Virus record (IMG/VR): IMGVR_UViG_3300035701_000037
Coordinates: 1 to 58,402 of that record
Direction: 5' to 3' (one strand)
Length of the DNA stretch: 58,402 bases
Source of the DNA: a virus
The position numbers and the translations under genes are program-made. This document shows positions 1 to 58,402 of the stretch, one piece after another; the stretch's first letter is position 1, and each line of letters opens with the position of its first letter. Below the pieces are notes generated by a model. It had not been told where the DNA came from. It worked only from the letters and a program-made list of their open reading frames with translations, and did not search any database.

Positions 1-1
1 G

Positions 2-109
2 CTCAAATTCACCGTGACCGAGGATGGCGAAGAGGTTGTGCGACTGAGCCCGATCTTTGAAATTCTCGTGCGCCGGTCCATTCCACCGCCAGAAGAACCA
101 ACGCCATAG
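2..109 (+). CDS. C-terminal fragment of baseplate/fibre protein (partial)
   Basis: The last 35 codons of a gene that begins outside the window; the frame starting at base 2 reads LKFTVTEDGEEVV and stops at TAG 107-109. The residues look like the final beta strands of a BppU-type baseplate N-domain and end in a Pro/Glu-rich tail. The gene at the far end of the window (58190) carries the start of such a domain and also contains FTVTEDG. The two fragments together would make a normal-length domain, so I infer they are one gene split by the window edge. The frame call is firm; the function is only inferred. Confidence 0.6.
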   Translation, partial: LKFTVTEDGEEVVRLSPIFEILVRRSIPPPEEPTP

Positions 110-124
110 GCAGAGAGAGTAGGC

Positions 125-463
125 ATGGGACTGACCATCAGAGTCGAGGGCGGCGGCGGGACGATATCGGAGACCGAACAGGAGCAGTCGGTGCTCGTGC
201 AAGGCCCTTCGGTCTCCACCGCCTTTTCGGCGGGGCCGAGGATCCAGATCGAGGTGGGCATGCGGGCGGTCGCCCTTTCGGTGCTGGCGCCGGGCTATAC
301 CGAGATGCCGCGAGTGATGGTGTTGAATGACCTGGCGGACGTAGAGGCTCTCCCGGAGCAGGGCAGCACCCTGCAGTACAGCGATTCGGACAGACAGTGG
401 ATTGCCGGCTTCCGACTTGTCTTTCGGCCCGGCTTGCGGGCTTACATAATTTCAGACGCATAG
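125..463 (+). CDS. small tail-region protein, unknown function
   Basis: 112 residues, ATG start 15 bases after the preceding stop, with a purine-rich site (gcagagagag) just upstream. No family recognised. The protein starts with a glycine run (GGGG, residues 9-12) and is otherwise beta-rich, without a signal peptide or membrane segment. It lies between the BppU-like fragment and two DUF2793-like proteins and is co-directional and tightly packed with them, so a part in the distal tail or fibre is plausible from context only. Confidence 0.6.
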   Translation: MGLTIRVEGGGGTISETEQEQSVLVQGPSVSTAFSAGPRIQIEVGMRAVALSVLAPGYTEMPRVMVLNDLADVEALPEQGSTLQYSDSDRQWIAGFRLVFRPGLRAYIISDA

Positions 464-472
464 GAGAAGAGA

Positions 473-925
473 ATGTCTGACTACAGATTGGTGATCGAGG
501 AGTTCGCACCGTTCCAGCGCCAGATTCTTGATAAGGACCTGGCCACGCCGCCCGGGACGCCGGCCGAGGGCGACCGTTACATCGTCGCGGCCAATCCCAC
601 CGGCGCATGGGTTGGACACGCCAAATCCATCGCTTGGTGGGATGGCGCGGCATGGAAATTCGACGCGCCGGAAGAGGGCTGGTTCACCTACGTGGTGGAC
701 GAAATGACATTCTACCTCTACACGGCCGCGGCCTGGACCAAGTACGATACTCCCGGCGACATGCTCAAGTCCACCTACGACACCGACGACAGTGGGATCG
801 TGGACAAGGCGGAGACACTTGATGATGGGACCCACAGCGCCACGGCCGAGGATGTGGAGTCCGCTGTCGCATGGGACCTGCGCTATGTTGCCGCGCGCAA
901 GTGCGTGATGGTGACATTACCGTAA
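473..925 (+). CDS. DUF2793-like phage tail protein
   Basis: 150 residues, ATG preceded by aggagaagaga. Residues 20-75 carry the DUF2793 pattern seen in phage tail and fibre proteins: [14 protein letters not shown], then PTGAWVGH, a WDGAAW turn and a GW step. The next gene repeats the same module with different surroundings, so the pair probably arose by duplication. The family is known from tail regions but its biochemical role is not. Residues 75-150 are acidic and of unknown fold. Likely a fibre base or adaptor, by position. Confidence 0.7.
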
Positions 926-935
926 GCCGGACGTA

Positions 936-2258
936 GTGACTGACCATCGCTTGCCAGATTTGGCCACTTTCCAGTGGCAACCGCCGGCGCTGGACTGGCT
1001 GAACACGCCGCCGGGTTCGCCGGCCGAGGGCGCGCGCTACCTGATAGATAGCGCGCCCACCGGCGCATGGGTTGGGCACGCCGAGCAGATCGCGGAGTGG
1101 AATGGGGCAGCATGGGACTTCACGGCGCCGGCTGCGGGCATGATGGTGTGGGATCTGGATCAGGGAGAGCTCTGGCAGTATCTCTCTGCCTGGGAGATCG
1201 CCATAACGGATGGGCCGCCTGGACCCCAGGGCGCGCAAGGCGCTCAAGGCGCAGCCGGTGCCACTGGACCTCAAGGCGCAGTCGGGTCGCAGGGAACAAC
1301 CGGCGCTCAAGGCGCGACAGGGCCTCAAGGTGCACCCGGGCCTCAGGGGGCCACCGGGTCGCAGGGAACAACTGGAGCCCAGGGTGCCACCGGGCCCCAA
1401 GGGGCAACGGGTCCTCAAGGCGCCGCTGGCGCTCAGGGTGCGACAGGGGCTCAGGGTGCAGCGGGTGCCCAAGGTGCTCAAGGCGCCCAAGGTGCGCAGG
1501 GGGCAGGCTACGGAGGGACCTCGACATCCAGTGTGGCCATCGGCACGGGTTCGAAGACCTTCACGACCCAACCCGGCTTAGCCTACCTCGCGAACATGAG
1601 GGTCAGGGTCGCCAACGACTCGACCCAGTACATGGAGGGGGCGGTCACCTCCTACTCCGGCACGACGCTCGTGGTCAGCGTGGACCGGATTGTAGGCACC
1701 GGCACTTTTGCATCCTGGACCATAGGCATCGTTGGCGATCTGGGCGCTCAAGGAGCGCAAGGAGCCCAGGGCGCTACGGGCGCACAGGGCACACAGGGGA
1801 CTACAGGTTCACAAGGAGCCACAGGTTCACAGGGCGCAACGGGCAGCCAGGGTGCGACCGGAGCACAAGGTACACAGGGAGCCACCGGAGCGCAGGGAGC
1901 GCAGGGCGCTCAGGGATCATCGGCATTCACTTGGTACGACGCCAGCACCTCCGGGAGCACGAAAACGATAGACTGGAGTAATGGGGCCACTCAATTCCTG
2001 CTGCTGACGGCGAACTGCACCCTGACCTTCAGCAATCCGGTAGCGGGCGGAAAGTACGTTCTGATCCTGCGGCAAGACGGGACTGGGAGCAGAACTGTCA
2101 CTTGGCCGGCGGACTGCCGTTGGTCGGGCGGAACGGCTCCGACTCTAACCACAACCGCCGGCAAAAGCGACTACATCGGCTTCGTGTATCATTCAGTTGA
2201 ACAGGTCATCCCGCCCGACCTGAGATACAACGGGGTCGCCTTCAAGGCGAACTTCTGA
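936..2258 (+). CDS. collagen-like tail fibre with DUF2793-like head
   Basis: 440 residues, GTG start. Residues 1-80 are a second DUF2793-like module ([21 protein letters not shown]). Then come two blocks of Gly-X-Y triplets, mostly [12 protein letters not shown] and GSQ, at roughly residues 96-190 and 269-328, separated by a beta-rich globular insert. The last 110 residues form a separate globular domain, probably the receptor-contacting tip. Collagen-like fibres trimerise and are common in phages of many hosts. The repetitive DNA could change length by slippage. The stop overlaps the next ATG by one base. Confidence 0.85.
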
Positions 2259-2764
2259 TGCCCACTGTAATCGTCAGGCCGAACGGCAACAACAATGACC
2301 TGTGGACTGAGTATGACTATGGGAAGATAAGTGATCCTGTAGTACAGCCGAATGCAGGTGATGGCATCTACATCTATGCACGAAAGGCTGATGCTGATGA
2401 GCGGCAGCAGTATGATATGGAAACGCTGGCGGTCACCGCCGTCACGAATGTGACGGTTTGGATTTATGGCCGATATCTATCGGGGTCAAATCGCACGATT
2501 ATCTTCGCTAGTATCTCGATGGGGGGATATTGGCAGGACCCTGTGCAAGTGCAGCTTTCCGACACATTTGCGTGGTATTCAGTAAGTTTCAGTCCCCCAG
2601 TAGGCGGTTGGGGACAATCGGACATGGATACATTGATAGCGGGTTTGACTGCACCCCATAATGACAGCATCTACGACGAACAGGACGTTGATGTTCTCTA
2701 CTGTAGTATAACGTATACGCCTCCCCCACCAGGAGAGTACGGAGACTTCTTCGCGGTGCTTTAG
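2258..2764 (+). CDS. unknown protein downstream of fibre
   Basis: 168 residues, ATG overlapping the fibre stop. Rich in Tyr, Asn, Asp and aromatic residues with alternating polar/hydrophobic stretches, which suggests a beta-sandwich; a PPPPG linker precedes the C-terminus. No signal or membrane segment. Base composition is clearly lower in G+C than the flanking genes (about 45% in the lines I counted), which suggests recent acquisition. A fibre accessory or adhesin domain is a reasonable guess from context; no family was recognised. Confidence 0.65.
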   Translation: MPTVIVRPNGNNNDLWTEYDYGKISDPVVQPNAGDGIYIYARKADADERQQYDMETLAVTAVTNVTVWIYGRYLSGSNRTIIFASISMGGYWQDPVQVQLSDTFAWYSVSFSPPVGGWGQSDMDTLIAGLTAPHNDSIYDEQDVDVLYCSITYTPPPPGEYGDFFAVL

Positions 2765-2774
2765 AGAGGCTGAT

Positions 2775-3266
2775 ATGTGGACTGAACTGAAGGCACAGGA
2801 CAACTTGAAAAGGGTAGCCGAAATCATGGCGTTTATGAATGACCGCTATCAAGTGGACTTGACGGCTACCAAGGTAGCTAACCTCTTGCGGAAGGATGAC
2901 GCGCACATCTATTATTACAGCGATGGTTCCGAGGAGGTGGTATTGGCAATCTGCTTCAAAGCCCTGCTCGGTGCCCACGCCGTTCTGATGGCTGGTTACA
3001 CGGGCAATGCGAAGAAGGCGGCGCTTATTCTCGCTGCGAAGGTGGCAACTCTCATTGTCGAGAAGGGACATCCCTTCTACACAACTGTCCCGGTGAAGAA
3101 TACTCCTTACGGCGATGCCTTCTACCAAAGAATACCGGCGATTACCGGGTCCGTGGGCGGAACGCTCAAAACGCTCGCCGGGCAAAATGGGAACACATAC
3201 ATGTTCCGCGTGGGGCCGATGGATAGCAGCGGACTGGAGGCTCAACTTGCAGGGGTGCTAAGATGA
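2775..3266 (+). CDS. unknown protein, low-GC insert
   Basis: 163 residues, ATG with agaggctgat upstream. A mixed alpha/beta globular protein with no recognised motif. The first 120 residues alternate helix-like and hydrophobic strand-like segments (YYYSDGSEEVVLAI, then helices with KKAALILAAKV). Its first half is as poor in G+C as its upstream neighbour. The stop overlaps the start of the glycosyltransferase gene. It may belong to the same transferred block as 2258-2764 and the glycosyltransferase. Confidence 0.6.
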   Translation: MWTELKAQDNLKRVAEIMAFMNDRYQVDLTATKVANLLRKDDAHIYYYSDGSEEVVLAICFKALLGAHAVLMAGYTGNAKKAALILAAKVATLIVEKGHPFYTTVPVKNTPYGDAFYQRIPAITGSVGGTLKTLAGQNGNTYMFRVGPMDSSGLEAQLAGVLR

Positions 3267-4486
3267 TTACAGTTATCACACCGACGCACGAGCCTAGGTG
3301 GCTACTCGAAACGGCCGCCTCCCTGATCGCCCAGGAATACCGCGGCGAGTTCGAGTGGCTGGTGGTGCCGAACAGCGGGTGCGAAGTCGTCGCCCTGCCG
3401 GGGTTTGCCCGGGTCCTGCCATACCCCGGCCCGGCTGCCAATGTCGGCGCTATCAAGGCTTATGCCTGCCAACATGCGAAGGGTGAGAAGATTGTCGAGC
3501 TCGACCATGATGACCTGTTGACCCCGAATGCGCTGCACCGCATAGACGAGGCGCTTGACCAGGCCGACTTCGTGTACAGCGACTTCGCCGAGTTCCGGGA
3601 CGGTTCTTGGGAACCGTGCACCTACGATGCTGCCTATGGATGGCGCTATCGCGACGAGGTCCACTGTGGTCATGTCGTCAAGGTCGCGGAGGCATTTGAC
3701 CCTTCCGCACATTCGCTGAGCAGGATAGAGTATGCGCCGAACCACGTGCGGGCCTGGCGCACGGACAGCTATTGGAAGATCGGCGGGCACGATCCCTCCC
3801 TGAAGGTGGCCGATGATTACGACTTGGTCTGCCGCTTCTACCTTGGCGGGATCATTAGGCGGATCCCGGAGTGCCTCTATTTATACCGAGTTCACGAGGG
3901 CAACTCTTGCAGACTCCGGAATGCGGAGGTGCAGGAGGCCATGCTGGGCCAGCGGGACAGGTATCTCCACCAACTGGTGGAACGATGGGCCGCGCTCAGG
4001 GAACTGCCGAAGCTGAACATTTGCTGCGGGAGTGATCAGCCCGCCGGATGGATCAACGTGGACTCGCGGCCAGCCGCGCCTATCCGCGCCGATCTGGAAA
4101 AGACCTGGCCCTGGCCCGACAACTCCATCGGCGTCATACGGGCAATGGATGCCCTGGAGCACTTGGCCGACCCGGTCCACACGATGACCGAGATCTATAG
4201 AGTCCTGGTGCCGGGTGGATGGCTGCTGACATCCACGCCATCAACCGATGGCAGGGGCGCCTGGCAGGACCCGACTCACCGGTCATTCTGGAACGCGAAC
4301 TCCTGGTGGTACTGGACATCCAGCCGATATGCAGATTACGTCGGTCACGACGCGGAATTCCAACTGGTCCGGCTGTGGGAGGGATACCCGACCGCCTGGC
4401 ATGACACCAACAGGATCTGGTATGTCAATGCCGACTTGGTGGCGCTGAAGGGCGACTACCGGGCGCCCGGGTTGGTTGAAATCTGA
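3263..4486 (+). CDS. GT2 glycosyltransferase fused to SAM-dependent methyltransferase
   Basis: 407 residues. Residues 1-240 are a GT-A fold glycosyltransferase of the GT2 type: ITVITPTHEP at the N-terminus, the acidic metal/nucleotide-sugar site LDHDD at 80-84, and the acceptor-side VADDYDLVCRF near 190. Residues 247-390 form a class I methyltransferase-like domain (LNICCGS...GWINVD, then MDALEHL and a VPGGWLL strand). The fusion would transfer a sugar and possibly methylate it. It lies next to the fibre and endolysin, so the target may be host surface glycan or the phage's own fibre; the substrate cannot be read from sequence. ATG overlaps the previous stop by four bases. Confidence 0.85.
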   Translation: MITVITPTHEPRWLLETAASLIAQEYRGEFEWLVVPNSGCEVVALPGFARVLPYPGPAANVGAIKAYACQHAKGEKIVELDHDDLLTPNALHRIDEALDQADFVYSDFAEFRDGSWEPCTYDAAYGWRYRDEVHCGHVVKVAEAFDPSAHSLSRIEYAPNHVRAWRTDSYWKIGGHDPSLKVADDYDLVCRFYLGGIIRRIPECLYLYRVHEGNSCRLRNAEVQEAMLGQRDRYLHQLVERWAALRELPKLNICCGSDQPAGWINVDSRPAAPIRADLEKTWPWPDNSIGVIRAMDALEHLADPVHTMTEIYRVLVPGGWLLTSTPSTDGRGAWQDPTHRSFWNANSWWYWTSSRYADYVGHDAEFQLVRLWEGYPTAWHDTNRIWYVNADLVALKGDYRAPGLVEI

Positions 4487-4500
4487 CGGGAAGAGAGACG

Positions 4501-4998
4501 ATGAGGGAAATCAGGACGACGCAACAGCGGCTACTGGTGCTCGGCCGGCCATACCTGCGCGGGCCCAACGGCGAGATGCTGGCGGATCGGAATTGGGAGG
4601 CCCACAACCTGGTGCGGGTTGCGCTGCCCGGGCCACTTCCGCTGGCCTGGGACAAGTCCGTCGAGGTTACCACCGTGCGGTTCCACCGCCTCCTCGCCAA
4701 GCAGCTGGGAGGCGTATTCGAGGACCTCGATACGAAGGGACTGTGGAAGTTTTTCCAGACCTTCGGCGGCACATATATCGTCCGCAAGGTCCGGGCGCGC
4801 AATGCGATCTCGCCGCATACATTCGCTGCTGCTATTGACTTCGATCCCGAAAAGATGCCCTTGGGCAGCGGAGTAAAATGGCCGGCCAACGTGCTCAGCA
4901 TCTGGCATGCACACGGATTTATCTGCGGCCAGGAATTCAGCGGTCGCAAGGATCCGATGCACTTCGAGGCGGTGAAGTGCTTCGGCGGAGATGACTGA
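4501..4998 (+). CDS. endolysin, M15-family peptidase (VanY/L-Ala-D-Glu type)
   Basis: 165 residues, ATG with gggaagagag upstream. Contains the zinc peptidase M15 signature: SPHTFAAAIDFD (H106, D113 as ligands) and PMHFE (H154). A GLWKF/GGTYIVRKVR approach typical of M15 phage lysins precedes it. It would cut peptidoglycan cross-bridges at lysis. There is no signal peptide, so export needs a holin. It is followed by two small genes (4991, 5292) that fill the usual holin/spanin positions. No cell-wall-binding domain; a single-domain lysin. Confidence 0.88.
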   Translation: MREIRTTQQRLLVLGRPYLRGPNGEMLADRNWEAHNLVRVALPGPLPLAWDKSVEVTTVRFHRLLAKQLGGVFEDLDTKGLWKFFQTFGGTYIVRKVRARNAISPHTFAAAIDFDPEKMPLGSGVKWPANVLSIWHAHGFICGQEFSGRKDPMHFEAVKCFGGDD

Positions 4999-5221
4999 GA
5001 TGCCCGTGATCCGTTGGTTGGACAAGGTATGGCGGCGCAACAAGCGGACGCGGGATGCGATCGAGGCGGTGGTGGCCCCCATGTTGGCAGAGGCTTTTGC
5101 GGGTCAGATACGCGATGCCGTGGGCCGGCACGGTGGGGACAGTCTTCCTGCTGAGGTCAAGGATTCGATCACGGCCGAGGTCATGGGCCTGATAAATAAA
5201 GCCTTGAAAGCAGGCAAGTGA
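4991..5221 (+). CDS. small helical protein in lysis region
   Basis: 76 residues, ATG overlapping the endolysin stop by eight bases; ggcggag is the ribosome site. A second ATG nine bases later is also possible. Basic N-terminus (WRRNKRTR), then amphipathic helices, ending in Lys-rich residues. No convincing membrane segment, so it is not an obvious holin. It is translationally coupled to the endolysin. Role unknown. Confidence 0.55.
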   Translation: MTEMPVIRWLDKVWRRNKRTRDAIEAVVAPMLAEAFAGQIRDAVGRHGGDSLPAEVKDSITAEVMGLINKALKAGK

Positions 5222-5291
5222 GAGGAAGCGACCGCCCGCCTACGGAATCTCCTACCGGCCATGTTGCAGGGCAGCGGAAAAGGAGCTGTCC

Positions 5292-5564
5292 GTGAACCTC
5301 TTCAAGGTATTGCTGAACTGGGCGAAGATAGCCGCCGGCCTTGCCGCGGCTATCCCACTGCTCGAGGAACTGGCGGTCAATGACTATGAGACCGCCGGTA
5401 CGCTCATCCTCTCCTACGGCGACGTAGAGGACTTGGTCGCCGACATCCCCCCTGAACTGAAGCCGTACATCGAGCCGCTGCTTCCCAAACTGGCGGCACG
5501 GTTCGCTGAGAAACTCGACAAGCTCATCCCCGAGGAAGCGCTGCTGAAACTCCTGCCCCACTAG
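5292..5564 (+). CDS. small protein with hydrophobic N-terminus, possible holin/lysis accessory
   Basis: 90 residues, GTG start with aaaaggagc eight bases upstream. Residues 4-28 are hydrophobic or amphipathic (LLNWAKIAAGLAAAIPLLEEL) and could insert in a membrane; the rest is acidic helices. It is the last gene before a strong terminator and completes the fibre-lysis block. A lysis accessory role fits position, but the hydrophobic segment is broken by Lys and Pro, so I hold this loosely. Confidence 0.5.
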   Translation: MNLFKVLLNWAKIAAGLAAAIPLLEELAVNDYETAGTLILSYGDVEDLVADIPPELKPYIEPLLPKLAARFAEKLDKLIPEEALLKLLPH

Positions 5565-5614
5565 CCCGGACTGGATGCGATAGGACGGCGGCGACCTCCT
5601 CGGCCGGCCCCATT

Positions 5615-5659
5615 GCAGGCCCCGTAGCCAGCGGCGCGGCACGGGGCCTGCCCCTTTCC
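5615..5659 (+). terminator. stem-loop terminator after lysis module
   Basis: An 11-bp perfect stem, gcaggccccgt (5615-5625) with acggggcctgc (5641-5651), loop of 15 bases, followed by ccctttcc. The T run is short, but the stem is GC-rich and lies 50 bases after the last lysis gene in a gap that changes module. 5660-5865 holds no gene I can support. Confidence 0.6.
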
Positions 5660-5780
5660 GGCACGAGCAAGCCGGCCTGAGCCCCAATCAGCCGGGCTCC
5701 GCTCCTTCATGAGCCGTGGCGGATAAACGGACAAGGCCAGGCCAGGGCCGCGGGCGTGCGTGGAAACGGCTCTTACGACG

Positions 5781-5794
5781 GATACCTATTGACA
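5781..5794 (+). repeat. direct repeat GATACCTATTGACA (operator candidate)
   Basis: GATACCTATTGACA here matches GATACCTCTTGACA at 5872-5885 in 13 of 14 bases, 91 bases apart. The second copy covers the -35 box of a good promoter; this copy has no convincing -10 box at the right distance. Together they look like regulator binding sites rather than two promoters. Confidence 0.4.
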
Positions 5795-5879
5795 GCGCCA
5801 CCCTGCCGCCGGCCCGAAGGCCCTCCCCACGGTCAGGTCCTCGGCCGCAAAATATGCTGCCGACACAGCCAGATACCTC

Positions 5880-5907
5880 TTGACAAGGGGCGAATCTGTG
5901 GTATCAT
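5880..5907 (+). promoter_or_regulatory. sigma70-type promoter for early gene 5938
   Basis: TTGACA (5880-5885), 16-base spacer, TATCAT (5902-5907). Transcription would start near 5914, ahead of the ggagg site at 5926-5930 and the GTG at 5938. The 11-mer CCTCTTGACAA over this -35 box is exactly repeated over the -35 box at 6507, which suggests common control. Confidence 0.65.
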
Positions 5908-5937
5908 GTAAACAGTTGGAACGACGGAGGCGGCGAG

Positions 5938-6510
5938 GTGACTATCATCAGGCTCAGGATCGAAGGCACGGCACCGCTGATGCAACGCAGATTCCCGACG
6001 GGGCAGCACCACCCAGATGGCCCCGCCGTGGCGGCCGATCCCATATCCGAAGTCGAGGCCGCCCTTTACCGGGAAGAAGACGGGGTGATCTATCAGCCGG
6101 CGGTCCACATAGAGAGGGCGCTGGACGAGGCAGCGGCACAACTGGGGCTCCCGACCCGGGGCGCCCTCTTCGTGCAGCCGGACCGGATCCGGCACGAGGA
6201 ACAGAGATATGTCGTTGACGGCAGGCCGGTCGTGGAGGACGGTGTCCGACTGATGCGCCACCGGGCGCGCTTCGACGCCTGGGCGCTATGCTTCGAGATC
6301 GTCATCCTCAACGGCCGGCTGAGGGAGGATACCCTGAGGGCCCTCGTGGACCAGGCCGGGCGCTACGTAGGGATAGGGGAGCACCGGCCTCGCTGCGGTC
6401 GGTTCGTGGTGACAACCTGGGAGATTACCCGAACAGGGCAAGCCTCGGGGGACCGCCGATCGGGGGATGCGGCCTTGGCCGGGGGAAAAATATCGGCTCG
6501 CCCCTCTTGA
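5938..6510 (+). CDS. conserved phage protein of unknown function (PLM/GIGxxRPxxGRF family)
   Basis: 190 residues, GTG start seven bases after ggagg. It has the layout of a phage family I have seen but cannot name: IRIEGTAPLM at the N-terminus, ALYREEDGVIYQP, VHIERALDEAA, a long beta-rich middle, then GIGEHRPRCGRF near residue 148. The tail from about residue 165 (Gly/Ser/Arg) is probably disordered. It is the first gene after the early promoter and lies before the HTH gene and attP, so a role early in infection or lysogeny is likely. Function unknown. Confidence 0.75.
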   Translation: MTIIRLRIEGTAPLMQRRFPTGQHHPDGPAVAADPISEVEAALYREEDGVIYQPAVHIERALDEAAAQLGLPTRGALFVQPDRIRHEEQRYVVDGRPVVEDGVRLMRHRARFDAWALCFEIVILNGRLREDTLRALVDQAGRYVGIGEHRPRCGRFVVTTWEITRTGQASGDRRSGDAALAGGKISARPS

Positions 6511-6535
6511 CAACCAGAGACAATTCTTGTATGAG
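6507..6535 (+). promoter_or_regulatory. sigma70-type promoter for HTH gene
   Basis: TTGACA (6507-6512), 17-base spacer, TATGAG (6530-6535). The in-frame ATG at 6531 lies inside the -10 box, which rules it out as a start from this promoter. Start of transcription would be near 6542, leading to the ATG at 6573. The -35 neighbourhood CCTCTTGACAA is identical to that at 5876-5886. Confidence 0.6.
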
Positions 6536-6572
6536 AGAGTCCCGGAGGCAGCGCTGGGATGGAGACGCGGTG

Positions 6573-6875
6573 ATGAGGAAGCAGAAGTCGGCGACCAAGC
6601 AGAAAGCGGCGAACCCGGCGATCAAACCGAAGGCCGCCAGGCGCCCCTATATCCGGTCGGAGAAGTACCGGAAGATCGAGGCGGCGTACGGCGCGGAGCC
6701 CACCGACATCGTCCGGGCGCATCTGAGGGAGGGTCTCTCTGTGACGAAGTCGGCGGCCAGGATTCTGCGCGAGACCAAGATCAGTGTGAATCGCGCGACC
6801 CTGTATGCCTGGCTTGGCAAGGATGCGGTCCCCGGCCGGCCCTTGCTGGAGCCGGTGGCCGCAGCGGCGAAGTGA
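6573..6875 (+). CDS. small basic helix-turn-helix DNA-binding protein
   Basis: 100 residues. ATG 6573 chosen because the promoter -10 box covers the upstream in-frame ATG; ggag lies nine bases before it. Lys/Arg-rich N-terminal tail (residues 2-35), then helices with GLSVTKSAARILRE and VNRATLYAWLG, a helix-turn-helix reading of the second half. It ends just before attP and the integrase, where excisionases and lysogeny regulators often sit. It is the best candidate for a lysogeny regulator or excisionase here, but it does not look like CI, Cro or Xis by sequence. Confidence 0.65.
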   Translation: MRKQKSATKQKAANPAIKPKAARRPYIRSEKYRKIEAAYGAEPTDIVRAHLREGLSVTKSAARILRETKISVNRATLYAWLGKDAVPGRPLLEPVAAAAK

Positions 6876-7215
6876 CGGAGGACAGATGGGCCAAGTGGCC
6901 ACGATAGCAGGGCGGGACCTCGAGCGAGGGGGCGCGGCCGTTCTATTCTCCCGCGCCCTATTCCTCGAGCGGATAGGGGATGGCGAGCGAACCGCGGAAC
7001 TTGGGACCACGAGGTCGCCGGTTCAAGTCCGGCCGCCCCGACCAGAGTCCCTAAGCACTGATCGGGCCAGCATTTCCCCCGATTCTCCCCTTTTCCGCCT
7101 CCTCACTCGCCTTCCGGCCAGTCGAACGCTCGCATATCCGGCCTATGGAATAGGATTCTATGAGGATCGCGGCAACGAAACGCGCGCAAAGTGCGCACCT
7201 TGGGGAGATGGTGAC
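6876..7215 (+). promoter_or_regulatory. attP flank with repeats (candidate integrase arm sites)
   Basis: A 340-base gap without a supported gene, containing attP. Left of the core the 9-mer cctcgagcg occurs twice (6918 and 6963). An 8-bp inverted repeat gggcgcgg/ccgcgccc (6930-6937, 6951-6958) lies between them. Arm-type sites of tyrosine recombinases are usually short direct repeats flanking the core, so these are candidates. The frame of the integrase is open through this region, but the tRNA-like segment and a better start at 7216 argue against reading it as coding. Confidence 0.4.
7000..7044 (+). other. attP: 3' half of tRNA-Pro(UGG)
   Basis: The sequence matches the 3' half of a bacterial tRNA-Pro: anticodon loop CTTGGGA (7000-7006, anticodon TGG with G37), 3' strand of the anticodon stem ccacg (7007-7011), variable bases aggtc, T stem-loop gccgg-ttcaagt-ccggc (7017-7033), acceptor strand cgccccg (7034-7040), discriminator A and CCA (7042-7044). 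The bases before 7000 (cggaa) do not pair with ccacg, and no cggggcg acceptor strand lies upstream, so this is a half tRNA, not a gene. An integrase follows at 7216. This is the usual layout of an attP that restores the host tRNA after integration. Confidence 0.85.
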
Positions 7216-8328
7216 ATGTGCGGTCTGCAACACGTTGGCCCGTTCCTCCGTGTGGACAAAGCCGAGGGCAAGGCTCCATCCACGCTTCGCAACCACTACC
7301 GCGCTCTTCAGCGGCTGAACACTTGGCTGCTGGGGTTGGGATTGACTGATGGGCAGATCAGTGCGAGCCACCTGGCGGCCTACATCAACGGCTTGCGAGA
7401 GCGCTACCCGCCAGACCAGATCAACAATGAAGTGTCGGCCTTGCGGCTCTATTTCCGGTGGCTGTTCGAGGCGCAGGCCCGCCCGGACAATCCGGCGGCG
7501 GGCCTCCGATTCCTGCGGGCCGATCCAAAGCCGGTCGAGAGCCTGACGCCTCAAGAGGTCCGCAGGCTTCTTTCGTTCCTTGCCCGGGCGCGGGAACTGC
7601 GCTTCGGCACCTACCGGACGGCGGTACTGACGATCTGCCTGATCGATACGGGGCTGCGCTTGGGCGAGGCCCTCCGCCTGTGCTGCGCCGACTTGGACAT
7701 CATAGAGGGGCGGGTCCACGTGATCGCTACGAAGACCCGCACGACCCGGTGGGTGCCGGTCTCGCCGACGCTGCGCCGGCACCTGGGCGGTTATCTGCGG
7801 CGACGGGCTGCGCATCTCGAGCAGCATAGGCTGGCCGACTGCGGCATTCTTTTCATCGGCGAGCACGGGGGACCCTGGACGGTCGCCAATGCCGAGCGAT
7901 CATGCCGCACAGTCGGCCGGCTCGCCGGCCTCAGCCGCCGCGTCTATCCGCACCTTTACCGGCACACGTTCGCCACCCTTTCCCTGCTGGCCGGCGCGCC
8001 GCTCAGCGCCGTGATGTTGCTGGGTGGCTGGCGGAAGCTGGCGACGGTGCAGCGCTACACACACATGTCGGCGCAGCAACTGGCCGACGTGCAGGCGGCA
8101 ACCAGTCCTTTGGGGCAGGCTATCCGCCTGCAATTTGTACTGCCAGAGGAGAAGACCACTACACTGGTGCTGAGATCGAGCAAGAGGGCGAAAGCCCGCC
8201 CGAGCTGGGAGCTAGGCGGGCCATCGCAAACCCGGATAGGGCAACGGGATTATACCCCGGTCCGGGTCGGCAGTCAAGCGCAGATTCGAGATCCGTCCGC
8301 CACCAGGCGGAAAGGGAGGACGAGATGA
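7216..8328 (+). CDS. int: tyrosine recombinase / phage integrase
   Basis: 370 residues from ATG 7216 with ggggag upstream. Residues 10-100 are a SAM-like core-binding domain (LRNHYRALQRLNTWL). The catalytic domain has R148 (DTGLRLGE), K173 (ATKTRT), H246 and R249 (HLYRH), W272 in the second-His position (GGWRK) and nucleophile Y281 (VQRYTHM). It would catalyse site-specific recombination between attP (7000-7044) and the host tRNA-Pro gene. The C-terminal 70 residues after the catalytic Tyr are basic and longer than usual. No arm-binding N-terminal domain is evident. ATGA overlap with the next gene. Confidence 0.93.
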   Translation: MCGLQHVGPFLRVDKAEGKAPSTLRNHYRALQRLNTWLLGLGLTDGQISASHLAAYINGLRERYPPDQINNEVSALRLYFRWLFEAQARPDNPAAGLRFLRADPKPVESLTPQEVRRLLSFLARARELRFGTYRTAVLTICLIDTGLRLGEALRLCCADLDIIEGRVHVIATKTRTTRWVPVSPTLRRHLGGYLRRRAAHLEQHRLADCGILFIGEHGGPWTVANAERSCRTVGRLAGLSRRVYPHLYRHTFATLSLLAGAPLSAVMLLGGWRKLATVQRYTHMSAQQLADVQAATSPLGQAIRLQFVLPEEKTTTLVLRSSKRAKARPSWELGGPSQTRIGQRDYTPVRVGSQAQIRDPSATRRKGRTR

Positions 8329-9431
8329 CTGAAAAGCCTAGCAAACCGGCCGGGGTGACTCTACCGGTCAAATTGAATCAGGCCGTGCAGACCCTGGACC
8401 TGACTCCGGTCGCCGACAAAGTGAATCTGCTCGGCCCGCGGGGAGTTGTCCACGCTGGCACCGGCCTGCGGCTCTGGGCAACGATGGTAACACTATCCCC
8501 GATCCCCGATGACGAGGACGTATATCCGGCTATCGGTCGCCCGGGGAAACTCTCTCTCTCCAAGAAGGGTCTACTGACCCTGTCTTCGTATCGCGGAGTG
8601 GTCTGGAGCGAGGCTCACTCACACGCGCTCAGCGACGCGCCGCCGTGCCAGGCCTGCGTGGAAGTGGCAATTCGGTTGGGCCGACAGGAGCCCCTCTGCT
8701 CGCACAACGTAGGTTTCAAGGCCGTGGCGGCCTGGCTGAGCCCGGCGGGCAACTGGGAGGTCCACTACGGGACCAAATACTGGCTGTGGGACGAGGAGTT
8801 GGCTGAGGTCCAGCGCGTCTACCGCAAACAGATCGCCGAGGGGAAACTGAACGAGGCCCACTTCGATCAGCGAGTCGAGGAGGAGTTTCGGAAGCGTTTC
8901 CGCGATCGGTTGGCGCAAGTGGATACGAAGGCCAAGTTGCGAGTGGTCCGCGAGTTGGGGATAAAGGCCGCCTACACCGCAGCGGAACTGGCCCGGCCAT
9001 TCCTTTGTGTGCGAGTCGAGCCGGATACATCGCCGGAGGAGGTTCGGCGCCGCGGAATGGCGAGCGCGTCGGAGATCTTCGGTGCGAGCCTCACCAGTCT
9101 GCCGGCGCTGCCGGGTGTGGACTTCGCGCGGGCGACGGAGAGCCGGGCCCCCGATGAGGAAGACGAGAATGGCGGCGATGCCGGTCAACCGGAACACGCG
9201 GCCCCTCTCTCCGCTGAGGCCGCCCCAGGACCGGCGCCGCCCGAGCAGCCGGAATTGCCGGCGGAGGGCGGCGAGGCCGTCGTGTGCGAATGCGGCTGCG
9301 GCGAGGTCCTGCCGGATAATATCGTCGCCTACTGCCAGAGCGCCAAGGGTCGCAAGGAGTTCGGCGGCAAGAACCTGTGCTGGGCGAGCCAGGGCCGGAT
9401 GCGCGCGGGCGTGAAGGGTGGCTCGGCATGA
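8325..9431 (+). CDS. probable phage recombination protein (annealing-protein-like) with C-terminal Cys cluster
   Basis: 368 residues; ATG overlaps the integrase stop (ATGA), aaagggagga upstream. The N-terminal half has the pattern of phage single-strand annealing or recombination-associated proteins: GKLSLSKKGLLTLSSYRGVVW, and DTKAKLRVVRELGIKAAYT followed by AELARPFLCVRV. An acidic, Pro-rich linker (about 270-315) leads to a Cys-rich end (CECGCGEVLP, then YC and LCW), a likely zinc site. It directly precedes SbcD/SbcC-like genes, which supports a recombination role. Assignment is by resemblance and context, not by a diagnostic motif. Confidence 0.55.
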   Translation: MTEKPSKPAGVTLPVKLNQAVQTLDLTPVADKVNLLGPRGVVHAGTGLRLWATMVTLSPIPDDEDVYPAIGRPGKLSLSKKGLLTLSSYRGVVWSEAHSHALSDAPPCQACVEVAIRLGRQEPLCSHNVGFKAVAAWLSPAGNWEVHYGTKYWLWDEELAEVQRVYRKQIAEGKLNEAHFDQRVEEEFRKRFRDRLAQVDTKAKLRVVRELGIKAAYTAAELARPFLCVRVEPDTSPEEVRRRGMASASEIFGASLTSLPALPGVDFARATESRAPDEEDENGGDAGQPEHAAPLSAEAAPGPAPPEQPELPAEGGEAVVCECGCGEVLPDNIVAYCQSAKGRKEFGGKNLCWASQGRMRAGVKGGSA

Positions 9432-9610
9432 GCAAGGCATGGTATTGCTCCGCGGGGATTTTGGCCGGTTGCATTTGGGGAGCGCTTCTGTCTAGGCAAT
9501 TTGGCGACAGGGACGTCGAGTTGGCGGTGGCGACCATCGGCCTGCTCTTCGCGGTGTGGAGTGTCGCCGCGTGGTTCGGGGAGCGGGCCGGGAGGAGGGA
9601 CAGGCGGTGA
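9428..9610 (+). CDS. small membrane protein, two hydrophobic segments
   Basis: 60 residues, ATG overlapping the previous stop and ending over the start of the SbcD-like gene. Two hydrophobic stretches (about 7-22, ILAGCIWGALL; and 31-49, VATIGLLFAVWSVAAWF) with a basic C-terminus (ERAGRRDRR). Likely an inner-membrane protein of unknown function. Its tight coupling inside the recombination operon is odd for a membrane protein. Confidence 0.6.
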   Translation: MSKAWYCSAGILAGCIWGALLSRQFGDRDVELAVATIGLLFAVWSVAAWFGERAGRRDRR

Positions 9611-10851
9611 GGATCGCATTTTCGGGCGATTGGCATTTGGGCGCGCAGGGCAGCCGCCTCCATCCCGAGACCGGACTCAATGCGCGGTTAGTGGACCGCG
9701 CGCGTTGCGCGCGCTTTGTCGTCAAAGAGGCGGTGGGGCACGGGGCGGAGATCCTCCTGCATGGCGGCGATGTCTTCGACGGGTGCCGCCCCAGCCCCAG
9801 CGAGGTCCACCTGGCGCGAGATATCATCAGTATGGCGACCAACTCGCGCATCCCGACTCTGCTCCTGCTGGGCAACCATGATGCCCCGCGATCGCCGGCA
9901 GAGAAACACGCGCTCGACCTCGTTGGCGATATGGGGCGGGTCACCATCGTTGATTGGCCCCGCCTGCTCTATTTCCACGAGGTTCAGACTGAGCAGGGAG
10001 ACTCGGCGCTCGAATGCAAGGCGGACCAGGCCGATCTGCAGATTGCTTGTCTCCCTTGGCCTAACAAACAGTTACTGCTGGCCGATGAGGAACACCGGCG
10101 GCTGAGCCCGGGCGATCTCAATCAGGTCGTCTGCGACAAGATGGTGGACATCGCGCGGGGTCTCGCGGCCTCGCGGCTCCCCGGAGTGCCGTCCATTCTG
10201 CTCGGGCATTTCTCCCTCGACATGGCCGAGGCCGGAGGGATGAGCCGGCTCATGGCTCTGGGAGGGGATTGGACGCTCCCGCTGCCGGAGATCCAGGCCT
10301 TGAACTTCGACATGGTATTGCTGGCGCATATCCACAAGCCGCAGGCATGGGGCAGCGACGGCACCGGCGGCCGGCCCGTCATCTACTGCGGCTCGCCCGA
10401 GGCGATGGGATTCGGCGAGGAGGGTGAGGAGAAATCCTTCTGCCTGCTGGAGATCGCGGGCGCGGGAGCGGCGGCCAATGTCGCCTTCGCGCGCGTCCCG
10501 ACTCCTCACACCCGGTTCGTGACGATTGAGATCAAGGCACCGCCAGTCGAACTTTTCACCGAGGAGATCGGAGGCGCATGCATCCGCGTCCGCCTGGCCG
10601 AGGCGATGGCACACGAGGCGGGAGCGATCGCCAAGACACTGCAGGAGGCTGGAGCCAATGAGGTGCGGATCGAAGTGGTGCGCGCGGAAGCCGGCCTGCA
10701 TCGGGCCAGCCAGGTATCTGAGCAGATGGCCGCCGCGGAGGCGATCGAGGCGTGGCTTAAAGAACGGCCGGACCTCGAACCACTGACGGCGGACGTGCTG
10801 GCGGAAGCCCAGGCCGTCGAGACCGCGCTCGGGAAGGGCGGTGGATCATGA
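9607..10851 (+). CDS. SbcD/Mre11-like metallophosphoesterase nuclease subunit
   Basis: 414 residues, GTG start in a GTGA overlap. Calcineurin-like phosphoesterase motifs in order: D8-H10 (GDWHLG), GGDVFD at 53-58, GNHD at 89-92 and AHIHKP near 237. This matches Mre11/SbcD, the Mn-dependent nuclease that processes DNA ends with a Rad50/SbcC ATPase partner. The partner is encoded by the next gene with a four-base overlap. The C-terminal part (270-414) is a capping and partner-binding region. Slightly shorter than typical E. coli-type SbcD in its C-terminal domain order, but complete. Confidence 0.9.
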   Translation: MRIAFSGDWHLGAQGSRLHPETGLNARLVDRARCARFVVKEAVGHGAEILLHGGDVFDGCRPSPSEVHLARDIISMATNSRIPTLLLLGNHDAPRSPAEKHALDLVGDMGRVTIVDWPRLLYFHEVQTEQGDSALECKADQADLQIACLPWPNKQLLLADEEHRRLSPGDLNQVVCDKMVDIARGLAASRLPGVPSILLGHFSLDMAEAGGMSRLMALGGDWTLPLPEIQALNFDMVLLAHIHKPQAWGSDGTGGRPVIYCGSPEAMGFGEEGEEKSFCLLEIAGAGAAANVAFARVPTPHTRFVTIEIKAPPVELFTEEIGGACIRVRLAEAMAHEAGAIAKTLQEAGANEVRIEVVRAEAGLHRASQVSEQMAAAEAIEAWLKERPDLEPLTADVLAEAQAVETALGKGGGS

Positions 10852-13166
10852 CGCCCCGGAGGTTGGTGATCTTCAACTTTCTGAGTTACGAGGGAGACCA
10901 CGCGATCGAGCTTGAGGGCATCAATCTGGCCGTCCTCAGCGGCCAGAACGGGGCGGGCAAATCGAGTTTGATTGATGGGGTGCGGTTTGCGCTGTTCGGA
11001 TACGCGCGAGCCGACCTCGACGGCATGATCACGCAAGGCGAGCAGGCCTGTCGGGTAGAGTTCACCTTCGCCCTGGGCAATGAGATTTACATGGTCTCTC
11101 GCCAGCGGAACCGTAAGGGCGGGGGCACCACCCTACTGTCATTTCAACTCCTCGATCCCGCCGGCGCTATAGTGCTCGATGGGAAGACGGCGACGGAGAC
11201 CCAGGCCAAGATCGAGGGCGTCCTGGGCATGAATGATGAGCTGTTCTGCACCACGGCATGTGCGAACCAGGGGAACGCGGCCGCATTCAGCCAATCGAAG
11301 CCAGCCGAGCGCAAGCAGGTCCTCGCCGAAATCCTGAACCTAGAGGCGTGGGAACGGCGGGCCGAACGTGGCCGCCAGATCCACCGTGATCTGACCAATC
11401 AGACAGAGGCCGGCCGGGCGCGGCTTTCAGAACTGCTCGAGCAAGCGAATCAGATCGAAATCATCGCCGCCGAGATCGCGCGGCTGCTGGCAGACCAGCG
11501 GCAGCGCGAGGAGGCTATCGCCGCAAAGGAATCAGAACTCGCCGAAGCACAGGAGGCGCGGGCGAACATTCTCCGCGACCAAGAAGCCGACCGCGCCCGG
11601 CGGGCCGATCTGGCGGACGTAGAGAAGCGGCTCGCGACTCTCGACAAGGCGATCGCCGAGGCCGAAAGCCGGGCGAAGGGACTGCGGCAGGCCGCCGCCA
11701 GCAAGCCAAAACTCCTCGCGGAGTTGCGCCTGGCCGAAGAAGCGCAGACCGCCGCCCAGGAGATGGAGGCCAAGCGGCAGGAATCGATCGAATTGAAGCA
11801 TGAGGCCGATCTGGCACAGCAGAGATATGATGCCATGGTCCAGCAGCACAGAGTGGCTGTGGCGGCTGCAAACGAACGCATCACGCGGCTGCGGACAATG
11901 CACGAGCATGAGATCAGAGCTGCGGAGGACCGAATTGTGCTCTTGACAAAGCAGGCCGAGGTCCTCGATCGGGTGCCGTGTACGAGACTGCCGGATATAG
12001 GCATAGGCGAGGATGGCGCTGCTGCAGTTGAGGCCATTGCCGACCACTTCATGGAGACGCCGTGCCCGCTACTGGCCCAGGCCCGCACCGCGTCGGAGGA
12101 TCTGCCCGCCCTCAAAAACGACCTGAAGACCCTTCGGGAGCGGCAGTCCTGGGCCCAGGATGAGGCCGATCTCAAGGTGCTGGTCGGCGAACAACCAGGC
12201 GCGAAAGAGAACGCAGCTCTCGCCGAGATCCTCCGCCGGATGAAAGCACTTGGCTATGATTCGCAGGCCCACAATGAACTAAAGGCCAAGGGGGCTGGCG
12301 CTGTGAAGGTGCGGGATGCACTCAGCGGGGCTGAGCGTGCGGAGGCGCAAGCCCTTGAGGTCGAGACCGGCCTGGCCGGCCGGAAGGTCGAGCGGGACGA
12401 TCTCGACGCAACCCGGGGCATCCTGGCGCAAGAGTTGGGCGCACCCCGGCAGTGGGATGCGCTACTGGCGGCGGCCGGCAGGCAAATCGAGGCCGTCCAG
12501 ACGGCCCTCGGCGGGTTCCAGCAATCCCTGCGCATACTCGAGCAGCAGCGCGGCGGGTCGGACTTGCAATTGAGGCAGGCCAAGCGGGCAAAGGAAGACG
12601 CGAAGAAGCTCGCGGACGAGTTGTCCGGATCGGAGCGGCGATTGCTGGCCCTCAAAATCCTGGTCGAGGCTTGCAGCAAAGCCGGAGTGCCAGCATTGCT
12701 CATCGAGCGGGCGGTCCCGGACCTCGAGGCCGCCGCAAATGGGGTCCTGGAGGTGCTCAGCGATGGCCAGATGAGCCTGCGCCTGGAGACCTTGCGCGAG
12801 ACCCAGGAGGGCAGGCTCAAGGAGACACTCGAGCTGATGATCGCCACCCAGCGGGGCGAGCGACCATACGAAAGTTACAGCGGGGGAGAGGCCATGCGCG
12901 TGGACATGGCCATCCGCATCGGGCTTTCGACATTGCTGGCGCACAGGGCAGGGGCGCGCTGCGAGCTGCTGGTTCTCGACGAGACGGCAGCCCCCCTGGA
13001 TGCTGAGGGGCGAGCGCTTTTCGCCGAGGGTCTGCAGCGCATCGCCGGCCGGTTCGGATGCATCCTGGTCGTGACCCACGTGGAGGAATTCAAAGACCTG
13101 TTCCCATGCCGCATCGAGGTCACGAAGGACGAGGCTGGCAGCCACGCGGAGGTAATAGCGGCATGA
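10848..13166 (+). CDS. SbcC/Rad50-like SMC ATPase
   Basis: 772 residues. Walker A GQNGAGKSS (32-40), a long Glu/Arg/Ala coiled-coil middle (about 170-370 and 420-660), ABC signature SGGE (678-681), Walker B ELLVLDE (706-712) and a downstream VVTHVEEF switch. This is the ATPase half of a Mre11-Rad50/SbcCD pair with the gene before it. The hook region lacks a simple CxxC: cysteines at 378 (VPCT) and 406 (TPCP) flank a 27-residue loop. Many SbcC proteins keep a single CxxC here, so the hook is non-canonical. Much shorter coiled coil than cellular SbcC, as is common in phages. Confidence 0.9.
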   Translation: MTPRRLVIFNFLSYEGDHAIELEGINLAVLSGQNGAGKSSLIDGVRFALFGYARADLDGMITQGEQACRVEFTFALGNEIYMVSRQRNRKGGGTTLLSFQLLDPAGAIVLDGKTATETQAKIEGVLGMNDELFCTTACANQGNAAAFSQSKPAERKQVLAEILNLEAWERRAERGRQIHRDLTNQTEAGRARLSELLEQANQIEIIAAEIARLLADQRQREEAIAAKESELAEAQEARANILRDQEADRARRADLADVEKRLATLDKAIAEAESRAKGLRQAAASKPKLLAELRLAEEAQTAAQEMEAKRQESIELKHEADLAQQRYDAMVQQHRVAVAAANERITRLRTMHEHEIRAAEDRIVLLTKQAEVLDRVPCTRLPDIGIGEDGAAAVEAIADHFMETPCPLLAQARTASEDLPALKNDLKTLRERQSWAQDEADLKVLVGEQPGAKENAALAEILRRMKALGYDSQAHNELKAKGAGAVKVRDALSGAERAEAQALEVETGLAGRKVERDDLDATRGILAQELGAPRQWDALLAAAGRQIEAVQTALGGFQQSLRILEQQRGGSDLQLRQAKRAKEDAKKLADELSGSERRLLALKILVEACSKAGVPALLIERAVPDLEAAANGVLEVLSDGQMSLRLETLRETQEGRLKETLELMIATQRGERPYESYSGGEAMRVDMAIRIGLSTLLAHRAGARCELLVLDETAAPLDAEGRALFAEGLQRIAGRFGCILVVTHVEEFKDLFPCRIEVTKDEAGSHAEVIAA

Positions 13167-13456
13167 TCACCGTGATCTGCAAGAGGATTGCGGACCTACC
13201 TCAGGCCTCAGTGGCCTCGGGCAGGGAAACTTGTGCGCGGTGCGGCGCACCGGTCTCGGTTCACAATGTGCTGACCCACGATCGCGCGGTCTGCGACCAC
13301 TGCGCCCCGCATGTCCTACCGCTGGGGGCGAAGACAATCTCGCCACCCGAGCAGCAGGCAGAACTGACCAGGCACGGCTTAACCAACCGAGAAGTGCACA
13401 GGCTGCTAGGGCGTTATCGCAGAGACATTGAGGCCGCGATCAGGAGGCGGAATTGA
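13163..13456 (+). CDS. zinc-ribbon protein
   Basis: 97 residues, ATG overlapping the SbcC-like stop. One four-Cys zinc site, CARC (about residue 25) and CDHC (about 45), followed by a helical basic tail (GRYRRDIEAAIRRR) with a helix-turn-helix-like LTNREVHRLLG. May bind nucleic acid or a partner of the recombination complex. No named family recognised. Confidence 0.65.
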   Translation: MITVICKRIADLPQASVASGRETCARCGAPVSVHNVLTHDRAVCDHCAPHVLPLGAKTISPPEQQAELTRHGLTNREVHRLLGRYRRDIEAAIRRRN

Positions 13457-13698
13457 TGGCCACCCTGGAACCGATCTGCGCCAAGTGCCGGCGGACGATG
13501 GTCTGCGTGAAGAACAACTTCCTGGTCGCCGATCCTGAAAGCGGACCTTTCCCGAGCACTTTCTGGTATGGCGACAAGTGGGAGTGCCCGGACTGCGGCG
13601 CCGAGATTGTCGTTGGTTTCGGCGGGCCGCTGTCGCGTCCCACGTTGGAGCCGGACGAGCAGCCGCTGGTCTTTGAGTACAAAGGCAGAGAAGCATGA
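13456..13698 (+). CDS. small zinc-ribbon protein
   Basis: 80 residues. ATG 13456 overlaps the previous stop; a TTG one codon earlier is also in frame. Two Cys pairs, CAKC (residues 8-11) and CPDC (about 48-51), frame a compact beta-ribbon, like small phage proteins of the rubredoxin/zinc-ribbon type. Function unknown. Third in a run of tightly coupled small genes. Confidence 0.65.
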   Translation: MATLEPICAKCRRTMVCVKNNFLVADPESGPFPSTFWYGDKWECPDCGAEIVVGFGGPLSRPTLEPDEQPLVFEYKGREA

Positions 13699-13745
13699 TC
13701 GCGGAGTGCGAGGAGCTGGCAAGTCAGTTGAGCCGCGGGAAGTGA
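13695..13745 (+). CDS. possible 16-codon mini-gene
   Basis: ATG in an ATGA overlap with the previous stop; reads MIAECEELASQLSRGK and ends in a GTGA overlap with the next candidate start at 13742. It has perfect coupling at both ends but no other support; it may be only a translational bridge between 13456-13698 and the gene that follows. Confidence 0.25.
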   Translation: MIAECEELASQLSRGK

Positions 13746-14311
13746 CCAAGCAGGCCTGCTGGTGGATGAGGACCATCGGCTACGACGAGTATGAATGCGA
13801 ACTATCCGGCGTGAGTGTAGATGAGGACTGTGGGGCGAGCGGCGAGGGCACCTGCATACCCAGGATCGCGCTTCACCGGCGGCGCGGGATGCCGACGACC
13901 CCTATCTCAGGGAGGATGATGGAGATGGCAGTTGAGCAGACAGAAGCCAAGATCGCAGAGAAAGTGGAGATCGGCGCGTTGCCGATCGAGGCGGCAGCCG
14001 ATCGAGAGATCGAGGCCCTGGTTGCCAAGGGGCGCGCGGAATTGATAGCCAGGAAACGCTGGCGCCGCAGGGTCCCGATCCTGCAGCGGAAGCGCGATGC
14101 CTTGCTGAGCAAAATCGCGGCGCTAACACAGGACGCGGAGGCGATGAACCAGTCCATCCAGGCCATCAAGGACGGCAAGGGCCTGGCGGCCGGCCCTGGC
14201 CCCCTGCCTGGGCGCCCGGGCGGGAGCATGAGCCCGGAGAGGCGCGCAAAGATCAGCGCCGGGCGCCGCCGCGCCCTGGCGCGCAAGAAACGAGAGGCGA
14301 AAGAACAGTGA
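13742..14311 (+). CDS. unknown helical protein with Cys-rich N-terminus; start uncertain
   Basis: 189 residues if read from GTG 13742; ATG 13766 and ATG 13925 (ggagg nine bases upstream) are alternatives in the same frame. The first 40 residues hold four Cys (CWW, YEC, DEDC, GTC). The part from 13925 is a charged helical coiled coil (RRVPILQRKRDALLSKIAAL) ending in a Gly/Pro linker and a basic RRAKISAGRRRALARKKR tail that could bind DNA. The strong ribosome site at 13911 suggests that at least the shorter form is made. Family unknown. Confidence 0.55.
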   Translation: MTKQACWWMRTIGYDEYECELSGVSVDEDCGASGEGTCIPRIALHRRRGMPTTPISGRMMEMAVEQTEAKIAEKVEIGALPIEAAADREIEALVAKGRAELIARKRWRRRVPILQRKRDALLSKIAALTQDAEAMNQSIQAIKDGKGLAAGPGPLPGRPGGSMSPERRAKISAGRRRALARKKREAKEQ

Positions 14312-14332
14312 CCATTGGCGGGCGGTGGAGTC

Positions 14333-14491
14333 ATGAGTGCGCTTCTCAGGATTGGGAGCGCTTCGCTCAGGAGGCTTTCTCCCCCCTTCGGCCTCCTCCG
14401 GTCCGGCGGGTCCACCACGGCGCGGCAGACGCCAGGCTCTGCCGGCCGGCCCGCCCGCCTTTATCTCACGATTTCAAGGAGGTCTTTATGA
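14333..14491 (+). CDS. possible 52-codon leader ORF upstream of parB-like gene
   Basis: ATG 14333 to TGA 14489-14491, the stop overlapping the ATG of the ParB-like gene (ATGA). Ser/Arg/Leu-rich with no recognised motif. Weak ribosome site (ggtggag) very close to the ATG. The region also contains the inverted repeat aggaggc/gcctcct (14369-14375, 14391-14397). It may be a coupled leader or just an untranslated leader of the next gene. Confidence 0.3.
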   Translation: MSALLRIGSASLRRLSPPFGLLRSGGSTTARQTPGSAGRPARLYLTISRRSL

Positions 14492-16416
14492 GGGCTGCTA
14501 TAGCATCTGATGTGAAGGCTGAGTTTCTTACGCTGCCGCTGGCCGCTCTGCAGGAATCGCCCACGAACCCGAGGAGCCACGTGGACCAGGCGGCGCTCAA
14601 GGAATTGATCGAGAGCATCAAAGCCCAGGGCGTACTCGTCCCTCTGCTGGTGCGGGCCACGGACAGAGTGGGGCTCCAGAAGGACGGCCGCGATGGCCGG
14701 TTGTATGAAGTTGTCTGCGGCTCGCGCCGCCACACCGCTGCAAAGGCGGTGGGACTCGAGGGGGTCCCGGTCCGCGTCTGCAATTTCACCGACGAGCAGG
14801 TGATGGAAGTGCAGATTATCGAGAACCTGCAGCGGCAGGACGTCCACCCGCTCGACGAAGCCCAGGGCTACTTGCGCCTGATGAAAAGCGGCCGGTACGA
14901 TGCGACCGGCCTGGCGGCGAAGGTCGGGCGATCGGAGACCTACATCCATCGGCGTCTGAAACTCTGTGCGCTGATCGAGCCGGCGCAGAAGGCGCTCTGG
15001 GCAGATAAGATCAATGTCGCCCAGGCCGAGTTGATCGCCCGGTTGCAGGCCGGCGATCAGAAGAAGGTCCTCGACTTCGCGACCACGCGGACCAACTGCA
15101 CCACTGCGGTACTGGAGCAATGGATTGCCTCGAATGTGCTCCTGCGCCTGCGCGAGGCGCCGTTTGACAAGGCGGATGGCGGCTCCCCCGGTGCGAAGCC
15201 CGGGGCGTGCAACGAATGTCCGAAAAGAACGAGCGCGGCGCCCCTACTTTTCCCCGAGGTGGGGCGCGATGATCGCTGCACCGACCCGGGCTGCTGGCAG
15301 GCGAAGATCGAGGCGCACATCGGCAGGATCACCAGCGAGGACGACGCCGGCAGGCCCAAGGTCCTGCGGCTCTCCGGAGACTACGAGTATGCCAAGCAGA
15401 CGCCGGATGGGGTTCTCGGCAACGATAAGTGGCGGGTAATTTCGCGCAAGGCCGATGCCTGCGAGCACGCCACGAAGGGCATCATCGTCAAGGGCTACAA
15501 CCTGGGCAAGCTGATCACTGTCTGCGCCGAGCCGACCTGCAAGGTTCACCACCGCGGGGGCGGCGGGTATCAGCGCAGCCCGGCGGAACTCGCGGCCGAG
15601 AAGAAACGCAAATTACAGACGCGGATTGACGCGGAGGTGGAGAACCGGATTCGCGCGGCCATCGCCGAGAATGCGGGCGACCGGATGACGGTTCAGCACA
15701 TCCTCCTGTGGGGTCAGAGTATCGCGGCGGGTCTGCCCTACGACGCGGCAAAGCGGTTGTGCGAACGCCACGAACTCAAACCGTTGAAGACGAAATGGGG
15801 TGGCGCCGACCACGGTGGCGCTCTGGCGAACCGGCTGGATGCGTTGCATGAGAAACTGCCGAGCGCCGTGACCGAGATGGCGCTCGCGACGATGAGCGCC
15901 GACCACTTGAGAGAGGCCGCGGCGGAATGGGACATCGAGCCTGCCGAGATCCGCAACGCCGTTACCGCGGAACTGACTCCCAAGCCGAAACCGGAAGCCA
16001 AGGCGAAAGCGAAGTCGAAAAGCAGGGGCTGGGGCGCATCCGCCCCGGAATCTGCCCGGTCACGGCAGCGGACAAAGAAGAAGGCCAAAGCCGAGCCCGC
16101 ATGCGTCAAGTGCGGCTGCACGGAAGCCAATGCCTGCATGGACGTGAGGACTGGGGCGCCCTGTGGTTGGGTGCCGGCAGATCAAATCCCCGAAGGGATG
16201 GAAGGCCCTCTATGTTCGGCCTGCCTGGTGGCGGCGCGAGAGCGAACAAAGCGCGATCGGAAGAAGCCGAAACCGAAGGCGAAACCGACCTGGGAATGGC
16301 CAGCCGGCAAAGCGACCGCCAAGTCCGCCCGCAAGAAAGCGGGAAAGAAACAGGCAGCGCCGGCGCCCGACAATGGCGACAACCGAGGCTCGACAGAGCC
16401 CGGAAAGGAGCGATAG
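14488..16416 (+). CDS. ParB/Srx-domain protein with C-terminal zinc finger
   Basis: 642 residues from ATG 14488, with a textbook aaggagg six bases upstream. N-terminal ParB-like nuclease domain: PNTPRSHVD-type approach, a GVLVPLLVR strand, VCGSRRHTAAKAV and IENLQRQDVHPLDEA (about 20-135). An HTH (AAKVGRSETYIHRRL) follows. A Cys-rich middle (ACNECPKR, CTDPGCW) comes before a Lys-rich linker and a C-terminal zinc site (CVKCGCTEANAC...CGW...CSACL). Phage proteins of this architecture are common but not shown to partition DNA; they may bind DNA or regulate replication. ParB-type CTP binding is possible from the box motif. Confidence 0.8.
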   Translation: MRAAIASDVKAEFLTLPLAALQESPTNPRSHVDQAALKELIESIKAQGVLVPLLVRATDRVGLQKDGRDGRLYEVVCGSRRHTAAKAVGLEGVPVRVCNFTDEQVMEVQIIENLQRQDVHPLDEAQGYLRLMKSGRYDATGLAAKVGRSETYIHRRLKLCALIEPAQKALWADKINVAQAELIARLQAGDQKKVLDFATTRTNCTTAVLEQWIASNVLLRLREAPFDKADGGSPGAKPGACNECPKRTSAAPLLFPEVGRDDRCTDPGCWQAKIEAHIGRITSEDDAGRPKVLRLSGDYEYAKQTPDGVLGNDKWRVISRKADACEHATKGIIVKGYNLGKLITVCAEPTCKVHHRGGGGYQRSPAELAAEKKRKLQTRIDAEVENRIRAAIAENAGDRMTVQHILLWGQSIAAGLPYDAAKRLCERHELKPLKTKWGGADHGGALANRLDALHEKLPSAVTEMALATMSADHLREAAAEWDIEPAEIRNAVTAELTPKPKPEAKAKAKSKSRGWGASAPESARSRQRTKKKAKAEPACVKCGCTEANACMDVRTGAPCGWVPADQIPEGMEGPLCSACLVAARERTKRDRKKPKPKAKPTWEWPAGKATAKSARKKAGKKQAAPAPDNGDNRGSTEPGKER

Positions 16417-16419
16417 GAA

Positions 16420-16695
16420 ATGGCCATGGAGGTTGTGTTTTCAGCGAAGGTGCACGATGTGAATATCAAGGTCGTAGATGTGGGCAAGGATGCATTGCCC
16501 ACCCTTGCCGTGAACCTGGTCAACCGGGGCAGCGAATGTATCACCGATGCCCAGGACCTGCTGAACCTGCTCGGCAAGCGCGTAATCGTGACCCTGGTCC
16601 AGGAGCAGGGCGACCTGCCGTTCGACCAGGGCGGCGGCGAGGCGCAGGCGGAGATCCCCGCTGCTGCCGGGTCCGAGGAAGGCAACCCCGATTGA
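16420..16695 (+). CDS. small acidic protein, unknown
   Basis: 91 residues; ATG 16420 (or 16426) after aaaggagcg. A compact beta-rich N-terminal two thirds (VVFSAKVHDVNIKVVDVG) and an acidic Gly/Glu tail. The first four strands could form an OB- or Sm-like barrel, but I see no diagnostic motif. Coupled to the following zinc-finger gene by a one-base overlap. Function unknown. Confidence 0.6.
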   Translation: MAMEVVFSAKVHDVNIKVVDVGKDALPTLAVNLVNRGSECITDAQDLLNLLGKRVIVTLVQEQGDLPFDQGGGEAQAEIPAAAGSEEGNPD

Positions 16696-16928
16696 TGACC
16701 AGGCCGATTCCCAAATGCCGGTTCTGCGGCAAGGACCTGCGGCGCAGCAAGCGGCGCATTATCATCGAGGAGGGGCAGCGCGGAGAACGGGTCCGGTGGG
16801 CTTGCTGCGGTAGCGCCAAATGCCTCGATGAGTTTGCCTCTTGCGGCCGGATCCCGGGCATGCCGGGGTTCGGCATCCTGGTCCTTGGCGCAACCAAGGA
16901 TGCGGCCGCGGCCAGGAGGCGCAGATGA
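16695..16928 (+). CDS. zinc-finger protein ending in a capsid-derived segment
   Basis: 77 residues; ATG shares its A with the previous stop. CRFCGKDL (about 8-15) and CCGSAKC (about 37-43) make a zinc finger. From PGMPGFGILVLGATKDAA to the basic end, the sequence is the same as residues near the C-terminus of the major capsid protein at 37664; the DNA matches in 55 of 57 bases (16852-16908 with 38514-38570). The tail is therefore probably acquired by internal copying. Function of the zinc finger unknown. Confidence 0.65.
   Translation: MTRPIPKCRFCGKDLRRSKRRIIIEEGQRGERVRWACCGSAKCLDEFASCGRIPGMPGFGILVLGATKDAAAARRRR
16852..16908 (+). repeat. 57-bp copy of major capsid gene segment (early copy)
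   Basis: Matches 38514-38570 with two substitutions (c/g and g/a) and is read in the same frame at both places. The surrounding genes are unrelated, so this is a local duplication and not paralogy of whole genes. Confidence 0.9.
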
Positions 16929-17200
16929 GCGCCGGCGTCATGGATCTGGAGATCGTCCAGGCCGATGGCGCGACCTGGTTCGAGTTCACCTGGCTGGGGC
17001 GCGGCGACGAGTGGCGCGAGGCCCTGGATCTGCTGAAGCAGTGGATCCCGCCAGCAGCCAGGTCGTTCGATCCGGAGACCAGGCGATGGCGAGTCCGCGG
17101 CGATTACGAGCCCGGGCTCTGCCAGATCTTCGGCAACTTCGCGGCGGCGCTGGATGCAGTGCGCAGCCAACTGAATCTGTTCGGCGGAGGGGCATCATGA
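16925..17200 (+). CDS. small protein with IPxxxRxxDPxxxxW motif
   Basis: 91 residues, ATGA overlap on both sides. Contains LLKQWIPPAARSFDPETRRW (about 38-57), the short IP-R-DPETRxW pattern found in HARP-like and other small phage domains that contact nucleic acid or helicases. No catalytic residues seen. Likely an accessory replication/recombination protein; uncertain. Confidence 0.6.
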   Translation: MSAGVMDLEIVQADGATWFEFTWLGRGDEWREALDLLKQWIPPAARSFDPETRRWRVRGDYEPGLCQIFGNFAAALDAVRSQLNLFGGGAS

Positions 17201-17490
17201 GCAAATGGATCGCGGCGAGATGGGAGGGGATCGTATTCGGCGGCGCGGGCATCATCGCCATGGCCTACGTCTTCGGCTATGTGCTGTGGCAATTCCTGAA
17301 CTTCATCTGGGGCCCGGGCCCCGCATGGGCAGTGACCCTGGGCGTCTGGATCGGCCCGGCCGCCGGATTCGTCGTTGGGCGATATCCGCTCCGCGGTTGC
17401 CCCGGATGCAAATCGCGCGAGGCGGTGATGCGGATGCTGTACCTGAGATTACACGATGATCCCGTGCGGGAGGTGACGAAAGTGACATAG
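17197..17490 (+). CDS. small membrane protein, two TM segments
   Basis: 97 residues, ATGA overlap with the previous gene. Two transmembrane segments: about 12-33 (VFGGAGIIAMAYVFGYVL) and 44-62 (AWAVTLGVWIGPAAGFVVG). The cytoplasmic-like tail carries a CPGCK pair. No holin-like neighbours; sits in the replication block. Function unknown. Confidence 0.6.
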   Translation: MSKWIAARWEGIVFGGAGIIAMAYVFGYVLWQFLNFIWGPGPAWAVTLGVWIGPAAGFVVGRYPLRGCPGCKSREAVMRMLYLRLHDDPVREVTKVT

Positions 17491-17564
17491 GCACAACCCC
17501 AGAGATACAAGACCAATCCCCGGCACGATAATGATGGACCGTCGACGCGCGAGAGGATGCAATC

Positions 17565-18611
17565 ATGGCAAAACGGGGCGGATGGTTCCGCATGTACTCC
17601 GAGATTCTGTCGGACGCGAAGATCGCGAGGCTCCGCGATCTCGAATTTCGGGTCTGGGTCTGCGCCCTCGCTTTCTGCAACCAGTCCCCCGCGCGTCTCC
17701 GCCGTGGAGGCTTCCTCTACCACTCGCCGGGGTTCCCCGTAACCGCCGAGGACTTCGCGCGCATTCTGCACAAGCCGCTCTCGAAAATCACAAAGGCCCT
17801 CGATGGATTGTCCAAGGTCGGCGGCGATTCGCCGCTGCTCGCATGCAAGAAGGGAGTCTATCAAATCCCGTCTTGGCGGAAACGCCAAGACCTGCAGGCC
17901 CAGGGTGAGCTTGCCGAGGAGCAAGATGGAGAGGGCAACGAGGACCCGGAAAAGTGCCGTGCCGGTGACAAATCCGTGACGGAACCGTGCCAGTCTGGTG
18001 ACAGCCTGGTGACAGAAACGGCCAGGTCTCTCGCGCGCGCGCGCGTTGAAGACTTAGACTTAGACAGAGACAAAGGAAGCAGCCGGCCACAGCCGCCTGC
18101 CGCAGGGCCTGCTCCGCAGCAATGCTCCTGGTGCGGCAACCCGATGGACCCCGCAGACGAGGCGAAGCCAGGGGCCCAGCGCCTCATGCAGGTCTACCAC
18201 GACGCCTGGCGGCGGCGCTATGGCGAATGCCCGGTCATCGAGCCAGTGGACTTCAAGCTTGCAAAAGGACTCCTCAGACGCGGGCAATTCGAGCAGGTGA
18301 GAGCCGTGGTGAAGCACGGACTGGACTCGGAGGATGGGTTCCTGCTCAAGACGGCCCATACATTCCGGGTCCTGGCTAGCCAGTTCGTCGGCATTCAGCA
18401 AGCCTTCAAAAAGGGGATGCCCTACGGCTCGCGTGCCCAAGGGAGCGAAGCGGCAGGGGCAGGGGCAGCGGCAGGAGCTGAATTGGAGGGACGGGCGGAT
18501 GTCGAGCGGGCACGCGGCTGGCGAAAGCGGCGGCTGCTGGAGCAAACCGAAACAAAAGCCGCAAAGGCCGGGCTCCCCGTCGATCCTACAGGGCTAGTGA
18601 AGCCGTTGTGA
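17565..18611 (+). CDS. phage replisome organizer / replication initiator
   Basis: 348 residues, ATG 17565 with agaggatg upstream. The N-terminus (GWFRMYSEILSDAKIARLRD...WVCALAFCNQ) and the winged-helix that follows (AEDFARILHKPLSKITKALDGL) are typical of phage replisome organizers, which bind the origin and load the helicase. A low-complexity acidic bridge (EDLDLDRDKG) follows a run of alternating g/c at 18030-18046. A small zinc pair (CSWCGNP) and a helical C-terminal helicase-contact domain complete it. An origin is often inside such a gene; I see no clear iterons. No helicase loader of another type is seen nearby. Confidence 0.75.
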   Translation: MAKRGGWFRMYSEILSDAKIARLRDLEFRVWVCALAFCNQSPARLRRGGFLYHSPGFPVTAEDFARILHKPLSKITKALDGLSKVGGDSPLLACKKGVYQIPSWRKRQDLQAQGELAEEQDGEGNEDPEKCRAGDKSVTEPCQSGDSLVTETARSLARARVEDLDLDRDKGSSRPQPPAAGPAPQQCSWCGNPMDPADEAKPGAQRLMQVYHDAWRRRYGECPVIEPVDFKLAKGLLRRGQFEQVRAVVKHGLDSEDGFLLKTAHTFRVLASQFVGIQQAFKKGMPYGSRAQGSEAAGAGAAAGAELEGRADVERARGWRKRRLLEQTETKAAKAGLPVDPTGLVKPL

Positions 18612-18666
18612 TTACGCATGGCATGGCGAGGCATGGGAAGAGAGTCCAACAGGGAGGCCATAAGCC

Positions 18667-18888
18667 ATGTCCGAGCCTTTTCAGATCCAGATCAGCGACA
18701 CCCAGGCGATCGCGGTCCTGGAGTGCATCCTCATCGCGGTCCGCCGGTCGGAGAACCGCGGGCCATGCGCATCGTTGGCCAAGGAGTGGGCCGGCGGTCT
18801 GGCCAGGACGCTATTCGAGCGCAAGGTCATCCCACAGGGCACCGCCGACGAGTGGCGGCGCGAGTTGCTGGGGGAGGGCGCGGCGTGA
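18667..18888 (+). CDS. small helical protein, unknown
   Basis: 73 residues; ATG preceded by acagggaggccataagcc. Helical, with no zinc site or membrane segment. It lies between the replisome organizer and the HerA-like ATPase. No family recognised. Confidence 0.55.
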   Translation: MSEPFQIQISDTQAIAVLECILIAVRRSENRGPCASLAKEWAGGLARTLFERKVIPQGTADEWRRELLGEGAA

Positions 18889-18907
18889 CGCCGCGCGGAT
18901 ATGAATC

Positions 18908-19147
18908 ATGAGACGAATCGTATCGCCAATCACACCGTTCAAGCCTTACATCGTGCGCCGGCATACCGCGCTCGGCGGCTGCCAGGTGCTGTTTCCACTG
19001 GCGCTGCTGGACAAGTTAGTCTACTCGGCGTTGGGCGTGGCGCTCGCCCGGCTGGACCAGGAACACTGCAGGGGTAACCTGGCTTTCGGCATGGACGAAC
19101 TGATGCGCGAAGTGACCCAGAAACTTGAAAACCTGGAGAAGCGATGA
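18908..19147 (+). CDS. small protein, unknown
   Basis: 79 residues, ATG; the stop overlaps the ATG of the HerA-like gene by four bases. Its middle (LGGCQVLFPLALLDKLVYSALGVALARLDQE) resembles residues 15-45 of the protein at 23491 (DGCSQVLIPLAELNNLVIELV), so the two may share a short domain. Function unknown. Confidence 0.55.
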   Translation: MRRIVSPITPFKPYIVRRHTALGGCQVLFPLALLDKLVYSALGVALARLDQEHCRGNLAFGMDELMREVTQKLENLEKR

Positions 19148-20919
19148 CCCGGATTGAGATCGGCACGTCGGTCGCCAGCGGCAAGGCGGTGATGCTGGAT
19201 CTGCAGACGCTGGTGGCGACGCGGCTGCTCATCCAGGCGAACTCTGGCGGGGGCAAATCATACACGGTCCGGCGGATCGTCGAGCAGGCAGACGGCAAGA
19301 TCCAGATTCTCATCATTGACCCGGAGGGCGAGTTCTCCAGCCTGCGCGAGAAGTTCGCCTATGTGGTGGCCGGCAAGGGCGGCGACGTGGCGACCGAGCC
19401 GCGCATCGCCGCCCTCCTGGCCCAACGGCTACTCGACCTGAGAGCGAATGCGGTGCTCGATCTCTACGAGATGCGGCGCATGGCCGACCGGCGCGAGTTC
19501 GTGAAACTGTTCCTCGACGGGCTGATCAATAGCCCGAAGAACCTCTGGCACCCGGTCCTGGTGGTGATAGACGAATCACACGTGTACTGCCCCGAAGGCA
19601 AAGAATCCGAATCGAGCGATGCCGTCATCAGCCTCTGCCAACGGGGGCGCAAGCGCGGGTTCTGCGCCGTGCTGGCCACCCAGCGGCTTGCCAGTCTGAG
19701 CAAGGACGCGGCTGCGCAGTGCGGGAACGTGCTGATCGGCCCGACGACCCTGGACATTGACTGCAAACGGGCGGTGCAAGCCCTGGGCCTGTCGCGCGAG
19801 AAGCAGGCCGAGATGATCCGCCAGATGATGCGGCTGGATCCGGGGCAGTTTTTCTGCCTCGGTCGCGCCGTCTCGAACGAGATCACTCTCACCAAGATCG
19901 GCGGCGTGCAGACGCACCATCCGGAGGTTGCGATCGCGGGGAAGGTGGCCTTGGGCCCGCCCCCGCCGCCGGAGCGCGTGAAAGCCATGCTCCCGAAGCT
20001 CGGCGACCTGCCGAAAGAAGCCGATGAGGAAGCCGGCAGCGTCGCCGCCTTGCAGAGACGGGTCCGGGAACTGACGCACGAGCTCGCGGGGGCGAAGCGG
20101 GCGCCGGCAGCGCGCACGGCTGATCGAGCGGCGACGGAGGGAGCGCATACGGCCGAGCAGGTCAAACGCGCGGTGGAAGCGGCCCGCCGCGACTACGACC
20201 GGCAATTTATCGCGTTTACGCAACGCGTAAACTTTGACGTGCGGAAGATGCAGACAGCGCTGCGAAAGGTCGCGGAGATCGCCTCCGCAGCGACTGGCAT
20301 TGAATTGCCTGTGGCCGCTGCCACATCGCCCCTCCCCGCGCATCGGGACTTGCCGGCCCTTCGCCCTGCGCCGCTGCCGGCACCTCGGCCGGCCCGCGAA
20401 AAGGAATTGACGAATTTGTCAAATCGTCAATCGGACGATGCAGACCCGGAATCGCTCGGCAAGGGCGCTCTGAAAATGCTCAAAGTCCTGGCGCAGGGCT
20501 CGCCAATCCGGCTGAGCCGCAGCCAACTGGGAACACTGGCGGGCTACACCGCCAGCGGAGGCACGTTCGGAAATTACTTCAGCCAACTGCGCAGGGCCGC
20601 TTTGATCGCGGAAGATGCCCAGGGCGTCTTCGCAACGGAGGAGGGCATCGAGCGGGCGGGCGCGGTTCCGCCCGCGCCGGAGACGCACGAGGAGATCGTG
20701 GCTATGTGGCGCGCCAATCTGCCGGCGGGCCCCATGAAGATGCTGGATATTCTGCTCAAGTGCTGGCCGGATTGGCTGACCAGGGAAGAACTGGGCGGGA
20801 GCTCGGGTTACACCGCCAGCGGCGGGACATTTGGGAACTACCTCTCGATACTACGCCGGAACGGTTTGGTGGAGATCTCCGGCGGTGATCTGCGCGCGGC
20901 AGAGGCATTATTCCCATGA
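19144..20919 (+). CDS. HerA/FtsK-like DNA-pumping ATPase with two C-terminal winged helices
   Basis: 591 residues. Walker A ANSGGGKSYT (32-41), LIIDPEGEFSS (56-66), Walker B LVVIDESHVY (139-148) and an ATQR sensor (LATQRLASLS, about 177), the order of the HerA/DUF87 translocase family. A coiled coil follows (300-400). The C-terminus holds two copies of a winged helix: GYTASGGTFGNYFSQLRR and GYTASGGTFGNYLSILRR. HerA normally works with a nuclease (NurA) or in DNA transfer; here the next genes encode a zinc protein and a RuvC-like resolvase. Substrate and partner unknown. Confidence 0.85.
   Translation: MTRIEIGTSVASGKAVMLDLQTLVATRLLIQANSGGGKSYTVRRIVEQADGKIQILIIDPEGEFSSLREKFAYVVAGKGGDVATEPRIAALLAQRLLDLRANAVLDLYEMRRMADRREFVKLFLDGLINSPKNLWHPVLVVIDESHVYCPEGKESESSDAVISLCQRGRKRGFCAVLATQRLASLSKDAAAQCGNVLIGPTTLDIDCKRAVQALGLSREKQAEMIRQMMRLDPGQFFCLGRAVSNEITLTKIGGVQTHHPEVAIAGKVALGPPPPPERVKAMLPKLGDLPKEADEEAGSVAALQRRVRELTHELAGAKRAPAARTADRAATEGAHTAEQVKRAVEAARRDYDRQFIAFTQRVNFDVRKMQTALRKVAEIASAATGIELPVAAATSPLPAHRDLPALRPAPLPAPRPAREKELTNLSNRQSDDADPESLGKGALKMLKVLAQGSPIRLSRSQLGTLAGYTASGGTFGNYFSQLRRAALIAEDAQGVFATEEGIERAGAVPPAPETHEEIVAMWRANLPAGPMKMLDILLKCWPDWLTREELGGSSGYTASGGTFGNYLSILRRNGLVEISGGDLRAAEALFP
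20214..20232 (+). repeat. inverted repeat GTTTACGC-AAC-GCGTAAAC inside herA-like gene
   Basis: An 8-bp perfect inverted repeat with a 3-base centre, inside coding sequence. Short enough to be chance, but AT-rich for its surroundings and of operator size. Confidence 0.35.
20406..20431 (+). repeat. inverted repeat ATTGACG-N12-CGTCAAT with inner GTCAA half-site
   Basis: Seven-base arms at 20406-20412 and 20425-20431; the centre (aatttgtcaaat) is itself near-palindromic, giving three TTGAC/GTCAA half-sites in 26 bases. It lies in the linker before the winged helices of the HerA-like ATPase. Confidence 0.35.
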
Positions 20920-21191
20920 CCATGCGATATCCGCAAGGCGCCGTGGTGGCAAGGTGCCCGCTGTGCGAGAAGCCGGTCGCATCCTTCATCGACCCCGGCG
21001 GCAGCCTCACTGTGCTGGTCAGGTTGCCGACGCCCGAGGGCCTGGTGGTCTCTTGGATTCACTGGGACTGCCTAGCGACGGCAGCGCCGTATCTCTACCG
21101 GCTTCTATACGATCCGCAAGCAGCGGCCATGGCCAAGATCGCTGAGGCGCGGGTTGCGCAGGGTCGGCCGGCCGATGTGAGGTTGAATTGA
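20916..21191 (+). CDS. small zinc-ribbon-like protein
   Basis: 91 residues; ATG overlaps the HerA-like stop. CPLC (about 14-17) and a later WDC supply possible zinc ligands, with a beta-rich centre (SLTVLVRLPTPEGLVVSWIHWDCL). Common type of small phage protein between replication genes; function unknown. Confidence 0.6.
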   Translation: MTMRYPQGAVVARCPLCEKPVASFIDPGGSLTVLVRLPTPEGLVVSWIHWDCLATAAPYLYRLLYDPQAAAMAKIAEARVAQGRPADVRLN

Positions 21192-21730
21192 TGAGGGCGC
21201 TTGGCATAGATCTCGGGCGCCCGGGCGGACTCGCCCTGCTGTCGGATGACCAGCGGGGCAAGCCGCGATGCCTGGCGATGATCGAAGTGCCGCGGCGGAT
21301 CAGCGACCTCGATTATCAGAAACTGATGCACTGGTTCATGAAGGCACACAAGCCGGATGTCATCGCGGCTGAACGTCCGGGGCATTGGGGCCGGGCGGTC
21401 ATCGGGATGAGCCAGTCGCGTGACGACGCTCTGGCCACCGCCGCGGCCCAAGCCCTGCAGATTCCCTACCGGCATTTCGAGCCGCATCACATCAAGGCGA
21501 TGGTCGCTGCCGATGGCCACGCGAGCAAACGAGCAGTGAAGGATGCGATCCGGGACCTGGTGCAGATCGAGGATAGCAACGAACATATAAGCGATGCCGC
21601 GGCGATCGCACTCGTGGCACTGAAGGGCCCGCCGGCGGGGAACAGGGCGGCCACCAGGCCGAAAGCCCAACCCGCGGGCACGTGGCGCGAAAAACCAGGC
21701 AACCCGCAGGGACGGCGCAGGCCGAAGTGA
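21191..21730 (+). CDS. RuvC-like Holliday junction resolvase
   Basis: 179 residues from ATG 21191 (a TTG one codon upstream is in frame). RNase H-fold resolvase residues are in order: D7 (GIDLGRPGG), E61 (IAAERPG), the VKKAVTG-type helix (KAMVAADGHASKRAV, 102-116) and D135 (ISDAAAIAL). It would resolve four-way junctions made during replication or recombination, complementing the SbcCD-like and HerA-like proteins encoded nearby. A basic, Pro-rich tail follows residue 150. Confidence 0.85.
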   Translation: MRALGIDLGRPGGLALLSDDQRGKPRCLAMIEVPRRISDLDYQKLMHWFMKAHKPDVIAAERPGHWGRAVIGMSQSRDDALATAAAQALQIPYRHFEPHHIKAMVAADGHASKRAVKDAIRDLVQIEDSNEHISDAAAIALVALKGPPAGNRAATRPKAQPAGTWREKPGNPQGRRRPK

Positions 21731-21753
21731 GCGAACTTAGGGAGGACGCAAGA

Positions 21754-21769
21754 GGCGGCTTCGGCCGCC
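21754..21769 (+). promoter_or_regulatory. UUCG-capped hairpin before secreted-protein gene
   Basis: GGCGGC-TTCG-GCCGCC, a 6-bp stem with the very stable UUCG tetraloop, in the gap 21731-21808. It lacks a T run, so it is more likely an RNA stability or processing element than an intrinsic terminator. Confidence 0.45.
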
Positions 21770-21808
21770 GCAAAATAATGCCCGAGAGGGCGCAAGAGAG
21801 GAGCAGTA

Positions 21809-22345
21809 ATGAGAAGCAAGTGGCAGCAACGAGCAGCAACCATGATGGCAACAGCGGTATTGGCGCTGGCAGTCCTCGCCGGGCCCGCCGGCCTTGAGGC
21901 GCAGGCTGCGACAACCACGGAGCCGGGCGTGACGGCAGCGGTGGGTCTCTCGCCAGCGACTGCGAGCGCACCCGGAACGGTGACGACAACCCGTACGGTG
22001 ACCCTGACGAATGCGAACCTTGATGCGACGACGACTAGCACCTTCAATCTGGGCATCAAGGTAGGAGTTACGCCCACGGGAGTGCCTGTCCCGGTGGACG
22101 CCATCTTCATAAGCACAGTCACGGTGCTGGGCGCGAGGAACGGGCGGCTTCTGACGATGTTGGTGCCCACGGGGACCGTATTCGTCCTGGCCAGTCTGAA
22201 ACTGAATGGCGTGGCGCAGGCGGACCCGACAATCAGCGCGGGATCGTACACAGTGACCCTGAATCTGCCGGCGGCAGCGAATGCTTCCACGCCGTCGGTG
22301 ACGACAGTTCTGGATAAGGTGCAGGTTACTACGCCAAACCCTTAA
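21809..22345 (+). CDS. predicted secreted Thr-rich protein
   Basis: 178 residues, ATG with gagaggagcag upstream. A classic signal peptide: basic start (MRSKWQQR), hydrophobic core (MMATAVLALAVLAGPAG), AQA cleavage near residue 33. The mature part is Thr/Val/Ala-rich beta sheet without Cys, resembling exported beta-sandwich proteins. It stands out in a block of DNA enzymes and could be a lysogenic-conversion or envelope-acting cargo gene. No family recognised. Confidence 0.7.
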   Translation: MRSKWQQRAATMMATAVLALAVLAGPAGLEAQAATTTEPGVTAAVGLSPATASAPGTVTTTRTVTLTNANLDATTTSTFNLGIKVGVTPTGVPVPVDAIFISTVTVLGARNGRLLTMLVPTGTVFVLASLKLNGVAQADPTISAGSYTVTLNLPAAANASTPSVTTVLDKVQVTTPNP

Positions 22346-22349
22346 TAAC

Positions 22350-22386
22350 GTCGGCCCGTTATATGACCTTCTGGACGCGGGCCGAC
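22350..22386 (+). terminator. hairpin after secreted-protein gene
   Basis: Perfect 9-bp stem gtcggcccg (22350-22358) with cgggccgac (22378-22386), 19-base loop, four bases after the stop. No T run follows, so factor-independent termination is doubtful; it may be a leader structure of the methyltransferase mRNA. Confidence 0.4.
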
Positions 22387-22445
22387 TGGCGACTCGAGGG
22401 CACGCCGCAGGCAATGTGGACGATGGATGTAGTGGGCATAGTAGA

Positions 22446-23498
22446 ATGATGTGCCGGCGATGGAAGGGATTCGAGGCTCTCCCCGCATATTTTGGCGGGA
22501 AGAGGCGGCTCTGCGGCAGCATCTTCCGGCAGATCGCGCGCGCATATCCACGCGAGACCTGGCGGCGCCTGCGTTTCGTGGATCCATTCCTCGGGGGCGG
22601 GAGCGTCAGCCTCTACGCAAAACTGCTGGGATTCGAAGTCCTTTGCGGCGATCTGGCATGGCGGAGCGCCGTCATCGGCAAAGCCCTCATCGAGAACAGT
22701 CGCCAGCGGATCGGGGCGGCGGAGATCGTTTCCCTCTTCGTTCCTGTCGCGGGTGCCGGCACCATGATCCAGGAGCGCTTCTCTCCGCAACATTTCAATC
22801 CGGAGGCCGCGTCTTTCCTCGACAACGCCATCGCTGCGGCGCGGCAGATCCCCGAGGCGACGAAGCGCGCGCTGATCGAGCTCCTGCTGGTCAAGTATAT
22901 CTTCGCGCTGCGGCCGCACAGTAAGTTCTCATCGCCGGGTGCATTCAATCGGCCGTTCGCCGAAGGCCGCTGGGACGATATCAAGCCCACCTACAAGGCG
23001 GCGGTGGCCAGCAACGCGGTGCATCCGCTCTTGGTGCTCCAGCGCCTGGCCCCGAAAGTGAACGCCGGGGTCTTCCCGGGAACGCAACCTTGCCGGGCGA
23101 TGCATGCCGAGGCCCTGGAAACGATCGGAGCCGGCGAGGGCGCCGACGTGCTCTACCTGGATCCGCCTTACGGCGGCACGCTGGCCTACGAGAAGGAATA
23201 TCAAGTGCTCGATGAGATCTTCGGCGAGCAGATCGTGCGCAGCCCCTACTCGGCGCGCGACGGCCTGGCATATTTCGGCGAGCTGCTCAGTCACTGTGAA
23301 TCCTATCGGCTCTGGGTGATCTCCTACGGCAATGCGGCTGCCACCCTGGACGAGGTCTTGGCCATGGTGCGGCGCCACCGGCCCGCCGAGGCGATCGAGA
23401 TTCGCTATGAGCACTTGGCGGCGGTGGCCAGGCAGAAGAAGCGCGAGGTCAACCGCGAATTCATCATCCTCGCGGGGAAAGGAGTGAGCTATGGATAG
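22446..23498 (+). CDS. DNA adenine methyltransferase, D12 class
   Basis: 350 residues from ATG 22446 (22449 also possible; ribosome site weak). D12-class motifs: AYFGGKRR (14-21) near the N-terminus, FVDPFLGGGS (44-53, SAM binding) and the catalytic LDPPYGG (DPPY 239-242). It would methylate adenine N6 in an unknown target. Phages use such enzymes against host restriction or to mark replication. No restriction partner is encoded nearby. The ParB-methyltransferase fusion at 27637 is a second methylase. Confidence 0.85.
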   Translation: MMCRRWKGFEALPAYFGGKRRLCGSIFRQIARAYPRETWRRLRFVDPFLGGGSVSLYAKLLGFEVLCGDLAWRSAVIGKALIENSRQRIGAAEIVSLFVPVAGAGTMIQERFSPQHFNPEAASFLDNAIAAARQIPEATKRALIELLLVKYIFALRPHSKFSSPGAFNRPFAEGRWDDIKPTYKAAVASNAVHPLLVLQRLAPKVNAGVFPGTQPCRAMHAEALETIGAGEGADVLYLDPPYGGTLAYEKEYQVLDEIFGEQIVRSPYSARDGLAYFGELLSHCESYRLWVISYGNAAATLDEVLAMVRRHRPAEAIEIRYEHLAAVARQKKREVNREFIILAGKGVSYG

Positions 23499-23808
23499 AC
23501 CGGAGCCATTCGCGATCGTATTCAGGCCCTGGATCGTGGACAGGGCCGATGGATGCTCCCAAGTACTGATCCCCCTGGCAGAACTCAATAACCTCGTCAT
23601 CGAACTGGTCGCCCGCGTAGCGGGAGAGGCGCGCTGTTACCGCATACAGTGCAACCGACGGCTCTGCCAGCCAGTGACGAGGACATGCAGGAAGTGCGGC
23701 CTGCCGTTCATGCCTTTCCGGCGCGATAATCGGTTCTGCTCCACGAAATGTAGGAACAGTTATTGGCAGAGACAACACCGGCAGCGGCTCAAGAGGGACT
23801 CCGCGTGA
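23491..23808 (+). CDS. small zinc-finger protein
   Basis: 105 residues; ATG overlaps the methyltransferase stop by eight bases, aaaggag upstream. Residues 20-45 resemble the small protein at 18908. The C-terminal half has a CRKCG...CSTKC zinc finger followed by basic WQRQHRQRLKR, the form of phage DNA-binding zinc proteins. Function unknown. Confidence 0.6.
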   Translation: MDRPEPFAIVFRPWIVDRADGCSQVLIPLAELNNLVIELVARVAGEARCYRIQCNRRLCQPVTRTCRKCGLPFMPFRRDNRFCSTKCRNSYWQRQHRQRLKRDSA

Positions 23809-24092
23809 ACGGCATCGGCAAGTCGGAACTTGAGGTGGGGACCTGGTGCATGGGGCAGATCATTGCCTGTCTGCGCGAGAATTCCATGGGCATCTCGCTG
23901 AAGGAGGTCTGGCGCTGGTGCTCCTACCGGGAGGGAGAAACCAAGGAGACTGGCTGGTCAGATTTCATGAGTGCATTCGACGCGCTGGAGCAACGCGAGA
24001 TCGTGAAGACCGACCGCGACGCCGGCGGGAACATCAAATGGGTCCTACGCGGTGAGAAATGGCCCGCTGAGAAGCGGGCCAGGAGGTCATAA
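23805..24092 (+). CDS. small winged-helix-like protein
   Basis: 95 residues from GTG 23805 (GTGA overlap, agaggga upstream); a TTG 42 bases earlier is in frame but less likely. The sequence (IIACLRENSMGISLKEVWRWC...AFDALEQREIVKTDRDAGGNIKWVL) reads as a winged helix. May regulate transcription or replication. The last codons contain the GAGA-loop hairpin. Confidence 0.55.
   Translation: MNGIGKSELEVGTWCMGQIIACLRENSMGISLKEVWRWCSYREGETKETGWSDFMSAFDALEQREIVKTDRDAGGNIKWVLRGEKWPAEKRARRS
24061..24080 (+). promoter_or_regulatory. GAGA-tetraloop hairpin overlapping gene end
   Basis: GGCCCGCT-GAGA-AGCGGGCC, a perfect 8-bp stem with a GNRA tetraloop. The aggaggt ribosome site of the next gene begins one base after it, so it could affect translation of 24097-24504. 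Confidence 0.5.
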
Positions 24093-24096
24093 CGAA

Positions 24097-24504
24097 ATGA
24101 ACCAAGTTGTATTGATGGTGGAGATGGGCGAGCAGAAAGAGGCCCTGAGCTTTCAGCACCGGCCCATTCTTTTCGATCTGGACAGCAGACCTGACTGCGC
24201 CAGGATGGGCGATTTGGTCCATAAGTATCCTTGGGAACCCTACTCAGCGGAACGATTCCCGCATCCAATACTGGCGGCGGAGTGGTTCATGCGCATGGGC
24301 AGAGGAGAACGCCCCGATACGGCCCAGCCAGCCGAGATTGACCTGCCAGCGGATGCCAGCGAGCGCGAAGTCTGCCTTGCCTGCGGCCAGTTTCGTGATC
24401 CTGATCATATAGGAGAGGCGGATGGGACCACCGGCGGTGCGTGCACCTGGTGCGGCCAGTTGTTCCCTGATGGGCACCCAAAGCGGGGCCCAATGGAGGA
24501 GTAG
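24097..24504 (+). CDS. protein with C-terminal zinc ribbon, unknown
   Basis: 135 residues, ATG with aggaggt nine bases upstream. N-terminal part is globular and of unknown type; the C-terminal third has CLACGQ...CTWCGQ, a four-Cys zinc ribbon. Last gene before a regulatory-looking gap. Function unknown. Confidence 0.6.
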   Translation: MNQVVLMVEMGEQKEALSFQHRPILFDLDSRPDCARMGDLVHKYPWEPYSAERFPHPILAAEWFMRMGRGERPDTAQPAEIDLPADASEREVCLACGQFRDPDHIGEADGTTGGACTWCGQLFPDGHPKRGPMEE

Positions 24505-24641
24505 GTTGCCTGCCCGGGCTGGGGAGCACAAACTAACATGGCGCTGCCTTCACGCAACATCGGTCAACGCTCCCCGGCCCGGGTCGGGATGATACAACAG
24601 GTGCTATAACAGGTGATATCACAACCGAGGAGGCGAGAAGA
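24505..24641 (+). promoter_or_regulatory. intergenic region with palindrome GTGATATCAC and repeats
   Basis: 137 bases without a gene. Holds the 10-bp perfect palindrome gtgatatcac (24613-24622), a direct repeat of acaggtg (two copies about 12 bases apart, one overlapping the palindrome) and a possible -10 box TATAAC (24605-24610) without a clear -35. It looks like an operator and promoter for the gene at 24642, whose gaggagg site follows directly. Confidence 0.4.
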
Positions 24642-24926
24642 ATGAAACTGAGAGATTGCCTGAAGGAGTTCGCCGCAGACATGGAGGTGCAGTTGTCTGC
24701 CAACGAGTGGCGCGGCGGATGGAACGCGGAGTCGCTCGCGAATATGCTCGCCCGGTTGGACGAGCAGCGGCGGCAGTTGAAGCTCGCGGTCAAGCGCCTC
24801 AGCCAGGGCAAGGTGCAACCGGGCGAGGTCGTGCGGCGCGCGGCGGACGTGGCCAACTACGCGATGATCGTCGCTGATCTAGCCCGGAAGGAAAGGCCAT
24901 CAAATGGCCGCCACGCTCCTGAATAG
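24642..24926 (+). CDS. MazG-like or small helical phage protein
   Basis: 94 residues, ATG with gaggaggcgag. All-helical. RRAADVANYAMIVADLA (about 66-82) matches the EaaDVANfaMmiAD helix seen in phage proteins related to all-alpha NTP pyrophosphatases (MazG-like), but the first metal-binding ExxE helix is not clear. Possible nucleotide-pool enzyme; tentative. Confidence 0.5.
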   Translation: MKLRDCLKEFAADMEVQLSANEWRGGWNAESLANMLARLDEQRRQLKLAVKRLSQGKVQPGEVVRRAADVANYAMIVADLARKERPSNGRHAPE

Positions 24927-25269
24927 GAGCCTCAAAGTTCGGATGACGAAGCGCGAGGCGTTGCGGCTCTACCGACTCATGCGGTGCACCCGTGATTGCG
25001 ATCTGAAAGTCAAGCAGGCGGCGGGACGGTATGCGAGATCCCACAGGGGCCTGGCTTTGGAGCTGGAGCGCCTGGGGTTTGAGGGTGAAGCAATGATTCA
25101 GGAGGTTGACGCCCAAGGGACCATGCTTGTGCTGGTGACCTACAAGGACGGCTGGGCCATGATCGTGCTGCATCCGGACTTGGGCCTGGTCCACCACGAC
25201 TGGCTGCCACGTCAAGGGACCTATACCTACTGTTGGGATCCTTGGCGCAAAAGAGGGAAGGTCAAGTGA
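24904..25269 (+). CDS. tandem paralog 1, unknown
   Basis: 121 residues, ATG overlapping the previous gene by 23 bases. Shares with the next gene TKREALRLYR, an LELERLG helix, the strand GTMLVLV and a LHPDLGLVHHDWL end. The two genes are a tandem duplication. No recognised function; C-terminal part rich in Trp/Tyr. Confidence 0.6.
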   Translation: MAATLLNRSLKVRMTKREALRLYRLMRCTRDCDLKVKQAAGRYARSHRGLALELERLGFEGEAMIQEVDAQGTMLVLVTYKDGWAMIVLHPDLGLVHHDWLPRQGTYTYCWDPWRKRGKVK

Positions 25270-25580
25270 TTGCAGCGCTGGACGCGAGGGGCAGCCTCCG
25301 GATCACGAAGCGGGATGCCCAACGGGTCTACAGAGTCCTGAACGGCCTGTATGATGCCGGTCACGCACGGATGGAAGCAGCCCAAGACGAAACGCAATGG
25401 CACCAGGCCTTGGGCCTGGAAATGATGCGGCTAGGACTTCGCGGCGAACCGCGAATCTGGTACCGCGATGACTCAGGCACAATGCTCGTGCTCCTGATGT
25501 CGCCGGGCCACGGTGCCCAAATGTTGCTGCATCCGAAAAAGGGGCTGATCTTTTACGAATGCCTGGCGGCTGCCCCATGA
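25266..25580 (+). CDS. tandem paralog 2, unknown
   Basis: 104 residues from GTG 25266 (GTGA overlap; gagggaagg upstream). Paralog of the previous gene: TKRDAQRVYRVL, LEMMRLGLRG, GTMLVLL, LHPKKGLIFYECL. Keeping both suggests that each is useful, but the role is not visible. Confidence 0.6.
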   Translation: MIAALDARGSLRITKRDAQRVYRVLNGLYDAGHARMEAAQDETQWHQALGLEMMRLGLRGEPRIWYRDDSGTMLVLLMSPGHGAQMLLHPKKGLIFYECLAAAP

Positions 25581-25894
25581 AACCCTTCATAGTCGAGATT
25601 TATGAGGGATCTCTGCGGGACACTGTCGTCGTGACGTTCCCGAGGACGCGGGAAGAGATATGCAACCCGCTGCTGCACCAGATCTTTACGGTCGACCCCG
25701 AGGATCCGCATGAGGAGTTACCCATGTGCAGCCTGCTACTGGAGATGACGCGTAGGCAATGGCGCCTGCTGCGGCAGCGGCTCGGCGCCAGGCGCGGCCG
25801 TCGCTTGGTTCTGGAAATCAGGGAGGAGAACGCCCCGGCAGAGCCAGGGTGGATTGACCCGCGGTTCGCAGTGGGCAGGAAGGGAGAGCAATGA
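25577..25894 (+). CDS. small protein, unknown
   Basis: 105 residues, ATGA overlap with the previous gene. A short alpha/beta N-terminus (KPFIVEIYEG...VVVTFPRT), a helical middle with MTRRQWRLLRQRLG, ending basic. No zinc site or membrane segment. Unknown family; part of a four-gene overlapping string. Confidence 0.55.
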   Translation: MKPFIVEIYEGSLRDTVVVTFPRTREEICNPLLHQIFTVDPEDPHEELPMCSLLLEMTRRQWRLLRQRLGARRGRRLVLEIREENAPAEPGWIDPRFAVGRKGEQ

Positions 25895-26433
25895 CCCCCG
25901 CTGTGCGGACGATCTGCGTGGATTTCGACGGCACGATCTGCGAGTACGCGTTCCCGAAGTGCGGACCACCACACTGGCAGGTGATCGCGGCTCTCCGGAG
26001 CCTGAACAAGAGCGGCTGGCGAATCATCATCCACAGTTCGCGGGTGAATCGGGATTGGTCGGCGGAAGAGCGTCGCCGGCGGACGGGCGACATGGTCGAA
26101 TACCTCTACGTGCACAGTGTGCCATTCGACCAGGTTTGGGGGGCTGAACTTAGTTCCCATCTGCCAGGCCGTTGCCCCGGTGGTTTATGCCCGGATGGCC
26201 GAATCGTCGAACTGAATGGCGACGCGGAGTTAAAAGTCTGCGTCCGGGTGCACTTCCCCGACCGCGATGTGGGCAAGCCCATCGCCCACGTCTACCTCGA
26301 CGATCGCGCTCTGCCGGTGGTGCCTCGCGTCGGCAGTCAGGTCTGGCCGGCATATACCGAGCATGAGATCATCAGCGCCTGCAGGGAGATAGCCGACTGG
26401 GCGGACCGCGAACATTCGCCGGGCACGGCCTGA
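25891..26433 (+). CDS. HAD-superfamily hydrolase
   Basis: 180 residues, ATGA overlap. Motif I VDFDGTIC gives nucleophile D11 and acid D13; motif II is HSSR (about 49-52); the last motif is YLDDRA near 145. An insert (about 85-135) rich in Pro/Gly may set substrate. Small soluble HAD phosphatases act on nucleotides or sugar phosphates, so a nucleotide- or end-processing role is possible. No kinase domain attached. Confidence 0.8.
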   Translation: MTPAVRTICVDFDGTICEYAFPKCGPPHWQVIAALRSLNKSGWRIIIHSSRVNRDWSAEERRRRTGDMVEYLYVHSVPFDQVWGAELSSHLPGRCPGGLCPDGRIVELNGDAELKVCVRVHFPDRDVGKPIAHVYLDDRALPVVPRVGSQVWPAYTEHEIISACREIADWADREHSPGTA

Positions 26434-26460
26434 AGAGCAGGCAAGCGAGTGGTATAATAG

Positions 26461-27132
26461 GTGGCGATGACGATCGCGCGCGATAAGATCCGCCCGAACC
26501 CGTGGAATGCGAATGCATTCGACCCCGACAACTATCCCAAGTTGATCGAAAGTCTGCGCGATCGCGGCATCATGGAACCGCTGAAGGTGATGCCGGATCC
26601 CGATGCGCCTGGTTGGTTTCTGCTCGTGGACGGGTATCATCGGTGGCTGGCGGCCGAGATCCTCGACATCGCGGATCTGCCCTGCGAGGTCTGGGACATC
26701 TCGATCGAGGAAGCGAAGATCCGCGGACTGCAACTGAATTATCTACGCGGCCAGCCCGTCCCGCAGCGCCTCGCCGCCCTGCTGCATGACCTGAATGCTG
26801 AGCAGTCGGTGGAGGATCTCGCCAAGATCCTGCCGTGGTCGGCAGGCGAAATCGAGCAGGCGATGGAGATCATGCGGCTGCCGCCGGATCTGCAGGAGCG
26901 CCTGGACCGCGAGGCCGCGGACCAGTCGGCCCGGGCCCCCGTTCCGGTGACAGTGATCTTGGTGGGCCCGGAGTTCGATCGGTTCGAGCAGGCGATGGCC
27001 ACCGCGAAGAATGAACTGGGACACAACGCGTGGCGGGGCCAGTGCCTTGCTCGCATATGCGAGGCCTACATCCTCGACGCCGACCAATCCGGCGGCGACG
27101 CCCAATCGGATGAGCCGAGAAAGGCCGGATAG
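26461..27132 (+). CDS. ParB-like nuclease-domain protein
   Basis: 223 residues; GTG 26461 or ATG 26467. ParB-like domain: IRPNPWNANAFDP, LRDRGIMEPLKV, LVDGYHRWLAAEI, and a C-terminal HTH (SVEDLAKILPWSAGEIEQAMEI). GYHRW replaces the GxRR box of classical ParB. A DNA-binding or regulatory role is more likely than plasmid partition. One of three ParB-like genes in the window. Confidence 0.75.
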   Translation: MAMTIARDKIRPNPWNANAFDPDNYPKLIESLRDRGIMEPLKVMPDPDAPGWFLLVDGYHRWLAAEILDIADLPCEVWDISIEEAKIRGLQLNYLRGQPVPQRLAALLHDLNAEQSVEDLAKILPWSAGEIEQAMEIMRLPPDLQERLDREAADQSARAPVPVTVILVGPEFDRFEQAMATAKNELGHNAWRGQCLARICEAYILDADQSGGDAQSDEPRKAG

Positions 27133-27136
27133 GAGC

Positions 27137-27640
27137 ATGGAATTCTGGCGCCATGAAGGGCGATGGCATGTGGAAATGGATGCCTACGAGTGGGCACTCC
27201 TCGGCGCATTCCGGCGGGCGCATCTATTGCCAGACAAGGTCCTTCGGACATTCGTGAAATTTGCCGATCACCGGATACCAGCGGCTGACCGCATCGATGG
27301 CACGATCGTCATGCAGATGAAGGGCGGAACCACTCGATATCCGCCCGCCGCCTGTCAGTGGCTTCGACGCCATTTCCGGTGTTTGTCCGCCACAGAGGAC
27401 TTCGACTGGGCCGCGATCAGAAAACGCCTGCAGCGGATCGTGCCTTTGCGCAGGTTTTTCCCGTGGGAAACGGTTGATGAGGTCCTGGTGGCCCTTTACA
27501 GAGAGCAACGATCGCATGATCGGTTGGAAGCCATCGAACTTCGTCGGAGGCAGCGCCACGAGGAACAGACTTGTCGATCCGACATTATGCAGGGAGAAGG
27601 GGACGACAGGCACGAATCGGGGGAGGCCGAGGAACCTTGA
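27137..27640 (+). CDS. unknown protein between ParB-like genes
   Basis: 167 residues, ATG six bases after aggag. Mixed alpha/beta, rich in Arg, Trp and Phe (RRFFPWETVDEVLVALYREQ). The C-terminus is charged and probably disordered. No motif recognised. TTGA overlap with the ParB-methyltransferase gene. Confidence 0.55.
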   Translation: MEFWRHEGRWHVEMDAYEWALLGAFRRAHLLPDKVLRTFVKFADHRIPAADRIDGTIVMQMKGGTTRYPPAACQWLRRHFRCLSATEDFDWAAIRKRLQRIVPLRRFFPWETVDEVLVALYREQRSHDRLEAIELRRRQRHEEQTCRSDIMQGEGDDRHESGEAEEP

Positions 27641-29013
27641 GCAACCTTGGATACCTTATCGAGCTGTGGAGCATCGGGCACCTGCGGGCGAACCCGCGCA
27701 ATTACCGGGCGCACCCGCCCGAGCAGATCGAGGTATTGCGGCAGAATATCCGCAGACATGGCCTTGAAAAGCCGATCGTGGTCGCCGAGGACGGCACGAT
27801 CCTGGCCGGCCACGGCATCCTCGAAGCCGCGCGCCTCGAAGGCTATGAACAAGTCCCGGTCCATATCTACCATGGGGGCGATGCAGAGGCATTTCTGATC
27901 GACGATAACGGGAGCGATCGTCTGGCCCAAGACGATGAGCGCATCCTAGTGCAGTTGCTGCGCGAGCGGCAGTCGGCGGGCACACTGGGATCCACCGGAT
28001 GGACTGATGACGACCTGCGGGAGATGATGGCGCGCCTCGATATGTTGGACGAGGGCCTGCCGGCGGATCCGGGGGCCGGCGAGCCGCCGGCGCACGCGGT
28101 CACGCACCGCGGCGAGGTCTGGGTGATGGGGCGGCACCGCCTGATCTGTGGCGACTCCCGGGACGCGAGGGTGATGGAAACGATCCTCGCCGGCGAGCGG
28201 GCGGCCCTGTGCGTGACCTCGCCTCCCTACGGTGTCGGCAAGGAGTACGAGGAGAAGGGCATCACGCCCTGGTTCGAGACCGTCCGGCCAGTCATTCAGA
28301 ACCTGGCCCGGTTCGCGGAGATCGTGGTCTGGCAGATCGGCGATCTCTACACGACCGGAAGCCAGTTCATTGAGCCCACCATGGCACATTCCGCGCAGAT
28401 CTTTCTGGATGCCGGCATGCGGCCGATCTGGACCCGCATTTGGGAGAAACAGGGGATGAATTTCGGCATCGGCCCTTACCACCTGGTCTCGAACAAGCCG
28501 GTGCAGCAGTACGAGTACTTGGCGGCATTTGCCAGCGCACTGGCCGAGGACGCGGGCGGCGAGGTGCCCGAGATCCGGGAGTATGGCTTCGTCTGCGCCT
28601 TTGCGGGGGCGCAATACCGCTTCCTGCGCCGCCTGACCCAGGCGGAGCGGCGGGCATGGGGATACGCGGGAATCTGGCGCATCAACACGGTCGTCGAGAA
28701 CAAAGAGCACCCGGCGATGTTCCCGCTGGAGATCCCGGAGCGCTGCATCCGCATGCACAGCGACCCCGACAATCTGGTCCTGGAACCATTTTCTGGCGCA
28801 GGAACGACCATAATTGCCGCAGAAAGGCAGGGCAGGCGCTGCTGCGCGGTGGAATTGTCACCCGCCTACTGCGACGTGGCCGTGGACAGGTGGCAGCGCA
28901 TGACGGGTTTGCAGGCGCAGTTGGAGGGCAACGGAGCACTGTTCGACGAACGGCGGCAGCGGGATGGGGCAGCCGCGGCATCGGGCGCATTTGGCGGTCG
29001 CGAAGGGGGATGA
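27637..29013 (+). CDS. ParB domain fused to DNA methyltransferase
   Basis: 458 residues from TTG 27637 (TTGA overlap, gggggagg upstream). Residues 1-105 are a ParB-like domain (LRANPRNYRAHP, LRQNIRRHGLEKPIVV, GHGILEAARLEG). Residues 150-440 are an N6-adenine/N4-cytosine methyltransferase: catalytic TSPPYG (194-199), SAM site EPFSGAGTT (383-391), CAVELSPAYC. This fusion is common in phages and prophages next to terminase genes, as here. It may methylate and mark phage DNA before packaging; target unknown. Confidence 0.88.
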   Translation: MSNLGYLIELWSIGHLRANPRNYRAHPPEQIEVLRQNIRRHGLEKPIVVAEDGTILAGHGILEAARLEGYEQVPVHIYHGGDAEAFLIDDNGSDRLAQDDERILVQLLRERQSAGTLGSTGWTDDDLREMMARLDMLDEGLPADPGAGEPPAHAVTHRGEVWVMGRHRLICGDSRDARVMETILAGERAALCVTSPPYGVGKEYEEKGITPWFETVRPVIQNLARFAEIVVWQIGDLYTTGSQFIEPTMAHSAQIFLDAGMRPIWTRIWEKQGMNFGIGPYHLVSNKPVQQYEYLAAFASALAEDAGGEVPEIREYGFVCAFAGAQYRFLRRLTQAERRAWGYAGIWRINTVVENKEHPAMFPLEIPERCIRMHSDPDNLVLEPFSGAGTTIIAAERQGRRCCAVELSPAYCDVAVDRWQRMTGLQAQLEGNGALFDERRQRDGAAAASGAFGGREGG

Positions 29014-29017
29014 CGCC

Positions 29018-29584
29018 TTGCCGAGGGGGCCGGAAGAGCGGGAGGCGATCAAGCAGAGGCAGGACCGGGCGTGGCATTTGCACACGATCAGGAAGCTGAC
29101 CGTGCCCGAAGTGGGCCGCGTGCTCAACGTCTCGGAGCGGACCATCCTGCGGGATCTGGCCGCGGCGCGGCGGAAGAACCTGGCCGCATTCAGGAAAGAC
29201 GCGAGCAAGGCCGACTGGCTGATGATCAACGCCATGGAAGCCCTCGGCGAATCCAACGCGATTATGCGCCAGGCGTGGACCGATCTGGTCAGTTCGCCGG
29301 AGGGATCGGCAGTGCGCGCCGGCTTCCTCAACGTCTTGCTGCGGGCGCTCGAGCGACGCATCGAGATCCTGCAGTCGCTGGGGCTGCTGGCCAAGGCGCC
29401 GGAAAGGATGTTGATGGGTGACCTCGATATCTCTCAACTCTCGGATTCAGAGCTTGAGGCTCTCCACGCGGGGCTCAAAGCGGAAGAGGAATGTCTTGCT
29501 CTCCCAGCTGGAGCGGGCGATCCGGGACCGGCGGAATCCGGCGGCGTGGATGCAGTCGTGCCTGCAGATCCGAACCAAAGATAG
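29018..29584 (+). CDS. terminase small subunit-like HTH protein
   Basis: 188 residues from TTG 29018 (aaggggg upstream). N-terminal basic HTH: IRKLTVPEVGRVLNVSERTILRDLAAAR (quoted in parts: TVPEVGRVLNVSERTI, about 27-42). A helical oligomerisation region follows, then an acidic tail. Position directly before and overlapping the large terminase gene makes it the DNA-recognition subunit of the packaging motor. The 3' end overlaps the terminase by about 90 bases in another frame. Confidence 0.75.
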   Translation: MPRGPEEREAIKQRQDRAWHLHTIRKLTVPEVGRVLNVSERTILRDLAAARRKNLAAFRKDASKADWLMINAMEALGESNAIMRQAWTDLVSSPEGSAVRAGFLNVLLRALERRIEILQSLGLLAKAPERMLMGDLDISQLSDSELEALHAGLKAEEECLALPAGAGDPGPAESGGVDAVVPADPNQR

Positions 29585-31037
29585 ACGAGCTGTCCAGTTG
29601 GCGCCGAACGCGGTGCAGGTGCAGTATCTCGCCGAGCGCACCAACCGGGATGTGATACTCAAAGCGCGGCAGGTCGGGATCACGACGATCGTCTCCGCCC
29701 TATTCTTCTACGACACGATCACCAGGCCGAACACGGCATCGGTCATCGTCGCCCACGACCGCGAGAGCACGGAGCTCGTATTCCGCATCGTGCAGTTATT
29801 CTGGCGGCGGCTGCCGGACGCAATTCGGGAGAGGGCCGGGCCAACACATTTCGCTAGCCGGCGGGAGTTCTTCTGGCCGGCGATCAACAGCCAGTTCTAC
29901 ATCGGGACGGCGGGGGCTGTGACGTTCGGACGCGGCCAGACAATCAACAACTTGCACTGTTGCGAGTTCGCCTTCTGGCCCAGAGCCGAAGAATCAATGG
30001 CGACCCTGCTGGAGGCCGTGCCGGCGGACGGGCGAGTGGTCATCGAGTCCACGGCCAACGGAGTGGGCAATCATTTCCACACGGTATGGCGGGCGGCCGT
30101 GGACAGGCAGAGTACATTCCGAGCGCACTTCTTCCCCTGGTGGCGCGAGCCAGCATACCGATTGGCGGGCGAGCCACTCGGAGATCTGAGGGCCGATGAG
30201 GCCGCGCTGCGGGCGCAGGGATTCGATGATGACCAGATCCGCTGGCGCCGGACTAAGGAGCGCGAGCTCGGCGAGCGCTTCGTCCAGGAACACCCCGAGG
30301 ACGACGTGACTTGTTTTTTGGCCAGCGGGCGATGTTGCTTCGATGCCCTGGCATTGCGCCAGTTGCTCGGCCACATAGGCTCGGAGCCGCCGCCGCGGCG
30401 TGTGCTCGGACTGGAGAATGGCGCCGGAGCCACCTCGTTCGCGCCGGCGCACTTGCTCCTCTGGGCTTACCCCGAACGCGGGCATCTCTACGCCATCGGA
30501 GCGGACGTGGGCGAAGGACTGGCTGGAGGCGACGCCTCGTGCGCACAGGTGATAGACCGTGAGACCGGAGAACAGGTGGCGGAGCTGCATGGGCGCGTGG
30601 CACCGGATAGGTTCGGGCATTTGCTGGACGTCCTCGGCCGCTATTACGGCATGGCGACCATCGGGGTCGAGCGCAACAACCACGGGCATTCGACGCTCAA
30701 CACGCTGCGCAATGTCTGCCACTACCCCAGGCTCTACTACTACATGCGCTACGACCGCACTGCGCGGAAGAACCAGCCGGTGCTGGGCTGGCCGACCGAC
30801 CAGGCCACGAAGCCGATCCTGGTTGACGACCTGGTGGCGGCGGTGAACGGCGGTCACCTGCGGGTGCATTCGCCCGGGCTGGTGGATGAGTGTCTCACGT
30901 TCATCTCGAAGGACAATGGCGGGCAGGAGGCGCAAGAGGGCAAATACGATGACAGGGTGATGGCTGCGGGGATCGCCTGGCAGGTGCGCAAGCGTGGCGT
31001 CGCACGCGGCACCACCCAGAGGCCGCGAGGTTGGTGA
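29496..31037 (+). CDS. terL: terminase large subunit
   Basis: 513 residues from TTG 29496 (agagga six bases upstream); GTG 29418 is an in-frame alternative adding 26 residues. ATPase: Walker A-like KARQVGITT, acidic Walker B region LHCCEFAFWP, coupling motif ESTANGVGN. Nuclease: ADVGEGLAGGDAS, GVERNNHGHS, and DDRVMAAGIAW near the C-terminus. This packages DNA into the prohead through the portal encoded at 31371. Headful packaging would suit a circularly permuted genome. Confidence 0.9.
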   Translation: MLSQLERAIRDRRNPAAWMQSCLQIRTKDRRAVQLAPNAVQVQYLAERTNRDVILKARQVGITTIVSALFFYDTITRPNTASVIVAHDRESTELVFRIVQLFWRRLPDAIRERAGPTHFASRREFFWPAINSQFYIGTAGAVTFGRGQTINNLHCCEFAFWPRAEESMATLLEAVPADGRVVIESTANGVGNHFHTVWRAAVDRQSTFRAHFFPWWREPAYRLAGEPLGDLRADEAALRAQGFDDDQIRWRRTKERELGERFVQEHPEDDVTCFLASGRCCFDALALRQLLGHIGSEPPPRRVLGLENGAGATSFAPAHLLLWAYPERGHLYAIGADVGEGLAGGDASCAQVIDRETGEQVAELHGRVAPDRFGHLLDVLGRYYGMATIGVERNNHGHSTLNTLRNVCHYPRLYYYMRYDRTARKNQPVLGWPTDQATKPILVDDLVAAVNGGHLRVHSPGLVDECLTFISKDNGGQEAQEGKYDDRVMAAGIAWQVRKRGVARGTTQRPRGW

Positions 31038-31252
31038 CCGCCCAACCCAAAGCCGATCAGAACTGGCAAGACCTCTGCGAGGGGTTGGCGCGCGCCTCCG
31101 AGACTATCGGCGGATACGGGCGTCTCTCGGTGGAAATCGTCTTTCACGGCGGCGCGCCAGTGGACCTGCACGTCCACGAACGGGTGAATCACTACCGCCT
31201 GGGCAGTACGAAACCTCCATTGACAGGGCGGTCGCCCCTGGCTACACTCTAG
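31034..31252 (+). CDS. small protein, DUF2292/YezD-like
   Basis: 72 residues from GTG 31034 (GTGA overlap with terL). GYGRLSVEIVFHGGAPVDLHV resembles the short beta-hairpin of DUF2292/YezD-type proteins. Its last codons contain the complete promoter of the first structural leader RNA (TTGACA at 31220), so the gene end has a second function. Confidence 0.55.
   Translation: MTAQPKADQNWQDLCEGLARASETIGGYGRLSVEIVFHGGAPVDLHVHERVNHYRLGSTKPPLTGRSPLATL
31220..31248 (+). promoter_or_regulatory. sigma70-type promoter of leader RNA A
   Basis: TTGACA (31220-31225), exactly 17 bases, TACACT (31243-31248). It lies inside the end of the gene 31034-31252. Transcription would start near 31255, just ahead of the conserved ACAACTGAATA. 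It would drive the portal-head genes if the terminator at 31293-31337 is bypassed. Confidence 0.75.
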
Positions 31253-31254
31253 GC

Positions 31255-31337
31255 AACTGAACAACTGAATACTCGCCGGCGTTGCGATGACGAGGCGAGC
31301 CGCTTCAAGCCCACAGAGGGCCGGCGGCTCGCCTTTT
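31255..31337 (+). promoter_or_regulatory. leader RNA A: conserved motif plus alternative stems before portal gene
   Basis: Contains ACAACTGAATA (31261-31271), then ctcgcc (31272-31277) which can pair with ggcgag (31294-31299). The bases 31294-31303 can instead pair with 31324-31333 to form the terminator, so the two stems exclude each other. A 22-base core (31275-31296, starting GCCGGCGTTG and ending GACGAGGC) is repeated with a single change in leader B (35753-35774). This is the architecture of an attenuator, riboswitch or antiterminator RNA; the signal is unknown. No known riboswitch class is recognised. Confidence 0.65.
31293..31337 (+). terminator. intrinsic terminator in leader A
   Basis: aggcgagccgc (31293-31303) pairs perfectly with gcggctcgcct (31324-31334), 20-base loop with its own gccc/gggc hairpin, followed by a TTTT run (31334-31337). 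It lies between a strong promoter and the portal ATG, 33 bases before it. Confidence 0.8.
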
Positions 31338-31370
31338 GTATTGACTGCAGGATCGAAGAAGGAGCCGACT

Positions 31371-32900
31371 ATGGCGATCGATTTCAGGACGTATCCGCCG
31401 GCCGGCCACACAGACAGAGTGGCCGCCTACGGCAAGTTCGAAAAACTCTTCATCGGGGACCACAAGACAGTCTTCAATGTGCAAGTCGGCCCCTATCAGG
31501 CACTGCGCTACATCGTGGCCAATTTCCCGCAAACACTCTCGCGACTTTGCGCCGACATGCTCTTCGGCGAGCAGCCGGACTTCATGGCCGGCCAGCAGGA
31601 GGGACCCGAGCGCGAAAAGGCGCAGGCGGCGCTGGACAGCATGACCCAACTCAACAGCCTCCACGTGGTCAATTACGAATCGGCTCTCTCGAATTCTTTC
31701 CGGGGGGATGCTATCTACAAGGTCTGGTGGGGCGCCCCGGCCGGCGACTTCGGCGTGGAGAGCAAACCGCGCGCAGTCATCCAGGAAGTCCCCGCCGCGA
31801 TCTACTTCCCGGAGGTGGCCGAGGACGACGTGCGGGAGATCCGTCGGGTCACGCTCGCGTGGACAAAGCGCGATCCCAAGATCCCCACCATGCAATACCT
31901 GCGCGTCGAGGAACACGAGCCAGGCACGATAAAGCATCGCTTACTGCTGCTGACTGGCCAATCGCCCGGGCAGGAAGTGCCCCTCAACACGCTCGAGGAA
32001 TACAAGAACCTCCCGACAGAGGAAGAGACCGGCCTGCCGGTTATCCCGGTCGTGCATATCCCGAACTTCCGCTATGGCTCGCGCTTCTGGGGCATCAGCG
32101 ACTACCAGGGTCTCGACGCCCTCTTCGAGGCAATGAACAACCGCCTGTCGCAGATCGAGATCGTACTGGACAAACACGTGGCCCCGAAGATCATCTTGCC
32201 TCCCGGGTTCATCGACGATCAAGGCAAAGTGCGGTTCGACTCGATGGAGGCGGTGGAAATGACGGCGGGAGATATGCCGCCGAGTTACCTCACGTGGGAG
32301 GGACAGCTTACGGCCGCCGGCGCGCAGTACGATCGCCTGCTCGACCTGCTGATGATCACGGCCGAGATCGCGCCATCGTTGTTCGGTCTGGAGAAGTTCG
32401 GGCTGGCGGAGAGTGGCCGTGCATTGCGGCTGCGGTTGCTGCGGACCCTGGCGAAGATCAATCGGAAGCGCCTCTACTACGACCGCGGGCTGGCAGAGGT
32501 ACTGCTGATTGCACAGATGCTGGACGCAGCCAAAGGCGCGGGGGGTTATACGCCGGTGAAACCCAATATCCAGTGGGCGGACGGTCTCCCGGAAGATATC
32601 GTCGAGATGGTGCAGACGGAGGCCCAGCGATTGGCGGCGGGCAATAGCTCGATCGAATCCTCGATTCGGCGTTTGGACGGGCCGGATGCGGTGGAGGCGG
32701 AGATGGATCGGATCGCCGAGGAAGCGGGCCTATTTGGGGCCCTGATGGGCGCGACCGGCGGCCGTGGCGGGAAGGTCGAGCCCCCAGCCGTCCCCGGAGG
32801 CACGAGCGGCCAAGGCGGGCAACAGGGTGGGACGACCGAAACCCCAGGCCAGACCACCGGGGCAGCGGCCGGGGCACAACCAACCGGAGCCACCCAATGA
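31371..32900 (+). CDS. portal protein
   Basis: 509 residues, ATG with aaggag. Portal features of the SPP1 gp6/phage_prot_Gp6 type: a wing and stem region with NFRYGSRFWGISDYQG...LFEAMNNRLSQIEIVLDKH, LFGLEKFGLAESGRALRL (repeated in many portals), and a Gly/Gln/Thr-rich disordered C-terminus from about 470. It follows the terminase and precedes the head morphogenesis gene, the standard order. Twelve copies would form the DNA entry ring. Stop overlaps the next ATG. Confidence 0.9.
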   Translation: MAIDFRTYPPAGHTDRVAAYGKFEKLFIGDHKTVFNVQVGPYQALRYIVANFPQTLSRLCADMLFGEQPDFMAGQQEGPEREKAQAALDSMTQLNSLHVVNYESALSNSFRGDAIYKVWWGAPAGDFGVESKPRAVIQEVPAAIYFPEVAEDDVREIRRVTLAWTKRDPKIPTMQYLRVEEHEPGTIKHRLLLLTGQSPGQEVPLNTLEEYKNLPTEEETGLPVIPVVHIPNFRYGSRFWGISDYQGLDALFEAMNNRLSQIEIVLDKHVAPKIILPPGFIDDQGKVRFDSMEAVEMTAGDMPPSYLTWEGQLTAAGAQYDRLLDLLMITAEIAPSLFGLEKFGLAESGRALRLRLLRTLAKINRKRLYYDRGLAEVLLIAQMLDAAKGAGGYTPVKPNIQWADGLPEDIVEMVQTEAQRLAAGNSSIESSIRRLDGPDAVEAEMDRIAEEAGLFGALMGATGGRGGKVEPPAVPGGTSGQGGQQGGTTETPGQTTGAAAGAQPTGATQ

Positions 32901-33196
32901 GTCCACCAATTGATCGCGAGTGCCGCAGGCTTGCGTCTGCGGTTATCTGGAGAGCATTCCTAGATGCCACGAGCCCGGAACAGGCGCACCAGTGTGAAAC
33001 TCACGCGATTGCTGGGAGACAGAACCACGAAGAGGCCCGCCGTTTCTTCGACCGTGGCTCGCCTGGCCTGGACTTCTGGTGCGATATGGCAGGGATGGAT
33101 GCGGAGACAGTCTCCGTCCGGGCCGTGGTATTGATCGCTCGCGCGGATGCTACCAGGCGCGCGCCGATCGCCGCGCAAGGCGGCATGGCCCCGTGA
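32897..33196 (+). CDS. small protein after portal, unknown
   Basis: 99 residues, ATGA overlap. Helical N-terminus (IDRECRRLASAVIWRAFLDA) and scattered Cys. This pattern (a short protein of mainly helix after portal) occurs in several phages with no assigned role. Overlaps the next gene. Confidence 0.55.
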   Translation: MSPPIDRECRRLASAVIWRAFLDATSPEQAHQCETHAIAGRQNHEEARRFFDRGSPGLDFWCDMAGMDAETVSVRAVVLIARADATRRAPIAAQGGMAP

Positions 33197-33480
33197 CCAG
33201 GATCTTCCACAGCCGCGTTTACGGAGCGATCAACAAGCGGCGCCGCCGGGCATTGGGGCTGGTCGGGTTCAAACGCGAGCACGTCTGGAATCTCATGGCC
33301 CTCGAGGAGGTACACTTGCGGGCGCGGGCCGCGGCTGCGGCCTACCGGATGCTCCCCTGCTGGCGGCGGGCCCTGATACGGATCAGTCGGTTGTGGCCCA
33401 TGCTGGTGCGTTTTCTGCTGAGCCGGCGGCCCGTGTGGAAGTTGTTCGGGCGAAGGCCACGAGGAAACCAGCGAGGTTGA
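33193..33480 (+). CDS. small basic protein, unknown
   Basis: 95 residues from GTG 33193 (GTGA overlap). Very basic with helical stretches (INKRRRRALGLVGFKREHVWNL) and a hydrophobic middle (RISRLWPMLVRFLL). It could bind DNA or a membrane; no family recognised. Ten bases before the head morphogenesis ATG. Confidence 0.5.
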   Translation: MTRIFHSRVYGAINKRRRRALGLVGFKREHVWNLMALEEVHLRARAAAAAYRMLPCWRRALIRISRLWPMLVRFLLSRRPVWKLFGRRPRGNQRG

Positions 33481-33489
33481 GAGGCCTCG

Positions 33490-35655
33490 ATGCCCAAACT
33501 GATATCGGCCAGTCGCGCTCAAGAATTCAGACGGGCCTTCGATGGGCAGATCGGCGACCTGGCGGCGCTCTACCGCAATGCGGCTGCCGATGCACTCGAC
33601 GTGCTCACCAGGGCTGCCTCGACAGTTGCCTCGCGCCAGCGGGCTCTCGCACTCTTGCGGCAGTACGAGACCATGCTCGCGGAAATGAACGATGAGGCCG
33701 CGCTCTGGATTCACCTCAACGTCCCGGAAGCCTATGACGCGGGGGTCACCATTGCCGAGGAGGGGATCGGCAATATCCAGCGCGCCGGAATCAATCTGCG
33801 TCCCGGGCGCCGGCGGGCAGTGGCGCTCCGGGAGCGGGACGTCTTCTCGCGAGTCCACCAGGAGGCGGCCCAAGCGATTGCCGCGGCGATGGTTGACCGC
33901 ATGAGTGCGGCGGTGCTGGAGATCGGCCGGCGCGTGGACGATGTCTTCCGGCAAGAGGGGATGGTGGCGGTGGCGCGGGGGATCGCGGCCGGCAGGGCAC
34001 GGGTCGAGGTTAGCCGCGAGATTAAGGATCGGCTGATCCAGGCCGGGCAACCAGTCTTCCGGGATCGGCTCGGCCGCATCTGGACCCTCGACCGATACTC
34101 GGAGATGGTCGCTCGCACAACTACGCGTGAAGCGATGACCCAGGGGACGATCAATCGGCTGCGCCAGGAGGATATCCTGCTGGCGCGAGTCTCCTCTCAT
34201 CCGTGCGAAGATTTCTGTTGTGCGCCGGGTACGCGAGTGCTAACATCCGCGGGCTGGCATCGCATCGAGACTATTCAGGAGGGCGACCTGGTGATGACGC
34301 ACCAGGGCCGATGGCGCGCCGTGACAACCGTCATGCGGCGGCACTATAAGGGGCCCCTCATTGAGATCGGCGGGCTACGGGTCACGCCAGACCATCGGGT
34401 TTTGACCCGACGGGGATGGATGAAAGCGGGCGCACTACTGGGCCGGGACCAGATCGTGCTCCTTAAGGCCGTTGAGGACCGCGGTCGGCAATGTGCGGGG
34501 GTCTTTGCCCGATGCAATGCGGAGGACCTGATAGCCCAAGGCGCGGAGGTTGGCATCCCGAACACCATCTCTCTCAGCGCGCCGCTTGGCCTTGTGCCAG
34601 CCGCCGCCGTCGATCTCAACGATCAAATTAGCCCCGGGGAAGAAGAAATCAGCCACATACGCCTCGATGGGTTGTTGGAAGATATAGGGGATGCTGCGAC
34701 GGTCGAGTTCGGTTATCACCGCACGCTCGATCGCGGATGGATTTCGGCGGTAGGCCGCCGCGTTGCTCGTGGCCCTTCTGCTTCGGGTGACCGGATTCCG
34801 CGCGAGATTTCTCGCGCGCAATCGTCTGCCTGCCTCGGCATGCCATCGGCTACGATCCGGATGGTTGGGATCAGTGAAGCCCTTGGGGGCAAGGCCTCCG
34901 GTTGGCTTGGCCTTGATGCCATAGCGCGGCAGCCATCTCCGGGACAAGTGGGCATTGTAGGAGCGGCTGCGGCCCAATTCCTGCGCGATGTCAGCAAGAT
35001 TGGCTCCTTCTGCGACGCGGCGGCGGAGAAACTGCTCCAGTGGCTCTCCGAGGCGATCGCTGAACTTCTTTTCGGTCCCGCGCATCCGCAGCTCGCCGAA
35101 GCACTTGGAGGAACATGTCTGGGAGCGACCGCAGGCTTTGATAAGGGAGGGAAAAGAATCGGCAGCCTGGCCGCACACCGGGCAGATGGTCTTCATGCGC
35201 GGAGTATAGACGGTTCTGGCAGTTCGCGCAATAACTACCGCGGCCCCGTCTGGAATCTATCCGTGGCAGGCGATGAGAGCTACGTGGCGGAGGGGATTGT
35301 AGTCCACAACTGCATCTACTTCGAGGGCATGATTGTAAACATCGGCTCGAAGCCTCACCCGGTCTATCCAGACATCTCCGCGATCGGCGGCGGCCCGCCG
35401 TTCCACCCCCAGTGCACTCACGTGTTGGAGCCCTTCGTCGAACGACTGGCATCGCGCGAGGAGCGACAGCAGGGCAAGGCCGCACCGAAGGTGCTGATAC
35501 CGGCAGGCAGGTCGAGAGAGCAGCAATTCGGCCTTCTTCAGCGCCGGTTCACGAAGCAGTTCCCCGATCGAGCGCGAGAGGAAGGCAAGCGATTGCGCAC
35601 CGAGGGTGCGCGGGCTCAGGCGCGGCAAGAGCGGGCGGCGGCGCGGGCGCGGTAA
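33490..35655 (+). CDS. Mu gpF/SPP1 gp7-like head morphogenesis protein, precursor with intein
   Basis: 721 residues precursor. Extein residues 1-243 and 608-721 form the Mu F-like head protein (TTREAMTQGTINRLRQEDI, then HPCEDFC | CIYFEGMIV and CTHVLEP), which helps build the prohead next to the portal. Residues 244-607 are an intein starting at a Cys and ending VVHN before Cys 608. The splice junction is inside the Cys/His-rich zinc-like core (HPC...C, C, CTH), so the protein is probably inactive until spliced. The C-terminus is Arg/Ala-rich. ATG has gagaggcctcg upstream. Confidence 0.85.
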   Translation: MPKLISASRAQEFRRAFDGQIGDLAALYRNAAADALDVLTRAASTVASRQRALALLRQYETMLAEMNDEAALWIHLNVPEAYDAGVTIAEEGIGNIQRAGINLRPGRRRAVALRERDVFSRVHQEAAQAIAAAMVDRMSAAVLEIGRRVDDVFRQEGMVAVARGIAAGRARVEVSREIKDRLIQAGQPVFRDRLGRIWTLDRYSEMVARTTTREAMTQGTINRLRQEDILLARVSSHPCEDFCCAPGTRVLTSAGWHRIETIQEGDLVMTHQGRWRAVTTVMRRHYKGPLIEIGGLRVTPDHRVLTRRGWMKAGALLGRDQIVLLKAVEDRGRQCAGVFARCNAEDLIAQGAEVGIPNTISLSAPLGLVPAAAVDLNDQISPGEEEISHIRLDGLLEDIGDAATVEFGYHRTLDRGWISAVGRRVARGPSASGDRIPREISRAQSSACLGMPSATIRMVGISEALGGKASGWLGLDAIARQPSPGQVGIVGAAAAQFLRDVSKIGSFCDAAAEKLLQWLSEAIAELLFGPAHPQLAEALGGTCLGATAGFDKGGKRIGSLAAHRADGLHARSIDGSGSSRNNYRGPVWNLSVAGDESYVAEGIVVHNCIYFEGMIVNIGSKPHPVYPDISAIGGGPPFHPQCTHVLEPFVERLASREERQQGKAAPKVLIPAGRSREQQFGLLQRRFTKQFPDRAREEGKRLRTEGARAQARQERAAARAR
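34435..35196 (-). CDS. zinc-finger/HTH/Vsr-like (EDxHD) homing endonuclease nested antisense in intein
   Basis: 253 residues. Zinc finger CPVC (5-8) with TCSSKC (C28, C32); HTH-like LADIAQELGRSRSYNAHL (67-84); a basic NUMOD-like linker (110-150); then a PD-(D/E)xK nuclease of the Vsr/DUF559 type: E157 (SAIERAV), D183 (VADFFF), E194 and D196 (VEIDGGGWH), H201 and D210. This is the domain seen with fractured split inteins. ATG is six bases after a TATACT -10 box, so the mRNA is probably leaderless. Codons are in register with the intein codons on the other strand. Its last ten codons overlap the Hint segment LLGRDQIVLL. Confidence 0.88.
   Translation of the reverse strand: MKTICPVCGQAADSFPSLIKACGRSQTCSSKCFGELRMRGTEKKFSDRLGEPLEQFLRRRVAEGANLADIAQELGRSRSYNAHLSRRWLPRYGIKAKPTGGLAPKGFTDPNHPDRSRWHAEAGRRLRARNLARNPVTRSRRATSNAAAYRRNPSAIERAVITELDRRSIPYIFQQPIEAYVADFFFPGANLIVEIDGGGWHKAKRRAERDGVRDANLRALGYQVLRIASGKDPRTLPTAVLNGLKEHDLVPAQ
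35203..35231 (-). promoter_or_regulatory. promoter of antisense endonuclease gene
   Basis: On the minus strand TTGCGC (35231-35226), 17-base spacer, TATACT (35208-35203), then six bases and ATG. Transcription would start at or next to the A of the ATG, giving a leaderless message. It lies within the sense-strand C-terminal intein region. Confidence 0.65.
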
Positions 35656-35675
35656 CAAAAATCCGCCTGGGGGGA

Positions 35676-35703
35676 TTGACGGGCGCTGAAATTGGGATAC
35701 AAT
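35676..35703 (+). promoter_or_regulatory. sigma70-type promoter of leader RNA B
   Basis: TTGACG (35676-35681), 16-base spacer, TACAAT (35698-35703), in the gap after the head morphogenesis gene. Transcription would start near 35710. Confidence 0.75.
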
Positions 35704-35709
35704 AGGTAG

Positions 35710-35840
35710 GTAAGCCTGGACGGGGCCATCGTGACAACTGAATAAGCCGCCTGCCGGCGTTGTGATGACGAGGCAGGCATCTCGCGACTCTTGCAATCAT
35801 CGAGGGTCATGGGATGCCTGCCTCTTTCTTTTTGGCAGGC
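35710..35840 (+). promoter_or_regulatory. leader RNA B: four-segment attenuator-like leader before scaffold/capsid genes
   Basis: ACAACTGAATA at 35734-35744 as in leader A. Four mutually complementary segments follow: gcctgcc (35749-35755), ggcaggc (35772-35778), gcctgcc (35816-35822) and ggcaggc (35834-35840). 1:2 and 3:4 pairing would prevent terminator 2:3, the logic of trp-type attenuators. The 22-base core at 35753-35774 is nearly the same as in leader A. The short reading frame GTG ACA ACT GAA TAA (35731) is present here but not in leader A, so a leader peptide is not the shared feature. Confidence 0.65.
35771..35833 (+). terminator. intrinsic terminator in leader B
   Basis: aggcaggcatc (35771-35781) pairs perfectly with gatgcctgcct (35813-35823), followed by ctttcttttt (35824-35833). 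It lies 48 bases before the ATG at 35882. Confidence 0.82.
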
Positions 35841-35881
35841 GCAGGAGCGGGCGGCAATCACGAAGCCAACCGAGATCGACG

Positions 35882-36064
35882 ATGCCGGTTCACGAAGTCT
35901 CTGGCGGGTGGCAATGGGGCAAGCATGGCAAGGTCTACCCCACTAAAGCCCAAGCCGAGGAGCAAGGCCGAGCGGCCTTTGCTTCGGGATATCGAGGGCA
36001 ACGTGCAGGGCGTGTGCGAAAGGCCACGCGCCGGTTCAAAGCCGGCCGGCGCCCGGGGAGATAA
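35882..36064 (+). CDS. small basic conserved phage protein
   Basis: 60 residues. MPVHEVSGGWQWGKHGKVYP followed by TKAQAEEQGRAAFASGY is a well-known short phage motif (basic Trp/Lys-rich start, then a KAQAEKQ helix) usually coded near capsid or scaffold genes; function unknown. The C-terminal 20 residues are Arg/Lys-rich. First gene after leader B. Confidence 0.7.
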   Translation: MPVHEVSGGWQWGKHGKVYPTKAQAEEQGRAAFASGYRGQRAGRVRKATRRFKAGRRPGR

Positions 36065-36070
36065 GGGCTA

Positions 36071-36433
36071 ATGGCAGACATCAAGATTGACAATCAGACC
36101 TTTGTGAGTGGCGGATACGGGCCCGGAGAGAGAGCCGACTTGGGGGAGAAGCTGGCCGAGGCAGGGGACGCGGCGGCGATTCGCGAGGCCTTCCTCTACG
36201 TGCCGGACCTCGAGAACCGCAGCGAATGGGGCGGACCTCATCACGAGCTGAGGGGCGATACGCTGGTTGTAAACCGGACGGCAGTTCATGCGAGGCTGGG
36301 CGAATTGCACGGGGCCCGGCATGCCGGCGGTCCGGACTGGCCGCGCGCAGCGAAGATCGCCGCCCTTGCCCATCTACGCAAGCATTATACAGCCATGGAT
36401 GAGGAGATCCCCCCAAAGCCATCGGGCGACTGA
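36071..36433 (+). CDS. prohead-associated protein, paralog 1
   Basis: 120 residues. Residues 40-110 contain the pattern often found attached to or near prohead proteases: GGPHHELRGDTLVVNRTAVHARLGEL, then a helix of Ala/Leu ending in IPPK. The next gene is the same length and shares GLHHEVVDDELLLNRQAIYAAM. Probably capsid-assembly proteins; no protease motif. Confidence 0.6.
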   Translation: MADIKIDNQTFVSGGYGPGERADLGEKLAEAGDAAAIREAFLYVPDLENRSEWGGPHHELRGDTLVVNRTAVHARLGELHGARHAGGPDWPRAAKIAALAHLRKHYTAMDEEIPPKPSGD

Positions 36434-36443
36434 GGGGCACCAC

Positions 36444-36806
36444 ATGCGCATCAACAACAGCCGGATTTCGGATTTGCCGTGGAACGACGAGGCCATCTTC
36501 GGAGCGGAGCAAGCCCTGGCCGATGCACCCGCCAAGATCCTCGCCGAGGCCTATTGCCACGTGGGCAAGGATGGGCAGCGACTTGGTCTGCACCATGAGG
36601 TCGTGGACGATGAACTGCTTCTGAACCGGCAGGCCATCTATGCAGCGATGAGTCTGTTCCAGGGGCAGCAGGTGCCCACGGTCGGAGGTCTCTCTAGCCA
36701 GGGAGAGGCGACGAGTCCGCAACCGATGCTTGGCATTGCGCGGGCGGACCGCATCAAAGCCCTCGAGCACCTGAGCGAGCATCTAGAGGATTTGCAACAG
36801 AGTTAG
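36444..36806 (+). CDS. prohead-associated protein, paralog 2
   Basis: 120 residues, ATG with tgaggggcacc. Paralog of the preceding gene (EAYCHVGKDGQRLGLHHE, NRQAIYAAM, ALEHLSEHLEDL). Tandem duplication with strong divergence. Role probably in head assembly by position. Confidence 0.6.
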   Translation: MRINNSRISDLPWNDEAIFGAEQALADAPAKILAEAYCHVGKDGQRLGLHHEVVDDELLLNRQAIYAAMSLFQGQQVPTVGGLSSQGEATSPQPMLGIARADRIKALEHLSEHLEDLQQS

Positions 36807-36813
36807 GGATTCG

Positions 36814-36829
36814 CCCCGGGCAACCGGGG
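36814..36829 (+). promoter_or_regulatory. GCAA-tetraloop hairpin before scaffold gene
   Basis: CCCCGG-GCAA-CCGGGG, 6-bp stem with a GNRA loop, seven bases after the preceding stop, in the 100-base leader of the scaffold gene. No T run; likely RNA processing or stability. Confidence 0.4.
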
Positions 36830-36906
36830 TTACCAGACGCATCCGGCGAGCGGTGAATCACCGGGAGACGCCGACGGGCGGTCAACCACGGGAGGAGACC
36901 AGGATC

Positions 36907-37620
36907 ATGGCTAAGACACCAGAGGAAATCGAAGCGGAACGCAAGGCGCAGGAAGCTGCAGACGAAGCCAAGCGAAAAGCCGATGAAGAAGAGGCGAAAC
37001 GCAAGGCCGATGCTGCGGCCGCAGCCAGCGTTGCAGACAAGGGCGGCTTCAAGGTCACCCTAACTGACGTCCAGCGCAAAGCCCTGCTCGAGGGCAAGCC
37101 GCTCGAGTTGTCGGATGAGCAGTATACCGGCGGCGTCCGAGACCAGGTGGAGAAGGAGAGGCGGTCACGCAGGGCGGCTGAAAAACAGCTGGCCGATATC
37201 GCCAAGCAGCGGGAAGAGGAAGAGAAAAAGGCTCTCGTCGAGCAGGAGAAGTACAAGGAGCTCTACGAGAAGGAAGCGGCGGGCCACAAGACCACTCAGG
37301 ACGCTCGAAATGCCGACGCGATCCGGAGCGCTTTTCTGGTGGCTGCTGTGAGGGCCGGCGTCGTGGACGTGGACCTCGCATTCCTCGCTGCCAAGGCATC
37401 TCCCCTGTTCGCGAAGATCAGCCTCGATGACAATGGCGCCGTCACCGGCGTCAATGAAGTGCTTGAAGACCTCGTCAAGCAGAAGCCTTTCCTGGTTTCC
37501 CAGCAGCGGCAAACGGTAGGCGGGCCGAGCAATCCCAACACAGGGGAATTGCCGGCCCCGAAGACGCTCGCCGAGGCCGGGGACCAACTTGAGTCGAGAA
37601 TGAAGACCGGGCAGGTCTGA
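36907..37620 (+). CDS. scaffolding protein
   Basis: 237 residues, ATG after gggaggagacc. Highly charged Ala/Glu/Lys coiled coil (KRKADEEEAKRKADAAAA; QVEKERRSRRAAEKQLADI), a helical middle and a C-terminal segment (TLAEAGDQLESRMKTGQV) like the capsid-binding end of phage scaffolds. It precedes the major capsid gene by 43 bases. It would template prohead assembly and leave before packaging. Confidence 0.85.
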   Translation: MAKTPEEIEAERKAQEAADEAKRKADEEEAKRKADAAAAASVADKGGFKVTLTDVQRKALLEGKPLELSDEQYTGGVRDQVEKERRSRRAAEKQLADIAKQREEEEKKALVEQEKYKELYEKEAAGHKTTQDARNADAIRSAFLVAAVRAGVVDVDLAFLAAKASPLFAKISLDDNGAVTGVNEVLEDLVKQKPFLVSQQRQTVGGPSNPNTGELPAPKTLAEAGDQLESRMKTGQV

Positions 37621-37663
37621 CCGGCCGAGTCCAAGCGGCGAGCCAAATTGAAGGAGGATCGAA

Positions 37664-38647
37664 ATGGCGGCGACGCTTATCACGCTGGCGGAGCTCATCG
37701 TAAAGCTCTATGCCGGCCCGTGGGTCGACGCGCTACAGAAGGAGACCTTCCTGCTCGTCCGCCTGGGTGAGCGGGGCAATGTGAAGACCGGCCGAGGCAA
37801 TGGGATCCGTTGGCCCGTTCGATATGCGGGGAACTCGGCAGTGGGATCGTATGGCGAGGGCGACGCGGCCGGCGGCGCTGGCAACCAGTCCGCCAAGGAG
37901 GCATTCCTTGGCTGGAAGTTCCAGAAGGCCGAGATCTCCATCGGCGGGCCTTCCTTGGCAGTCGGCGCGCAGGGCGGGATGGTAGTTGATCCGCTCCGCT
38001 TTGAGTTGGACAACGGCCTGCTGGACATGCGGGCTGCGATCAATACGCAGATCATGGGTGATGGGACGGGCAACAGCGGCAAGGATTTGACCGGCCTGCT
38101 GGCAGCCCTGGCCGACACCGGGACCTACGCGGGACTTGACCGCGGCAGTTACACCTGGTGGAAGGCATATGTCAATGCGAACGGCGGCACGCCGCGCAAC
38201 CTGACTGAAGCGCTGATGCGCGACGTGAAAAAGACAATGGAGAGCAGAGGCGGCACGCTCACGGCGATCTATGCCGGGGCAAACCAGTGGTACGCCTACG
38301 GCGACCTCTTGCGGGCCGAACGGCGGCAACAGGATCCGCAGACCCTGACCGGCGGCTACCAGGCCCTTGACTTCGAGGGGACCCCGCTCATCAAGGTACC
38401 GGGGTACGTCCAGACGAGGATGGAGTTCGTTGACGAGCGGCTGATCGAGTACCACATGCTCCCGGTCACCAGCGAGAACACGGCGATAGCCGGGCTGCGC
38501 ACAGTGGCCGCGGTCCCGGGCATGCCGGGGTTCGGCATCCTGGTGCTTGGCGCAACCAAGGATGCAGCCGACTTCCAGGTGATCCACTACAGCCAACTCG
38601 TGGTGCGCAATCCCTACCGGATGGGCGTGCTGAAGGACCTGGCCTAA
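37664..38647 (+). CDS. major capsid protein (HK97-fold)
   Basis: 327 residues, ATG with aaggagg. Phage capsid features: helical start LAELIVKLYAGPWVDALQ, a glycine-rich E-loop region (GNGIRWPVRYAGNSAVGSYG), DPLRFELDNGLLDMRAAINT and the P-domain end QVIHYSQLVVRNPYRMG. No cleaved delta domain, consistent with a separate scaffold. The region 38514-38570 (PGMPGFGILVLGATKDAA) is copied at 16852-16908 in an early gene. Confidence 0.88.
   Translation: MAATLITLAELIVKLYAGPWVDALQKETFLLVRLGERGNVKTGRGNGIRWPVRYAGNSAVGSYGEGDAAGGAGNQSAKEAFLGWKFQKAEISIGGPSLAVGAQGGMVVDPLRFELDNGLLDMRAAINTQIMGDGTGNSGKDLTGLLAALADTGTYAGLDRGSYTWWKAYVNANGGTPRNLTEALMRDVKKTMESRGGTLTAIYAGANQWYAYGDLLRAERRQQDPQTLTGGYQALDFEGTPLIKVPGYVQTRMEFVDERLIEYHMLPVTSENTAIAGLRTVAAVPGMPGFGILVLGATKDAADFQVIHYSQLVVRNPYRMGVLKDLA
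38514..38570 (+). repeat. 57-bp segment duplicated at 16852-16908
   Basis: 55 of 57 bases match the end of the zinc-finger gene 16695-16928, read in the same frame. The capsid copy is in a typical place for the fold, so it is the likely source. Confidence 0.9.
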
Positions 38648-38672
38648 CCGGGACAAGGAGGAAAAGAGCGAT

Positions 38673-39959
38673 ATGGCAATCACTGACGCTCAAATCGAGC
38701 TTCTCAAGAAGATCTGCCCAGGCCTGAGAGAGATTGATGCCGGCGCGCTGATACGAGCGGCGGAGTCCGGCGGAGTCAGCGAGGGCGCGGGCATCGATAT
38801 CACGGCCGGGGTCATCTCAGCCGACGTGGACGACACCACCGTCTCGGTGGGCGGCTCCGGCATTCAGGTGAAGGCGAAGGGCGTTGACACGGCCCAGTTG
38901 GCCGACGACGCCGTCGAAACGGGGCAGGTCGCTGATTTGGCGATTACCCTGGGGAAGTTGGCCGCTGCGGTCCAGAGCGCGATCGTGTCGAACGCGGTCG
39001 CAGCGCTGGCGGCAGCCCAGAAGATCATCCGCGGCCAGATCACGCTTGCCGGCGCGAACCCGACGACGGTCCAGATCGCCAGCTCTCCCAACAATGCGAC
39101 CTTGCTGGGGACCACCGGGCCGAGCTATCTCCTGACGGTGAACAACACCTTCATCGTCAACCCCAATGCGGTCGGCAACCAGACGTGGACCGTGGCGGGG
39201 ACGGCGGGCACATCGACGGGCACAACGGGCTGCTCGGAGGACATGTCGGCGGCTGCTGACAACAAACTGAAAGTCGCAGTTGATGGCGGCGCGGCTCAGG
39301 TCGCCACTTTCGACTGGACGGCCGGCGGCGGGTGCAACACCGGGGCCAAGATCGCGGCCCAGATGCAGACGGTCATCCGTGCCCTCGGTGGGGACTATGC
39401 GGCGGTCACGGTCGCCTTCTCGACCGACCACTACGTGGTGACCTCGGGCAACAAAGGGACGGCGAGCGTGGTGGTGATCACCGCGGCCGCCGACCACAAC
39501 TGCACCGAGGAACTGAAGCTCGGCGTTGCAGATGGCGGGAGTGAAGCCGCCGGCACCGGGGACGTACCGATCCTGGCGCGGGCAACCGCGGCGCAATGCG
39601 CGGCGAAGATCGCGGCGCTGCACGCCTCGCTGGCCAACACGGCGGCCGAAGGCAATCACATCCGCCTCAACGCCACGGGCTCCGGTGGGTCGAGCAGCCT
39701 GGTGGTCGGGAATGGGACGGAGAACACCGTCCTGGGCTTCACGAACACCCAGGCCGACTACGGAGACGTCGGGTTGGCAGCTGGTCATGCAATGGCGGAT
39801 GCCAACTACACCGTGGTCGTCACTCCACTCACCAACGATCCGGCTGCTGTGGACGTCATCAGCGTCTACAACAAGGCGGCCGGGTCCTTTGACATCTACG
39901 CCGAGACGGCGGTGGCCATTCCGGTCGAGATCATCGTTATCGGCGCGATCGCGAGTTAG
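38673..39959 (+). CDS. head decoration/fibre protein
   Basis: 428 residues, ATG after aaggagg. N-terminal helix (MAITDAQIELLKKICPG), a low-complexity beta/Ala-Gly-Thr part, and a repeated DMSAAADNKLKVAVDGGAA type domain (about 195-290) common in proteins encoded right after phage capsids. Likely attaches to the capsid surface as a decoration or head fibre. No catalytic motif. Confidence 0.65.
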   Translation: MAITDAQIELLKKICPGLREIDAGALIRAAESGGVSEGAGIDITAGVISADVDDTTVSVGGSGIQVKAKGVDTAQLADDAVETGQVADLAITLGKLAAAVQSAIVSNAVAALAAAQKIIRGQITLAGANPTTVQIASSPNNATLLGTTGPSYLLTVNNTFIVNPNAVGNQTWTVAGTAGTSTGTTGCSEDMSAAADNKLKVAVDGGAAQVATFDWTAGGGCNTGAKIAAQMQTVIRALGGDYAAVTVAFSTDHYVVTSGNKGTASVVVITAAADHNCTEELKLGVADGGSEAAGTGDVPILARATAAQCAAKIAALHASLANTAAEGNHIRLNATGSGGSSSLVVGNGTENTVLGFTNTQADYGDVGLAAGHAMADANYTVVVTPLTNDPAAVDVISVYNKAAGSFDIYAETAVAIPVEIIVIGAIAS

Positions 39960-40021
39960 AGAGTTTCAGGGGCCGGGTCCGGCCGGCCTCTGGATGAACA
40001 GTCCGAATAGAGGAGATTGAA

Positions 40022-40396
40022 GTGCCAGACGATTTCAAACCGATCGAGGATCCCAGGCAGGAGACACCCACGGCGGCCGCGGCACCGCGTGGCGCCAGGG
40101 GCGCAGAAGCGCCGACGCCGTTGGAGATCGGTGTGGCGCCGGGCGCGGCGCCGGCCGGCAACATGACCATCACCGAGATGATGGCCATGGATGAACCGCG
40201 GCGGACCGACATGCTGGAGAAAGCAGTCCAGGCCGGCGTAGTTGTAAACCTGCGCAGTCGCACCGACGCGGATGTGGTCCAGTCCTACGGGGAGTTCATC
40301 CTGAGGCTGGGGCGGAAGTCCAAGCCGTTCACGGCTGCCCATGCCCTGCACCTGCTGTGGTACCGGGGATCTGAGATCGAGGAAGTCCCGGAATAG
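40022..40396 (+). CDS. small head-region protein, unknown
   Basis: 124 residues from GTG 40022 (gaggagattga upstream). Disordered Pro/Ala-rich N-terminal half (residues 10-50) then a helical domain. By position between decoration and neck proteins it may be a head accessory. No family recognised. Confidence 0.55.
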   Translation: MPDDFKPIEDPRQETPTAAAAPRGARGAEAPTPLEIGVAPGAAPAGNMTITEMMAMDEPRRTDMLEKAVQAGVVVNLRSRTDADVVQSYGEFILRLGRKSKPFTAAHALHLLWYRGSEIEEVPE

Positions 40397-40405
40397 GGGG
40401 CGGCC

Positions 40406-40960
40406 ATGGCCACGATGATCGATGCGACCGTAGGGGGCGCGAACAGCAACTCCTACGTGACAACCGATGCAGCGATCGCCTATTTCGCCCAGCGGTTGCG
40501 GTCCGATGCGTGGATGGCTGCCGCCACCGCGGACAGAGAGAAGGCGCTGCTGATGGCCTGCCGCAACATCGAGGCGGCCCGGCCCAGGGTGGACCGCGGG
40601 ACCACGGGCGTGCTGGCGCCGTCCAGCCCGAACCAGGTCCTCTCGTTCCCGCGCGTCAGGGATTCCAAGAGCGGCGCGGGATATTACGTGCCGCAGCCAG
40701 TCAAGGACGCGCAGTGCGAGGAGGCGCTGGCCCTGCTTGCAGGGGGCACCGAGGCAGATCGCAGGCGGACGCTGCAGGCGGCGGGTGTCAGATCCTTCTC
40801 CATCGATGGACTAACCGAAACCTACGGAGAGGGGACCTCCAAGTCCCCGATCGTCAGTGCTGAGGCCCGCGCTCTCCTGGCGCCCTACCTGAGAAGGACG
40901 GGCGTGATAGCGACATCCGATCTTGCCCAGGGCGAGTTCACGCCGGGGAGTCAGCAGTGA
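40406..40960 (+). CDS. head-tail adaptor (gp6/DnaT-like connector)
   Basis: 184 residues. The pattern GGANSNSYVTTDAAIAYFAQRL and LLMACRNIEAARP...FPRVRD is that of phage connector proteins often labelled DnaT-like. It docks under the portal to form the neck. GTGA overlap with the next gene supports a neck operon. Confidence 0.72.
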   Translation: MATMIDATVGGANSNSYVTTDAAIAYFAQRLRSDAWMAAATADREKALLMACRNIEAARPRVDRGTTGVLAPSSPNQVLSFPRVRDSKSGAGYYVPQPVKDAQCEEALALLAGGTEADRRRTLQAAGVRSFSIDGLTETYGEGTSKSPIVSAEARALLAPYLRRTGVIATSDLAQGEFTPGSQQ

Positions 40961-41262
40961 TCGCAGGTTACCTGGCCCAGGACATCTCGCACAAACCGAA
41001 GACCGGCGTGGACGGCTACGGTCAGCCGGCTTTCGGCACGCCAGCGCACACGAAGGGTCGCTGGCTCGAAAAGAACCGCCTGGTGCGCAATGCGCAGGGT
41101 GAGCAGAAGACCTCGGAGATCACCGTGACCCTCCTGGCGGGTTGTCCGGCCGTGGTGGGCGATCAACTCTCCCTGGACGGGACTACCTGGCACACAATCA
41201 TAGCCCTCTCGGCATCGCGCGGTCTCAATGGCGAGGTCATGCAGAAGAGGGCCTACCTATGA
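40957..41262 (+). CDS. head-closure protein
   Basis: 101 residues from GTG 40957. A small beta-barrel with GRWLEKNRLVRNAQGEQK, then VGDQLSLDGTTWHTI near the end, the usual motif of head-closure/stopper proteins (short, basic N-terminal half, GDxL...V end). In the right order between adaptor and tail proteins. Confidence moderate because the fold is common. Confidence 0.6.
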   Translation: MIAGYLAQDISHKPKTGVDGYGQPAFGTPAHTKGRWLEKNRLVRNAQGEQKTSEITVTLLAGCPAVVGDQLSLDGTTWHTIIALSASRGLNGEVMQKRAYL

Positions 41263-41272
41263 GGAGGACACC

Positions 41273-41476
41273 ATGAATGTCAATTGGTACTTGACTCTGA
41301 TCAAGGGCGCCGTGATCGGAGCCCTGGCGATGTTGGGGGTCTATATCGGCGATGTTCAGCATATCCAAGCGGTGCAGGGTATCCCGCCCTGGTGGGCGGG
41401 GCTCGCCGTGATGGCGCTGGAGACGATCCGCGACCTCATCAAGACGCGGTTCGGCAGTTTCGTGCCCAAGGAATAG
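41273..41476 (+). CDS. small membrane protein inside neck module
   Basis: 67 residues, ATG eight bases after gaggagg. Two hydrophobic segments: about 8-25 (LIKGAVIGALAMLGVYIG) and 38-52 (PPWWAGLAVMALETI). No other membrane protein is found in this structural block, so it may be a lysis or superinfection protein rather than a virion part. Family unknown. Confidence 0.55.
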   Translation: MNVNWYLTLIKGAVIGALAMLGVYIGDVQHIQAVQGIPPWWAGLAVMALETIRDLIKTRFGSFVPKE

Positions 41477-41486
41477 GATCGGCCCG

Positions 41487-42047
41487 ATGCCTCAGTTCTA
41501 CCGCCAGACCTATGGCAAGTTCGGGATCCGGTTCACCGGGATGGACCAGGTGATGCGGGGCCTGGCGCCAGGTGGAGAGGTCTGGCAGCGCGTCCAGCAG
41601 GCGCTGATACGCGCGATGACTGAGAATACCGAGGACCTGCTGGGCCGCTCGATGCGCGACGCCCCGATCAAGGAGGGCACGCTTCGGGCGACCGGCACCG
41701 CGGCGGTCTATGTGAATGGCCGGCCCGTGGCCCGGCGCGGTGTTCAGACCCTGCGTTTGGACACGGGCGGGGGGGTCTCGAGGGCGCGCCTGCCACAGAT
41801 GGCGCAACAGGGCATCGAGGTGGAGCAGCGCCTGGCAGAAGGCGGAGCGATCCATGAGGGTCGCCTCGGCGATGCCGTGATCGGCATCGTCGGATTCAAC
41901 ACCCCGTATGCCCTCGTGCAGCACGAGCGGCTCGATTTCCACCACCCGAAGGGCGGCAAGGCAAAGTACCTCGAGGACAACTTGAAACAGCGGGCAGATC
42001 TTTACCAGCGCAATCTGCAGGATCGAGTGGCGGAGGCCCTAGCATGA
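41487..42047 (+). CDS. HK97 gp10-like neck/tail-completion protein
   Basis: 186 residues. Recognised by RQTYGKFGIRFTGMDQVMRGL near the start and the pattern RDAPIKEGTLRATG, GVVGFNTPYALVQHERLDFHHP at the end. This minor-capsid/gp10-like fold joins head and tail. Overlaps the next gene by four bases. Confidence 0.75.
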   Translation: MPQFYRQTYGKFGIRFTGMDQVMRGLAPGGEVWQRVQQALIRAMTENTEDLLGRSMRDAPIKEGTLRATGTAAVYVNGRPVARRGVQTLRLDTGGGVSRARLPQMAQQGIEVEQRLAEGGAIHEGRLGDAVIGIVGFNTPYALVQHERLDFHHPKGGKAKYLEDNLKQRADLYQRNLQDRVAEALA

Positions 42048-42445
42048 GCCTGCTGATCGACCAGTTGGCGACCTGGCTGGAGAACCAGCACCTGGGCACG
42101 GTCGGCACGACCATTTTCAAGGTCCACCGGCCGGCCAGCCCAGTCGCCTGCATCAGTCTGCACCCGACCGGCGGGTATCCGCCAGATGGTTACACGCAAC
42201 GCGAGTTCCCGACGGTCATGATTTTCGCCAGGGCGGCCACTTCAGGCGCGGCCCTGCAAAAGGCCTACAGCATCTACAACAGACTCCACGGGAAGCAGAA
42301 CGTGGATCTGGGAGGCGGGATTTCCGCGCTGACGATCCAGGCCGTCAACAGTCCGGCTTATATGGACATCGAGCGGGCGGCCGATCAGGATGCGCACCTC
42401 GCCTCATTCAATTTGCTTTTCGACCTGCGGAGGGCGTCTTCGTAG
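42044..42445 (+). CDS. tail terminator protein
   Basis: 133 residues, ATGA overlap. Minor capsid/tail terminator pattern: PVACISLHPTGGYPPDGYTQ, FPTVMIFARA, and a final beta strand with HLASFNLLFDLR. It would close the tail tube at the head end. Placed just before the tube gene, as in lambda-like phages. Confidence 0.7.
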   Translation: MSLLIDQLATWLENQHLGTVGTTIFKVHRPASPVACISLHPTGGYPPDGYTQREFPTVMIFARAATSGAALQKAYSIYNRLHGKQNVDLGGGISALTIQAVNSPAYMDIERAADQDAHLASFNLLFDLRRASS

Positions 42446-42466
42446 GTCCACAGAGGAGGAATAGGA

Positions 42467-43288
42467 ATGCCAGCAACAATCACGACCGTCAAGCCCGGAG
42501 CGGCGAAAGCGGGGACCAGCCTCACGATCATCGGGACCGGCTTCGCGGACACTCCGAGCGAGACGAAGGTCTATCACCGGAAGCACGGCGCCGCCTCATG
42601 GGAGGCAGTTGACCCGGCGAATGTAGTCTACGTGTCGGCGACGGAACTGACCATCAGCATTGATGATCCCGACACGGACGGGTGGGACAAGGGGCTCAAC
42701 GACGTGGGGGTCTCGACCAGCGCCGGCAGTACTCCCGACGACGAGCTGACCCAGGCCCTGTACTTCTACGGCGCTGGCGCGTTTGCGCCGGATGACGTGA
42801 TCAAGGGAGCGCTCGAGGAGTTCTACATCGAGGGCCTATTCATGGGCCACACGCACGGCGCCTTCGACGCTGACTTCGCAGTCGAGACCTCGGACATCGA
42901 GGTGGAGCAGTCGCTGCTCCCGGTCCGGACGATCAAGTCGGGCGAGAAGTACACGATCAAGGTCCCGTTGGCCGAGGTCAGTCTCGAACATATCAAAGAG
43001 GTCTGGGGCATCTCGGCGACTATCGAAGATCTCGGCAGCGGCAGGCGGCGGCTGACCTTCGGTGGCGACACCCTAATCGCCGAGAAATCGGTCATGGTCG
43101 TTCTCCCAGGCAGGTCAGGCCGGAAGTACTACTGGTTCTTCTATCGCTGCGCGGTCCGCGGATCGGGCACGTTATCCTGGAGCAAGGGCGACCAGGTGGA
43201 TCTGCCCATCGAGCTGACCGTCTTGGCCGACACCAGCAGGCCGGCCGGCGATCAGGTTGGGTTCATGGAAGAGGTCACCGTTACCTAG
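42467..43288 (+). CDS. tail tube protein with N-terminal IPT/TIG-like domain
   Basis: 273 residues, ATG after cacagaggaggaat. Residues 1-85 are an IPT/TIG-type Ig-like domain (GTSLTIIGTGFADTPSETKV). Residues 100-273 look like a major tail tube protein: YIEGLFMGHTHGAFDADF... and VDLPIELTVLADTSRPAGDQVGF. Extra Ig-like domains on tube proteins decorate the tail surface. 43289-43423 downstream shows only weak inverted repeats. Confidence 0.75.
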   Translation: MPATITTVKPGAAKAGTSLTIIGTGFADTPSETKVYHRKHGAASWEAVDPANVVYVSATELTISIDDPDTDGWDKGLNDVGVSTSAGSTPDDELTQALYFYGAGAFAPDDVIKGALEEFYIEGLFMGHTHGAFDADFAVETSDIEVEQSLLPVRTIKSGEKYTIKVPLAEVSLEHIKEVWGISATIEDLGSGRRRLTFGGDTLIAEKSVMVVLPGRSGRKYYWFFYRCAVRGSGTLSWSKGDQVDLPIELTVLADTSRPAGDQVGFMEEVTVT

Positions 43289-43423
43289 GACGGCGACCGA
43301 AAAACGGATAACACACGCGCGGCAATGATGCCGGGCAATGTCGGAGGCGGGTCGCCCCACCTCCCCGGTAGCAGCAGCCGGCCACAGGGCGGCCCGACTC
43401 CGGCCAGTGGAGAGGAGATCAGG

Positions 43424-43873
43424 ATGTCGGAGCAGACGACCGATGCCAGCCCAAAGGTGGCGGAAACCCCGCCGCCGTCACCCTCCGTCATCGAGGTGAT
43501 ATTCCCGCCCGACCGCCAATACAAGATCGGCGACCGGGTAATAACCGTCAAGCCCTCGGTAGGCGGGAAACTCAAGCGGGTCGAGGGCGAGCTCAGGGAA
43601 ATCGGCAAGCACATCGCTGAGAATCATCCAGATTTCGATCTGGAGAAACCAGGTGTGCATCTCGCGCTCGTGGTTCCCTCAATGGTCGGGACCGTATGGC
43701 ACCTCCTGGCGGAGCTTTTCGATATCGAGGAATCCTACCTCGATGACCACCTCACGATCTTGGAGGCGGTCGAGATCATGTCCGCCTGGATCGAAGTGAA
43801 CCGGCTGCCGGACGTACTAAAAAAAGCACTCAGCGCCCGGATGATGCTGGCGGGCATACCGAGTCTCAACTAG
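43424..43873 (+). CDS. tail assembly chaperone (gpG-like)
   Basis: 149 residues from ATG 43424 (agaggag upstream). Disordered acidic start, then a small beta/helix domain. It lies between tube and tape measure, the place of gpG. The heptamer A AAA AAA at 43819-43825 (codons cta aaa aaa) allows -1 slippage into the next frame. Confidence 0.72.
   Translation: MSEQTTDASPKVAETPPPSPSVIEVIFPPDRQYKIGDRVITVKPSVGGKLKRVEGELREIGKHIAENHPDFDLEKPGVHLALVVPSMVGTVWHLLAELFDIEESYLDDHLTILEAVEIMSAWIEVNRLPDVLKKALSARMMLAGIPSLN
43819..43825 (+). promoter_or_regulatory. -1 ribosomal frameshift site A AAA AAA
   Basis: Seven adenines, read as cta-aaa-aaa in the G frame. Slipping back one base moves reading to the frame of the T part, which is open from here to 44181. 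The same arrangement makes gpGT in lambda and many siphophages. Confidence 0.75.
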
Positions 43874-44181
43874 GGATCGCGGGCGCCTACGACTTGCTGG
43901 TGGAGGCGGGATGGGCAATAGAATCGCCGGACGCCTTGACGTGGGGATGGACGCCGGCGCAAATGCTGCTGATGATCCGGGCCGCGGAGCAGCGGCGCGC
44001 CGCGCGGCTGGTCGAACAGGCGCATATCGACTATGCGATCGCCGCGGCGGCACAGGGCGGAAAGAAAGCCTTCGGGGCATTTCGTTCGATGCTGCGAGAT
44101 CTGATGGAACGCGCGGGCCATGTTGAGCAGACCGATGCGGAGGAACTGGCGCGCCGCATGGGGCTCAGGCGAGTCGGGTAG
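43825..44181 (+). CDS. tail chaperone T extension, made by -1 frameshift (gpGT-like)
   Basis: Open in the -1 frame from 43825 to the TAG at 44179-44181. It reads STQRPDDAGGHTESQLGIAG just after the slip, then helices (WGWTPAQMLLMIRAAEQRRA). A separate TTG start at 43894 is possible but has no ribosome site. The G-T fusion protein guides tape measure folding and tail length. Assigned by position and slippery site. Confidence 0.7.
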   Translation, partial: STQRPDDAGGHTESQLGIAGAYDLLVEAGWAIESPDALTWGWTPAQMLLMIRAAEQRRAARLVEQAHIDYAIAAAAQGGKKAFGAFRSMLRDLMERAGHVEQTDAEELARRMGLRRVG

Positions 44182-44193
44182 GAGCGTGAAGAA

Positions 44194-47100
44194 GTGACTG
44201 TCGGCGAAGTGAAAGCGATCCTCTCAGCGGACCTGACGAAGTTCCGGGCGGGGCTCCTGCAGGCCAACTCGCTGCTCGACCAGGCCGGGGCATCGGCCAT
44301 GAAGGCGAGCGCGATGCTGGCCGGGTTCGGAGCGGCTGTGGCCGGCGGGATGGGCATGGCGGTCAGAGAGAGTATCGAGATACAAGCAGCGCTGGCGGAT
44401 CTCAACAAGGTCCTGAAGCTGAGCGATGACGCCCTCGAGGAACTAGCCAAGCGGTTAGATGTCCTGGGGATGGCCACAGGGATCGCGGATGAAGCCCTCG
44501 CTGAAGCCCTCGCCAACATCGGCAAGGCGGGACTGGCGGGAGCAGAGGGCATGCAGGTCCTGGAGGCCGCCACAAGGGCGGCCGTCGCAGGGCGGGCAGA
44601 CATCAAGTTAGCAGGCGATGCCCTGGTCTCGATCATCCGCGCTTACAACCTCCATGGTTCGGAGGCGGCAAAGGTCACTGATGCCCTTTACCAGGCCAGT
44701 ATCAAAGGCCGCATGAGTCTGGAAGCCGTCTCAGAGGCAGTCAAGGGAATGGCGCCGATCGCTTCTCAGCTGGGGGTCAGCTACGTGGACCTTGCGGCTG
44801 CGCTGGCGACGACTACGACCGTCGGTTACGATGCTGAGAACAGCATCATGGGCCTTTCGCGGGCGATGATCAACCTGACGAACCCTGGCAAGCAACTCCA
44901 GGCCGCGTTGAAGGCGGCGGGGTATGAAACGGGCCAGGCCCTGATCCAGGCGAAGGGCTTTACCGGCGCGATCCAGTTCCTGACCGAAGCAGCGGGCGAT
45001 GACGAGCAGGCGATGATCCAGATGGCCGGAGGGGCGCGGGCCTACAAGGCCGTCGTAGCCCTGGCGGCGGATGGGGGCAGGCTTTTCGCCCAGAAACTCG
45101 CTGAGATCGCGGACTCGGCGGGAGCCGTAGATACGGCATTCGGCATGATGGAAAAAACCTTCAGCTTTCAGTGGTCCCGCTTCGTCCGGGCAATGAAAGA
45201 GGCCGGCGAGGCAGTCGGCAATGTGTTGCTGCCGGGCCTGACACTTCTGGCCCGGATCCTGGCCGCTCTCGTAGGAACGGTCCAGTTGATGCCGGGGCCA
45301 TTGAGAACGGTGGTGGTAGGGGCGGTCTCTTTGGCCGCAGCCATCGCCGCCCTCGCAGGATCGTTCATCCTCTTCAAGTTGCACCTGGCGGAGACGATCG
45401 TGCTCACGGGCAGACTGGTCATATCCCTGGCGAGTGCGGTTGTCGCTGCGATCGCCGGTTCGGCCACCTTGCAAGCGGCGCTGGCTGGCTTGCGCGCGGC
45501 ATTGATCGCGACGCGCGTAGCAATCGAATTCTTCTTCATCTCGACTGGTCCGATCGGATGGACTCTCGCTCTTCTGGCGGCGGTCGGGGCCGTGGTGGCC
45601 GCCCTGGTCCTCTGGTACAAGCACCAGGCGAACCTGAACAGACAGGCCGAGGAAACCCATCGGCTTACCCAGCAGCAGGCCGAGGATCTGGCAAACCTGC
45701 TCGATCACCTGCAGAAACTTCAGGTGGCACGGCTGAAGGAACAGGCCGCGGGGAAACCGGCGAACCTCGCTGCACTGAAAGATGAGGCCGACACCCAGGA
45801 TAAGATCGCCGATCTTTACCCGAAACTGATCGACTATGTGGACAAGTATGGCCATGCCCACCTCATCGCCGCCAAGAGTCTGGAGACCTTGACCGAAGTC
45901 CAGAAGAAGAACCGCCAGGCGGCAATAGCAAGCGCCGCCGCCCAAGTTGCGGAGGCGGCGCAGAGGCGGTCCGACCTGGCCGACCAACTGGCAGCGGCAA
46001 TAAAGATGAGGGAAAGATTCGAGGCGCTCCCGCCCAGCAAGCAAGCCTTCATACTCTCCGAAGTACCCGGAATGCGCGGCAAATCTGCGGCGCAGGTCAT
46101 TGAGGAGATGCAGAGCAAGGAGAAGGACCTCCGCGCCCAGGTCCGGGCGGCCAATGCTGAGTACGAAGAGCGTCAGAAGGTGCTCCACCAGGTTGGCATG
46201 ACGCAGGAGCGGATCGCCAGGGAGCAGGCAGCGGCGGATGCAAAAGGCCGCGCAGAGGCGCATCGCGGCCTTGTCCAACGTCTGGCCGCCATTGACCAGG
46301 AGGCCGCAGCGCTGAGGCGGCTGGGGGTGACGGCGGATGATATCAACCGATGGGTTGCCGTTCGGCGTCTCGAGGCTTACAAGAAATCCAGCGATGAGAT
46401 CCTGAAACTGCAGGCCCAGGTCCTCGAGGCCGAGGGCAAGAAGCACGCGGCGCGACTGGTCCAGATAGAGATCGAGTCCAACGAGCTACTCGAGAAGGCG
46501 AAGACCGCCAAGGTGCCCGAGCCCGAACGCAAGGGACTGGTCCGGCGCTTCATCGCCGGCGAGTTGAAGACGGCCGCCAAGGAAGCGGCCGATGCTGCCC
46601 GCGAGAAGACCAAGGCCGCACTTGAGGCCGAAGGCCAGCTGGCCGAAGTTCTCAAGCAGTATGAGAACGACGTCGCCGGCGTGCGCGCTTATGTCCACAA
46701 TGTTCGCATGCGGCAGATCCGCGCCGAGGCGGACGAGATAAAGCGGCAGATGGTCGAAGCGCAGATGCCGGCCGCCCGGGCGGAGATCGCTGCGCGGGAA
46801 TATGTTACCGCAAAATCCATCGAGCTCGCGAAGGAAGAAGCGGACGCGAGGGCGGCGATATTCGAGAAGTCGGCGCCCCTGATCGTGAGCAGGTGGCAGG
46901 CTGCTGCCTCGGCCATGTACGAGGCTGGCACCATGAAGGCCAGCGAGTACCTGGCCAGCCTCGCCCGGCAACTTGATCTAATCCATCAAATCAACCTGGC
47001 CCAAGCCGCTGCGGGGAGGCCGGCGCTCCTGAGGGACGAGGAGATGCGGCTCGCCCAGACGATCTTCTCCGAGCGCAAGCGCATGTTGTCGGAACTCGAG

Positions 47101-47820
47101 AGCGCCGAGAAGCGCCTGGCCGATGAACGCAAGCGGTGGAGCCAGGAAGAGCTCGAGCAGCGCCGCCGGGTGCACGAGGCCGAACTCTCAATGATATCCC
47201 TGAGCTTCGAGCACCAGCGGGATCTGTTGAAGGCTCGGGGCATTGAGGACCAGGCCGCTACGGCGCGGATCGCCAGCGATGAGCTGGCCGCCCTGCAACT
47301 GCGCCGGCAGACGGAGATGCTGACCGGGCAGGAGCGGCTCGAATCGCTCCAGCGGGAGCGCGACCTGGTGATGCAGATGGCCGAGGCGCAGATGGCGCCC
47401 GCAGGCGGCGCCCGTGGCGCGCTCGAGGCGATCTACACGGAGATGGTGTCGGCCCGGCAGCAGATGGCCCTGGAGGACAAGCGGGCATTCGAGGAGCGCA
47501 GGCGCGAGGCCAACGAGGCGGTCACCAAGATCGAGACCGAGCAGACCACACTGCGCAGCCAGATCGCGCTGACAGCGACCAACATCGCAGACGCAGCCAG
47601 GCGCGTGTTCGAAGGCATCCGGAATCAACTCGAGATGCTCGGCACCGTGAGGATCGTCCCCACCGTGCAGATGGCCGCCGTCGGCGGCCGCGCGGTTCCC
47701 ACGCGGGTGAACAACTTCTACATCAGTGGCCAGCGAGTGGGGGCCGGCGTTGACATAGATAAGATCGCCGATCAACTGGCCGCCATGCTCGAGCGGGAGC
47801 ACCAATTTGCGAGGGACTGA
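44194..47820 (+). CDS. tape measure protein
   Basis: 1208 residues from GTG 44194 (taggagcg upstream). Long helical protein: an early PhageMin-type segment (LGMATGIADEALAEALANIGKAG; RSMISLEAVSEAVKGMA-like), hydrophobic membrane-type stretches at about 380-480 (VVVGAVSLAAAIAALAGSF; GPIGWTLALLAAVGAVVAAL) and several hundred residues of charged coiled coil. Its length sets tail length; roughly 1.5 angstrom per residue predicts a tail near 180 nm. The stop is one base from the stop of a convergent minus-strand gene. Confidence 0.92.
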   Translation: MTVGEVKAILSADLTKFRAGLLQANSLLDQAGASAMKASAMLAGFGAAVAGGMGMAVRESIEIQAALADLNKVLKLSDDALEELAKRLDVLGMATGIADEALAEALANIGKAGLAGAEGMQVLEAATRAAVAGRADIKLAGDALVSIIRAYNLHGSEAAKVTDALYQASIKGRMSLEAVSEAVKGMAPIASQLGVSYVDLAAALATTTTVGYDAENSIMGLSRAMINLTNPGKQLQAALKAAGYETGQALIQAKGFTGAIQFLTEAAGDDEQAMIQMAGGARAYKAVVALAADGGRLFAQKLAEIADSAGAVDTAFGMMEKTFSFQWSRFVRAMKEAGEAVGNVLLPGLTLLARILAALVGTVQLMPGPLRTVVVGAVSLAAAIAALAGSFILFKLHLAETIVLTGRLVISLASAVVAAIAGSATLQAALAGLRAALIATRVAIEFFFISTGPIGWTLALLAAVGAVVAALVLWYKHQANLNRQAEETHRLTQQQAEDLANLLDHLQKLQVARLKEQAAGKPANLAALKDEADTQDKIADLYPKLIDYVDKYGHAHLIAAKSLETLTEVQKKNRQAAIASAAAQVAEAAQRRSDLADQLAAAIKMRERFEALPPSKQAFILSEVPGMRGKSAAQVIEEMQSKEKDLRAQVRAANAEYEERQKVLHQVGMTQERIAREQAAADAKGRAEAHRGLVQRLAAIDQEAAALRRLGVTADDINRWVAVRRLEAYKKSSDEILKLQAQVLEAEGKKHAARLVQIEIESNELLEKAKTAKVPEPERKGLVRRFIAGELKTAAKEAADAAREKTKAALEAEGQLAEVLKQYENDVAGVRAYVHNVRMRQIRAEADEIKRQMVEAQMPAARAEIAAREYVTAKSIELAKEEADARAAIFEKSAPLIVSRWQAAASAMYEAGTMKASEYLASLARQLDLIHQINLAQAAAGRPALLRDEEMRLAQTIFSERKRMLSELESAEKRLADERKRWSQEELEQRRRVHEAELSMISLSFEHQRDLLKARGIEDQAATARIASDELAALQLRRQTEMLTGQERLESLQRERDLVMQMAEAQMAPAGGARGALEAIYTEMVSARQQMALEDKRAFEERRREANEAVTKIETEQTTLRSQIALTATNIADAARRVFEGIRNQLEMLGTVRIVPTVQMAAVGGRAVPTRVNNFYISGQRVGAGVDIDKIADQLAAMLEREHQFARD

Positions 47821-47821
47821 T

Positions 47822-48676
47822 CTACGGCTTAGCCTGGGCTTTGAACTCAGCAGCGAGGGCAGCATTGGCGAGGCCGATGTAACCTTCGAGGAGATACATC
47901 GGCTCCTGCGAGGCGAGCAGTGCCTCCCATTGCTCCCCGAGGTTCCCATGGACTTGGGCGCGATGAAGCAACCGGGCATGGACGGTGCTGAGGTCCATTG
48001 CCCTGGCTATGCAGTTGCGGCTTGGCGGTTTCCAGTCGAACCCCTGGTAGCGCAGAAAACCATCGACGAACCTTCGGGTGGCAAGCAATCCCGAGAGGAA
48101 ATGATAGTTGTCACCACTGGCCAGCCTGTAGAGATCACCGAGGACATCGAGTGCGGCACGGGCGTGAAGAATGTATGCCTGCTGTGCATAGATCTCAGCG
48201 CCAGTTTTGGGCCGCGGGAACCGGGTCATTACCTTGAATGGGAATCCCGCCTGGCGCAGGAGATCCTTGGCCCTTTCGATGGAATGCCCGCATTTCGCGA
48301 CCTCGACAGCGGGATCAAGGGGCTCAGACAAAGCCTCCTTGTCGCAGATTTGAGCCGTGGCGCCGATGGCTTCCTCGGCGGCCAATGCAGCATCTGCCAG
48401 CAACTTGTAGCGGGGAGCCTTGGTGCGGTCGTAATCTGCGTTCGCCTGCTGCGCGACAGCGGCCGCACTGCTGGCAAGCGACCGCAGGATAATCGAATTC
48501 GCGGGATCGATTCGCAGACAGACCCAATAGTCATCGAGGGTCTGCCGCAGTCCTGCAGCGATCCGCCTCGCCTCGGGGCCGGGGACGCCATATGGTTTCG
48601 GGACCGCTGCGCCGGCTGCAAACGTGAGGCCGAGAATGGACCATACCCCAAGGCAGAGTCTAGGGAACCTGTGCAT
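47822..48676 (-). CDS. predicted secreted helical protein, minus-strand cargo gene (moron)
   Basis: 284 residues. Start chosen at the ATG with a strong ggagggagga site six bases upstream; a longer form exists without one. Signal peptide: MHRFPRLCLGVWSILGLTFAAGAA, cleaved after AGA or AAA. The mature part is Ala-rich helix (LASSAAAVAQQANADYDR, ALAAEEAIGATAQIC) with several Cys. It stands between tape measure and tail genes, on the opposite strand from the structural operon, and so is probably expressed in the lysogen. Function unknown; surface exclusion or host-envelope modification are typical for such genes. No terminator fits between it and the tape measure. Confidence 0.75.
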   Translation of the reverse strand: MHRFPRLCLGVWSILGLTFAAGAAVPKPYGVPGPEARRIAAGLRQTLDDYWVCLRIDPANSIILRSLASSAAAVAQQANADYDRTKAPRYKLLADAALAAEEAIGATAQICDKEALSEPLDPAVEVAKCGHSIERAKDLLRQAGFPFKVMTRFPRPKTGAEIYAQQAYILHARAALDVLGDLYRLASGDNYHFLSGLLATRRFVDGFLRYQGFDWKPPSRNCIARAMDLSTVHARLLHRAQVHGNLGEQWEALLASQEPMYLLEGYIGLANAALAAEFKAQAKP

Positions 48677-48770
48677 CGGGATCCTCCCTCCTGTAGCGCC
48701 CCTGGCAGCAATATTCATGCCAGGCCGGGCTTCCAGAGCATTTATGCCATGAATTGAGGCGTGAACGTAG

Positions 48771-49148
48771 ATGGCCAGCACCTGCTATTTGAGCCTGCCG
48801 GACGACAGCGCGAAGATCTACCTCGACGAGGACCCCGAGACCTACGACGACGGGCCGGCCGAGCGCCGGATGTCCTCGCAGGAGACCATGGGCGGCGGGC
48901 GGGTCTGGCAGGATTTCGGCGTCCAGGACCTTGACCGCACGATCCGCCTAAAGACGGGTTGGATGACGCAGGCAACCCTTGATGCGTTCAAGACGAAACT
49001 GGCTGTACTCGCGCAGGTCTGGAAGTGGGCCGATCACAAGGGACGGTCCTACCTCGTCGTCTTCCGGACCATCAACCCCGAGCGGATCCGCGGATACGAG
49101 GCCTACCGGGTCGAGATCAATTTTGACGTGCTGCAGGCGCTCTCATGA
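48771..49148 (+). CDS. tail protein downstream of tape measure (minor tail/Dit-like position)
   Basis: 125 residues, ATG 48771. Compact beta-rich protein (YLSLPDDSAKIYLDED; RVWQDFGVQDLDRTIRLKT; WADHKGRSYLVVFRTINPERI), probably a distal tail or minor tail component by position. No specific family recognised. Overlaps the next gene by four bases. Confidence 0.6.
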   Translation: MASTCYLSLPDDSAKIYLDEDPETYDDGPAERRMSSQETMGGGRVWQDFGVQDLDRTIRLKTGWMTQATLDAFKTKLAVLAQVWKWADHKGRSYLVVFRTINPERIRGYEAYRVEINFDVLQALS

Positions 49149-49594
49149 AAACCCAGAGGCTGCTAACCGACGGCCAGAATGGCCGGGAATGGAGGCGACT
49201 CTTCGCCCTGTGGGCCAGGCGCGCGCTGCTGCGCGCGGGCTGGAGGATCTCGATCGTGGGGGACCCGCACCTGGATGCGATGGCAGAGTACAGCACGGTC
49301 GTGCCCCGGCGCGAGGTGGTCTTCAAATTCAGGACGGACGTAAAGGCAGACTCGCTGACGGCGGCTCACGAGATCGGCCATGTAATGGTGGCGCCGATCC
49401 AACACTCGGCAGACCATGTTATCGAGGACCTCCCCGAGGCGCAGAAGTCCCTGGCCCGCAAATGCATCAGGGACGCGATCGAGGAGGCGGCCGAGAACAT
49501 CGCCCTGGCACTGGCAGAGGCTTATCGGGAGCTGGATGCGGACAGGCGGGGAGGCAAACGGAATGGCAAAAGGCCGAAGGCAGCCAGGCGCTAG
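49145..49594 (+). CDS. small zinc metallopeptidase-like protein (HEIGH)
   Basis: 149 residues, ATGA overlap. A clear HExxH zinc site, AAHEIGHVMV (H75, E76, H79), followed by an EExxEN helix (EEAAEN, 113-118) that could give the third ligand, as in gluzincins. It is much shorter than ImmA/IrrE proteins but has the same core. In a tail operon it could cut a tail protein or host envelope protein; no prodomain or signal peptide. The C-terminus (RRGGKRNGKRPKAARR) is basic. Confidence 0.7.
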   Translation: MKTQRLLTDGQNGREWRRLFALWARRALLRAGWRISIVGDPHLDAMAEYSTVVPRREVVFKFRTDVKADSLTAAHEIGHVMVAPIQHSADHVIEDLPEAQKSLARKCIRDAIEEAAENIALALAEAYRELDADRRGGKRNGKRPKAARR

Positions 49595-49652
49595 AGAGGG
49601 CCGGACTGGGCGCACGTGGGCAGGCGTGCAGCGGACGGCTCCCTGGGCGACC

Positions 49653-49872
49653 TATGTTCGGCCGGGGCTGGAACGTCGCAACACGGGGCATCCTGGTGCA
49701 AAGTTTTCGGGCGGGTCCGCGCATTGTCCGCGCATTGGGGCGCAAACCGGCGATTTCGGGGATTCCGGGCCAGGCCGGCCGAGAAGATCGCAGTGGCGCT
49801 CGTCGAGGCTTACAAGCAGGCGCAGGCATGATGAACCGCGCGCGGCCGATACGCGCGCTCACAACTGAATAG
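49653..49872 (+). CDS. small tail-region ORF, frame uncertain (possible frameshift or decay)
   Basis: 72 residues in this frame, MFGRGWNVATRGILVQSFR at the start, a form I associate with small phage tail proteins. In a different frame (GTG 49616 to 49831) the end reads AEKIAVALVEAYKQAQA, which resembles AENIALALAEAYRE of the upstream peptidase gene. The reading may cross from one frame to the other by a -1 shift or the gene may be decaying. The last codons (LTTE, TAG) use the leader C motif. Low confidence in exact ends. Confidence 0.4.
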
Positions 49873-49965
49873 ACCGCCCAAGAGACCGGGGTGGCCACCC
49901 CGGGGCCAGAGGGCCGAGCCCGACAGACTCACGTGAGGGGTCTGCCGGGCTTTTCTTTTGGGCGG
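49861..49965 (+). promoter_or_regulatory. leader RNA C: conserved motif plus hairpins before tail genes
   Basis: ACAACTGAATA at 49861-49871 as in leaders A and B. It is followed by ccgcccaa (49874-49881), complementary to ttgggcgg (49958-49965), the perfect palindrome ccggggtggccaccccgg (49886-49903) and the terminator below. The gttgygatgacg core of leaders A and B is absent, and no good promoter is seen upstream, so this may work on read-through transcripts. Confidence 0.55.
49918..49959 (+). terminator. intrinsic terminator in leader C
   Basis: gcccgacagac (49918-49928) with gtctgccgggc (49940-49950), one mismatch, followed by ttttctttt (49951-49959). 31 bases before the ATG at 49991. Confidence 0.8.
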
Positions 49966-49990
49966 CGAGGCGGGCAGGGAGGTAGAGAAA

Positions 49991-50701
49991 ATGTCAAAAC
50001 AGGTCGTCCGATACGAAAGTGATGGCGTGACGCCGGCGCAGGAATCATACGACGAGGGGTCTGTCCTCGACGGCGCCGCGACCACGGCCCGCCGCATCTG
50101 GTGGAAGAACACATCAACGGCCGGCGAGATACTGCAGAATTGCCGGTTCCGCCGGGTGCAATTCAGCAGCAATGATGGGCTGAACTACCTGCAGATCGCC
50201 CCGGATGTGCCGATCGCGGCCCCGGGCGCGCCAGGTCTCGGCCTCGCGGGAGGCTTCGAGCTCGAGGTGGGGACCTACAAGTACGCGGTGACCTTCTACA
50301 GGGCCAATGGGGAGACGGATGCGGGCGTCGAGGCCGAGATCGTCACTGCCACTGCAAACCAACGGGTCGCGCTGTCGGCGATCCCGACGGGGCCCAGCGG
50401 AACCCTCGGGCGCAGGATATGGCGCACCGCCGTTGGGGGCACCCAGAAGAAACTCGTGGCCGCGATCGCCGACAATACGACGACCACCTATCTGGACCAG
50501 GTGCCGGACGCGAGCCTCGGAGCGAACTCGCCATCGCTCAACACATCGGGGTCGCCCGGCACGTGGCGGACGGCCAATATCACCGTGGGCGACATGGCCG
50601 TCGGCGATTATGCGGCCGCCTGGATGCGATACAACGTCCCCGCCGGCACGACGCAGGTGGGGAATCCACGCAAGGCATACACCCAACTCGAGGAGACCTA
50701 A
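49991..50701 (+). CDS. tail protein with Ig-like repeats
   Basis: 236 residues, ATG after gggaggtagag. A conserved first segment (QVVRYESDGVTPAQESYDEG), then fibronectin/Ig-like beta domains (GTYKYAVTFYRANGETDAG; RRIWRTAVGGTQKKLVA). Its order before the 50712 protein is common in siphophage tail tips. Likely a virion surface protein. Confidence 0.6.
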   Translation: MSKQVVRYESDGVTPAQESYDEGSVLDGAATTARRIWWKNTSTAGEILQNCRFRRVQFSSNDGLNYLQIAPDVPIAAPGAPGLGLAGGFELEVGTYKYAVTFYRANGETDAGVEAEIVTATANQRVALSAIPTGPSGTLGRRIWRTAVGGTQKKLVAAIADNTTTTYLDQVPDASLGANSPSLNTSGSPGTWRTANITVGDMAVGDYAAAWMRYNVPAGTTQVGNPRKAYTQLEET

Positions 50702-50711
50702 GGAGGACGCG

Positions 50712-51248
50712 ATGCAAGACAGGGATGGAATGCAGTGGCGGTGCGTGACCACGCTGCGGAAATTCTCGGGCGACATTGATACCTACCGCGCGATGTTCGG
50801 CAGGGCCCAGGGGGAGGCGATCTTCGACCGCCAGGAGATGCCCTATGAATCGCGGGTCATCGAGGGCAACTTGCTCCTGCGAGAAGGGGTCAAGGCCATC
50901 TTGGACCTGCTGGTCGGCAATACCGAGACGACTTACAGCCACGCCAATGCACGGATCGGAGTCGGCAACGGGGATACCCCGGCGGCGGCCGATACTCAGA
51001 CCGCCCTGCAGGGTGGCAGCACTGCCTTCAAAGCGATGGATGAAACCTATCCCATCGTGGGCGCCCTGGCCGACAAGAAAGTCACATTCCGTGCATCCTT
51101 CGGGGCGAGCGAAGCCAACTTCGCCTGGGAGGAGTGGACGGTTGACAATGGCGACTCTGCCAACAAGAACCTCAACCGTAAGGTCGAGTCCCTGGGGGTT
51201 AAGAGTGGCGGTACTTGGCAGCTGAGCCTGGACGTATCACTCGCTTAG
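50712..51248 (+). CDS. tail protein, unknown
   Basis: 178 residues, ATG after taaggaggacgc. Contains FDRQEMPYESRVIEGNLLLREG, then a region of small residues around GNTETTYSHANARIGVGNG and a WTVDNG-type end. Structural by position; a similar protein often follows tail Ig-domain proteins. Its last four codons overlap the end of the minus-strand HNH gene. Confidence 0.6.
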   Translation: MQDRDGMQWRCVTTLRKFSGDIDTYRAMFGRAQGEAIFDRQEMPYESRVIEGNLLLREGVKAILDLLVGNTETTYSHANARIGVGNGDTPAAADTQTALQGGSTAFKAMDETYPIVGALADKKVTFRASFGASEANFAWEEWTVDNGDSANKNLNRKVESLGVKSGGTWQLSLDVSLA

Positions 51249-51902
51249 ACGGGGGCGTCCATGACCTTTGGGATTGGGTTTGCGTTGCGCCTCTCGGGCA
51301 CATTGCCGGCAACGGGATTGGTGCGGGTCTGCTGTATACCGGCGCTCCTTGGAGAGGCGGAATTCGCTTCTGGGCTTGATGGCTCGGCACCGCGAGCACT
51401 GCTTGTCGGTTTCTGTGCGATAGGTGGCGTGAATGCGGCGATGATCCCCTGTGGATTTGAGCACCACGAGGTTGGAGATGTCGTTGTTCGAGCGATTGCC
51501 GTCCTTGTGGTGGACCTCTTCACCCGGCTCCAGAAGGCGGCCGAGGCGCTGCTCCATGACAAGTCGATGCTCGACGACGTAACCGCAGACATTGGCAGGG
51601 TGATCGGGCATGCGAATCCGGATATATCCGGCGTTGCTCGCGACGCGGCCACCTTTCCAGTTCCCGTGATTGGCTCCGCGGTGGGCAAGGCCCACGCATT
51701 TATTCGAACAGAAGCACTGCGACTTCTCGCCCGGCTTGAAGGTGGTCCCACACACAGCGCATTTCCTCATTTCGCCTTTCCATCTCGGATGGCCGGGTCC
51801 ACGCTGGCCGACGTGCATGCAGGCGCGCGAGCAGTAGGTCTGATGCCAGCTTGGATAGGCACTAAACTGCTTCTTGCAGACCGGGCACTTGGATTTGACC
51901 AC
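51237..51902 (-). CDS. HNH homing endonuclease with zinc fingers
   Basis: 221 residues. N-terminal zinc finger CPVC...CSRAC (6-28), a second Cys pair (CAVC, about 48), HNH core EEVHHKDGNRSNNDISNLVVL (131-148; H131, H132, N136, N144), and a C-terminal CSRC...CRQC zinc ribbon (169-201). Its first 30 residues resemble those of the antisense endonuclease in the intein (CPVC, then CS..C). GTG start is six bases after a TAGAGT box with a TTGACA -35. It is a free-standing gene between two tail genes. No group I intron or intein is recognised around it. Confidence 0.88.
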   Translation of the reverse strand: MVKSKCPVCKKQFSAYPSWHQTYCSRACMHVGQRGPGHPRWKGEMRKCAVCGTTFKPGEKSQCFCSNKCVGLAHRGANHGNWKGGRVASNAGYIRIRMPDHPANVCGYVVEHRLVMEQRLGRLLEPGEEVHHKDGNRSNNDISNLVVLKSTGDHRRIHATYRTETDKQCSRCRAIKPRSEFRLSKERRYTADPHQSRCRQCAREAQRKPNPKGHGRPRLSE

Positions 51903-51908
51903 GGAGCT

Positions 51909-51937
51909 ACTCTACGATTGGCGTAGGCACATGTCAA
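51909..51937 (-). promoter_or_regulatory. promoter of HNH endonuclease gene, leaderless start
   Basis: Minus strand: TTGACA (51937-51932), 17 bases, TAGAGT (51914-51909), six bases, GTG 51902. The ribosome-site region is absent, so the message should be leaderless. Confidence 0.7.
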
Positions 51938-51947
51938 GGGGTCTCTG

Positions 51948-53360
51948 ATGCAGATTGCGGTCGGTACCTATACCGGCGACGGGACGGATAACCGACAGAT
52001 CACCGGGATCGGATTCCTGCCGGACCTGGTGATCGTGCGCGCGCGCGACTCCGGCCAATACGCCGTCTTTCGCACATCAACCATGGCGGCCGACAAGACG
52101 GCCTACTTTGCCCAGGCGGCCGCACTTTTTGCGAATGCGATCCAGTCGCTGGACTCCGACGGGTTCACGGTTGGCACGCACGCGACCGTCAACAGTAACG
52201 GCGTCACCTACGATTGGCAGGCATTCGCCGACAACGGCGCGCCTGATTTCAAGGTCGGGACCTTCAGTGGCGACGGGACGGACAGCCGCAACATCACCGG
52301 GCTCGGATTCGATCCGGACTTCGTGACGATCAAGCGCGACGGCCTGTGGTATGCATTCTGGCGCACCTCGAGCAACTCGGGCGACCAGGCGTTGTGCTTC
52401 ATTAATGACGCCGACCAGTCCAACAACATCCAGGGCTTCGTGAGCGACGGCTTTCAGGTGGGCACCAGCCAGAATATGGCCGGTTCGGTCTACCACTGGT
52501 TCGCGTTCAAGGCGGTCGCGTCGGCGACCGCCTACGGCTCCTACGCGGGCAACAACGCCGACGACCGCAGCATCAGCGGAGTCGGCTTCGAGCCCGACCT
52601 CGTCTGGGTAAAGGGCACGAGCTCGCTGGACAAGGCCGGCCTGCGCCCCTCGAGCATCACCACCGACCTGACCGAGTTCTTCACCAGCGCGGCGGCGGCC
52701 ACGAATCACGTGCAGGCACTCGAGTCGGACGGATTCCAGGTGGGCGCGACGCAGAACATCACCGGCCGCACCTACCGCTGGTTCGCCTGGAAGTCCGGGG
52801 CCACGAGCACGTTCAAGGCGGCTAGCGACGCCGGGTCGGCCGCCGATGCGGCTGAAATGGCTCTGGCGCTGGGCGGCAGCGACTCGGGCGCCGCAACCGA
52901 GGCGGCCGCCTACCAGGACGCGCCCCACTCGATTGACGAGGCCTTCGGCGATGATTCAGTCGCGGATCGGGCCTTCGGCGCGACAGAAGGCGCCACAGGG
53001 GCAGAATCCGGGGCCGTGGTGGGACTGCAGGGCGCGGACGAGGCGGTCACGGGCACCGATCTGGCCGCCGTGGGGCATGCCCGGGCGGACTCGGCGTCCG
53101 CGACCGATACCGCATCCATCTTTCCCCAGACCGCAGCGCAGCTGCTCGAGGTGGACATCGCCAACCGGGCAGTCAGCCAGGTCCGGCTCGATGTGGATGT
53201 TTTCTACGAACACATTGCATCGGCAGTTATGCTGCAGGTCGAGATCTCGCCGCTGGTGGCGACGGGTATCCTGCTGCTGGCAAGAGTCATAAATCAGAGC
53301 CTACAGACCGGATCGGAAGGGGATGTCCTGGCGCCGACCCAGGAGATCGCTTTCCTCTAG
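51948..53360 (+). CDS. tail protein with three tandem GTxxGxGTDxRxIxGxGF repeats
   Basis: 470 residues, ATG with aagggg. Three repeats of about 95 residues start GTYTGDGTDNRQITGIGF, GTFSGDGTDSRNITGLGF and GSYAGNNADDRSISGVGF, each followed by a PDLV/PDFV strand; a known repeat in phage tail proteins. Residues 285-420 are Ala/Asp-rich low complexity, and the end is a beta segment. Surface-exposed tail or fibre component. The HNH gene was inserted just upstream. Confidence 0.7.
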   Translation: MQIAVGTYTGDGTDNRQITGIGFLPDLVIVRARDSGQYAVFRTSTMAADKTAYFAQAAALFANAIQSLDSDGFTVGTHATVNSNGVTYDWQAFADNGAPDFKVGTFSGDGTDSRNITGLGFDPDFVTIKRDGLWYAFWRTSSNSGDQALCFINDADQSNNIQGFVSDGFQVGTSQNMAGSVYHWFAFKAVASATAYGSYAGNNADDRSISGVGFEPDLVWVKGTSSLDKAGLRPSSITTDLTEFFTSAAAATNHVQALESDGFQVGATQNITGRTYRWFAWKSGATSTFKAASDAGSAADAAEMALALGGSDSGAATEAAAYQDAPHSIDEAFGDDSVADRAFGATEGATGAESGAVVGLQGADEAVTGTDLAAVGHARADSASATDTASIFPQTAAQLLEVDIANRAVSQVRLDVDVFYEHIASAVMLQVEISPLVATGILLLARVINQSLQTGSEGDVLAPTQEIAFL

Positions 53361-53368
53361 GGTGACCG

Positions 53369-55057
53369 ATGGCAGTAGAGATCAAACCAACGAGATGCGA
53401 AATCGAGAGCAGCCTGGACAGCCTTGCTGACGCTTTCAACCTTGCACTGGTCGAAGAGGACAGCGCCGCGCCGTTGTCGCCTACGGCGCAGGCTTGGCGG
53501 ACGCTCACACGGGGCAGCCTGGTGCGACTGAGGCTCGGGCTCAGGAATCTCGGGCTGATGGACTACGGCACGTTCCGGGTTGACTCGACCGCGCTGGAGC
53601 CCTCCGCAGATTCGTGGACTTCGCGGATCCGGGGCAGGGATCGCGCGGCCGAGTTGATTGACAACCTGGGGCTGGAGATCGGCGAGCCCGCCTGGGCCGG
53701 TGCCGGCGAATTCGATCCGCTTCCACCGGAGGGGCCGCCCTGGTCTGCGCGCCGGATCATCCAGAGAATCTGCACGGCGCTGGGGTTGGGCTTGGTATGG
53801 GATGCGCCCGACTATGCGCCGCGACTGCGGCCGCCAAGCACCGGGGAAGTGGCCCTCGGAGTAAGTGTGGTGACTCCCTTCGGTATCTTTGAGCTTCAGG
53901 CCAGCCCGGACGCAGACATCGCGGTCAAGTCGTTGGAGATACCCGGCTCCTGCAGCAAGGTAATCGGCAGCGCACTCGATCCCCTGCAGCAAGCCAAGCG
54001 CCATCGCACCGACGCGTGGATCGCGGACGACACCCTCTTCGTGCGGCGGCGGGGCAACGGGCCGACGAAGGGCACGATTGACTGCGCGCTCGGCCAGGTG
54101 CGGAGCATCGAGCGCCACATGGAGCCGCTGGTAGGTGAAATCACGGTGCGTATGACGATCTACGAAGCCGTCGAGACGCCGGGCGCGGTCGAGATGAAGC
54201 AAGGCGATGAAGGTTCCACTTCGGGCATTAGGCAGGTCGAGGACGTGGTTGACGGAGAGGTGGTGGCGCGGGAGTCGGAGACGATGAGCATGGCGCCCGT
54301 CGGCGGCGGAGATGGCAGCCCTGGCACTTTGGTGGCTGCGGAGAGCACGAGCACCGAGGAACGCGACGTGCAGACGGATGACCCCAAGGTGGCGCAAAAG
54401 CATGTCAGCTTCCAGAACGACGACAACTTCTTCATGGCGAGCATGGAGGAGCAGACTATCGCACAGACGGAGGAGGGCCCGAAGCCGGTGAGCGCCCGGC
54501 TTGTGAGGCAGGAGCAGATCACTCCCAGAGAGACGCGCACGACGGCCGTCGAGGTGGGGTACGATTGGGACGGCAACCCGTATGTGAGGGCCGGATACCC
54601 CCGCTGGGAGCAGAGCCCCGGAAAACTCCCTGATCCCACCAAGATGCGGCCCAAGGCCAAAGACAGGGGCGACTTTGATCCGCACGAGTTCACTGAAGAG
54701 TTTACCTTCCACCTGCCAACCATGCACCTGGAGCAGAGGGTCGTCATTGGAGGCACGTCCAACGGCGGCGGTACGACGCCGCGTGATTACCAGAACGATG
54801 AGATCACGGGCCGCAGACTCTGCCAGCAGATCGCGGACGACCTATCGGCCGAGAGCGGCAAGTGGGTTTACAACGTGACCCTGACATGGCCGCGTCCGCT
54901 GCTGTATCGGAAGGGCGACAAGGTGACGCTCACCAATCTGCCGGGCGGGTGCCCGGACCTGGTGGATGCGATCATTACCGCCGTGCGCACAAGATACAGC
55001 GAACCGGACGCGCTGTGGACCCACCAGATCGAGGTCGAGGCCTGGAGAGACGACTGA
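53369..55057 (+). CDS. baseplate hub/tail-associated protein
   Basis: 562 residues, ATG. Beta-rich N-terminal hub-like segments (YGTFRVDSTALEPSADSWTS; DRAAELIDNLGLEIG), a long acidic region rich in Glu/Thr and a C-terminal hub segment (KGDKVTLTNLPGGCPDLVD; IITAVRTRYSEPDALW). By position after tape measure and tail proteins it matches the hub/Tal region of siphophage tips. No lytic domain seen. Confidence 0.6.
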   Translation: MAVEIKPTRCEIESSLDSLADAFNLALVEEDSAAPLSPTAQAWRTLTRGSLVRLRLGLRNLGLMDYGTFRVDSTALEPSADSWTSRIRGRDRAAELIDNLGLEIGEPAWAGAGEFDPLPPEGPPWSARRIIQRICTALGLGLVWDAPDYAPRLRPPSTGEVALGVSVVTPFGIFELQASPDADIAVKSLEIPGSCSKVIGSALDPLQQAKRHRTDAWIADDTLFVRRRGNGPTKGTIDCALGQVRSIERHMEPLVGEITVRMTIYEAVETPGAVEMKQGDEGSTSGIRQVEDVVDGEVVARESETMSMAPVGGGDGSPGTLVAAESTSTEERDVQTDDPKVAQKHVSFQNDDNFFMASMEEQTIAQTEEGPKPVSARLVRQEQITPRETRTTAVEVGYDWDGNPYVRAGYPRWEQSPGKLPDPTKMRPKAKDRGDFDPHEFTEEFTFHLPTMHLEQRVVIGGTSNGGGTTPRDYQNDEITGRRLCQQIADDLSAESGKWVYNVTLTWPRPLLYRKGDKVTLTNLPGGCPDLVDAIITAVRTRYSEPDALWTHQIEVEAWRDD

Positions 55058-57204
55058 TGCGCCTGGCGACCGTGATCCGGAACATTCTGCGGGCGGAGGA
55101 GACGATGGGCAGCGGGATCGTCGAATCCGTGCAGCAGAACAGCGCAGCGCTGGTCGGACGAAGCGAGCAGGTGCTCGTAGCCGGGAATTACCTTCCGTCC
55201 AGGGGCGACTGGACGCCGTGGATGCAGATCAAACGGGGCCTCCTGGTGACGCCGTGGAACCTGCGGTATGGGATGCGCCCTCATATTGGGGGCGGGATAG
55301 CGCCCCTCTGGAAGGCAGAGATCGCCGAGGTGGCCTCGGGGGTCGAGGGCGGCTGGACCTATGGCGAGGCGGTGCCGGCGTGCGCGGAGGACCCCGCGGG
55401 CCGCGCGTGGGTGCCAGTGATCGCGGCGCCGGGCTTCCCGTATGCGGCGGTCACGCTCCATTTCTACAGCGCGGAGAATGATCGCCTCCTGGATGGCTGG
55501 CGCAGCCGTGCGAATATCGAATTTGCGCCGCTGGCGTACGGCGTGCACGGCGGGCCGGGGTCCGTCGCCTGTCTCGTGGACGACGGGGGCAGGCTCTATG
55601 CGTGGTGGCACAGGCCAAACGTCTGGCGGCAGACGAAATCAACCGGGGGCATCATGCAATCGGCGCAGGGGGACATTGACCTGCAGAGCGGCGGCCTCGG
55701 GGTGGCCACTGCGGACCTCGAGTTGCCGTACGTGCAAGGCTTCGGCCCCGCGGACTGGGTTGACTACCTGGCGCTGGCAATAGACGAGGACGAGCGCCTC
55801 TGGCTCGCGGCGTCGCTGAAGTACGACCATGCACCCTGCGCACTGCAGCTGCTCTTCGGCAACGAGCTCGAGGAGGGATGGTACGGCTACAGCGTGCACG
55901 TGGATTCCGGCATGGCGGAGTTGGGATCGAGCTCGTGGGGATTTCTGAAGGGCACGGCCGACCCTCACATCAAGACTGAGGATCCTGCCAGGCCCTCCTA
56001 TCCCCGCTTCGTGGAGTATCTGCCGGGCGGCAGCTTCCATCAGGGGAGGAACTACTTCTGCGTGACCGCCTACATCGGGGCGGGGAATACGCCCGAGACC
56101 GAGACGCTGGGCAGCCAAGAGGTGGGGATCGAGTTGCCTGGCGATGGGCTGGCGGTCCGGATGCAGGTCCCGCCCACGCTGGCGAACGGCAACCTGCGCG
56201 TCTATCACAGGGGGCCGGGGATGGGGCACTTCCACCTGGCCTACGATTTCGGGGACGACGAGGGAGGGCAGATCACGCTGACACAGCCGGGGACGGGCAG
56301 GGACTTGCCGGAGGAGACGACGCTGGCGGCGCGTGCGGTGCGCGTGAGCGCCATCAAATCGGGCCCGCCGGGCACGGGATCGCGGATCATCTACCGCACG
56401 AAGGTGCAGGAGAGTCGTGAGGCCCTGAGGCTTCCCTACCCCGACATCTTCCACGTCGGCGCGGTGAGCGGGAATACGGACGACGAGGAATGGGACGACC
56501 ACGTGCCGGACGGCGGGCTCGGCGGCGCGGCCCGCGACCAGGTGGTGGGACAGGGGTTCAGCGCCCTGGCGGTCGGGAGATCGGGCGCGGCGCGGTCGCT
56601 GGGGAGCGTGCAATGGGAGACGGTGCTGCCCTGGGAAAGAAACGACTACCTGGGCGACCGGCCAGCCATTTTGGGGCTGCGGGCCGGAGCCGCGGTCGTG
56701 TTCTACCGCGACGAGGCCGGAAAGCTCGCTGCGAAGCGTTTGGGGGCCGGAGGCGGGGAACTGAGCCTGCCCGGAGGGCCGGAGGCGGCGGTCTGCCAGG
56801 CGGCGATGGTCGAGCGGCAGGGGCAGGTTCTGTGGCGCTCCTTCGAGTGGGGCGATCACGAGGAATGGCATTGGGGCAGGCTCGACCTGAGGGCCAGCAG
56901 GCTCGCGCTGGCGGAGTCGAAGAGTCTCGGGTCGTGGCCCTGGAGCGATGTCTCCCCCGGGTTCACCTGGTCGGAATGGTGGGGATGCGGAGTCGTCCAC
57001 GGAGCCGGCGAGACCGAGGCACGGATATACAATATCGTGGATGCGGAGCGGATCGTGCAGGCGGGCGCACCGATAGGGATCGGGGGTCTGCTCAACTGGG
57101 GCTTCGCTGCGCCGCAGAAAGTGTGGGGCCGCAGGGTGTGGGGCATCTTCGGTAACAGCTGGGACAAACGCGTCCACGTGATCGTCTGGAGGCCGCTCCT
57201 ATGA
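55057..57204 (+). CDS. large tail-tip protein
   Basis: 715 residues, ATG overlapping the previous stop. Beta-rich throughout with Trp/Gly repeats: VHGGPGSVACLVDDGGRLYAW, LWLAASLKYDHAPCAL, WWGCGVVHGAGETEARIY. Resembles beta-propeller-like or minor tail proteins. A role in host contact or baseplate structure is likely; no enzyme motif. GC-rich, like its neighbours. Confidence 0.65.
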   Translation: MRLATVIRNILRAEETMGSGIVESVQQNSAALVGRSEQVLVAGNYLPSRGDWTPWMQIKRGLLVTPWNLRYGMRPHIGGGIAPLWKAEIAEVASGVEGGWTYGEAVPACAEDPAGRAWVPVIAAPGFPYAAVTLHFYSAENDRLLDGWRSRANIEFAPLAYGVHGGPGSVACLVDDGGRLYAWWHRPNVWRQTKSTGGIMQSAQGDIDLQSGGLGVATADLELPYVQGFGPADWVDYLALAIDEDERLWLAASLKYDHAPCALQLLFGNELEEGWYGYSVHVDSGMAELGSSSWGFLKGTADPHIKTEDPARPSYPRFVEYLPGGSFHQGRNYFCVTAYIGAGNTPETETLGSQEVGIELPGDGLAVRMQVPPTLANGNLRVYHRGPGMGHFHLAYDFGDDEGGQITLTQPGTGRDLPEETTLAARAVRVSAIKSGPPGTGSRIIYRTKVQESREALRLPYPDIFHVGAVSGNTDDEEWDDHVPDGGLGGAARDQVVGQGFSALAVGRSGAARSLGSVQWETVLPWERNDYLGDRPAILGLRAGAAVVFYRDEAGKLAAKRLGAGGGELSLPGGPEAAVCQAAMVERQGQVLWRSFEWGDHEEWHWGRLDLRASRLALAESKSLGSWPWSDVSPGFTWSEWWGCGVVHGAGETEARIYNIVDAERIVQAGAPIGIGGLLNWGFAAPQKVWGRRVWGIFGNSWDKRVHVIVWRPLL

Positions 57205-57434
57205 GCAGGCTCTATAACGCAATCAAGCGGATGCGGGAGCGCGGGGACAGGGCGGTCATCGGACAGGTATTGGGACACCTGGGCGGCGCGCGTTACCGCG
57301 TGCAGATCGGCGACTATCAGTACGTGGTGGAGGCCGCCGCGGAGGCGACGGCCGAGACGGGACAGGCAGTGGCAGTGCTGGTGCATGGGAGAACCGGGTC
57401 GCCGATCGCGATGCTCGGCCCTGTGAGCGGTTGA
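57201..57434 (+). CDS. small baseplate-region protein
   Basis: 77 residues, ATGA overlap. A small barrel-like pattern (RVQIGDYQYVVEAAAEATAETGQAVAV; RTGSPIAMLGPV). Common type of tail accessory; no family named. Followed by a 21-base gap with gaggtcgga. Confidence 0.55.
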   Translation: MSRLYNAIKRMRERGDRAVIGQVLGHLGGARYRVQIGDYQYVVEAAAEATAETGQAVAVLVHGRTGSPIAMLGPVSG

Positions 57435-57455
57435 AAAAAACAGGAGGTCGGAGCG

Positions 57456-57806
57456 ATGATAATCTATCACGAGGCAGTCACGAAGTTGGCCGTATCGAAG
57501 TCGGACCCCGAGGTGGTCCTGCCCCCGAGGGACCTCGACACGAGACCGCGGAGGGTGCTGTCGTTCAGCGTCGCCGGCGGGTCGGGCAAACTCGCCCTCG
57601 CAAATGCCAAGGTACAACTGGGCCCCACCGCCACCGGTCCCTGGTTCGATGAGGATCTCAGCGGGACCGGGATCCCGACCCTCGCCGCCGGCAGTAACGC
57701 AGTCTATCGGATGGACAGGGCCGATCACTGGCTGCGCGTGCTGGCGCAGGGCGCAACGGCGACGGGACAGACCGATCTTACGGTCTACCTGGACGCGGCA
57801 GGATAA
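57456..57806 (+). CDS. small tail protein, unknown
   Basis: 116 residues, ATG with aggaggtcgg. Beta-rich (VLSFSVAGGSGKLALANAKVQLG; WLRVLAQGATATGQTDLTVYL), Ig- or jelly-roll-like. Likely virion protein. Function unknown. Confidence 0.55.
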   Translation: MIIYHEAVTKLAVSKSDPEVVLPPRDLDTRPRRVLSFSVAGGSGKLALANAKVQLGPTATGPWFDEDLSGTGIPTLAAGSNAVYRMDRADHWLRVLAQGATATGQTDLTVYLDAAG

Positions 57807-57851
57807 GACGCGGGCACGCCCCGCAAACTGAGCCTGCAGAAAGGGAGAACT

Positions 57852-58154
57852 ATGTCGGGAGAAGCAATCGCAGGCATCATCACCGCCGGCGGCGGCGTGC
57901 TGGTCGGAGTGATGGAAGCCTATCGTAGGATCGCGGCGGGCAACACCAAGCGGATCACCAACGCCATCGGCCAGCAGACCGCAGCAATCAACCAACAGAC
58001 GGGGACGATCAACGGCCTGGTCGCGAAGAATGGGCGGGACCAGACCTATTTACAGGAAGCAGTTCGCTCGCTGAAGGATGTGGCCATCACGATGTTGCGC
58101 ACGAGCGAGCGCTGCGAGACCGTCGAGTCCATACGCCGTGGCAGGGCAGACTAG
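57852..58154 (+). CDS. small protein with N-terminal membrane-like segment, possible holin
   Basis: 100 residues, ATG with aaagggagaac. Residues 5-23 are hydrophobic (AIAGIITAGGGVLVGVM), followed by a polar coiled coil with Gln/Asn heptads (QQTAAINQQTGTINGLV). One-TM proteins of this layout are found among holins and spanins. It precedes the fibre/lysis block on the circular map. Tentative. Confidence 0.45.
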   Translation: MSGEAIAGIITAGGGVLVGVMEAYRRIAAGNTKRITNAIGQQTAAINQQTGTINGLVAKNGRDQTYLQEAVRSLKDVAITMLRTSERCETVESIRRGRAD

Positions 58155-58189
58155 GCCCACAGTCATGATGGCGCAATAAGGAGGAGAGA

Positions 58190-58402
58190 ATGCCTGCAAC
58201 CTGGCAAGAAGGCGAGACAATCCCGCCGATCCTCTTCACCGTTACCGAGGACGGCCAACCTTTCGACTTCACCGATGTCGCGGTCGCACTCCGGTTTGCC
58301 CTCTCTGGCCAGGCGGCGCTCTGGGAGAAGGACTGCCTGGTTGATGAGCCAGAAACCGCCGGCAAGTGTCGCTACGAATGGGATGAGGGCGATCTGGCCA
58401 TT
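58190..58402 (+). CDS. N-terminal fragment of BppU-like baseplate protein (partial)
   Basis: 71 codons with ATG after aaggaggagag, open to the window end. MPATWQEGETIPPILFTVTE, then FDFTDVAVALRF and WEKDCLVDEPETAG..YEWDEGDLA, the BppU N-domain pattern. The partial protein at 2-109 looks like its C-terminal strands. The end of the window is on a codon boundary, and the start of the window holds one base before the first full codon, so a small missing piece of 3n+2 bases would join them in frame. Confidence 0.75.
   Translation, partial: MPATWQEGETIPPILFTVTEDGQPFDFTDVAVALRFALSGQAALWEKDCLVDEPETAGKCRYEWDEGDLAI

Follow-up and report, generated by a model that had tools for sequence, protein, structure and literature searches.

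An intein in a phage minor head gene with an EDxHD nuclease gene on its antisense strand

A minor head gene with a second coding frame on the opposite strand

The DNA that we analysed, a stretch of 58,402 nucleotides referred to here as the window, is tailed-phage DNA on an IMG/VR contig. Its open reading frame (ORF) at 33490–35655 on the plus strand encodes a minor head protein of 721 amino acids and is flanked by a portal gene (31287–32900) and a major head gene (37664–38647). Profile searches matched this ORF to Phage_min_cap2 (PF06152, 3.6e-14) and to the PHROG minor head family phrog_4611 (1.5e-30), and 25 homologues in IMG/VR were 51–74% identical. Elsewhere in the window, integrase, SbcC-like and ParB-like genes (6805–8325, 10848–13163 and 14308–16413) indicate that it probably represents a temperate tailed phage, and the ORFs at 19144–20916 and 29418–31034 both match terminase large subunit families (phrog_2666, 6.5e-17; phrog_2, 2.2e-21).

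Table 1 Features of the head gene and of its insert in the window
Feature	Positions	Strand	Evidence
N-extein, minor head protein (Phage_min_cap2/MuF-like)	33490–34215	+	PF06152, phrog_4611, 25 IMG/VR homologues
Intein, 365 aa	34216–35310	+	Hint_2 and intein_Cterm matches; 23 intein-free homologues; intein alignment
N-terminal Hint half: block A, block B TPDH, ending LLGRDQIVLL	34216–34467	+	phmmer, AF2, Foldseek
Sense-frame filler, the translated complement of the nuclease gene	34468–35196	+	No recognisable domain
Nuclease gene, 253 aa: Cys4 zinc-finger-like N-terminus, HTH, EDxHD/DUF559 catalytic domain	34435–35196	−	
End of N-terminal Hint half (sense) and last nuclease codons (antisense)	34438–34467	both	Read from sequence
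C-terminal Hint half, blocks F and G, ending ..WNLSVAGDESYVAEGIVVHN	35197–35310	+	TIGR01443, 3.5e-6
Possible nuclease promoter, TTGCGC-17-TATACT, 6 nt before ATG	35203–35231	−	8/12 matches; inferred
C-extein of head protein and stop codon	35311–35655	+	Alignment with homologues

A sequence-only reading of this DNA had claimed an intein with Hint blocks inside the head gene. The middle of the ORF matched Hint_2 (1.3e-8) and the TIGR01443 intein C-terminus, and phmmer aligned the block B motif to the Mtu RecA intein, which bears the claim out. Blocks A, B (TxxH), F and G are all present, and the splice residues are intact, with the Cys1 nucleophile at 34216–34218, His-Asn at the C-terminal end (35305–35310) and Cys+1 at 35311. 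A comparison with intein-free homologues, proposed in the same reading, defined the exact empty site: 23 of the 25 head-protein relatives fetched from IMG/VR were continuous through the insertion site and lacked precisely this in-frame insert. These homologues have no extra junction cysteine ('..DF-CIYYEN..' or '..DFCR-YYEN..'), so that the intein starts most economically at the first cysteine, 34216, where a family alignment of inteins also places Cys1. We therefore rejected 34219, the start given in the earlier reading, in favour of the position one codon upstream.

Structure prediction agreed with this division of the insert. In an AF2 model of the sense intein, built on eight sequences only, the two ends were fairly confident (pLDDT of about 65–90 across most of the N-terminal Hint half) and residues 88–342 of the modelled 373 fell below 50. 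Foldseek placed inteins at the top of the matches to this model (gp41-1, 2.5e-5; also Mtu RecA). A Pfam search of the sense ORF found no domain beyond Hint and intein, leaving the filler unmatched.

The minus strand of the intein carries a complete gene of 253 codons, as the sequence-only reading had stated. Its product matched DUF559 (PF04480, 4.8e-13) as well as HTH profiles, and its best solved structures by sequence were the endonuclease-like 3hrl and the phage endonuclease I-Bth0305I (3r3p, 1.6e-3). The latter was also the top fold match of the AF2 model (mean pLDDT 84.5; E 4e-4), with Vsr lower down. Residues E157, D183, E194, D196, R213 and D214 were invariant among 14 relatives. The protein thus has the catalytic domain of the EDxHD (Vsr-like, DUF559) family together with its conserved acidic residues. 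Significant profile matches were therefore obtained for both translations, Hint_2 in the sense frame and DUF559 in the antisense frame, and the homologues ran uninterrupted across an exact empty site; none of the three outcomes named in advance as telling against the earlier reading was seen. The stop codon of the nuclease, TAG, is the complement of a sense CTA (Leu) codon at 34435–34437, and the overlap claimed between the end of the nuclease and the Hint segment LLGRDQIVLL can be read directly from the DNA. It spans only some ten codons in the window.

The nuclease gene had also been credited with its own promoter and ATG. The gene is complete, but the promoter is weak: its 8 of 12 matching positions were equalled by 25% of shuffles, a level not significant alone, on which we rejected it as a stand-alone signal, and a promoter scan tool reported none. 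The best promoter match, with a 17-nt spacer, lies 6 nt before the ATG in the window and in the related loci L033 and L034, and 9 nt before it in L032. This near-identical placement lends the window site some support, although the agreement may come partly from conservation of the sense strand. A promoter 6 nt before the ATG would mean a nearly leaderless nuclease mRNA. The window has no obvious Shine–Dalgarno site. Many other members have a plausible ribosome-binding site ahead of the nuclease ATG.

Recurrence and movement among phages

The sequence-only reading had called the nested arrangement, to its knowledge, not standard and had suggested a search of phage databases for others. Such searches yielded the nesting in another 24 representative loci; the arrangement is unusual in annotation and in the searchable literature, but it is recurrent rather than a singleton. 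It occurs in phages of Vibrio, Salmonella and E. coli (Guernseyvirinae), Pantoea, Gordonia, Mycobacterium, Klebsiella, Aggregatibacter, Edwardsiella, Idiomarinaceae and Helicobacter, and in IMG/VR contigs, among them L032, L034, L037, L039 and L044. Loci were recovered through alignment queries and tblastn. As a single-protein query, the window nuclease gave no match in direct scans of viral contigs and genome contigs, and neither did A3 in the genome-contig scan or the Gordonia nuclease in the viral-contig scan. A weak tblastn match led to the nesting in Vibrio phages 1.265.O, 1.266.O and 1.082.O.

The insertion site and the nuclease both vary within the group. In two relatives of the window head protein, L024 and L028, the intein lies 35–40 codons further downstream at the cysteine of a conserved 'HPxC' motif, and each intein holds an EDxHD nuclease gene in antisense orientation. 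At a single site of a single gene, Gordonia phages have three distinct intein alleles; the nuclease is EDxHD-like in two of them, and the third has a LAGLIDADG nuclease that matches I-MsoI (3.8e-4) and phage endonucleases. Guernseyvirinae, including Snoke and LSPA1, have an antisense-nuclease intein whose nuclease gene lacks annotation in the records examined. A tblastn search with the Snoke nuclease matched 107 phage records, from Salmonella phages to those of Gordonia, Mycobacterium, Klebsiella, Aggregatibacter and Helicobacter, and 14 loci from this search or its neighbourhood were inspected. Against Pfam this nuclease type gave a weak match (MTES_1575, E 0.095); we kept it in the EDxHD group, to which it appears to belong by alignment and by clustering with Gordonia members that match MTES_1575/DUF559 (3e-4 to 5e-3).

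Some members differ in other respects. The intein at residues 261–602 of the L004 gene, and those of L003, L005, L039 and L044, have Ala in place of Cys as their first residue ('HPN|ACLKGT..', compared with 'HPN|CRST' in the empty allele) and resemble inteins that splice by the Ala1 (class 2, KlbA-like) route. Escherichia phage BEU35 (L065) and Mycobacterium phage Sejanus (L055) have antisense-nuclease inteins in MuF-type or capsid maturation proteins, at sites that differ from both the HPxC site and the window site. In Acinetobacter phage IME285 (L060, 455–1348) a nuclease of the Snoke type, labelled as a hypothetical protein, is convergent with a 714-nt gene. This is possibly another fractured head gene; a C-terminal intein part was looked for at this locus and not found.

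Close relatives with and without the insert gave evidence of movement. When the exteins of the Vibrio phages were joined, they aligned over their full length with sister-phage genes that lack the intein, at 84–92% identity, and the joined Gordonia exteins matched the empty gene of phage Ailee at 96–97%, with the insert missing exactly. In Barsten and SchottB, which belong to different genera, the 825-nt intein is 100% identical, compared with 89% and 85% for the exteins. The corresponding values were 97.4% versus 89% and 79% for Snoke and LSPA1, and 98.4% versus 88% and 81% for two Vibrio phages. Empty sister alleles and identity limited to the intein are what homing of intein and nuclease as one unit predicts. 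Presence and absence of the insert and its transfer as a unit were thus seen in the relatives; for the window copy the available empty homologues are only up to 74% identical. The closest relatives of the window are only 43–46% identical in the nuclease, so that recent mobility is a finding on relatives; the window copy would home in the same way, judging from homology and from the population patterns in these relatives.

Coding constraint on both strands

The sense and nuclease frames share codon boundaries, and the nuclease contains no TTA, CTA or TCA codon, as the sequence-only reading had noted; we counted 0 stops in the sense frame, whereas the two remaining minus frames gave 9 and 6. The same register was found in all open cases. 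In this register a sense stop can arise only through TTA, CTA or TCA in the nuclease, and the choice of register is explained by the fact that the only forbidden nuclease codons have synonyms. All three can be avoided synonymously, which means that both readings can survive.

For the window gene alone, a single GC-rich gene, 2.6 stops would be expected (P0 = 0.07), and their absence is only mildly unexpected. Across the 25 representative loci, however, there were 0 sense stops under the nuclease against 144.7 expected from local codon usage, a joint probability with a log10 of about −76, or −70 when close relatives were left out (22 loci, 130.9 forbidden codons expected). In AT-rich phages each locus would be expected to have 12–15 stops (15 in L004). 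Nucleases with a closed sense frame served as controls and had 9 (L035), 6 (L060) and 5–13 (L038 and L040–L043) sense stops.

Substitutions in the filler pointed to selection on the nuclease frame. Counted by antisense codon positions 1, 2 and 3, they numbered 28, 15 and 66 between Snoke and W5, 65, 56 and 114 between L004 and L039, and 81, 65 and 118 between the window and L033, so that the third position was the most variable. Over the filler, the window and L033 are 46% identical in the nuclease frame and 24% in the sense frame. The nuclease tail of Guernseyvirinae overlies the N-terminal Hint half for 93 codons, and the substitutions there were balanced or reversed (29, 9, 22 and 26, 7, 16), the pattern that constraint on both strands, or dominance of the sense strand, would produce. 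Taken together, frame-specific substitution, stop avoidance in 25 loci and movement of the whole unit support a model in which the two strands would serve two functions. The case for the window rests on homology, on frame-specific substitution and on the 24 further loci, not on its own stop count.

Interpretation, rival readings and known systems

These computations establish the architecture of the locus, its dual coding and the family assignments. We consider it very probable that the locus is a mobile intein in a minor head protein, with a homing nuclease expressed from the antisense strand; splicing, antisense expression and cleavage of the junction are predictions based on homology and on the patterns seen among relatives. 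The plus strand would be translated into a single precursor of 721 residues, in which the two terminal Hint halves of the 365-residue insert would fold together, cut the insert out and ligate the exteins. The middle, roughly 240 residues, would be filler with no role of its own in splicing, and its DNA would serve on the minus strand as the gene for an EDxHD homing endonuclease, with a zinc finger and HTH to recognise DNA and a Vsr-like domain for catalysis. Expressed from that strand, the nuclease would cleave alleles of this head gene that lack the intein, and these would acquire a copy of the intein and the nuclease gene during repair. Counting against this explanation, a filler of this size could hinder splicing, and in the window the nuclease promoter is weak and an obvious Shine–Dalgarno site is lacking.

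We weighed several other readings. The antisense ORF might be a mirror ORF, open by chance from GC-rich codon bias, with the true content being a sense-strand domain; long antisense ORFs do arise in GC-rich genomes, and the low number of stops expected in the window gene is in line with this. The nuclease, however, has DUF559 and EDxHD fold matches while the filler has no sense domain, antisense third positions are the most variable in the filler, and the nesting also occurs in AT-rich phages in which many stops are expected. On the domain matches, the stop counts and the antisense-frame substitution we rejected this artefact, which is now extremely improbable. Slightly less so, yet still very improbable, is a fractured gene, in which the N- and C-terminal halves of the head protein are two separate products that a split intein ligates, the nuclease gene lying between the two coding parts. 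The loci L038 and L040–L043 do look so, having the same intein type and the same antisense nuclease, a broken sense frame and an ATG for the C-terminal part in all five, but the sense frame is continuous in the window and in the 24 other loci. Another way to read the locus is as a nuclease gene inserted in a decaying intein, with the head protein left unspliced or the sense frame open by chance. Free-standing nuclease genes exist, and the same five loci have sense stops; against this stand the absence of stops in 25 loci, the intact splice residues and the nature of the host gene, a virion gene in the head module of phages isolated as plaque formers, and we regard decay as very improbable.

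We give somewhat more weight to the possibility, unlikely as it is, that the antisense nuclease mainly harms co-infecting phages or acts in repair, and that the intein moves by ordinary recombination. The fold is Vsr-like, and a nuclease that cuts rivals lacking the intein would confer a competitive advantage besides homing. The location within an intein, the exact empty sites and the intein-limited identity between genera nevertheless fit homing, and the two roles are not mutually exclusive.

The broken loci connect the nested inteins to fractured genes. The host gene is split into two ORFs in L038 and L040–L043 and is undivided in the window. In 5/5 of the broken loci the ATG of the C-terminal part lies at nuclease coordinate 682–697, in some with a Shine–Dalgarno-like site, and 4/5 have a sigma-70 promoter for the nuclease, matching at 11–12 of 12 positions, within the C-terminal Hint region. 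The broken loci were not monophyletic in a nuclease tree (L040 groups with the open L003 and L035 branches apart, at a node whose support does not exceed 0.8), suggesting at least two transitions. We think it fairly likely that antisense codon-register nuclease inteins are a widespread class of mobile intein that has arisen repeatedly in the head proteins of phages, with nucleases from two or more unrelated families, and that conversion between them and fractured genes with split inteins goes both ways, so that natural split inteins might originate from them.

In textbook mobile inteins the endonuclease is a domain of the same protein as Hint. Like canonical inteins with an in-frame LAGLIDADG or HNH domain (PI-SceI, PI-MtuI type), the window class has Hint halves at the ends and an endonuclease in the middle, inserts exactly at a conserved residue and would spread into empty alleles. 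It differs from them in that the sense frame has no nuclease domain and consists of filler in the middle, the nuclease has a gene of its own on the minus strand, and splicing and homing would reside in two proteins. The split-intein fractured genes with free-standing EDxHD nucleases, in the accessible text of Dassa et al. (2009, NAR 37:2560), share the nuclease family between Hint halves and occur mainly in phages; the sense gene of the window is instead continuous and predicted to splice in cis, and it is L038 and L040–L043 that resemble the fractured genes described there. Antisense homing endonuclease genes occur in nuclear group I introns of Didymium and relatives (PMC9548176), also within a self-splicing element, but an intron splices RNA and has neither a frame to keep open nor dual protein coding. 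I-Bth0305I, an EDxHD nuclease and the best match of the catalytic domain by sequence and fold, comes from a group I intron in a phage rather than from an intein, and its DNA-binding parts are different.

The window holds one stretch of DNA that would be read both ways, for a splicing protein on one strand and a mobility enzyme on the other, and the class is a rare natural, replicated case of long antisense protein-coding overlap. A nuclease freed from the Hint domain could be expressed at a different time. Open and broken versions among close relatives also suggest a path, open to testing, by which continuous inteins could give rise to fractured genes and to split inteins. We found no published description of an antisense endonuclease gene in an intein in the searchable literature, where many subscription papers are missing, an absence that is not proof of novelty. 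An intein of this class has been recognised in the capsid morphogenesis protein of Snoke and other Jerseyvirus phages, and an intein-free relative, K1ind2, noted (PMC6776784, PMC8425127); the accessible text of these papers does not mention the internal antisense nuclease gene. Antisense-nuclease inteins are present, apparently unannotated, in many cultured phages and are therefore directly testable. Intein-bearing head genes of Salmonella phages are labelled 'NAD+--asparagine ADP-ribosyltransferase' in MZ560703, OQ507916 and NC_073183, among others, a name that seems to be an annotation error for the MuF head protein.
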